Shown here: piece by piece, positions 1 to 34,970 of the stretch
Layout: every line of letters begins with the position of its first letter
How positions within the stretch are numbered: the first letter of the stretch is position 1
Assembly (NCBI GenBank): GCA_005789645.1
Contig: SXXH01000320.1
Coordinates: forward strand, 1-34,970
Direction of reading: 5' to 3'
DNA length: 34,970 bases
From: Planctomycetia bacterium
GTDB lineage: Bacteria > Planctomycetota > UBA1135 > GCA-002686595
Translations under genes and position numbers: made by a program
The notes under the pieces: model-generated
What the model saw: the letters and a program-made list of their open reading frames with translations, nothing else
Database searches by the model: none
Told to the model about the DNA's origin: nothing

Positions 1-148
1 CGGGCGCAACGCGGGATTGCTCGCGGTGCGCATGCTCGCCGCCCACGACGCCAAGCTGCGCGCGCGCTACGAGGCGTGGATGCGCGCGCAAGCCGAAGTC
101 TCGCGCATGAAGAACGACAAGCTGGTCGACTTGCTGCGGCAAGGCTGA
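1..148 (+). CDS. purE: PurE-like N5-carboxyaminoimidazole ribonucleotide mutase, C-terminal fragment (5' end outside window)
   Basis: Frame from position 2 reads GRNAGLLAVRMLAAHDAKLRARYEAWMRAQAEVSRMKNDKLVDLLRQG*, resembling the PurE C-terminus (NAxLLAVRxLAxxD..L..R). Short fragment. Confidence 0.72.
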   Translation, partial: GRNAGLLAVRMLAAHDAKLRARYEAWMRAQAEVSRMKNDKLVDLLRQG

Positions 149-162
149 GGGAAGGCAGCTCC

Positions 163-1293
163 ATGGATCCCGCGCAAGGAACGACCGCAGCGGCGCTGGC
201 GGTGCCGGGCTGGCTGCTCGCCATGGCGTTGTGCGGCTTGGCCGCCGCCGTGGTGGCCTTGGTCGTGGCGTCGCGCTCGCCGCGCCTCGCCGGCCAAGGT
301 TGGCGCCTGTGGCTGGCGCCGGCGCTCTCGGCCGGCGTGGGCGCCTTGTACGGCGTGCTGCTGCGCACCACGTTCAGCAACGGCGAACTGCTGGCCGTGA
401 TGACGCTCGCGTTCCTGTCGGGCGTGCCCTTCGCCATGGGCGTGCTGTCGATCGCGCTGCTGCGTCCCGCGCCACGGGCGGCGTGGAGCGCGTCCGAGCC
501 TGGCGAGCCGCCGCCGCGCGAACATCCGAGCTGGTCCACCGCCTTGCTGCTGCCGTGGGCTTCGGTGGCGATCGCCGTCTCGATCACGCTGTTCACCGGG
601 CACGAAGGCGTGATCTGCGCCTTGATGGCGCTGCCGTTGATGCTGGGCTCGGCCTCGGCCGGCGGAGCGCTGGCCTTGATCGCGCGCTCCATGTCGAGCC
701 GGGCCATGGGAATCGCCGCCGTGGGGTCCGCGCTCCTGCCGTTGGGAGCGGCGCGCCTGGAGCAGTCGACGCCGCCGCCGCTCGAGTTGCGCACGACGCG
801 CAACACGATCGACATCGAGGCGTCCAGCGCTGCCGTGTGGCGCGAGATCGCGCGCGTGCGCGCCATCGATCCGGCGGACCTGCCGTGGCGCGTGTCGCAC
901 CTCTTCGGGTTCCCGCGGCCGATCGAAGCGACCCTGTCCCACGAAGGCGTGGGCGCGACGCGCAAGGCGAGCTTCGAGCGCGGGCTGGTGTTCACCGAGA
1001 CGGTCACCACGTGGGAGCCGCTCGCGCGCCTCGCGTTCACCATCGTCGCCGATCCGGTGCCGCCCGAGGCGCTCGACGAGCACGTCACCATCGGCGGCCC
1101 GTACTTCGACGTGCTCGAAGGCGAATACCGGCTGGAGGTCCTCGCGCCGGACCGCGTGCGCTTGCACTTGTCGAGCGAGCACCGCTTGTCGACGCGTTTC
1201 AACGCCTACGCCGGATGGTGGTCGGACCTCGTCATGTCCGACATCCAAGGCGCCATCCTCGAAGTGGTCAAGGCGCGCGCCGAGGCGCGCTGA
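163..1293 (+). CDS. Multi-pass membrane protein with C-terminal SRPBCC/polyketide-cyclase-like domain
   Basis: In-frame ATG at 163 (MDPAQGTTAAALAVPGWLLAMALCG...) inside ORF 76..1293. N-terminal half has several hydrophobic segments; C-terminal half (RNTIDIEASSAAVWREIARV...) has an SRPBCC-like pattern. Confidence 0.8.
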   Translation: MDPAQGTTAAALAVPGWLLAMALCGLAAAVVALVVASRSPRLAGQGWRLWLAPALSAGVGALYGVLLRTTFSNGELLAVMTLAFLSGVPFAMGVLSIALLRPAPRAAWSASEPGEPPPREHPSWSTALLLPWASVAIAVSITLFTGHEGVICALMALPLMLGSASAGGALALIARSMSSRAMGIAAVGSALLPLGAARLEQSTPPPLELRTTRNTIDIEASSAAVWREIARVRAIDPADLPWRVSHLFGFPRPIEATLSHEGVGATRKASFERGLVFTETVTTWEPLARLAFTIVADPVPPEALDEHVTIGGPYFDVLEGEYRLEVLAPDRVRLHLSSEHRLSTRFNAYAGWWSDLVMSDIQGAILEVVKARAEAR

Positions 1294-1311
1294 CCTTTCA
1301 GGGCGCGTCGC

Positions 1312-1527
1312 CTAGCTCGCGCGACGGCGACGCGCGAGCCGCGCCACGAGCACCGCCGCGGCCACGAGGCTCGCCGTCCCGAGGATCGCCCCAGTCAGCC
1401 GGAACACCAGGAAGGTCGTGGTCTCCGTGGTGGGCTCGAACGTCGCGAGGAAGCCCTGCAGGCAGAACAACGCGGCGCAGACGAGGATCGTGGCGCACGC
1501 CACGACGAGGATCGCGGGTAGTCGCAT
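1312..1527 (-). CDS. Small two-TM membrane protein, 71 aa, unknown function
   Basis: MRLPAILVVACATILVCAALFCLQGFLATFEPTTETTTFLVFRLTGAILGTASLVAAAVLVARLARRRRAS; two hydrophobic helices and a basic C-terminus. Confidence 0.6.
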   Translation of the reverse strand: MRLPAILVVACATILVCAALFCLQGFLATFEPTTETTTFLVFRLTGAILGTASLVAAAVLVARLARRRRAS

Positions 1528-1759
1528 GTCTCGTGTTCCTGCTTGGCGCGTTCTTCGTGGTGCGTGGTCCGTGGTGCGTGAGGTCGTCGCGAGATTGCCC
1601 GAGGCGCCCGCCTCTCGCCGTCGCCGCAGTCCGCGCCCTGGCCCAAGCGTGGCCGTACGGCGACTCGGGATGCATACGCGGCGGCAGGATTGTGATTTCC
1701 ACGCACCGCCCACCCGGCAGCACCCCGCCCTGCCGCTTCCAAGGCACCCCCTCACTGCG

Positions 1760-1792
1760 GCGCGCCCGCCGGGTCCTACCCGACGGGCGCGC
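1760..1792 (-). terminator. Strong GC hairpin downstream of the TlpA-like gene (candidate terminator, no T tract)
   Basis: GCGCGCCCGCCGGG-tccta-CCCGACGGGCGCGC; 14-bp arms with one mismatch, 37 nt past the stop at 1830. Confidence 0.42.
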
Positions 1793-1829
1793 TGCGTTGG
1801 CGGTCGACGGGGCGCTGCCCCGCCACGCG

Positions 1830-2930
1830 TCACTTCTTGGCGGCGGCTTCGTACTCGTCGAGCGTCGGCTTGAGGCTCGCGTCGAGGGCCACGGCTTGCT
1901 TCTGGATCTCGATGGCCTTGGCCAGGTCGCCCTTCTTGAAGTGCGCGCGGGCCAAGGTGTCCAGCACCTGCGGATCCTTGCCCTCGGCCAAGGTGCTGGC
2001 GCGCTCGGCGATCTTGACCGCCAAGGCATAGTCGAGGCCGGCGACCTTGTGGCGATCTTCGCACATCATCCACGCCATGGCGTTGAGCGCGTTGCCGCTG
2101 TCCTTGCACGCGCCTTCCAAGGCCGACTTGGCGGCGGCGGCGACGCGAGCGGCGTCCTTGGCTTGGTACAGCATGATCTGGAACTTGATCATGGCGCCTT
2201 GCTCGACGAACTCGCCGCCCAACGCGGCCATCTCGTCGCACACGGTCGCGACGCCGTCCCAGTCCTTGGCTTGGATCTTCTGGCCCAGTGCTTGCTGCAT
2301 CGCCGAGGCCTTCTGCTCGGCGATCTTCGCGGCGGCGGCCTCGGCCTTGAGCTTGGCGATGTCGTGCTTGCCGGCGATCACCTGTTCAAGGACCTTGTCG
2401 ATGTTCATCGGGTGGCCGATGTAGGCGATCTTGCCCTCGCGGTCGACGAGGAAGCTGCAGGGGATGCCGCCCTGTTCGGCCGCGCGCATGAACGCGTCGT
2501 TCGTGGCGCGCTCCTTGTCCCACGCCACGGTGTAGCCCATCGTGTCGCCCTTGTCGGCGACCATCTTCTCGACCTTCTCCAGCGTGTTGCCGCGCGTGTC
2601 GGTCGAGGTGACGCCGATGGCGACGAAGCCTTGGTCGGCGTACTTCTTCTGCAGCTCGCTGATGTGCGGCATCGAGGTGATGCACGGGCCGCACCAGGTC
2701 GCCCAGAACTCGACCATGTAGACCTTGCCCTTCTCGAGCTTCTCGATGGGCTGGCCCTTGACCCACTTGGCCACGCTCAAGGCCGGCGCGGCGTCGCCCA
2801 CGCCCAGCGTGGTGGCCTGCTTGACCTCTGCCTTGGCCGCGGGAGCTTGCGCGGCAGGAGCTTGAATGGCCCAGGCGGGGGCGCTCGCGACCAGCGCGAG
2901 CAAGGCGTACAGATGCTTGGCGTGCTTCAT
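1830..2930 (-). CDS. Secreted TlpA/AhpC-TSA family thioredoxin-like protein with C-terminal helical/TPR-like region
   Basis: Signal peptide MKHAKHLYALLALVASAPAWA; VEFWATWCGPCITSMPHISELQKKY (CxxC active site); GIPCSFLVDREGKIAYIGHP. Confidence 0.9.
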   Translation of the reverse strand: MKHAKHLYALLALVASAPAWAIQAPAAQAPAAKAEVKQATTLGVGDAAPALSVAKWVKGQPIEKLEKGKVYMVEFWATWCGPCITSMPHISELQKKYADQGFVAIGVTSTDTRGNTLEKVEKMVADKGDTMGYTVAWDKERATNDAFMRAAEQGGIPCSFLVDREGKIAYIGHPMNIDKVLEQVIAGKHDIAKLKAEAAAAKIAEQKASAMQQALGQKIQAKDWDGVATVCDEMAALGGEFVEQGAMIKFQIMLYQAKDAARVAAAAKSALEGACKDSGNALNAMAWMMCEDRHKVAGLDYALAVKIAERASTLAEGKDPQVLDTLARAHFKKGDLAKAIEIQKQAVALDASLKPTLDEYEAAAKK

Positions 2931-3577
2931 GCCCAAGAGGATAGGCCCGGCGGACCCTCGCGGCCAAGATCGGCTCGCAAGTCCCGTGTAGCCCGCTCCC
3001 GATTGGAGGGCCGTAGGACGCTCCCACCAGGGGCGAGGTCGGCCGTCGTCCACACGGCGGCCTCCCGTCCCACCGCGCGATGCCTGCACACGCGGCGCCG
3101 GGCTTGCGGGGTGCCACGCGCGGAGCGTGGACTCCGGCCATCCCCCGCCAGCCGTGCAGACCCATGCAAGCCCAACGAGCTGCTTCCCACGCCGCCGTGT
3201 CTCGTGCGCACGAGATGCGCGACTCGGGATGCCCAGCACGGGCCGGCGGCGCTTGGCCCTCTCGCGCCACGCGAGCCCGCAGGCGCGGAGGAGCATGGTC
3301 GAGCCTCAAGCCGCCACCACGGAGGCTTCGAGCCAAGCGCACCGGGTGCTGCGGACGGCACGTGCGCGCCGACCAGCAAGCATGTGCGCGCTCCATTCAT
3401 CCCGAGGCGTACAGGACCTGCGACGCGTCGAAGCGGCTGCAACGGCCGGCGCCGCGGCGCGCATCGCGCATGGCGGCGCTCGCTTGCAAGGCAACGGGAT
3501 TGGCTGTCCAGTATTTTTGACAAGCACCAGCCGACGCGCACCCGCCGCGCGGGCATGCATGCCGCGAAAAAGTGGCC

Positions 3578-3617
3578 GACCGTCAACCGCAGGGTCCTGC
3601 ACCTGCGGGTGACGGTC
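3578..3617 (-). terminator. Rho-independent-like terminator for the minus-strand ELWxxDGT gene
   Basis: GACCGTCAACCGCAGG-gtcctgca-CCTGCGGGTGACGGTC, 16-bp arms with one mismatch. On the minus strand it is followed by ggccacTTTTT (plus-strand A5 at 3567-3571). Confidence 0.6.
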
Positions 3618-3718
3618 GACCGAAGTTGCGTGCCAAGGCGGGACACCAGACCACCAAGGCCGCTCGAAGGATCCTGCGCGCGAGAGAGGCGCCCAGGTCC
3701 AGTGCTAGGCTCGCGCCA

Positions 3719-5752
3719 TCAAGGCACCCACAACACGGACAAGCCGTTCGTCAGGTTGAAGGCGCCGCTCGTGCAGTAGTTCGCGCTGTTTCGGTACCAA
3801 ACCTGGTACACGCGCGTGTCGCCCGCGGCCACGACGCCGGCGATCGACACCAGTGCTTCACCCGGGCCTGGATAGAACGCGATGCCGCTGGTGGCCATGC
3901 GCGAACCAAGGCGCACCACGGAGCCTCCGGCGCAGCGCAAGCCGTCGCCGAACACCGCGGGGACGAACTGCGTGCCTTGGAAGAAGAGCGCCGAGGAGGT
4001 CGAAGGCATGTCGTAGGCGAGCAACGCGAAGTTGTCGCTGTTGACGCGCGCGACGCCCGAGCTGCGCAGCTTGGCGCCGAAGCCGAGCGAGTTCCTGCAG
4101 CCCGACTGTTCGCCGACGGGGCTCTCGTTGCCGCACGGGCACGGGCCCGTGCGGCCGTCGCCGGCGCACACGAGTTGGCCGCCGCCGATCTCGCATTCGT
4201 CGGGGATGCCGTTGGCGTTGGCGTCCTGGCTGGCGCCCGTGCCGGTGTCGCACGCGTCTGGCAACCCGTTGCCATTGCAGTCGGCCGCACCCTCGACGAT
4301 GGCGCAGGCGTCGCCCAGGCCGTCGAGGTCGCAGTCGGCTTGCGAAGCGTTGGGCACGCTCGGGCAGTTGTCGTTGGCATCGACCACGCCGTCGCCGTCC
4401 GAGTCGCCGTAGACGATCCACGGCTCGCTGCCCGCGGCCGGCGTCGAGGCGGCGAACCACAGGGCGCTGCCGGCCCGCGCGAGGTTCGCGGGCGTGCTTC
4501 CACCCGGGCCAGGGTTCAAGTCCTCGAGCGTCGCCGACGAGAGCGTGTTGCGCTCGCTGCGCCACAACTCGACGCCGTGCACGCCATCGTCGGCGCGGAA
4601 GTACAGGCGACCGTAGATGAGCGTGAACTGCTCCGGGCTCGACGAGCCGGGGCCTTGCCGGATGTCGCTGACGAGGCGCGTGCCGCCGCTCGTGCCATCG
4701 CTGGTCCATGGTTCGGCGCCATTCGATCCGTCGTTGGCGCGGAAGGCGATCGAAGAACCGCCCACTCCGGCGATGCCCGCGGGCAGCGAGTCGCCAGCGC
4801 CGGGATTGATGTCGGCCACGAGGAAGGTGCCGCCGGAGGTGCCGTCGCTGCACCACAGCTCGGCGCCCGAAGCTCCGTCGTTGGCTGCGAACCACAGCTT
4901 GCCGCTGGCGGCGACGAGGCCGCTCGGCACGGATTCGCCCGCACCCGCGCGAATGTCCTTGACCATCGTCGTGCCCGCGGCCGTGCCGTCGCTGCACCAC
5001 AGCTCGCGTCCCACGATGCCGTCGGTGGCGCGGAAGTACACGCGACCGTTGAACTCGCACAAGTCGGCGGGCGTCGACGAGCCCGAGCCGACGAAGATGT
5101 CGCGCACCATGCGCGTGCCGGCTGGCGTGCCGTCGCTGCACCACAGCTCGGTGCCGCTGGTGCCGCCGAACGTGACGAAGGCCAGGTCGGAGCCCAGCGG
5201 CGTCAGCTCGATGGGCGCGGAGGACGAGGTGCCGGGCAGGATGTCGGCGGCCATCGTCGTTCCTGCGGCCGTGCCGTCGCTCGACCACAACTCGAAGCCG
5301 AAGGCGCTGGTGTAGGCGCTGAACCACAGCTTGCCGCCAGCCACGACGATCTCGCCGATGGACGAACCTTGCGCGCCGATCTCGAGGTCGATCACGAGGA
5401 CCGTGCCTTGGGGCGTGCCGTCCGTGCGCCACAACTCGCGTCCGTGGACGCCGTCGTCCGCGGCGAAGTAGTAGGCGCCGCCAAGTTCGACCAGTGCCGC
5501 GATGTTGGAACTCAACGGTCCCGGCCGCAGATCCAGCAACAAGCTCGCTCCCGCCCCGGAGGCCGGGGCGATGAAGAGCTCGCGCCCGGTGGCGGGCGTC
5601 TCGGCGATGAAAAGGACCTCCGCGCCAAGCAGGGCGTAGTTGGCGGGACTCGACGAAGTGCTGCCGAGCGCGAGGTCGGCGACCTGCGACGGAGCTTGGG
5701 CATGGGCGTGCATCGCAAGCGCGAGCACACCGGCAAGGGTGTGGAGCTTCAT
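3719..5752 (-). CDS. Secreted ELWxxDGT-repeat protein with thrombospondin-3-like Ca-binding segment and C-terminal conserved domain
   Basis: [19 protein letters not shown] signal peptide; repeats [84 protein letters not shown]; then [34 protein letters not shown]. Confidence 0.9.
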
Positions 5753-6056
5753 GGCTTTACCGTCCGTGTGGAGAAGCTCGACGGGCCCCGACGGTGGGGC
5801 TAGCGATGAGGGTCGTGGTGCGGGCGACCCAAGTCGACGAGACCAACGGTAGGGGCCAGCGGGGCGCAGCGCAATAGGAAATTGCATCTTTATTGCAGGA
5901 GCCACCTGAGGTCGTTGGATGGCTGTAAGCCCTTGCCTGTTCGGGGCAAACCTAGCTGGCCCCTGTCGCTGTGCAAAGGCGCCATTAATTCGATGTCGCA
6001 TTTCACGCAATGCGGACTTCATCGAGGTCTGATCTCGGGGCTGTACCGTCCTAGTC

Positions 6057-8099
6057 ATGTTGCTCCCCCGCCTTCAGGTGCCTCTACGCCTCGCCCTCCA
6101 AGCCCTCGCCGCCGCCTGCTGTCTCGCCCCCTTGGTCGTCGGTCATGACGGCAAGACCGATTGGTCCAAGCACGCCACCCGCACCAAGCCCCATCCGGAG
6201 AAGCACGACCCGCGGCGCTTCCTGACCTCGCGCCAAGGGGCGCTCCAGTTGCCCCTGCCGGAGGAGAAGGACGCCTTCACCTTCGTCGTGTTCGGCGACC
6301 GCACCGGCGGCCCGGCCGAGGGTGTCGCGGTGCTCGACCAGGCGGTGTCCGAGGTCAACCTGCTTGAACCCGATTTGGTCATGACCGTCGGCGACTTGAT
6401 CCAGGGTTACAACGAGGAGCCCGAGTGGCTGGCGGAGATGCGCGAGTTCAAGGGGATCATGGACAAGCTCCTGTGTCCGTGGTTCCCCGTGGTCGGCAAC
6501 CACGACATCTACTGGCGCGGCAAGGGCCAGAAGCCCGAGGGCGAGCACGAGGCCAACTACGAGCTGCACTTCGGGCCGCTGTGGTACGCGTTCGAGCACA
6601 AGAACTCGTGGTTCATCGCGCTGCACTCGGACGAGGGCGATCCCGCGAGCGGCTTGAAGGCCTTCGACAAGCCCGCGTCGCAGAAGATGAGCGTCGAGCA
6701 ATTCGAGTGGCTGGCGTCGGTGCTCGCCAAGGCCAAGGGCGCGGACCATGTCTTCCTCTTCCTGCACCATCCGCGTTGGTTGAAGCGCGGCTATGGCGAC
6801 GACTGGGATCGCGTGCACGAACTGTTGAAGTCGGCCGGCAACGTCACCGCCGTGTTCGCCGGCCACATCCATCGCATGCGCTACGACGGCAAGAGGGACG
6901 GGATCGAGTACTTCACCCTCGCCACCGTGGGCGGGCACCAGGACGCGTTCGCGGCCAAGGCGGGCTTCGTGCACCAATACCACGTGGTCGTCGTGCGCAA
7001 GGACCGGCCCTTGGCGGTGGCGGCCTTCCCCGTCGGCGCGGCCATGGATCCGCGCGCCATCACTGGCGAGGTGAGCAAGGACATCGAGATGCTGCACAGG
7101 GACTTGGTCCCGCGCTTCGAGAAGCGTCCGGCCTTCGCGGCCGACGGGTCGCTCGATGGATGGACCGAGCTTGAAGTCGCGAACCCGACCAAGTCCCCCA
7201 TCGAAGCGACCTTGACGCTCGAGTCGGACGACAGCCGTTGGCACTTCGAGCCCGACCACCAGCACATGGTCGTGCCCCCGGGCGGATCGACCAAGTTCGC
7301 GCTGCGGATGCGGCGCGCGGCGGGCGGCTTCGACGAGAACCTGCGCGCACCGATCGCGGTCCTCGATGTCGACTACCTCGCCGAGAACCTGCGCGTGCCC
7401 CTGCCGACGCGCGAGTGGGCCGTGCCGCTGGCGACGCGCGATGTGGCGCAGGTCCCGGCCAAGGAGGACCGGGCGCTGCGCCTCGACGGCCGCGGACAGG
7501 CCGTGTTGGTGCACACGGGGCGACTCCAGTTGCCGGATGGCGCCTTCACCCTCGAAGGTTGGATCCGCCCCGGCGACATGTCCGGCCGACGCGGACTGTT
7601 CGCCAAGACCGAAGCATCCGAATACGGCATCTTCGTCTCCGACGGCGCGCCAAGCTTCTCGGTGCACCTCGATGGTCGCTACGCCAAGGTCGATGGCGCC
7701 GCCGCGAGCCTCGCGCACGGGCGTTGGCAGCACATCGCCGGCGTGCACGATGGCTCCGAGCTGCGCCTGTACGTCGACGGCAAGCTGGTGGGTCGCGCGC
7801 CCGCCACGGGCAAGCGCACGACGAACCAACTGCCGCTCGTGCTGGGCGCCGACGTCAACCAAAGTGGACAACCCACCAGCTTCTTCGAAGGCGACATCGA
7901 CGAAGTGCGCTTGACGACCGGCGCCGTCTACGCCGGCGACTCGTTCGCGCCCGCGCGCCACCTCTCCGTCGACCCTTCCACGCGCTTCCTCTACCGCTTC
8001 GATGGCGTGCTCTGGCCACTCGTCGCCGACGCCAGCGCGACGGGGCTCGACGCCGAAGCCGTGGGCGCCCCGCGCTTGGTGCCGATCGAAGCACGCTGA
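6057..8099 (+). CDS. Secreted calcineurin-like metallophosphoesterase with C-terminal LamG/concanavalin-like domain
   Basis: Signal-like N-terminus; [42 protein letters not shown]-terminal [11 protein letters not shown]...[25 protein letters not shown]. Confidence 0.9.
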
Positions 8100-8105
8100 A
8101 GAAGG

Positions 8106-8139
8106 CGGCCGAAGTCCGTCTCGCGACGCACTTCGGCCG
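8106..8139. terminator. Hairpin between convergent genes, candidate bidirectional terminator
   Basis: CGGCCGAAGT-C-CGTC-tcgc-GACG-C-ACTTCGGCCG; perfect 10-bp outer stem, C/C mismatch, 4-bp inner stem; lies between the stops at 8099 (+) and 8179 (-). Confidence 0.55.
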
Positions 8140-8178
8140 GCCATCGACGCCGTCGCGGCCCAGGCCGCGCAAGGGTCC

Positions 8179-11100
8179 TCAGTAGAACTCGACTTCCAAG
8201 CCGCCGCTAAGACCCACGGAGGCAGGGGCGGGCGGGTCGCGGAACAACCATTGGAAGCAGCGCTTCGTCCCGACCATCGAAGGGAGGATCACGAACGGCG
8301 CGCGCGCACCGCCTTGCGCGTCGGTCTGCACCATCGGATCGCGGACAACGCCCTGCGCCACGCACAGGGTGCCGCCATAGAAGGGCGCGAAGTCATTCCG
8401 CGTGGCACCGCTGAAGTACAAGGCCAATCGCCGCGGTACCGCATCCGCCAGCACGAGTCGGAAGTCCTGCACTTGCGACGCTGGGGGGCCGAGGTGGTCG
8501 ATGCGCGGCAGACTGCCGATCGAGGACTGCAACGGAGTGCAGTACGCTTCGATGCGCGGCGGGTCGAACTGCAAGGACTGCGGGGCGGAGGCCACGAGAT
8601 AGTCTTGGCTGACTCGCACATCGAAGGCGCCGCTGGCGACTGCTTCCATGGTCGCGAACGTGGCCTGCTGCACACCCGTCGTTGGATCGGTGGTCACCAT
8701 GCCAGACACGGCGAAACCACCCGTTTCGATCAAGGCGGGTTGGCCGTCGCGGAAGCCCTGCACGTCGAGCACGACCAAGCTTCCGCCTTCCAAGGGGACG
8801 AAATTGGGCAGCACTTGGGCGATCGTGGGCGGCTCGTACACATACGGAGCCGCGTTCGACTGCGCGATCGCGCCATTGAGACCTTGTTGACGCATGTACA
8901 CGTCGACCTGCGTGTCCGCTTGGATGGGCTCGGTGTAGGGCGGAAGCACGAAGTCGACCGTGCCAGAAGCTTGCGTGCCGACGAAGGCACCGGCCACGAC
9001 TTGCCCAGCGACGACGACCTCGACTGGCAGCAAGGGGTCCAGGCCTTCGACATTGGCCAACTCGGGCCCGCCGCCTTTTTGCGGACCGCGACCGAACAAG
9101 GCGAGCGAATTCGTCGGCGGCTTGGAGAGCCAGCCACTGGACAAGAACACTTGACGCGCCGAACCGTTGGGCGGCGACTGGGAGAGGCGCAGGTCGAGCT
9201 GGCCGGATTCCGGGAGGAAGGGGACGACGAGCGAGGCACGCCCCGCGAGCAAGTCGCCCGTGACAGTCGTCGTCAACGTCGTCGCGCCGAAGGACACTTC
9301 CAGCGCCTGATCGGGTTGGAACCCGTACAAGTCGAGCTCCAACTGCGTGCCGCCGGTCTGCCAACCCTCGGACGTCGACAGCGAGGTGATCTCGCTCGGC
9401 AAGTACACGAAGCCATGCGGCAAAAGCGCGGTCTCGGCGCCGAAGGTCAAGAGCAGCGGCACGCTGCCGGAGTTGGCCTGAGGCGGAGCGAGCGTCACGA
9501 TCTTCGTTTGTCCTGCGTGCACGACGAAGTACGCCAACTGCGGCGGAGCTTCGCCAAAGCGCGCGGTGCCGTAACCTGTGCTCGCCAGAAGATCTTGCAC
9601 CTCGACCAGCACGGGAGTCGCGGTGGATCGCGGACCACTGCCGGGCTGAACGGACACGATGCGCGGCACGTCCCAGCGGAAAGCGTTGGGCAGCTCGAGC
9701 GTCGTCGCCGTGCCGGACGGGGTCGAGTACGCGATTCGCGCCGACGCCACGACGTCCGTCGCCGAAGGATTGGACAACGGCGGCACGACTACCGTGGCCG
9801 CATTGGAGACGACGACCGTCGGCAACTGCAGGTCGCCAAGCTCCAAGACCACGCCGCCATCGGGCACGCCAGCGAGTTGGAGCGTCGCGGTCGCTCCAAC
9901 GCTGGAAGGCGCGAAATCCGGCGTCAACGAGACGATCCGCGGCTCGCACGTGTCGGGAACCAGGTTGCCGTTGAGATCGGGTGCAACACCAGCCGCGATG
10001 TCGCAACTATCGATGCGACCATTGCTGTTGCAGTCGGAGGCGTTGCCGGAGGCGAGCTCGGCTGCATCAGGGACGCCGTTGCCGTCGCAATCGGCGAGAG
10101 CGGTTTGTTGGTTGCGCACGACATCGAACGCGTCGAACACCTGTGAAGTCGTTGCCACATCCAGATCTCCATCACCATCCACGTCGCCGAGCGTCACATG
10201 TCCGGTTGTACCGAGCGAGACGATTGCATCGCGGTGGAAGTTGAACGAGCTGGTGCCGCGCCAGACTTCCGTTGCCGTGGATTGAGTCGCGACCACGAAG
10301 TCCAGCCGTCCATCCAGATCCAAGTCCCCCATGGCCACCCAATACGGTTGTGGACCGGTCGGAGAGTGCCCTTGCAAGCTGAACTGCAACGCCCCGTTGT
10401 TGCGCCAGAATTCGACACGGTTGGTGTCGCGTCGTGGCACCAGCAGGTCGAGGTCTCCATCGCCATCGAGGTCCGCGGTGGTGCACTTGATCACGATGCC
10501 GTTCACACCCAATTGGATGGGTGCTGCGACCTGCCCGCTCGCGCTGCCACGAAAGATCGCCAGCCCTGGTCCAATGCCACCCAAGCCACCGGAACCGATG
10601 ACGTCGAGATGCCCGTCGCCATCCAAGTCGGCGATGGTCGCGCCGTAGGTGTCGTCGAAGCCCGAGCTCAAGGTCTGCGTGACGACGAAGCTCCCGTTGG
10701 GCTGCTGCAGGCCGACGCGCAACTTGTCGTCCGTGCCGGTCGAGCCGACGGCGATGTCGAGTCGTCCATCACCATTGAGATCCCCTAGATCGAATCCGCC
10801 GCTGAATGGCGACGAGAGCAGGTTCTCGCGACTGCCCCACGCACCGCCGGCAAGCCGTCGGCGCGCGAGCACCCAACCATCGGCGTCGCTGACGATCAAG
10901 TCGAGGTCGCCGTCGTTGTCCAAGTCGGCTGCGCGCAGCAAGCGCACCCATCCACAATCAAGCGAAGCAGACTCGGTGAACCCGCCCAACCCATCGTTGT
11001 CGTAGACCTTGACCGTGCGGCTGCCCGCGCTGGCAACCGCGCAGTCCAAGTCTCCATCCGAATCGAGATCGGCCAGCACGCTAGACGTGGGATCAAGACC

Positions 11101-11595
11101 GGTGGCGCGACGATCCGGCCAAGACCAGCTCAGTCCCGGTCGGATTGGCACCTCGATCAGGCTCCGCAACGGACCCGGCTCGCGGAGGTCGTTCCATTCC
11201 TCATACCCCCCAGCTTGGAACTGGGCCCAGTTCTCGTTGGTGCCGCCATCAGGCTCGCCGAACGACCAGCCCGTGAAGGTAGTCGGCTCGCCGCTGCTCC
11301 AACGCCACTGGCCCTCCGTGCCGGCATCCGTGTAGCCGATCCACGAGCCGTTCAACTGGCCCGCGAACGTATCCTTCAACCATTGGTTCTCGGCCTCATT
11401 GCGAATCGTCACCAAATGGCCCCCAAAGGTGACAGCCTGCGCCTCGGCCGCGTTCCAACCGCTGGTTCCATAGGTCAGACCAACAACCTTGCCGGACAAG
11501 GGGTTGTCGACCCAGCGCACTTGTTGCGCCGTTCCCATCGTAGTCAAGCCCGCCACGGCCCAGATCATTCCCCATGCTCGTCCGCTCGTACGCAT
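8179..11595 (-). CDS. Large secreted protein: C-type lectin-like domain, FG-GAP/VCBS repeats, TIG/IPT-like repeats, conserved C-terminal domain
   Basis: ATG at 11595 (MRTSGRAWGMIWAVAGLTTMGTAQ). GGHLVTIRNEAENQWL...WIGYTDAGTEGQWRWSSGEPTTFTGWSFGEPDGGTNENWAQF; seven DxDxDGDLD-type repeats; IVSLTPDFAPSSVGATATLQLAG and IVSVQPGSGPRSTATPVLVEV. Confidence 0.88.
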   Translation of the reverse strand: MRTSGRAWGMIWAVAGLTTMGTAQQVRWVDNPLSGKVVGLTYGTSGWNAAEAQAVTFGGHLVTIRNEAENQWLKDTFAGQLNGSWIGYTDAGTEGQWRWSSGEPTTFTGWSFGEPDGGTNENWAQFQAGGYEEWNDLREPGPLRSLIEVPIRPGLSWSWPDRRATGLDPTSSVLADLDSDGDLDCAVASAGSRTVKVYDNDGLGGFTESASLDCGWVRLLRAADLDNDGDLDLIVSDADGWVLARRRLAGGAWGSRENLLSSPFSGGFDLGDLNGDGRLDIAVGSTGTDDKLRVGLQQPNGSFVVTQTLSSGFDDTYGATIADLDGDGHLDVIGSGGLGGIGPGLAIFRGSASGQVAAPIQLGVNGIVIKCTTADLDGDGDLDLLVPRRDTNRVEFWRNNGALQFSLQGHSPTGPQPYWVAMGDLDLDGRLDFVVATQSTATEVWRGTSSFNFHRDAIVSLGTTGHVTLGDVDGDGDLDVATTSQVFDAFDVVRNQQTALADCDGNGVPDAAELASGNASDCNSNGRIDSCDIAAGVAPDLNGNLVPDTCEPRIVSLTPDFAPSSVGATATLQLAGVPDGGVVLELGDLQLPTVVVSNAATVVVPPLSNPSATDVVASARIAYSTPSGTATTLELPNAFRWDVPRIVSVQPGSGPRSTATPVLVEVQDLLASTGYGTARFGEAPPQLAYFVVHAGQTKIVTLAPPQANSGSVPLLLTFGAETALLPHGFVYLPSEITSLSTSEGWQTGGTQLELDLYGFQPDQALEVSFGATTLTTTVTGDLLAGRASLVVPFLPESGQLDLRLSQSPPNGSARQVFLSSGWLSKPPTNSLALFGRGPQKGGGPELANVEGLDPLLPVEVVVAGQVVAGAFVGTQASGTVDFVLPPYTEPIQADTQVDVYMRQQGLNGAIAQSNAAPYVYEPPTIAQVLPNFVPLEGGSLVVLDVQGFRDGQPALIETGGFAVSGMVTTDPTTGVQQATFATMEAVASGAFDVRVSQDYLVASAPQSLQFDPPRIEAYCTPLQSSIGSLPRIDHLGPPASQVQDFRLVLADAVPRRLALYFSGATRNDFAPFYGGTLCVAQGVVRDPMVQTDAQGGARAPFVILPSMVGTKRCFQWLFRDPPAPASVGLSGGLEVEFY

Positions 11596-11723
11596 CAGCC
11601 TTGCTCCTCGTCCCGGTTGGTCGACGGTGGACCATCCGCCGTCGCTGCATTGGAAAGTGCCCGACTCGACGATTCGTGACGGAGAAGACGGCAGAGCCCG
11701 TCGTCGGAGCCCGGCGACGAAGC

Positions 11724-13817
11724 TCAGCGGTCGAGATCGTCGATGGACACGCCCAGCTCGTCGAAGCGCGCCAAGGCGTGCAGGAAGTGGGCGGTGATCC
11801 AGAACACGGTCCAGCCCTCGCTGTAGCCGCCGCGCATGCGCTCGACCTGCGACATGTCGCCGGCTTGGGCGAAGTTCGTGTGCTGGATCTGCTCGCCGGC
11901 GCTGCCGGTCTCGTCCAAGAGCTGTCCGCAAGTGCGGTACATCGACTTGGCGAGATCCTGCAACTCCGGCCGGCCGAGCAAGGCGCCCATGCGCCAGATC
12001 TCGGGGGTGTACAGCACGCCATACACATCGAGATGCTGGTTCTGCGCGGACACGACGGTCCAGCCGCGCGAGCGGAAGCCGTGATCGGCCAGACGGCCGG
12101 GAGGCAAGGTCACATCCCAAGTCATCGTCCACGACAAGACGGCATCCATGGCGTGCGAGGCGCGCTCCAGCCACAGTCGCGCTTGGGCGTCGTCGCCGCG
12201 CGCGAGCTCGTGGTCGTAGGCGGCGAGGAAGGCCTGGAACGCCGCCCATGCACCTTCCTTGTCCTCGCAGCGCGCATCGAGCGTGCCGCCCCAGTACGGC
12301 TCGGCCGCACCGATGTGTCGCTGCGCGGCCTCCGTGGCGACGCGCATGGCGGCCTTGGCATGACGCTCGTCGCCGAACAAACGCGCGGATCGCAAGAGTG
12401 GCGCGACGAGGAAGCACTCGGCCGTCGAAGGTGCGCGCCAGCCGGGCTCGAGCAGACGCTCGGCTTGCAAGTTGGCCGCGCGCACGACGAACACTTCCCA
12501 CTTCTTGGCGTTCATGCCCTTGGCGCGTGCCGCTTCGATGGCGCGCGTGAACGACTCGAGAGCCTGCCCCTGCGACACCGGATCGCGCTCGCTCCAAGCG
12601 CCGGACTCCACATGCAGGTGCTGCGCGAAACCCCACGCGTCGAAGGGCGCGCCACTCAAGGTGTCGAGGGCCTTGACAGCCGTGCCGCGCGCGTCAGGCC
12701 AGTCGACCTTGCCTTCGAGCTGCAACAAGGCCCACGGCACGGCCTCGGCTTGCCCGGCCCAACCGACGACGTAGTGCGTGCCCTCGACGAAGTCGGGGTA
12801 CATCTCGAAGCCCGCGTGGCCTTGGCCCTCGCGCCAACGCGAGCGCGCGAAGGCGAGCTTCGAGGCGACGATGTCCCGCGCCCTTGGCAAGGCGCCGCGC
12901 TCGAAGGGTGCCGCGCGACGCAAGTTGGTGGCGAGCGGCACGCGGAAGCCATGGGCGGGCGCCGGCGATCGAGCCAACTCCAACGCGTAGTGCTTCTCGA
13001 CCACCGCGCCAGGCGCGAGATCCAGCCACGCCTCGTCGTAGGCCATGAACTCGCCCTGACGCGCCTTGACCACGGCGTTGCGGCCGTTCGCGGCGCATGG
13101 ACCCGACAACAACGCCAGCTCGGCCTTGTCGGCGAAGGACTCCACGCCCAACGACCACCACTGGTCGCGGCGATGAGCACCCGGCACCGGCGCAGGAGAG
13201 GCGTGCAGGGCCAGGACGCTCGTCCCCCACTCGACGCACGCGAAGGGCAACGGGTAGCGATGCTCCTCGAAGAACGACCGTTCTCCCGCGCGACCCGTCT
13301 GCACGACGGTTGCGGCGCGGATGTGCGTGGAGCGATCGGCTGGATCGACGCCGCTTGTGCGCGCGCCGCTCGGGTTCCCGTGGAACGAGATCCCCGGCAA
13401 GAACGGCAAGGCATCCGGCGCATCAAGGGCTTGCCACCTGACTGTCAAGGTGACTTGACGCAGAGGCTCGGCGCCACGCCATTCGAAGCGCCGGCGCACC
13501 TCCAACAAGCCGCCCTGCTCGCGGTACGCGTCGCGCACCGCCAACTCGCCACCCCCAAGCGCCATGGACCCGCGCAATACGGTCCAACCGCCGACCAGCT
13601 CGCTCTTGGCAGGTGCGGCATGATGCCACTCCGCGGGCCAACCGTTGCTCCAACCAAGTCCGACCGTCCACAGCCCCTCGGCGGGTGTGGCGGCGCGAAC
13701 CACATCGCCGTCGACGAGCTCGACTCTGCGCAAGTCGACCACGCGCCAAGCAGCCTGGGACAAGGCCGGAGCAACCAGACAAGCAGCGAGCAGAGCCTGC
13801 GCGAGCGAGATGAACAT
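11724..13817 (-). CDS. Secreted protein of unknown function, 697 aa; possible alpha/alpha-toroid (six-hairpin glycosidase-like) fold
   Basis: In-frame ATG at 13817 gives MFISLAQALLAACLVAPALSQAAW signal peptide; Trp/His/Asp-rich C-terminal helical region (QNQHLDVYGVLYTPEIWRMGALLG...). Confidence 0.8.
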   Translation of the reverse strand: MFISLAQALLAACLVAPALSQAAWRVVDLRRVELVDGDVVRAATPAEGLWTVGLGWSNGWPAEWHHAAPAKSELVGGWTVLRGSMALGGGELAVRDAYREQGGLLEVRRRFEWRGAEPLRQVTLTVRWQALDAPDALPFLPGISFHGNPSGARTSGVDPADRSTHIRAATVVQTGRAGERSFFEEHRYPLPFACVEWGTSVLALHASPAPVPGAHRRDQWWSLGVESFADKAELALLSGPCAANGRNAVVKARQGEFMAYDEAWLDLAPGAVVEKHYALELARSPAPAHGFRVPLATNLRRAAPFERGALPRARDIVASKLAFARSRWREGQGHAGFEMYPDFVEGTHYVVGWAGQAEAVPWALLQLEGKVDWPDARGTAVKALDTLSGAPFDAWGFAQHLHVESGAWSERDPVSQGQALESFTRAIEAARAKGMNAKKWEVFVVRAANLQAERLLEPGWRAPSTAECFLVAPLLRSARLFGDERHAKAAMRVATEAAQRHIGAAEPYWGGTLDARCEDKEGAWAAFQAFLAAYDHELARGDDAQARLWLERASHAMDAVLSWTMTWDVTLPPGRLADHGFRSRGWTVVSAQNQHLDVYGVLYTPEIWRMGALLGRPELQDLAKSMYRTCGQLLDETGSAGEQIQHTNFAQAGDMSQVERMRGGYSEGWTVFWITAHFLHALARFDELGVSIDDLDR

Positions 13818-13956
13818 GCGCACAAGATGCCTGTCCCAAGCCGAGCTGTCACGCCGTGCCGCGAGGACTTGCCGAGCCACAGGCGGCAAGGCCTCGTGCT
13901 CGCGCCGACAGCCCGCCGACCACCCCTTGTTTCCCAGGCATGCCGATCGGACGGCC

Positions 13957-15807
13957 TCAAAGCGGCTTCAACACGGGCTCCGCGAGCTTGTGCACCTTGG
14001 GACGCAGCGTGTCGCAGGGAACCACTTGCGTGGCGCTTCCCAAGTGCAACTCTGCGTCTCCAACCCACACCCTAGCCCCGGGCGGGACGCAGGGGACTGC
14101 TTGCGGTGTGTCGTCCAGTGCGCGGAGGTAGTGCCGCCAGGACAGCGCGATCGCGCCATGCTGAGTGACGACGCTCACCCACGCTCTGCGTGCATGCCTG
14201 CCGTTGTTGGGCGCGATGGCGACCATGACCTTGCTCGATGGCAAGTTGACGGGTGGAGGCAAACGTCCTTCTGCTCCGTCGACCTCGAACAAGGCGCACA
14301 GCCGTTGACCCTCGTCGTCGGGCGTGCTGTACGCATACACCACATGAGGTCCTGGCAGCCGATACGGCACGATTAGACTTGCCACACCGTCACTCGAGGA
14401 TGTTTGTCCTGTGGTGACCCCGTCATGCCGCGTGACATCTTCCACTGCCGGTGCGGGCTCCAGCCGCTGCATCCAAATGGCCTCCACCTTGCGCCCGGGA
14501 AAGAAGGTGTCCGGATCAAAGCTGATTGTGCGCCCTTCGCGCACCGTGCTGTCGATCTCCAGCAGGCCCGAGACATTCTCGTGCAGGGTGTATCGCCTTT
14601 GCTCCACGCTCCAAGAGGGCTCGTAGTCTCGGTCTACCTTGGTCTTGTTCCGAACCGCAGGACGCGAGAGCTCGACATCCCACGTGCAAGTGAGCTGGAT
14701 GGAGTGCAATGGACTCGCGGTCCCCGGCCCATGCGGCTCGAGTCCGGCGATGACGAATTGCCCGTCAGCATCGCAGGGCAACCTGCTGGCACTGGCTGCA
14801 TGGCTCCTCACATCCAAGAGTGGTCGCAGGGCATCGATGCGCACATCCGGCGGCAGGTGCTCGGCGGGAATGAACGGCTTGCCCTCGTGATCCACCAACC
14901 TCGCTCGCACCTTCAAGATGTTGCCGTTGGGCTCGATCAAGCCGAGATCGAGATCTTGACCCTCCACGAGTTCGAACGCGCGGCCAGCGAGGATGATGCG
15001 GCCGTCGGAGCGATGCTGCGCCTGCAACTGGCGTTCACCCGCGGAAATCCAGGGGAGATGGAAGGAACCATCTGGCGCCAGAGCGATGGAGCCTTCACTG
15101 CTTCGTGTGGAGAAGCCGGTCCGCTGCGTCAACGGACTCGTGTACTTCGTCGAGATGGAGAGCCGCACCTCGATGTCGCCCGGCGCGATGCCTGCGAAGA
15201 GCACACGCCCACGCAAGCTGCCTGCGCTGCGCGCTGGCACCACGACCTCAGTTATGCGGCCGGCCTCCACATCAATCAAACCTGACACGAGCGGCCCGAA
15301 CTGCGGTGGCAGGACACGGCCGTCCTGGGTGAAGGTCGGTTCCGCCTCGATGTTCTTGGGTATGACTTGCAAGGCATGCCCCGAGACAGGCCTCCAGCGA
15401 TAGCTGCCGGGGCCAAGGCCCAACCATAGCCACTCGCCGCGTTCAACGTCGAGACTAGCGACCGGTGGCGCCTCGTTCCGTGTCTGAATTCGCGACGATC
15501 CCATCGGATGCAACTCGAGCCTCAGGCCAGCGAGTTGTTCGGGCGTGGCTTGCAAACGCAGCAAGATCCCGCCGGTGGGCTTGCCGCCAATCGAAGCGCG
15601 TGCTTGCTCGATCGACTGCACGGAATCGAGAACCGTTTCCAAGGGCGGAACAGCCAACTGCACCATCTCATCGGCTGCGGACGATGCAGCTTCGCCTTCC
15701 ATCGCCGCCTGTGGTCCACGTCGAGATTGCGACCTAGAGAACAGCAGGATGATGGCCACCACGAGCACCACGAGCATGCTCGCGCGTTTGAGGTGCTCGA
15801 GCTTCAC
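13957..15807 (-). CDS. Membrane-anchored protein of unknown function with carboxypeptidase-regulatory-like beta domains
   Basis: GTG start at 15807 overlaps the upstream TAG stop as TAGTG. N-terminus MKLEHLKRASMLVVLVVAIILLFSRSQ (one TM helix); beta-rich segments such as GRVLFAGIAPGDIEVRL and VRARLVDHEGKPFIPAEHLP. Confidence 0.72.
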   Translation of the reverse strand: MKLEHLKRASMLVVLVVAIILLFSRSQSRRGPQAAMEGEAASSAADEMVQLAVPPLETVLDSVQSIEQARASIGGKPTGGILLRLQATPEQLAGLRLELHPMGSSRIQTRNEAPPVASLDVERGEWLWLGLGPGSYRWRPVSGHALQVIPKNIEAEPTFTQDGRVLPPQFGPLVSGLIDVEAGRITEVVVPARSAGSLRGRVLFAGIAPGDIEVRLSISTKYTSPLTQRTGFSTRSSEGSIALAPDGSFHLPWISAGERQLQAQHRSDGRIILAGRAFELVEGQDLDLGLIEPNGNILKVRARLVDHEGKPFIPAEHLPPDVRIDALRPLLDVRSHAASASRLPCDADGQFVIAGLEPHGPGTASPLHSIQLTCTWDVELSRPAVRNKTKVDRDYEPSWSVEQRRYTLHENVSGLLEIDSTVREGRTISFDPDTFFPGRKVEAIWMQRLEPAPAVEDVTRHDGVTTGQTSSSDGVASLIVPYRLPGPHVVYAYSTPDDEGQRLCALFEVDGAEGRLPPPVNLPSSKVMVAIAPNNGRHARRAWVSVVTQHGAIALSWRHYLRALDDTPQAVPCVPPGARVWVGDAELHLGSATQVVPCDTLRPKVHKLAEPVLKPL

Positions 15808-16505
15808 TACTGCAACCCGCCTTCGAACCACATGACTTCATGCATGCGGCCTTCGACCTTCAACTCGGCTAGCGATACACCACCGGAGGTGCCCACCATG
15901 GACTCGAGCATGGATGTGCGATACGTCTCAAAGGCGCTGAGTTCCCTCATGCGCGGAGCCAACTGTCCAGTCTCGTTGATCGAATGCCAACCCAAGGTGC
16001 CCTGCAGGAACTGCCACCACTGGTTCGGGACCGGCGGCACAGGGTCGACATTGACGGCGATCACCAACTTCCGGTCGTCGCCGAAGAAGGCAGGAGCACG
16101 GAACACCAAGTTGGAACGAAACTGGGCGTCGCCGGTGCCCCGCAGCTTGATACCGCCAAACACACGTCCTTCGGCGCCACAACTCACCTCTCCACGATCA
16201 GAGTCTTCTGGGTGGTCCTTCACCCAGACATAGCTGTTCACCAAGTACTCGTCGCGGCCGGAAGGAAGCACGTTGCAGCTGCCGTAGAGCACGCCGCCCG
16301 AAAGCGACTCGCCTTTCAATTCGAAGCCCTTCCCTGACTGGTAGCCGACGAAGTAGCTGAAGGCTCCGCTTTCGCGGATCTTGCGTTCACTACCGTGGCA
16401 CTCCGGATCATTCCATTCCCAATGACCGGCAAAGGTCGACGGAGCGAGCAGATTCATGCCAAGAGCGACGAGAATTGCAACTAGGCCGAGTGTCAGGGGG
16501 CGCAT
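15807..16505 (-). CDS. Secreted protein of unknown function, 232 aa
   Basis: MRPLTLGLVAILVALGMNLLAPSTFAGHWEWNDPECHGSERKIRESGAF...; signal peptide followed by a soluble domain. Confidence 0.75.
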   Translation of the reverse strand: MRPLTLGLVAILVALGMNLLAPSTFAGHWEWNDPECHGSERKIRESGAFSYFVGYQSGKGFELKGESLSGGVLYGSCNVLPSGRDEYLVNSYVWVKDHPEDSDRGEVSCGAEGRVFGGIKLRGTGDAQFRSNLVFRAPAFFGDDRKLVIAVNVDPVPPVPNQWWQFLQGTLGWHSINETGQLAPRMRELSAFETYRTSMLESMVGTSGGVSLAELKVEGRMHEVMWFEGGLQ

Positions 16506-16652
16506 GCAGGATGCTCCGTAGGCAAGAGGTGGAGTGAGAGCGAAGCCGAAAAGCTTGAAGACAAGATCTACGCCACACCGGCTCCAGCGCCAGCATCCCG
16601 CAAGTTCCGCATGCCCTGCAGCGCGCGGAACCTCCGTGTGCCGACTTTGCCG

Positions 16653-16682
16653 AGGCTAGGCGCTCAGGGAACAACCTGTCAA
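16653..16682 (-). promoter_or_regulatory. Possible sigma-70-like promoter upstream of the 16505 minus-strand gene
   Basis: Minus strand TTGACA (16682-16677), 18-nt spacer, TAGCCT (16658-16653). Confidence 0.35.
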
Positions 16683-16744
16683 GTCGACTGTACGGGATTC
16701 CCGTGCGCGGCACAGAGGGGGCGCCTGCTCCACCTGTGTGCCAC

Positions 16745-17629
16745 TCAGTCGCGGCGCACCGCAGCGAGGATGGCGCGCGTCGCGTAGCTCTTGTTGAGGG
16801 TGTAGAAGTGCAGACCTGGCGCGCCACCCTCGAGCAGCTTGCGGCACTGGCGGATCGCGTGTTCGATGCCGGTCGCCATGACGAGACCCGCGTCGTCCTT
16901 CACTCGCTCCATGCGCGCGGCGAGATCCGGCGGGATGGAGGCGCCGCACAGCTGCGTGAAGCGCTGCACTTGCGCGACGTTCGTGATCGGCATGATGCCT
17001 GGGATCACGGGCACCTTGACGCCGGCCGCGCGCAGGCGCGCCACATGCGCGAAGTAGACCTCGGGATCGAAGAACAACTGCGTGACGAGGAACTGGGCAC
17101 CGTTCTCGACCTTCTTGACGGTCCAAGCGAGGTCATCGTCGCGGTGCTTCGACTCGACATGCCCCTCGGGATACGAAGCACCGCCGACCGACAGGTGCGC
17201 GCGGGGCGCGAGGTGCGCGATCAAGTCGGTGGCGTGCGCGAAGCCATCGGCGGGCGCGACGAAGCTTGCTGGCGTCGAACCATCGGCTTCCTTGGGCGGA
17301 TCGCCACGCAAGGCGAGGATGTTGCGCACGCCCGCGTCCACCAGGCGGTCGACGATGCCGTCGATCTCGGCGCGCGACGAACCGACGCAGGTCAGATGCG
17401 CCATCGTGTTGATGCGCAGCTCGCTCTGGAGCTTGGCGACGATGCCGATGGTGCGCTCGCGCGTCGTGCCGCCGGCGCCGTAGGTGACCGACACGAAGTC
17501 GGGCTTCCAGACCTCCTGCAGATCGGCCACGGTCGCCAGCAACTGGCGCGCACCCTCGTCGGTCTTGGGCGGGAAGAACTCGAAGCTGAACACCGGCCAA
17601 CCGCGGCCGTGCAGATCGCGCACCTTCAT
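16745..17629 (-). CDS. metF: Methylenetetrahydrofolate reductase
   Basis: VFSFEFFPPKTDEG, VSVTYGAGGTTRERT, HLTCVGSSRAEID, NILALRGDPP, GAQFLVTQLFFDPEVY, VPVIPGIMPITN: MetF motifs throughout. Confidence 0.95.
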   Translation of the reverse strand: MKVRDLHGRGWPVFSFEFFPPKTDEGARQLLATVADLQEVWKPDFVSVTYGAGGTTRERTIGIVAKLQSELRINTMAHLTCVGSSRAEIDGIVDRLVDAGVRNILALRGDPPKEADGSTPASFVAPADGFAHATDLIAHLAPRAHLSVGGASYPEGHVESKHRDDDLAWTVKKVENGAQFLVTQLFFDPEVYFAHVARLRAAGVKVPVIPGIMPITNVAQVQRFTQLCGASIPPDLAARMERVKDDAGLVMATGIEHAIRQCRKLLEGGAPGLHFYTLNKSYATRAILAAVRRD

Positions 17630-18045
17630 GCTGGCTGCTCCAGCAAGACCTCGAGCTTGGCGCGATGCTCGGCGCGCAAGGGAATGCTCTTCATGGCGCG
17701 CAGATCGGTGCACACGGTCGTCATGCGCGCATCGACGAGCACCTCGTCGTCGCGACGAAACACGTAGCGCAGCTCGATCGAGGAACGTCCAAGTCGCGTG
17801 CAAGTCACCTTGACGACAGGACGGTCGCCAAAGCGCAGCGGCGCGCGGAAGTCCACTTCGGCGTGGACCAGCGGGAAGCCCACGCGCTCTTCGAGCAGCA
17901 ACTTGTCGTAGCGCACGCCGATGTGGCGGTCCCAAAGCTCTTCGTACACCTCGTGGATGTAGTCGTAGATGCGCGGGTAGTACGCGATCCCGGCCGGGTC
18001 GACGTGGCCGAAGCGGACTTGGATGATCGTGGTGAAGGAGCTCAC
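17626..18045 (-). CDS. YbgC/4-hydroxybenzoyl-CoA thioesterase family acyl-CoA thioesterase
   Basis: GTG start at 18045; VSSFTTIIQVRFGHVDPAGIAYYPRIYDYIHEVYEELW (hot-dog active-site D in FGHVDPAGIAYYPR). Stop overlaps the metF start (ATGA). Confidence 0.88.
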   Translation of the reverse strand: MSSFTTIIQVRFGHVDPAGIAYYPRIYDYIHEVYEELWDRHIGVRYDKLLLEERVGFPLVHAEVDFRAPLRFGDRPVVKVTCTRLGRSSIELRYVFRRDDEVLVDARMTTVCTDLRAMKSIPLRAEHRAKLEVLLEQPA

Positions 18046-18118
18046 GGGAGGCGCCCCTCGGCGCGAGCACCAGTGTGGAGTCCAAGGCGCCGCTTGGGTA
18101 GTGTGCGCGGCGAGTCGC

Positions 18119-18661
18119 ATGCATCCCTCCTGCGCGATCGCCACCCTCCTCGCGTCCAGCATCGAAGCTGATGCGCCCAACCCGTCGGACGGGGCCACCA
18201 CGGCCATCGTCGTCGCCAGCTTGCTGGCCGGCCTCGCCCTGATCGTCGCGGTGGCGGCGTGGGTGCGCGCGCTCGCGGCCAAGGGCATGGAAGAGGCGCG
18301 GCGCGGCGCGCGCGGCGCCGTGATCCTGTCCGATGCCATGGGCTCGTGGGTCGCGCGCAGCGACCGCGGCCCGGCGCAAGCCAAGGGCAACGCCGCGCTC
18401 CTGCTGTCGCAATCGACTCTGGTGTGCGTGCGCTGGGTGCCGCGCGAGACGACCGTGATCGAGCGCGGCGACCTCAAGGGCGTCCAACTCGCCAACCGCT
18501 TCGCCAGCAACTGGTTGCCGGGCAAGCCGCGCATCTTGGTGCTCGACATCGAACGGCGCGGCCCCACGGGCGGAACAGAACGCTTCCAGATCGGCCTCAT
18601 GCCGCGCAAGCCGGCCCAATGGCTGGCCGCGGTCGACGAATGGCGCGACAAGCGCCGCTGA
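18119..18661 (+). CDS. Membrane-anchored protein of unknown function, 180 aa
   Basis: ATG at 18119: MHPSCAIATLLASSIEADAPNPSDGATTAIVVASLLAGLALIVAVAAWVRALAAKGMEEARR...; one clear TM helix and a soluble C-terminus. Confidence 0.7.
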   Translation: MHPSCAIATLLASSIEADAPNPSDGATTAIVVASLLAGLALIVAVAAWVRALAAKGMEEARRGARGAVILSDAMGSWVARSDRGPAQAKGNAALLLSQSTLVCVRWVPRETTVIERGDLKGVQLANRFASNWLPGKPRILVLDIERRGPTGGTERFQIGLMPRKPAQWLAAVDEWRDKRR

Positions 18662-18680
18662 CGGCCGCCGCGACGCGCAC

Positions 18681-19466
18681 TCAACCCTTGGCGAACAGCG
18701 GTGGCCAGGTCTCGCGCGCCATCGCCACGGCCGCGTCCGCCAGCGTTTCGACCAGTCGACGACCCTCCTCGACGCTGGCGTCCATGGGCGCCCCGCAATA
18801 GGCGCGGTCGGCGCCGGCCTTGGCGAAGCTGGTCGCGCCTTCCTTCATGCGCTCGAGGAGATGGATCCGCACCTCGGGCAGGGTGCGGCGCTCCGCCTCG
18901 CGCACCGCGGCGGGATCGGCCGCCATCACGAGGCTCGTCTCGTAGCTGCCGGCGTGGCAATCGCCTGATTGGAACTCTGCTCCGAGGCGCTCGGCGAGCT
19001 TCCTGCGCGTCACATCGACGAAGATGGCGTGCATGCGCTTCTCGCCAGGCGCATGGTGGTCGAGCATCACGCCACGCAGGATCCGCACATGCGCCGGCTC
19101 GAGGTGCGCATTGACGACGATGGCGCGCTCGAGGTCTTGGATGGCGAGCGACTTCAAGATGTCGTCGACCAAGGTCCACAGCGTGCCCGGATTGAGCGAG
19201 ACGCGCCCAGCAAAGCCCGCGGTGTACTCGACGAGCCCGTAGGCGAGCGGAGGCAGAACGAAGCACGGCACGCCGAGGGCGTGGAGCTTCTCCGCGGTGC
19301 GTCGCGCTTGTGCGTGCGCGATGGTCACGTCCGTATCCAACGGCAAGTGCGGCCCATGCGGTTCCGTGCTGCCGACCGGCAAGATGGCGACGGCCTTGGC
19401 GTCGAACAGCGCTTGCGCCTCGGGCCAAGTCATCTTCGCGAGGTCGTGCGGATGGCGAGCGTGCAT
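18681..19466 (-). CDS. Creatininase-family protein (metal-dependent amidohydrolase-like)
   Basis: ILPVGSTEPHGPHLPLDTDVTIA, VNAHLEPAHVRIL, GDCHAGSYETS: positions of the creatininase-family metal-binding motifs. Confidence 0.88.
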   Translation of the reverse strand: MHARHPHDLAKMTWPEAQALFDAKAVAILPVGSTEPHGPHLPLDTDVTIAHAQARRTAEKLHALGVPCFVLPPLAYGLVEYTAGFAGRVSLNPGTLWTLVDDILKSLAIQDLERAIVVNAHLEPAHVRILRGVMLDHHAPGEKRMHAIFVDVTRRKLAERLGAEFQSGDCHAGSYETSLVMAADPAAVREAERRTLPEVRIHLLERMKEGATSFAKAGADRAYCGAPMDASVEEGRRLVETLADAAVAMARETWPPLFAKG

Positions 19467-19468
19467 GG

Positions 19469-19636
19469 TCAAGGCTCTCCTCGGGGCGATGGCGCCAATG
19501 CGTCGATGGCGATCGCGCCGATGCGCTGGCAGGACTCGCATCCGTCGGCGCGGCGCCCCGCTCGCGCCACGCATGCTGCCGCGAGGATGCGCGCGTGTTG
19601 CGCGTCGGGTCGGTTCGAGTCCGCTCGGACGAGCAT
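19469..19636 (-). CDS. Candidate small protein, 55 aa, with CxxC
   Basis: MLVRADSNRPDAQHARILAAACVARAGRRADGCESCQRIGAIAIDALAPSPRGEP*. Start overlaps the ChaN stop (TGATG); stop lies 2 nt before the creatininase ATG; third codon positions mostly G/C. Confidence 0.5.
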   Translation of the reverse strand: MLVRADSNRPDAQHARILAAACVARAGRRADGCESCQRIGAIAIDALAPSPRGEP

Positions 19637-20595
19637 CACGACGCCGGCCCGACGTAGATCACGATGTCGCCGCGCTCGCGATCGGCTTCTTGCAACTCGT
19701 CGGCCCGCTGGTCGACGAAGCTGACGACCAAGGTGCGCGTGCCCGGACGCAAGTGGCGCACGACTTGCAGCGTGCCGCCTTCGTGGTCGACATGGAAGCG
19801 CCCAACGACGAGCACGAGCGGCGTCTGCGCGCCGCGCACGGCCTCGACCACGCTCGCGCCCATCGTCCAATCCCACAGGGACTGCGAGCGGAACACGGCG
19901 TCGAGGCGCGGACGCACGTCGGCCGCGGCGGGATCGGCGCCGTTCGCCATGAACGCGTCGAAGGATTGGCGATAGCGCCCGGCGAACAACTTGTCGGGGA
20001 AGTGGAACAGGCGTTGCTGCTCGGGCGTCAACTGCGCCAACGCTTCGTAGCCTTGCGTGCGAGCGAGACGCACGTACGGTCGCGGCGCGTTGGCCGCGTG
20101 GACGGCGCGTCCGTTGGACTTGGCGGTGTGCAGCATGGCGCGATGGCCCGGCGGGTAGTTGCCGTTGGAGCGTTGCGTGCGCGCGAGGAACACCGGCTCG
20201 TCGGCCAATCCCGCCAGCCAGTCGTCGATCCGCGATTGTTCGTCGCGCTCGAAGAACTCCATCGCCAGCGTCGCCCGCGGGCGCGCGGCGACGAGATCCT
20301 CGAACAAGGCCGCGGCGGCGGCGAGTCCCAACGGGTGGCCATGGTTCTCGCCGATCAGCACCGCCTCCGCCGAGGACGCGCGCGCCACGAGCTCCGACCA
20401 TGCCACGCGTTCGCCCGTGCGCCCATCCCACGCGATCACGCCGCGCGGATCGGCCGCCACCAACTCGGCCGCCACGATCGGAGACTCGGCGAGCTGCGCG
20501 ACGGCGGGCTTGCCCGGAGTGGCGCAAGCGGCGCAGAGCGCCAGGGCGGCCGCAGGCAGGCAAGCGAGCGACGACGGGTTGCGAACGATGCTCAT
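19636..20595 (-). CDS. ChaN family putative heme-binding lipoprotein
   Basis: MSIVRNPSSLACLPAAALALCAACATPGKP (lipobox-like); AVLIGENHGHPLGL, LAMEFFERDEQSRIDDWL, WDWTMGASVVEAV, VLVVGRFHVDHEGG. Confidence 0.85.
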   Translation of the reverse strand: MSIVRNPSSLACLPAAALALCAACATPGKPAVAQLAESPIVAAELVAADPRGVIAWDGRTGERVAWSELVARASSAEAVLIGENHGHPLGLAAAAALFEDLVAARPRATLAMEFFERDEQSRIDDWLAGLADEPVFLARTQRSNGNYPPGHRAMLHTAKSNGRAVHAANAPRPYVRLARTQGYEALAQLTPEQQRLFHFPDKLFAGRYRQSFDAFMANGADPAAADVRPRLDAVFRSQSLWDWTMGASVVEAVRGAQTPLVLVVGRFHVDHEGGTLQVVRHLRPGTRTLVVSFVDQRADELQEADRERGDIVIYVGPAS

Positions 20596-22178
20596 GCGGG
20601 GTCCTTCGCGGCCTGCGCGAGCCAGGCCTTCAGTTCCTTGCGCGCCACCTTGCCGCGGTCGTTCTTCGGCAGCGAGTCGCGCCACTCGAACCAGCGCGGA
20701 TACTTGTACGGCGCCAAGAGCGACTTGACATGGTCCTTGAGCCGCATGGCCAGCGCCTCGCAGCGCTCGTGCCCCGGCCGCAGCACGACGAAGGCGCACG
20801 GCTTGACCAGGCGCTCTTCGTCCTCGCGGCCGACCACGCACACCTCGGCGACGCTTTCGTGGGCGAGCAGCGCGTTCTCGATCTCCAGCGGCGAGACCCA
20901 GATGCCCGAGACCTTGAGCAAGTCGTCGTCGCGGCCCTCGAACCAGAACAAGCCGTTCTCGTCCTTGCGGAAGACATCGGCGGTCGTGCACCACTCGCCT
21001 TGGAAGGTGCGCACGCTCTGTTCCTTGTCGCCGTGGTAGCAGATCGCGGTGGATCCGCCGCGCACGCGCAAGCGACCGGGCTGGCCGTCCGGCACTGGTA
21101 GACCGTCGGGATCGACGATCTCGGCCTCGTAGCCGGGCACGAGGCGGCCGAGGCTGCCAGGCACGACTTCGCCGAAGCGATTGGAGATGTAGATGTGGAA
21201 CATCTCGGCCGAACCGATCCCGTCGAGGATCTCGACGCCGGTGCGACCCTTCCAGTCCTCGTAGAGCTTCGTCGGCAAGGCTTCGCCCGCCGACAAGACC
21301 ACGCGCAAGCTCGACAAGTCGGTCGCGGCGAGGCGCTCGTCCTTGAGCAGGTTGTTGATCATCGTCGGCACGCCGGTCAGGAGCGTCGGACGATGACGCG
21401 CCATTTGCGCGAGAAGCTCGTCGACCGTCGCGCGTCCCGGATACAGCACGACCGATCCGCCGAAGCGGAACGGGAACATCAGGTTCGTGCCCGTGGCGTA
21501 GCCGAAGAAGAGCTTGGGCACCGACAGGCAGACATCGGACTCGGTGTAGCGCGCGATCCCGCGCGCGTAGGTCTCGATGTTGTAGGCGAAGTCGCGCTGG
21601 GCGTGGACGCAGGCCTTCGGTCGCCCCGTCGATCCCGAGGTGAAGAGCCATCCTGCGAGGTCGTCGGGGCCGGTGGGTTCGGTCTCCGCCAGCGCCGAAG
21701 CCGGATCCTCCGCGTCGAGCGCCGCATCCCACGCCGTGCGCCCGCCGGCGCCGCCCACCACGAGCACGCACGGACGGACGCGGGACCTGGCCAGCGCCTC
21801 CGACATGGCCTCCAGCACCGAGTCGTGCACGACGATGGCGCGCGGCTTGACGTAGTCGACGTACTCGACGTACTGCTCGGCGTGCAGCAGCGGATTGACC
21901 ATGGCGAACACCGCGCCGGCGCGCAGCACGCCGAACCAGGCCTCGACGAACTCGATGCCATCGGGCAGCACGATCAACACGCGGTCTTCGGCCTGCACGC
22001 CGGCGCGACGCAACGCGGCCGCGGCGCGACGCGTGCGCTCGGCGACTTGGGCGTAGGTCCACGAACGATCCCCCACGTGGACGCAGGCCTTGCCGGCGCG
22101 GCCCTCGCGCAGGTTGCGGTCCAGCAAGTCGTCCGCGAGGTTGTAGCGCGCGGGCAAGGGGTGGAGCAGCGGCTGCAT
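20592..22178 (-). CDS. Benzoate-CoA ligase family / acyl-CoA synthetase (ANL superfamily)
   Basis: NLADDLLDRNLREGRAGKACVHVGDRSWTYAQVAERTRRAA; GWLFTSGSTGRPKACVHAQRDF; DGIGSAEMFHIYISNR; GLFWFEGRDDDLLKVSGIWVSPLEIENAL; LPKNDRGKVARKEL. Confidence 0.92.
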   Translation of the reverse strand: MQPLLHPLPARYNLADDLLDRNLREGRAGKACVHVGDRSWTYAQVAERTRRAAAALRRAGVQAEDRVLIVLPDGIEFVEAWFGVLRAGAVFAMVNPLLHAEQYVEYVDYVKPRAIVVHDSVLEAMSEALARSRVRPCVLVVGGAGGRTAWDAALDAEDPASALAETEPTGPDDLAGWLFTSGSTGRPKACVHAQRDFAYNIETYARGIARYTESDVCLSVPKLFFGYATGTNLMFPFRFGGSVVLYPGRATVDELLAQMARHRPTLLTGVPTMINNLLKDERLAATDLSSLRVVLSAGEALPTKLYEDWKGRTGVEILDGIGSAEMFHIYISNRFGEVVPGSLGRLVPGYEAEIVDPDGLPVPDGQPGRLRVRGGSTAICYHGDKEQSVRTFQGEWCTTADVFRKDENGLFWFEGRDDDLLKVSGIWVSPLEIENALLAHESVAEVCVVGREDEERLVKPCAFVVLRPGHERCEALAMRLKDHVKSLLAPYKYPRWFEWRDSLPKNDRGKVARKELKAWLAQAAKDPA

Positions 22179-22224
22179 GCGCCTGCGAGTGTAGCGCCCG
22201 AAGGGCCGCGCGAACCGCGGCGAC

Positions 22225-23214
22225 TCAGGATGGCAGCAGGAGGATGGAACCCGTCGTGGCGCGCGACTGCAGCGCCTCGTGAGCGGCCCGCGCCTCGACG
22301 AGCGGCCAACTCGCGGTCGCTTCGGCGGAGAGCGTCCCGTCGGCGAGCAGGCGGAACAAGTCCTCGGCCCGCGTCTCGAGCTCGTCGCGCGCGTCCACGT
22401 GGTCCCACAAGGATGGACGCGTCAGGAACAAGGAGCGCTTGGCGAGCTCGAGCACGTCGAACGGCGGGACCGCGCCTGAGGACTGCCCGAAGCTCACCAG
22501 CGTGCCGCGCGTGCGCAAGCACGCGAGCGAACGGGCGAAGGTCGCGCCACCCACCGAGTCGTAGACGCAGTCCACGCCACGCCCGTCCGTGAAGGCCTTG
22601 GCGTGGGCGACGAAGTCGGCGCTGGACGCGTCGACCACCTCGTCGGCTCCCAATCGCCGCGCGCGCTCGATCTTGGCGGAGGATCCCACCACCGCCAGCA
22701 CGCGCGCGCCGAGGCGCTTGGCCCACGGCACCAGCAGCGAGCCCACGCCGCCGGAGGCCGCATGCACCAGCAGATGGTCGCCGGGCTTGGCCTTGAAGCT
22801 GTCGTGCAGCAAGTAGTGCGCGCTCAAGCCCTTCAACATCGAACAAGCAGCCTGCGCGCACGAGACGGATGCCGGCAGGCGCACGAGGCGCGCGGCGGCG
22901 AGGTTGCGTCGCGTCGCGTACGCGCCCGCGGGCGTGGCGGCGTAGGCCACGCGATCGCCGACGACGAGCCCCGCCACGCCCGCTCCCAGCTCCTCGACCA
23001 CGCCCGCCGCCTCGAAGCCCGGCGTGAAGGGCGCCTGCGCCGGATACAAGCCGCTGCGCAGGTAGACATCGATGTAGTTGACGCCGATCGCGTCGTGGCG
23101 CACGCGCACCTCGCCCGCCTCGGGCGAGGCGAGCTCGAGCTCGCGCGGCACGAGCACCTCGGGTCCGCCGGACGCGGCGCACACGATGCGCATGTCGCTC
23201 GCGTCGCTTCCCAC
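22225..23214 (-). CDS. Quinone oxidoreductase / medium-chain dehydrogenase family (QOR-like)
   Basis: IGVNYIDVYLRSGLYP, TPGFEAAGVVEELG, LLVHAASGGVGSLLVPWAKRLGARVL, GVDCVYDSVGG. Start could be the internal Met at 23193. Confidence 0.92.
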   Translation of the reverse strand: MGSDASDMRIVCAASGGPEVLVPRELELASPEAGEVRVRHDAIGVNYIDVYLRSGLYPAQAPFTPGFEAAGVVEELGAGVAGLVVGDRVAYAATPAGAYATRRNLAAARLVRLPASVSCAQAACSMLKGLSAHYLLHDSFKAKPGDHLLVHAASGGVGSLLVPWAKRLGARVLAVVGSSAKIERARRLGADEVVDASSADFVAHAKAFTDGRGVDCVYDSVGGATFARSLACLRTRGTLVSFGQSSGAVPPFDVLELAKRSLFLTRPSLWDHVDARDELETRAEDLFRLLADGTLSAEATASWPLVEARAAHEALQSRATTGSILLLPS

Positions 23215-23218
23215 GCGC

Positions 23219-24082
23219 TCAGTCCGCGAGGTTCGCGGCGGCCAACGCCTCGCGCAACTGGTTCGCCGTCTGCCAACGCTCGCGCTTGTCGGCCATCAAC
23301 CCGCGCGCGATGGCGATCTCGAGTCCTCGCGGCACATCGGCCGCGGGCGCGCGCTGGTTCATCGGCGGCGGACGCTTCTCGAGCTTGCTCTGGAACACCT
23401 CGAGGAAGCTCTTGCCGCGCCACGGCAGGACGCCGCAGGCGAGTTCGTACAAGAGCGTCGCCAGGTTGTAGACATCCGATTGCACGTCGGGCGATTCGCC
23501 GCCGAACTGCTCGAGCGGCGCGTAGAATGGCGTGCCGATCAAGGCGGTCTTCTCGCCCAGGTGCTTGGCGCTCCACAAGGCCGGCGTGATGCCGCAATCG
23601 ACGAGCACCGCGCGCCCTTCGTCGGACACATGCACCGTGTGCGGCTTGACATCGCCATGCACGAGGCCGTTGGCGTGGATCTCCGCGAGCCCGGCGCACA
23701 ACTCCAGGCCCAGCGCCACCACGCGCGCGGGCTCCCACGCCTCGCCTTCGACCTTCAGCTCGCGCAAGGCCCGGCCGAGGGGCATGTCCGTGGCGTACAG
23801 CACGCTGCCGTCCTCGTGGCGATCGACGGCCACGGCGCGCAAGACATGCGCGTGCTTGACCGGCAACCACCGCGACATCGCGGCCGCGAACTCGTCGGCG
23901 TCGCCGCGACGCTCGAAGAGCACCGTCGAGTAGATCTGCAGCTCGCGCAGCGTCCCGTCGAGGTCCTCGGCCGCGAAGGTGGCGGCCATGCCGCCCGTGC
24001 GGTTGGTGCGCACGATCTTCCAGCGATCGAGCAGCACCTTGCCCGGCGACAAGTCGAAGAGGGTCAGGGAGCGCTTCTGCAT
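23219..24082 (-). CDS. Protein-kinase-like domain protein with degenerate catalytic motifs (possible pseudokinase)
   Basis: RWKIVRTNRTGGMAATFAAEDLDGTLRELQIYS, GLVHGDVKPHTVHVSDEGRAVLVDCGI, GTPFYAPLEQFGGESPDVQSDVYNLATLLYELACG: Hanks-type kinase layout. Confidence 0.85.
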   Translation of the reverse strand: MQKRSLTLFDLSPGKVLLDRWKIVRTNRTGGMAATFAAEDLDGTLRELQIYSTVLFERRGDADEFAAAMSRWLPVKHAHVLRAVAVDRHEDGSVLYATDMPLGRALRELKVEGEAWEPARVVALGLELCAGLAEIHANGLVHGDVKPHTVHVSDEGRAVLVDCGITPALWSAKHLGEKTALIGTPFYAPLEQFGGESPDVQSDVYNLATLLYELACGVLPWRGKSFLEVFQSKLEKRPPPMNQRAPAADVPRGLEIAIARGLMADKRERWQTANQLREALAAANLAD

Positions 24083-24087
24083 GCCGC

Positions 24088-25290
24088 CTAGTATGCCGTG
24101 CGGCCGGCGAGATGCTCGCGCCAGCGGCCGTTGCCCCGCAAGGCGGCCAACGCCTCCGCGAACTCGTCGAGCTCGTCCTCGAGCGTGTAGTAGTGCGGAC
24201 TGACGCGGATGCCGGCCCCCGGGCGATGATCGACGAGGATCCCCTGCGCCTCGAGCGCCTTGACGAAGGCCGGCCCGTTCTCGTCGGCGGAGAGGCGCAC
24301 CGTCAGCGTCCCGCCGCGCTCGGCGGCCACCTCGGGGCTGTGCAGCTCGAAGCCGCGCGACAAGAGGTCGCGCCGCAGGCGCTCGGTCAGGTGCTGCGAC
24401 CAAGCGCGCACGTTCCCGGTGCCGACCTCGAGCAGCAGCTCGTAGCCCGCCGAAGCCTGCACGAAGCTCGCCACCGACGGCGAGCCGTGCAGCATGCGCT
24501 CGATGCCGCTGGCGTAGCGTTGCGCGCCGGTCTCGAAGGCGAAGGGCGCCGCGTGCGCGGCCCAACCGGTGATGCGCGGCTCGAGGCGCGGCAGCAGGTC
24601 AGGCCGCACGTACAGGTAGCCCGCTCCCGGGCCGCCGCACAGCCACTTGACCGAACCGCCGCAGACCATGTCCACGCCCGTCGCTTGCACGTCGAGCGGG
24701 ACGGTGCCGAGCGACTGGTACGCGTCCAGCAGCACCAGCGCGCCGACCTCCTTGGCGCGACGGCAGATGGCCGCCACATCCTGGATGTAGTGGCTCTTGT
24801 AGGTCACATGGCTGATGGGGACGATCGCGGTCGTCTCGTCGATCGCCTCGAGCAGGCGCGCGGTGTCGACGCGGATGCCGTCGGTCGGCACGACTTGCAC
24901 GCGCGCGCCGTACTTCTTCCAACCTTCCCACACGTACATGTTCGTGGGGAAGTTCATGTCGGTGTAGACGACCTTGTCGCGCGGGCCGGAGAAGTCCAGC
25001 GCGCTGGCGACGAGGCCCTGGATCACGGACACGTTCTGGTGCATGACCACCGAGCCTTCCGGCGCGTTCATGAGGCGCGCCAGCAGGTTCCCCACCCGCG
25101 TAGGCGCGTCCCACCAGCCCTCGGCCCAAGCGCGCACGCCGCGCGTCTCCCATTGGTCGCAGAAGTCCGTCAGCTTCTGGCGCGCACCGCGCGGCATCGC
25201 GCCGAGCGAGTGGTTCACGAGGTAGGTCGTGGATTCGAGGATGGGGAACTGGTCGCGCCAGTCCGCGGGATCGTGATCCGGCAAGGCCAT
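24088..25290 (-). CDS. Class V aminotransferase-fold PLP enzyme, kynureninase-like
   Basis: YLVNHSLGAMPRG, ALVLLDAYQSLGTVPLDV, GGSVKWLCGGPGAGYLYVRPDL (PLP Lys context), GWAAHAAPFAFETGAQRYASGIERMLHGSPSV (compare kynureninase W-GH-PF...GI-R...G-P). Confidence 0.85.
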   Translation of the reverse strand: MALPDHDPADWRDQFPILESTTYLVNHSLGAMPRGARQKLTDFCDQWETRGVRAWAEGWWDAPTRVGNLLARLMNAPEGSVVMHQNVSVIQGLVASALDFSGPRDKVVYTDMNFPTNMYVWEGWKKYGARVQVVPTDGIRVDTARLLEAIDETTAIVPISHVTYKSHYIQDVAAICRRAKEVGALVLLDAYQSLGTVPLDVQATGVDMVCGGSVKWLCGGPGAGYLYVRPDLLPRLEPRITGWAAHAAPFAFETGAQRYASGIERMLHGSPSVASFVQASAGYELLLEVGTGNVRAWSQHLTERLRRDLLSRGFELHSPEVAAERGGTLTVRLSADENGPAFVKALEAQGILVDHRPGAGIRVSPHYYTLEDELDEFAEALAALRGNGRWREHLAGRTAY

Positions 25291-25294
25291 GGCG

Positions 25295-25639
25295 TCAGGC
25301 CTTCCCACCGAGTCCGGTCAACTGGTCGTCGGGGATGACGAGGCGCGCGACGGGCTCTCCGCGCGCGATGTGGCTGTCGATGATCTCGTCGACATCCGCC
25401 GGCGTCACGCCGCCGTACCAGACCTGCTCCGGGTAGACCACGACCACGCAGCCCTTGGCGCACTGGTCGAGGCACAGCGCCTTGTTGGGCCGCACGACAC
25501 GCTTGTAGCCGCGCGCGACGAGCTTCTCCTTGAACGCCGCCGCCACATCGTGCCCGCCCTTCCCGGCGCAATCGCCGCGCGGATCGTCCTTGCCACGCTC
25601 GTTCACGCACACGAACACATGCCGTTCGAACTTCGCCAT
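25295..25639 (-). CDS. Thioredoxin-like [2Fe-2S] ferredoxin
   Basis: MAKFERHVFVCVNERGKDDPRGDCAGKGG...VRPNKALCLDQCAKGCVVVVYPEQVWYGGVTP: Cys pattern of the (2Fe-2S) thioredoxin-fold ferredoxin family. Confidence 0.92.
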   Translation of the reverse strand: MAKFERHVFVCVNERGKDDPRGDCAGKGGHDVAAAFKEKLVARGYKRVVRPNKALCLDQCAKGCVVVVYPEQVWYGGVTPADVDEIIDSHIARGEPVARLVIPDDQLTGLGGKA

Positions 25640-25650
25640 CGCCTTCGTCC

Positions 25651-26802
25651 TCAGCCCAGGATCTGCTTGGCGAGCACGAGCTTCTGGACTTCGCTCGTGC
25701 CCTCGTAGATGCGCAGGGCGCGCACATCGCGCCACAGGTGCTCGACGACCTCGCCCTTCTTGACGCCCAACCCTCCGAAGTGCTGCACCGCGCGATCGCA
25801 GATCCACGAGGCGGACTCGGTCGAGTAGTACTTGGCGCGCGCCACCGCGGCCACGGCGTCGCCGCCCTCGTCGACGAGGCGCGCGGCTTCGTCCACGAGC
25901 AGCTCCGCCGCGCGCAGGCGCACGTCCATCTCGGCGATGTCGAAGCGCAGCGCCTGGAAGCTCGCCAGCGGCTTGCCGAATTGCCGACGCGCGCGCAGGC
26001 GACCGCACGACTCGAACAACGCGCGTCGCGCGAAGCCGTTGGCCGCGGCAGCCACCGAGGTGCGGAAGCGCGCCAGCACGGCCAACGCGAGCTCCGTCCC
26101 CGCGCCCACGTCCCCCAGCCGGTGCGCATCGGGCACGACCAACTCGTGGAAGCGGTACTCGCCGATCGGGTGCGGCGAGACCACCTCGAAGCGCCGCGCC
26201 TCGAGGCCGCGCGCGGAACCGGGCACATGGAACATGGTCGTGCCGCCCGGCTCCCCGGGTTCGCCCGAGGTGCGCGCCAGGACGCAGATGGCGTCGGCGA
26301 TGCCGCAGTTGCTGATGAAGGTCTTGGCCCCGTCGAGCACCCACGAGTCGCCGCGACGCGTGGCGCGCAACGCGACTTCGGCAAGCGACGAGCCGGCGTC
26401 CGGCTCGGTCAACGCGAAGGCGCCGACCAGCTCGCCGCGCGCCACGGCGGGCAGGATCTCGCGCTTCAGGCCCTCGGGCCCGCCCAAGGCGATGGCATGG
26501 CTGCCGAGTCCTTGCATGACGAGCATCACATCCAGCATCGGCGAGTGCCAGGCGAGTTCCTGGCGCAGGGCGCACAAGGCCCGCACCGACACCGAGGTCG
26601 GCGCGCACAGGCCGGCCGCGTGGGCGCCGCCCCAGGCTTCGGGGACGCACCACGCGGCCAGTCCCGCGCGCGCCACGGCCGACAAGGCCTCGCGCGCGCC
26701 GCTGGTCTCGTCCAGCGCGTCGACGCGCGCCCCGTGCACCGCCCCCACGGCGCGCGCCTTGGCGCGCAGATCGTCAAGCAAATTTGACAGGCTCGCGCTC
26801 AT
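25651..26802 (-). CDS. Acyl-CoA dehydrogenase
   Basis: GAFALTEPDAGSSLAEVALRATRRGDSWVLDGAKTFISNCGIAD, RRQFGKPLASFQALRFDIAEM, QHFGGLGVKKGEVVEHLWRDVRALRIYEGTSEVQKLVLAKQILG. Confidence 0.95.
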   Translation of the reverse strand: MSASLSNLLDDLRAKARAVGAVHGARVDALDETSGAREALSAVARAGLAAWCVPEAWGGAHAAGLCAPTSVSVRALCALRQELAWHSPMLDVMLVMQGLGSHAIALGGPEGLKREILPAVARGELVGAFALTEPDAGSSLAEVALRATRRGDSWVLDGAKTFISNCGIADAICVLARTSGEPGEPGGTTMFHVPGSARGLEARRFEVVSPHPIGEYRFHELVVPDAHRLGDVGAGTELALAVLARFRTSVAAAANGFARRALFESCGRLRARRQFGKPLASFQALRFDIAEMDVRLRAAELLVDEAARLVDEGGDAVAAVARAKYYSTESASWICDRAVQHFGGLGVKKGEVVEHLWRDVRALRIYEGTSEVQKLVLAKQILG

Positions 26803-27602
26803 CGCGGCGACGCCCCCCGGAAGCGTGGCGCGCGCTTTTCCAGGAACGCGTGGTGAGCCTCGGCGTAGTCGGGATCGGCCATGCACTCGGCCTGCACCCA
26901 ACCTTCGGCCGCCAACGCGCGCTCGAAGTCGAGCACCGCCTCGCCGTGCACCATGCGCTTGGTCGCCGCCATGCCCAAGGCGGGGCCCGCCGCCAGCTTC
27001 TTCGCCCAGGCGAGGGCCGCCGCGGGCAGGTCGGCGTCGGGGACGAGGCGGTTGTACAAGCCGATGCGCTGCGCGTGGGCCGCGTCGATGAACTCGCCCT
27101 CGAGCAGCAACTCCTTGGCGTGGCCGAGGCCGACGATGCGCGGCAGCAGCCACGCCGCGCCCATGTCCGCGCCCGACAGCCCGACCTTGGTGAAGAGATA
27201 GGCGATCTTGGCCGAATGGGCCGCGATGCGCACGTCCGCCGCCGCCGCCATGACCGCGCCGGCGCCGCAGGCGAGGCCATTCAGCCCGCACACGATCGGC
27301 TTCTCGAGGCGCAGCATGTTGGCGATCAACTCGCAGGTCATGCGCGTGAAGGCCGCGACTTGCGCCGGGTCCGACTCGAGCAGGTTGGCGATGATGTCCT
27401 TCTGGTCGCCGCCCGAGCAGAACGCCCGCCCCGTGCCCGTCAAGAGCACCGCTCGCGCTTCGTGGCGAGAGCTCAGCCAGTGGAAGGCATCGGTCAGTTC
27501 GCGGTACGAGGCGAAGGTCAGCGCGTTCAGCCGCTCGGGGCGGTCGAGCCGCACGACGGCGACACCGTCCTCCTCGTGGTAGCGGAAGTGCTGCGGATTC
27601 AT
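26799..27602 (-). CDS. Enoyl-CoA hydratase/isomerase family protein
   Basis: VAVVRLDRPERLNALTFASY, GTGRAFCSGGDQKDI, KPIVCGLNGLACGAGAVMAAAADVRIAAHSAKIAYLFTKVGLSGADMGAAWLLPRIVG. ATGA overlap with the acyl-CoA dehydrogenase start. Confidence 0.93.
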   Translation of the reverse strand: MNPQHFRYHEEDGVAVVRLDRPERLNALTFASYRELTDAFHWLSSRHEARAVLLTGTGRAFCSGGDQKDIIANLLESDPAQVAAFTRMTCELIANMLRLEKPIVCGLNGLACGAGAVMAAAADVRIAAHSAKIAYLFTKVGLSGADMGAAWLLPRIVGLGHAKELLLEGEFIDAAHAQRIGLYNRLVPDADLPAAALAWAKKLAAGPALGMAATKRMVHGEAVLDFERALAAEGWVQAECMADPDYAEAHHAFLEKRAPRFRGASPR

Positions 27603-27804
27603 CGCCTTGATGATCGCAGGACGGATCGCCGCCTCCAAGACGCGCCACGGCGCTCTTCTGGAACGATCCGGGCGAGTCAGGCCGCGCGCAGCCTCGTTGG
27701 AGGGGACGAGAGGGGTCTCGGGGCCGCCCAGCCCCCGTGCGACTCGCGCGGCGCCGAGCAAGGAGCGCCCAAGGAGACCGTCGACCCTCCCTGCGGATGG
27801 AGGC

Positions 27805-27833
27805 TTGCATGCCCTCCTCGCCCTCGCTATCGT
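27805..27833 (+). promoter_or_regulatory. Possible sigma-70-like promoter of the tRNA
   Basis: TTGCAT (27805-27810), 17-nt spacer, TATCGT (27828-27833); about 47 nt upstream of the tRNA 5' end. Confidence 0.45.
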
Positions 27834-27880
27834 CTTCGCCTCGCAACCTTGCCGGAGGCTTCCGGCGAGACCAACACGGC

Positions 27881-27956
27881 GCCCACGTAGCTCAGTTGGT
27901 CGAGCAGGTGACTCTTAATCATCAGGTCCTAGGTTCGACCCCTAGCGTGGGCACCA
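27881..27956 (+). tRNA. tRNA-Lys (anticodon CTT), CCA encoded
   Basis: Cloverleaf reads GCCCACG-TA-GCTC-AGTTGGTC-GAGC-A-GGTGA-CTCTTAA-TCATC-AGGTC-CTAGG-TTCGACC-CCTAG-CGTGGGC-ACCA; 76 nt, all stems pair (one G-T in the anticodon stem). Confidence 0.96.
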
Positions 27957-28078
27957 CTCCTCCCCTCCGCGGCTGATGCCCACGGAGCGCCGCGAGGACT
28001 CGCCGGACTGCGCGCCAAGCGGCGCATCGCCCGAGGCATTCCGCGGATTCCATTGGCGCGGCGAGCTTCCTTGGCACC

Positions 28079-30253
28079 TTGACTGTCGCGGGCGCGACCC
28101 TCCACTGCGCGACTCTCCTTTCTCCTGGCCACGCCCAAGACCCCGCCATGTTCCTGCAAGACGCACCTCAGGTGGTCGAGACCACCATCGTCGCCATCCG
28201 CTCCGAGCAGACCGTGCCCCGCTCCAGCACCTCGGTCACCGTGCTCGACGCCGAAGACTTGGTGCGTACGAACGAACGCACGCTGCCGCGCATGATCGCC
28301 CAAGCGGCGGGAGTCGGCGTGTTCCTCCAGGAGACCAACACCGGCGGCGGCGCGCCGATCCTGCGCGGCACCTTGGGCGAACGAGTGTTGATCGTCGTCG
28401 ACGGCGTGCGACTCAACGACGGCACGACGCGCCAGGGGCCCAACCAATCGCTCAACACAATCGACCCCGCCATCGTCGAGCGCGTCGAGGTCGTGCGCGG
28501 ACCGGCCTCGGTCCTGTACGGCTCGGACGCCATCGGCGGCGCCATCCTGATCACGACGAAGCGCCGCGCGCCGGGCAGCGCGAACCTCGCCGGGGACGAG
28601 CACGGCCTGCAAGTCGGCCTCGACCAGTCGTTCCAGACGGCCAGCATGGGTTGGCGCGGTGCGCTGCACGCCTCGGGCGCCGATGCGCAGCACGGCTGGC
28701 TCGCCAACGCGACCTTCGAGAACTGGGACGAGTTGCGCTCGGGCGATGGCGAGGTCGACAACACCGGCTACGCCTCGGACGCGCAGTTCGGCTCGTGGGT
28801 GCGCCAGTTCGACGCCCGCCGCAGGTTGACGGTCATCGCGCGCCGCAAGGTCGACCACGACGTGCCGCGCACCGACCGCATGAATGTCGGCTTCGGCCAG
28901 GCATTCCCCTCCAGCGCGGAGTTCATCTTCACCAAGCAGGACGCCAGCGCCGCCGTGGTCGAATGGAGCGACGACGGCGCCGGGATGCTGTCGGATCGCA
29001 TGCAGCTGCGCGTCTACGCGCGGCGCTACGCGGAGGACAGGCGATTGCGCAGCCAGAACACGACCACCGGCGTGCCCAGCGGCACGCGCAGCTTCGAGTC
29101 GGAGGACACGCTGGGCCTGGGCTTGGGCGCCGACTGGAAGAAGGCGCTGGGCGAGGACCACTTGCTGAGCTGGGGCTTGGACTTCGAAGCCGAGGACATC
29201 GACAGCGATCGCGTCAACCAATCCATCACCACCGGCGTCGAGACTCCGGGCGTGCCGCCCTTCGCTCCCGACTCGAGCTACACGACTGCCGGCCTGTACG
29301 CGCAGGACGAGTGGCGCGCCTTCGATGCACTGGATGTCGTCATGGGCGCGCGCTGGTCCTGGGTCAGCTTCGACTTCGACGAGTTCACCAGCGGCCCGGC
29401 CGGCGGCGCGAACGTCGATGGCGAGTTCGACGACCTGTCGGCGAGCTTGCAGGTCGGCCGCGAGGTCGCGCCGGGCCTGCGCCTGTCGGCCATGGTGGCG
29501 CAGGGCTTCCGCGCGCCGCACATGGACGACCTCGCCAAGCGCAGCACGACCTACGGGGGGACCACGCTGCCCAACCCCGACGTGGAGTCCGAGGAGAGCT
29601 TGTCAGGCGAGCTCACGGCGGACTGGACGAAGGATCGCTGGACGAGCGCGGCTTCCATCTGGCACACGCACATCGGCGACGCCATCGGGGCGCGGCGCAT
29701 CGACGACGGCGGCACTCCCACCGTCGGCGGCGACGACACGTACCTGCGCGACAATGTCGGCTCGCTGACCATGTACGGCATCGAGCTGCGCGTCGAACGT
29801 CGCCTCGAAGGCGCCTGGAGCGACTTCGCGGTGGCCCTCGGCGCAGCGTGGACGGAAGGCAAGCAGTACGACCCCACCGTCGACCCCGCCACGGGCGAGG
29901 CCGCCTACGGCGTCCCCGGACGGCGCATCCCGCCGCTCTTTGGCGAGTTGGCGTTGCGCTACGACCCCTCGGCGCCCCAAGGCCTCGTGCATTGGGGCGA
30001 GGTGTCGCTCAAGGCCGCCGACGAACAGGACCAGCTGAACCCCGAGGACAAGCTCGATCCGCGCATCGATCCGAACGGCACCGACGGTTGGGCCACGGTC
30101 GGCTTCGATCTGGGTGGTCCCTTGGGCGCGCAGTCGCGCTCGCGCTGGAGCTTCGGACTGCACAACATCCTCGACGAGTCCTACCGCACGCATGGATCGG
30201 GCGTGGATGCTCCCGGCATGAACGCCATCTTCGGCCTGGAGTGGAACTTCTAG
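28079..30253 (+). CDS. TonB-dependent outer-membrane receptor (heme/siderophore receptor type)
   Basis: VVETTIVAIRSEQTVPRSSTSVTVLDAEDL, APILRGTLGERVLIVVDGVRLNDGTTRQGPNQSLNTIDPAIVERVEVVRGPASVLYGSDAIGGAILITTKR (plug), C-terminal beta-strand ending WNF. Exact start uncertain (TTG at 28079 in the track). Confidence 0.92.
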   Translation: MTVAGATLHCATLLSPGHAQDPAMFLQDAPQVVETTIVAIRSEQTVPRSSTSVTVLDAEDLVRTNERTLPRMIAQAAGVGVFLQETNTGGGAPILRGTLGERVLIVVDGVRLNDGTTRQGPNQSLNTIDPAIVERVEVVRGPASVLYGSDAIGGAILITTKRRAPGSANLAGDEHGLQVGLDQSFQTASMGWRGALHASGADAQHGWLANATFENWDELRSGDGEVDNTGYASDAQFGSWVRQFDARRRLTVIARRKVDHDVPRTDRMNVGFGQAFPSSAEFIFTKQDASAAVVEWSDDGAGMLSDRMQLRVYARRYAEDRRLRSQNTTTGVPSGTRSFESEDTLGLGLGADWKKALGEDHLLSWGLDFEAEDIDSDRVNQSITTGVETPGVPPFAPDSSYTTAGLYAQDEWRAFDALDVVMGARWSWVSFDFDEFTSGPAGGANVDGEFDDLSASLQVGREVAPGLRLSAMVAQGFRAPHMDDLAKRSTTYGGTTLPNPDVESEESLSGELTADWTKDRWTSAASIWHTHIGDAIGARRIDDGGTPTVGGDDTYLRDNVGSLTMYGIELRVERRLEGAWSDFAVALGAAWTEGKQYDPTVDPATGEAAYGVPGRRIPPLFGELALRYDPSAPQGLVHWGEVSLKAADEQDQLNPEDKLDPRIDPNGTDGWATVGFDLGGPLGAQSRSRWSFGLHNILDESYRTHGSGVDAPGMNAIFGLEWNF

Positions 30254-30313
30254 CGCCTGCGTCGCGTCCATGGACGCATCGAGCTCTTCCGGCCAAGCAT
30301 GGCTGGAACGCAA

Positions 30314-30354
30314 CCGCGGTCGCGAGGCGCAGGCAAGGCGCGTCGCGACCGCGG
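30314..30354. terminator. Long GC hairpin between convergent genes, candidate bidirectional terminator
   Basis: CCGCGGTCGCGA-G-GCGC-aggcaag-GCGC-G-TCGCGACCGCGG; perfect 12-bp outer arms, between the stops at 30253 (+) and 30420 (-). Confidence 0.6.
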
Positions 30355-30369
30355 CACCATCCAGCGAAC

Positions 30370-30409
30370 TCGTCGAGGCGCGGTTTTCGTCGAGGCGCGG
30401 TTCTCGTCG
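30370..30409. repeat. 17-bp tandem direct repeat (2 copies plus a 6-nt partial)
   Basis: TCGTCGAGGCGCGGTTT TCGTCGAGGCGCGGTTC TCGTCG. Confidence 0.85.
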
Positions 30410-30419
30410 TGTCGCAGTA

Positions 30420-30824
30420 TCAGGGCAAGGCCGCGACGGCTTCGATCTCGACCAAGGCGCCGTCTTCGAGCAGGTCGGCGACCTGCACCAAGGCCATCGC
30501 CGGCCAATGCCGGCCCACATGGCGCTTCCACGCTTCGCCGCAAGCCTTGCTCGCGGCGAGGTAGGCGCGCTTGTCGACCACATAGATCGTCAGCTTGACG
30601 AGCTGCGCGGGCTCGCCGCCGGCCGCCTGCACCACGGCGCAGACATTCGCCAACGCCTGCTCGAACTGCGCGGCGAAGTCGCCGCGGCCAACCAGGCGTT
30701 GCTCGGCGTCCCAGGCGATCTGCCCGGCGACATGCAGCAGGCGGCCGGCGTTCTCGACCAGCACGCCATTGGCGTAGCCCTTGGGAGCCTTCCAACCAGG
30801 GGGCTCTACGACGACGAGCTTCAT
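30420..30824 (-). CDS. RidA/YjgF family protein (enamine/imine deaminase family)
   Basis: YANGVLVENAGRLLHVAGQIAWDAEQRLVGRGDFAAQFEQALANVCAVVQAAGGEPAQLVKLTIYVVDKRAYLAASKACGEAWKRHVGRHWPAMALVQVADLLEDGALVEIEAVA. Confidence 0.92.
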   Translation of the reverse strand: MKLVVVEPPGWKAPKGYANGVLVENAGRLLHVAGQIAWDAEQRLVGRGDFAAQFEQALANVCAVVQAAGGEPAQLVKLTIYVVDKRAYLAASKACGEAWKRHVGRHWPAMALVQVADLLEDGALVEIEAVAALP

Positions 30825-30834
30825 GCGGCGGCCC

Positions 30835-31647
30835 TCATGCCGTGCGCCATTGTTCGGCTTCCTGGTCGGGGATCAAGCCGCGGCCGCCGACCAGCTCGAC
30901 CAGCATGCCGTTCCTGTCGCCGCCGGCGAGGCGCGCCACGACATCCGCGATCTCCTCGCACGACACCAGGCTCCCGCCGGGGTTCTCCTTGGCCAGGAAG
31001 GCGCGCACCTCGGCGGGATCGCGTCCAGTTTTCTTGACAATGCGCCCGACCGTCCCGTCGGTCATGGGCGAGTCGACGTAGTGCGGGCAAACGAGGTTCA
31101 TGGTCACGCCCTTGCCCTCCAACTCGGCGGCGGCGCAGCGCGTGTAGCCGACCAGCGCATGCTTGCTGGCGACGTAGGCCGCGGCGTAGGGATAGCCTCG
31201 CAGCCCGGCGCTGCTGGCGACGTTGACGATGCGGCCGTGCCCGCGCTCGAGCATCGCCGGCGCGAAGCGCTCGATCAGGCGTCGCGGCCCGTGGAAGTTC
31301 GTGCGCAGGTGCTTCTCGTAGATGTCGACGCCCGTTTCGCGTCCATGCCGCAGGAACGGCGCCGTCTCCGCGATCCCGGCGTTGTTGACGAGCCACCAAA
31401 CGCCGCCACGCCGCTCCAACTCGGGCTCGAGCTCGGCCACGGCGTCGTCGTAGGTCGCGGGATCGGTCACGTCCAAGTGCACCGCCCAGGCGAGGCCCCC
31501 TTCGGCCTTGATGGCGTCGGCGGTGTCGTGCACCGACTCCAAGCTGCGCGCCGCGCACACCACGGCGGCTCCGGCGCGCGCAAGGCGCAGGGCGATGGCG
31601 GCGCCGCTGCCGCGGCCGGCGCCGGTGACGAGGGCCACGGGTTGCAT
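30835..31647 (-). CDS. Short-chain dehydrogenase/reductase (SDR)
   Basis: ALVTGAGRGSGAAIALRLA, WWLVNNAGIAE, GRIVNVASSAGLRGYPYAAAYVASKHALVGYTR (YxxxK). Confidence 0.95.
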   Translation of the reverse strand: MQPVALVTGAGRGSGAAIALRLARAGAAVVCAARSLESVHDTADAIKAEGGLAWAVHLDVTDPATYDDAVAELEPELERRGGVWWLVNNAGIAETAPFLRHGRETGVDIYEKHLRTNFHGPRRLIERFAPAMLERGHGRIVNVASSAGLRGYPYAAAYVASKHALVGYTRCAAAELEGKGVTMNLVCPHYVDSPMTDGTVGRIVKKTGRDPAEVRAFLAKENPGGSLVSCEEIADVVARLAGGDRNGMLVELVGGRGLIPDQEAEQWRTA

Positions 31648-31758
31648 GGGCGCATCTTGCACGCCGCGCGCGTGGCTTGTCGAGCGCCGACGGCGCTTTC
31701 GCGGCCGAGCACCGCGACGATGGCGACGAACGCCCGAGGTGCGCACAATGCAGCCGCC

Positions 31759-33165
31759 ATGCTGCTCTTCCAACCGCTTCAGCATCGCGCCCTCAGCCTC
31801 GCCACGCGCGCCTGGGTGCCCGCGATGGTGCCGTGGCGTTCCAACGAGGAGGGCGAGGCCACCGACGCGGTGCGCGCGTGGTACGGACGCTTCGCGGATG
31901 GACGACCGGGCGCCATCGTGGTCGAGGCCACCGGCGTGCGCGACGTGAAGAGCGGACCGTTGCTGCGCATCGGCGACGAACGCTTCGTGCCGGCGCTGGC
32001 CGAGGTGGCCGCGGAGGTGCGGCGCAGATCCGAAGGCCGCACGCGCCTCTACATCCAGCTGATCGACTTCCTCGGCATCCGCCGCAGGCCCGAGAAGGCG
32101 GCGTGGGTGCGACGCTTCTGGAAACCGGCCGCGCGCCACCGCGAACGGCTTTGCGCGGCCGAAGGCGGCGAAGCGTGGCTCGAGCTGGACGAGGTCGCGT
32201 TGCGCGAGCGCGCCCTGCTCTTGCCCCACGCGCGATTCTTGTCGGCCTTGGACGCGCGCGAAGTCGAGGAACTGGAGATGGGGTGGCGCGAGCGCGTGGT
32301 CGACACGCACCTCCCCCACATCGCCGACCTGCCGCGGGTGCTGCCGCCGCTCTTCGCCGCCGCGGCACGTCGCGCGCGGGACGCAGGCTTCGACGGCGTC
32401 GAGCTGCACTGCGCGCACGCCTACACGCTGGCGAGCTTCTTGTCGCGCACCAACGATCGCGCCGACGGCTACGGCGGCACGAACGAAGCGCGCGCGCGCC
32501 TGCCGCTCGAAGTCCTGCGCGCGGTGCGGGCCGCGGTCGGCGAGGACTTCGTGGTCGGCGCGCGCATCCTCGGTGAAGAGTGCATCGCCGGCGGCTCGAC
32601 CATCGACGACGCCAAGGACCATGCGCTGCGCCTCGCGCGCGCCGGCCTCGACTTCCTTTCGATCAGTCGCGGCGGCAAGTTCGAGGACGCGCGCCAGCCC
32701 AAGGTGGGCGAGGCCGCCTATCCGTACACCGGACCTAGCGGCCACGCCTGCATGCCGACGATCAAGTCGCATGGCGATCCACGCGGCGCGAACCTGCACC
32801 TCTCGCGCGCCATCCGCGCCACGCTGCGCGGTGCGGGCTTGGCGACGCCGGTGGTCGGCGCCGGCGGCATCGACAGCTCGGCCTTGGCCGAGCGCGCGCT
32901 GGCGGAGGGCGCGTGCGACATCGTGGGCGCGGCGCGCCAATCGCTTGCCGATCCGGATTGGTGGTGGAAGATCGAGCACTCGCGCGAACACGAGGTGCGC
33001 CGCTGCAGCTACACCAACTACTGCGAAGGACTCGATCAACGCCACAAGCAGGTCACTTGCCGCTTGTGGGATCGCGACCACCGTGCGCACGACGCCGACG
33101 GCGCGTTGCTCTTGTCGCACGACGGCAAGCGACGACTGCTCGCGCCGCCTTGGCGCCCGCGCTGA
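31759..33165 (+). CDS. NADH:flavin oxidoreductase / old yellow enzyme family protein with C-terminal Cys-rich motif
   Basis: LFQPLQHRALSLATRAWVPAMVPW, ARRARDAGFDGVELHCAHAYTLASFLSRTNDRADGYGGTNEARARLPLEVLRAVRAAVGEDFVVGARI, PVVGAGGI, DIVGAARQSLADPDWW, RRCSYTNYCEGLDQRHKQVTC. Confidence 0.93.
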   Translation: MLLFQPLQHRALSLATRAWVPAMVPWRSNEEGEATDAVRAWYGRFADGRPGAIVVEATGVRDVKSGPLLRIGDERFVPALAEVAAEVRRRSEGRTRLYIQLIDFLGIRRRPEKAAWVRRFWKPAARHRERLCAAEGGEAWLELDEVALRERALLLPHARFLSALDAREVEELEMGWRERVVDTHLPHIADLPRVLPPLFAAAARRARDAGFDGVELHCAHAYTLASFLSRTNDRADGYGGTNEARARLPLEVLRAVRAAVGEDFVVGARILGEECIAGGSTIDDAKDHALRLARAGLDFLSISRGGKFEDARQPKVGEAAYPYTGPSGHACMPTIKSHGDPRGANLHLSRAIRATLRGAGLATPVVGAGGIDSSALAERALAEGACDIVGAARQSLADPDWWWKIEHSREHEVRRCSYTNYCEGLDQRHKQVTCRLWDRDHRAHDADGALLLSHDGKRRLLAPPWRPR

Positions 33166-33277
33166 TCCGCCCGACCGCGTGGCGTTGGTTGCTCGACGCG
33201 CCTTGGCGCGATGCCCTTTGGTGCATTGCATCGATGGCCCCCTTGTCGCCTCGCGGCGGCTGCTCGATCATGCGATC

Positions 33278-34321
33278 ATGAACCTGTTGCTTGCGCTCGC
33301 GTGCCTGCTCCCCACCGCCGAGCCGATCACCCTGCAAGCCGCGTGGACCGCCGGCGAAGCCTCGCGCATGGCCCTGACGTGGGAGGAGGCCATGGTCGCC
33401 ACCTTGTCCTGGAAGGAAGACGGGCGGTCGGAGGCGGGGACCGTCTTCGAGAGCAAGCAGACATGGAAGCAAGTGCATGTCGACACATGGCTCGACCTCG
33501 ACGACGGCTTGCCGGGTCGCTTGCGTCGCAACTACCTCGTGGCGCAGGGCCGCACGTGGACCGACGTGCTCGACGAAGCCGCGACGGACATCAAGTTCAA
33601 GAGCGACCTGCATGGCAAGACCGCCGTTTACGAGCGACGTGGCGGAAAGCTCGCCGGGCGCCTGGAGGACGCGTTCAAGCCGAAGGATCCCGAGTTCCTG
33701 CGCAACCATCCGCTCACGACCCAGCTCGAACGCTTGCTGCCGAAGGGACCGGTCGAGCCCGGCGCGACGTGGAGCTTCTCCAAGGAGGACCTGTTGTGCG
33801 CGGTGCAAGTGGCGCACGCCCGCAAGGTCGCCAGCAATCTCGAGGCGTTGTCCGGCTCGAAGGCGATCACCGATCCCACCACCGGCCTCAAGACCACGGA
33901 ACGCGACGAGGACCTGCCTTGGATCGGCGATTGCTTCGACACCGACTACGATTGGACCTGCACGGCCAAGCTCGCCAATCCCTCGACGGAGATCGCAGGG
34001 GCGCCATGCGCCATCATCGAGCTCGAGGCGCTGGGCGCCAAGGACGTGAAGACCGCCAGCAAGCGCGACCAGAAGGGCTTCGACAACGTCTTGCAGGCGA
34101 GCATGGAGGCCAACCTGAAGGGCGAGCTCGTCTGGGATCGCAAGCGCAACCAACCGGTGCAGCTCAAGCTCTCGGGCAAGCTCTCGGGCGACTACGGCAA
34201 GAAGGGCCTGCGCAAGTCGGACAAGGACAAGCAGGAGTTGCGCCTCGCCCAGGTGACCACTTGGTCGTGCTTGATCGAGGTCGAGCCCGCCAAGCCGCAA
34301 CTGGAGAAGGCCAAGGACTGA
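33278..34321 (+). CDS. Secreted protein of unknown function, 347 aa
   Basis: ATG at 33278: MNLLLALACLLPTAEPITLQAAWTAGEASRMALTWEEAMVATLSW...; signal-like N-terminus, beta-rich body. Confidence 0.78.
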   Translation: MNLLLALACLLPTAEPITLQAAWTAGEASRMALTWEEAMVATLSWKEDGRSEAGTVFESKQTWKQVHVDTWLDLDDGLPGRLRRNYLVAQGRTWTDVLDEAATDIKFKSDLHGKTAVYERRGGKLAGRLEDAFKPKDPEFLRNHPLTTQLERLLPKGPVEPGATWSFSKEDLLCAVQVAHARKVASNLEALSGSKAITDPTTGLKTTERDEDLPWIGDCFDTDYDWTCTAKLANPSTEIAGAPCAIIELEALGAKDVKTASKRDQKGFDNVLQASMEANLKGELVWDRKRNQPVQLKLSGKLSGDYGKKGLRKSDKDKQELRLAQVTTWSCLIEVEPAKPQLEKAKD

Positions 34322-34331
34322 ACCGCGTCGC

Positions 34332-34970
34332 TCAGGGCGCGGGCCCGACCTTGGTCGAGACGATGAACGAGCCCTGCTCGCGCCGCACCAACCGGTCCTT
34401 CTCGCCGAGCGGAATGGCTGTCGAACAGCGCAGTTCGCCCTTGAGCTGGAGGCTGGTGCAACTGCCGAGCTGCCTGTCGTAGACGAGCTCGCCGACGAGC
34501 GTGGTCGCAAGCGTCTCTTCGAGCGGCTCCAGCGAGCCGAAGGCGAGCCGCGAGCCAGGCTCCTCGATCGTGGTGCTCGCCGAGTCGGACTCCGCGCGCC
34601 AGACGCCTTCGCCCACGAGGCGCAGCGCGATGCGCGCCACCTTGTCGTCGGCGGACGACACGCTGGCCGTCCCGCTCCATTTGGCGGCGCGCCATGGGAT
34701 CTCCGACTTGGGCGGCGGCATGGGCTCGCTGCCCTTGGGGAGCGGCATCAGGAGTTCCTGCACATCGAGCCGCAGCGCGCGCACGATCGCCGCGGGCTCG
34801 AGTTCCCAGCGTTCACCCAGCCCGACCGACCCGGGCGGCAGCAGGTCGCCGAGCGGCGGCTCGGCGTCGACGCTCGCGAGGCAGCCCGCATCATGCTCCA
34901 CATCCCCTTCGAAGGCCCGCTCGAAGGCGCCATCGTCGAGGCGCTTGACGCGCGCCGATGATCCCGCAAG
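34332..34970 (-). CDS. Protein of unknown function, partial (5' end outside window), similar in layout to the 33278 gene product
   Basis: Frame is open to the window edge: LAGSSARVKRLDDGAFERAFEGDVEHDAGCLASVDAEPPLGDLLPPGSVGLGERWELEPAAIVRAL...GELVYDRQLGSCTSLQLKGEL... Confidence 0.75.
   Translation of the reverse strand, partial: LAGSSARVKRLDDGAFERAFEGDVEHDAGCLASVDAEPPLGDLLPPGSVGLGERWELEPAAIVRALRLDVQELLMPLPKGSEPMPPPKSEIPWRAAKWSGTASVSSADDKVARIALRLVGEGVWRAESDSASTTIEEPGSRLAFGSLEPLEETLATTLVGELVYDRQLGSCTSLQLKGELRCSTAIPLGEKDRLVRREQGSFIVSTKVGPAP

Follow-up and report, generated by a model that had tools for sequence, protein, structure and literature searches.

A planctomycete gene cluster probably involved in the degradation of tryptophan and kynurenine via anthraniloyl-CoA

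The window, meaning the whole stretch of 34,970 nucleotides analysed from a Planctomycetia bacterium, probably carries the main part of a planctomycete catabolic cluster leading from tryptophan and kynurenine to anthraniloyl-CoA. It is most likely a variant of the known bacterial pathway by which tryptophan is converted via kynurenine and anthranilate to CoA thioesters. This interpretation, first proposed from the letters of the window as a variant of the 2-aminobenzoyl-CoA pathway, is supported by the presence of tryptophan 2,3-dioxygenase (TDO) and a flavin monooxygenase fragment in the same genome, by the conserved neighbourhood, by acidobacterial loci and by annotated operons from Thalassospira and Sagittula.

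Gene content and organization

The operon on the minus strand had the order ECH-ACD-FDX-KYN-STPK-QOR-LIG-ChaN-CREAT, then THIO-MTHFR, and was separated from the RidA, SDR and OYE genes by a tRNA gene and a TonB receptor gene:

16745..17629, minus: methylenetetrahydrofolate reductase (MTHFR), conserved neighbour (PF02219, 9.2e-90)
17626..18045, minus: 4HBT/YbgC-type acyl-CoA thioesterase (THIO; PF13279, 7.5e-11)
18681..19466, minus: creatininase-family amidohydrolase (CREAT), proposed N-formylkynurenine formamidase (PF02633, 1.2e-51; motifs; distribution relative to KynB)
19636..20595, minus: ChaN-type haem-binding-family protein, accessory (PF04187, 6.4e-36)
20592..22178, minus: benzoate-CoA-ligase-family aryl-CoA ligase (LIG), proposed 2-aminobenzoate-CoA ligase (TIGR02262, 498 vs cut-off 375; tree; neighbours)
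22225..23214, minus: quinone-oxidoreductase-like dehydrogenase (QOR), accessory (PF00107, NF008024)
23219..24082, minus: protein-kinase-like protein (STPK), probably degenerate (PF00069, 5.1e-14)
24088..25290, minus: divergent kynureninase-like PLP enzyme (KYN; TIGR01814, 130 bits, cut-off 246.4; 1qz9 fold)
25295..25639, minus: thioredoxin-like [2Fe-2S] ferredoxin (FDX; NF041612/NF041613, 81-83 bits, below their cut-offs)
25651..26802, minus: acyl-CoA dehydrogenase (ACD; PF00441, 5.9e-40), conserved in position
26799..27638, minus: crotonase-family enoyl-CoA hydratase (ECH; PF00378, 3.6e-51; NF006107/PRK08258, 332 bits vs cut-off 330)
27881-27956: tRNA-Lys
28079-30253: TonB receptor
30420..30824, minus: RidA-family protein with Met replacing Arg105 (PF01042, 8.9e-24; alignment)
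30835..31647, minus: SDR oxidoreductase (PF00106, 1.4e-47)
about 31759..33165, plus: standalone OYE-type flavin oxidoreductase (PF00724, 8.4e-38)

Overlaps of 4 nt were found at ECH/ACD, LIG/ChaN and THIO/MTHFR, the remaining operon neighbours lay a few nt apart, and the OYE gene was divergent from the SDR gene. The genes named in the sequence-only reading (kynureninase-like, ligase, ACD, ECH, QOR, ferredoxin, RidA, SDR, OYE and thioesterase) proved real, with strong family matches, the thioesterase gene lying just outside the range 18681-33165 that it covered. Within this range there were also the creatininase-family, ChaN-type and kinase-like genes, the tRNA-Lys and the TonB receptor, which it had not mentioned.

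Proposed pathway

In the proposed pathway, N-formylkynurenine would be produced from tryptophan by TDO, encoded on an unlinked contig (C156) of the window's genome (G000), and in a second step, for which the chances appear evenly balanced, CREAT (18681-19466) would remove formate. The divergent kynureninase (24088-25290) would then yield anthranilate and alanine, and LIG (20592-22178) would form 2-aminobenzoyl-CoA. In the fifth step, the flavin monooxygenase/OYE reductase (G000:C229) would hydroxylate and dearomatise this thioester to 2-amino-5-oxocyclohex-1-ene-carbonyl-CoA, with a further or alternative reduction possibly given by the standalone OYE of the window. In the sixth, the RidA-like protein, SDR, crotonase, ACD and thioesterase may act on CoA thioesters to remove the amino group, open the ring and degrade it. 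All substrates and the order of events within the fifth and sixth steps are predicted, and the formamidase step is so above all.

Conservation of the cluster and location of the missing enzymes

The cluster genes, together with RidA, SDR and OYE, were grouped in up to 25 related planctomycetes, all of them same-family genomes, and because of this recurrence the arrangement is not due to chance; the lack of a conserved neighbourhood, named beforehand as an argument against the pathway, was thus not what was found. STPK was present in 24 of the 25 loci, FDX in 21, MTHFR in 14 and QOR in only 4, these counts being lower bounds because many of the compared loci stop at contig ends. In one planctomycete locus (L188), ECH-ACD-FDX-TDO-KYN-LIG-CREAT-THIO were found together, and two acidobacterial loci (L203/L211) gathered RidA-ECH-ACD-monooxygenase-OYE-KYN-TDO-LIG, the monooxygenase gene of L211 lying at 7342-8481 and its OYE gene at 8458-9927. 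The apparent loss of KYN in one relative (G002) was an assembly break, a KYN fragment remaining there, and the reverse-strand open reading frames that overlap KYN in some relatives (c18) were interpreted as shadows of gene calling.

TDO and the monooxygenase had been noted as missing from the window, and both were located elsewhere in the genome. A TDO gene was found on contig C156, and the end of contig C229 carried the N-terminus of a 2-aminobenzoyl-CoA-monooxygenase-type protein, matching NF006101 positions 1-289 and cut off by the contig end, so that a monooxygenase of the right family is not absent from the genome. No NF006101-type FAD monooxygenase/OYE reductase was found within the window, and neither TDO nor the monooxygenase was linked to it in this fragmented, 72% complete genome. 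Among the 44 compared genomes carrying this KYN, TDO was present in all 44 and the monooxygenase in 40. A full-length planctomycete monooxygenase (G005) exceeded the NF006101 cut-off (1082.7 vs 1078), and its gene lay inside the cluster block (L109, 8161-10404). The NF006101 family bears the name of salicylyl-CoA. A monooxygenase-ligase linkage in another genome (G058, L113) was dropped, the ligase there being 27% identical and not an orthologue. The gene families, their linkage in relatives and the occurrence of TDO and the monooxygenase fragment in the genome are established at the sequence level.

The standalone OYE had been regarded as part of the pathway, and it was indeed present and conserved in the cluster, but the view that it merely supplies the half lacking from the monooxygenase was rejected, since relatives also encode a fused monooxygenase/OYE enzyme. 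In Acidobacteria, a standalone OYE occurred alongside an unfused monooxygenase, and the window OYE was 53-55% identical to it.

The kynureninase-like enzyme, the ligase and RidA

KYN scored 130.0 bits against the TIGR01814 cut-off of 246.4, whereas the Thalassospira KynU used as control reached 289 bits. Its best solved structure, both by sequence (29% identity) and by fold (TM 0.89), was the Pseudomonas fluorescens kynureninase 1qz9, of which it keeps the equivalents of the PLP lysine, Asp201, Trp256 and Arg375; the PLP-binding Lys215 was invariant in the KYN alignment. Three positions were substituted relative to the P. fluorescens enzyme (Tyr226 to Val, His204 to Gln and Asp132 to Asn), the first being Val or Leu in orthologues and Tyr in the Thalassospira and Sagittula controls. 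KYN appears to be a divergent kynureninase that replaces the usual one, its linkage to TDO or kynurenine formamidase being seen in relatives and not in the window itself.

The ligase was assigned to the aryl-CoA ligase family (TIGR02262), as expected, but the tree placed it in a clade of its own, apart from the reference anthranilate- and benzoate-CoA ligases. Its best solved-structure match was a benzoate-CoA ligase, and its pocket residues gave a mixed picture when compared with 4wv3 and benzoate-CoA ligases. In relatives, TDO was a neighbour of LIG and KYN, joined in Acidobacteria by the monooxygenase. On the question of whether the two enzymes fall among families of unrelated substrates, the genomic context therefore speaks against this and favours anthranilate as the LIG substrate, while sequence alone leaves both enzymes undecided.

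RidA presented PAM in place of PAR (Arg105 to Met, at the position that we take from E. coli RidA) in the window, its relatives, Thalassospira and Sagittula, so that loss of this arginine was common to unrelated clusters. Arg105 has been proposed to decide deaminase activity (PMC5619798).

A candidate formamidase

The search for a kynurenine formamidase yielded no KynB family member (PF04199) in the 72% complete genome. CREAT matched PF02633 with 175.9 bits (Pfam cut-off 31.3), conserved the metal-ligand motifs TExHG, TD, CHAG and YE, and failed the equivalog of creatininase proper (TIGR04448, 89.2 bits vs cut-off 235). It was proposed as the formamidase because it occurs in genomes in which KYN has no KynB next to it: of the 44 KYN genomes, 33 had CREAT only, 10 had only KynB beside KYN, 1 had neither and none had both, a distribution in which the kinship of the genomes leaves few independent events. 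CREAT may therefore represent a new class of N-formylkynurenine formamidase, a proposal about as likely to be right as wrong. A precedent for its chemistry comes from riboflavin synthesis, in which the creatininase-family formamide hydrolase BrbF hydrolyses an N-formyl amide (PMC9478397); the likeness is one of family and chemistry, the BrbF substrate belonging to the riboflavin pathway, unlike that proposed for CREAT. No paper tying the creatininase family to formylkynurenine hydrolysis or kynurenine was found in the open-access literature.

Alternative explanations

Several observations weigh against the proposed pathway: the KYN score below cut-off and its missing Tyr226, His204 and Asp132, the ligase clade, RidA without Arg105, the unlinked TDO and monooxygenase, the truncation of the latter and its family name, and two genomes (G017 and G030) that kept the remainder of the cluster without KYN. 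It is quite unlikely, however, that the compound broken down via its CoA thioester is a different aryl acid, be it benzoate, salicylate or some substituted benzoate, with the PLP enzyme being a class-V lyase of another substrate placed in the operon by chance. The structural match of LIG to benzoate-CoA ligase, the salicylyl-CoA name, the divergent KYN active site and the KYN-less genomes would fit such a role, but KYN adjoins TDO or KynB in several other families and phyla, the ligase adjoins both, TDO accompanied KYN in every compared genome, and RidA and the analogous kynU/kynA operons indicate an amino-substituted substrate. A classical 3-hydroxyanthranilate route, prompted by RidA next to KYN and KynB in families f6 and f7, was set aside, those genomes mostly having the monooxygenase too.

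With tryptophan retained as the substrate, it is quite possible that the formamidase is another protein, either c13 or some other alpha/beta-hydrolase, or the product of an unlinked gene, and that CREAT has a different role, such as the hydrolysis of a ring-cleavage product. One genome (G018) kept a divergent CREAT, THIO and MTHFR while a genome search detected no TDO, KYN or monooxygenase, a DLH-like hydrolase followed KYN in 14 relatives, and some PF04199 match occurred in 13 of the 33 CREAT-bearing KYN genomes. On the other side, CREAT and KYN-adjacent KynB never coincided, acidobacterial KYN genomes had PF04199 and lacked CREAT, five planctomycetes with CREAT had no PF04199 anywhere, and c13 was absent from the window operon. 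Moreover, CREAT formed part of TDO-KYN-LIG-CREAT operons, and when KYN sat on a separate contig it was found near TDO. It is unlikely that the two steps are reversed, KYN splitting alanine off N-formylkynurenine to leave N-formylanthranilate, which CREAT would then deformylate. The divergent KYN active site and the compact operons in which the CREAT gene directly follows that of the ligase would agree with this order, and N-formylanthranilate hydrolases occur in quinaldine degraders; yet the sequence evidence fits both orders alike, and the corresponding place beside KYN orthologues is occupied by KynB, a formylkynurenine hydrolase family.

If the proposed tryptophan pathway is correct, uncultured Planctomycetota and Acidobacteriota would have a defined way of degrading tryptophan and anthranilate aerobically, with a candidate named for the missing non-KynB formamidase. 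The natural monooxygenase/reductase split, RidA without Arg105 and the conserved ECH-ACD-SDR set would also help to resolve the lower 2-aminobenzoyl-CoA pathway, which PMC4539516 and PMC3534580 describe only as beta-oxidation-like.

Comparison with known systems

In Azoarcus evansii, the aerobic breakdown of anthranilate through 2-aminobenzoyl-CoA was reportedly described by Schuhle and co-workers in 2001. Like that pathway, the planctomycete cluster has a CoA ligase, beta-oxidation-type enzymes and a YjgF/RidA-family protein, with ECH, ACD, SDR and RidA keeping their linkage; the FAD monooxygenase/OYE reductase is represented by a fragment elsewhere in the genome. Unlike the A. evansii system, the planctomycete cluster has kynureninase in the operon, a ligase of another clade, and extra standalone OYE, ferredoxin, kinase-like and creatininase-family genes, and neither a MarR regulator nor an ABC binding protein was seen in it. 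The chemistry of 2-aminobenzoyl-CoA has been described in A. evansii and in Arthrobacter (PMC4539516, PMC3534580), and no paper joining kynureninase with 2-aminobenzoyl-CoA was found in the open-access literature.

Tentatively, the tryptophan-to-anthraniloyl-CoA pathway of Planctomycetota and Acidobacteriota may be a separately assembled one, with a new creatininase-class formamidase in the former, a kynureninase functioning without Tyr226, and, in Acidobacteriota, an unfused monooxygenase/OYE pair replacing the fused A. evansii enzyme.

Plasmids of Thalassospira marina and Sagittula stellata carry an annotated operon (FMO-SDR-MarR-ECH-ACD-ligase-kynU/kynA-thioesterase-RidA) with the same functions as the planctomycete cluster, from tryptophan to anthraniloyl-CoA. 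Identities between the window and these operons were 43-44% for ECH (43-55% when acidobacterial clusters were included), 41-46% for ACD, 45-49% for RidA, 33-37% for THIO and 36-37% for LIG, whose counterparts fall in another clade. In contrast to the planctomycete cluster, these operons have a canonical KynU with Tyr226 and are devoid of the creatininase-family, ferredoxin and kinase-like genes.

Gene organization of the locus

The metagenome-assembled genome harboring the window (contig C310, 1-34970) comprised 3.6 Mb and was 72% complete. Families were assigned by Pfam and NCBIfam and gene borders by a codon-usage gene caller, and among named genomes sharing these genes, those closest belonged to Planctomycetota. 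The gene run described in the sequence-only reading was confirmed, as follows (operon in minus-strand order, 5′ to 3′).

26799-27638, minus: enoyl-CoA hydratase (ECH)
25651-26802, minus: acyl-CoA dehydrogenase (ACD)
25295-25639, minus: [2Fe-2S] ferredoxin
24088-25290, minus: kynureninase-like PLP enzyme (KYN)
23219-24082, minus: kinase-like protein
22225-23214, minus: QOR
20592-22178, minus: benzoate-CoA-ligase-family ligase
19636-20595, minus: ChaN
18681-19466, minus: creatininase-family protein (CREAT)
17626-18045, minus: thioesterase
16745-17629, minus: MTHFR
27881-27956: tRNA-Lys, between operon and RidA/SDR/OYE
28079-30253: TonB receptor, between operon and RidA/SDR/OYE
30420-30824, minus: RidA
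30835-31647, minus: SDR
about 31759-33165, plus: OYE
3719-6058, minus: thrombospondin-3 repeat protein
6057-8099, plus: metallophosphatase with laminin-G domain
8179-12636, minus: protein with FG-GAP repeats and C-type lectin domain

The 4-nt overlaps and gaps of a few nt suggested that at least ECH to ChaN form a single operon. In the kinase-like protein, HGDVKPHTV stood where the catalytic loop normally reads HRDLKPxN, and DFG was changed to DCG; the protein is probably a pseudokinase within a catabolic operon. The thioesterase and MTHFR genes (16745-18045) overlapped by 4 nt and were kept together with CREAT in many relatives, and a link to formate recycling via tetrahydrofolate is possible. 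The region 3719-12636 encoded large secreted-type proteins.

Conservation among relatives

With KYN as bait, 25 same-family loci were retrieved, in which neighbor counts are lower bounds because many loci end at contig ends: at least 24 carried the kinase-like gene, 21 the ferredoxin, 20 the ligase, 19 ACD, 18 ECH, 17 CREAT, 16 each SDR and RidA, 14 MTHFR, 13 the thioesterase, 11 OYE, and only 4 QOR and 1 ChaN. Most relatives lacked the intervening TonB gene and presented OYE (reverse)-SDR-RidA-ECH-ACD contiguously, so the earlier assignment of RidA, SDR and OYE to the locus, despite their distance, was correct.

Two relatives kept the cluster intact after natural loss of KYN (L227, genome G017) or of KYN and ferredoxin (L228, G030) from their normal positions; retaining ligase, ECH, ACD and CREAT, they could use anthranilate itself, or the cluster could have a second input. 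In L139 (555-1244) and 28 other relatives, a protein of ~230 aa with no Pfam match, not found in the genome studied here, lay between ferredoxin and KYN. Its predicted fold was that of PaaA/PaaC phenylacetyl-CoA epoxidase (pLDDT 92.9, TM about 0.8), and the diiron site is probably missing, since no histidine was invariant.

Pathway genes and substrate

The tryptophan 2,3-dioxygenase (TDO) and FAD monooxygenase, noted earlier as missing from the window, were both located elsewhere in the genome: TDO on contig C156, and at the end of C229 a monooxygenase fragment matching positions 1-289 of NF006101 (bifunctional salicylyl-CoA 5-hydroxylase/oxidoreductase). The open frames in relatives spanned ~750-800 aa, and the one scanned contained FAD_binding_3 and Oxidored_FMN domains. 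Among 44 KYN genomes, all encoded TDO and 40 the monooxygenase, which in G005 (L109) lay inside the same block, flanked by ChaN and CREAT. Fisher values for these two co-occurrences take no account of kinship among the genomes. In L111, L112, L115, L121 and L122, from this genus and those close to it, a gene of the XdhC family adjoined that of the monooxygenase.

TDO adjoined KYN in other planctomycete families and many Acidobacteriota, and a KynB-type kynurenine formamidase (PF04199) did so in 10/10 genomes of families f6 and f7. One planctomycete (L188) had the order ECH-ACD-ferredoxin-TDO-KYN-ligase-CREAT-thioesterase. Acidobacterial L203 and L211 combined RidA, ECH, ACD, KYN, TDO and ligase with a standalone monooxygenase (376-379 aa) and a standalone OYE on the opposite strand; this 2-aminobenzoyl-CoA-type monooxygenase gene, devoid of a fused OYE domain, overlapped the OYE gene (L203 6182-8752; L211 7342-9927). 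These linkages with KYN, together with the Thalassospira and Sagittula plasmid clusters, support kynurenine to anthraniloyl-CoA as the best reading of the cluster. Work on A. evansii has established the two opening reactions of the CoA route, and anthranilate-CoA ligases have been verified in Arthrobacter Rue61a (PMC4539516, PMC3534580).

Pyrinomonas methylaliphatogenes and a relative (L206, L200) presented KYN-TDO-thioesterase with different ECH/ACD genes and no adjoining ligase; the Pyrinomonas genome yielded no monooxygenase. In Vicinamibacteria-type Acidobacteria (L197, L201, L207, L216-L218), KYN adjoined lpxC, not tryptophan genes.

For the lower steps, the following order is proposed. 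The dearomatized intermediate would be 2-amino-5-oxocyclohexene-carbonyl-CoA, whose amino group would be lost with the help of the RidA-like protein, followed by an SDR redox step, ring opening by ECH and oxidation by ACD, while the thioesterase would have a rescue role. Ferredoxin, the kinase-like protein and QOR fall outside this scheme.

A candidate creatininase-family formamidase

The most novel testable claim of this analysis, to which we give about an even chance, is that CREAT is an N-formylkynurenine formamidase. CREAT conserved the metal-ligand motifs, and its score of 89 bits against a cut-off of 235 sets it apart from creatininase itself; BrbF is a known creatininase-family formamide hydrolase (PMC9478397). 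Among the 44 KYN genomes, 33 had CREAT and no KynB beside KYN, 10 had KynB beside KYN and no CREAT, and one had neither, counts in which kinship leaves few independent events. Outside the order, PF04199 was present and CREAT absent in seven KYN genomes (G061-G065, G073, G074), and five CREAT-bearing planctomycetes had no PF04199 anywhere in the genome. CREAT also occurred in TDO-KYN-ligase-CREAT operons and, in family f8, near TDO with KYN on a separate contig. Against this role, 13 of the 33 CREAT genomes carried some PF04199 gene, G075 had both, and G018 retained a divergent CREAT with TDO and KYN not detected.

Comparison with known systems

The variant 2-aminobenzoyl-CoA reading proposed initially was supported, with changes regarding KYN, ligase, RidA, the standalone OYE and CREAT. 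Thalassospira marina and Sagittula stellata plasmids independently carry monooxygenase-SDR-MarR-ECH-ACD-ligase-kynU/kynA-thioesterase-RidA. KYN had the kynureninase fold (1qz9, TM 0.89) and the PLP lysine, scored 130 against a kynureninase cut-off of 246.4, and presented Tyr226, His204 and Asp132 replaced by Val, Gln and Asn, whereas the kynureninases of both plasmids, used as controls, kept the canonical residues. Planctomycetota and Acidobacteriota ligases formed one clade (94/90 support), apart from the plasmid ligases and the reference benzoate- and anthranilate-CoA ligases, so the assignment of anthranilate as substrate rests on context. In the window RidA, Met replaced Arg105, on which deaminase activity has been proposed to depend (PMC5619798); because the alphaproteobacterial clusters share this change, it may represent a specialized type. 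The standalone OYE was 53-55% identical to that beside the unfused acidobacterial monooxygenase. The cluster is read here as a novel form of a known pathway type.
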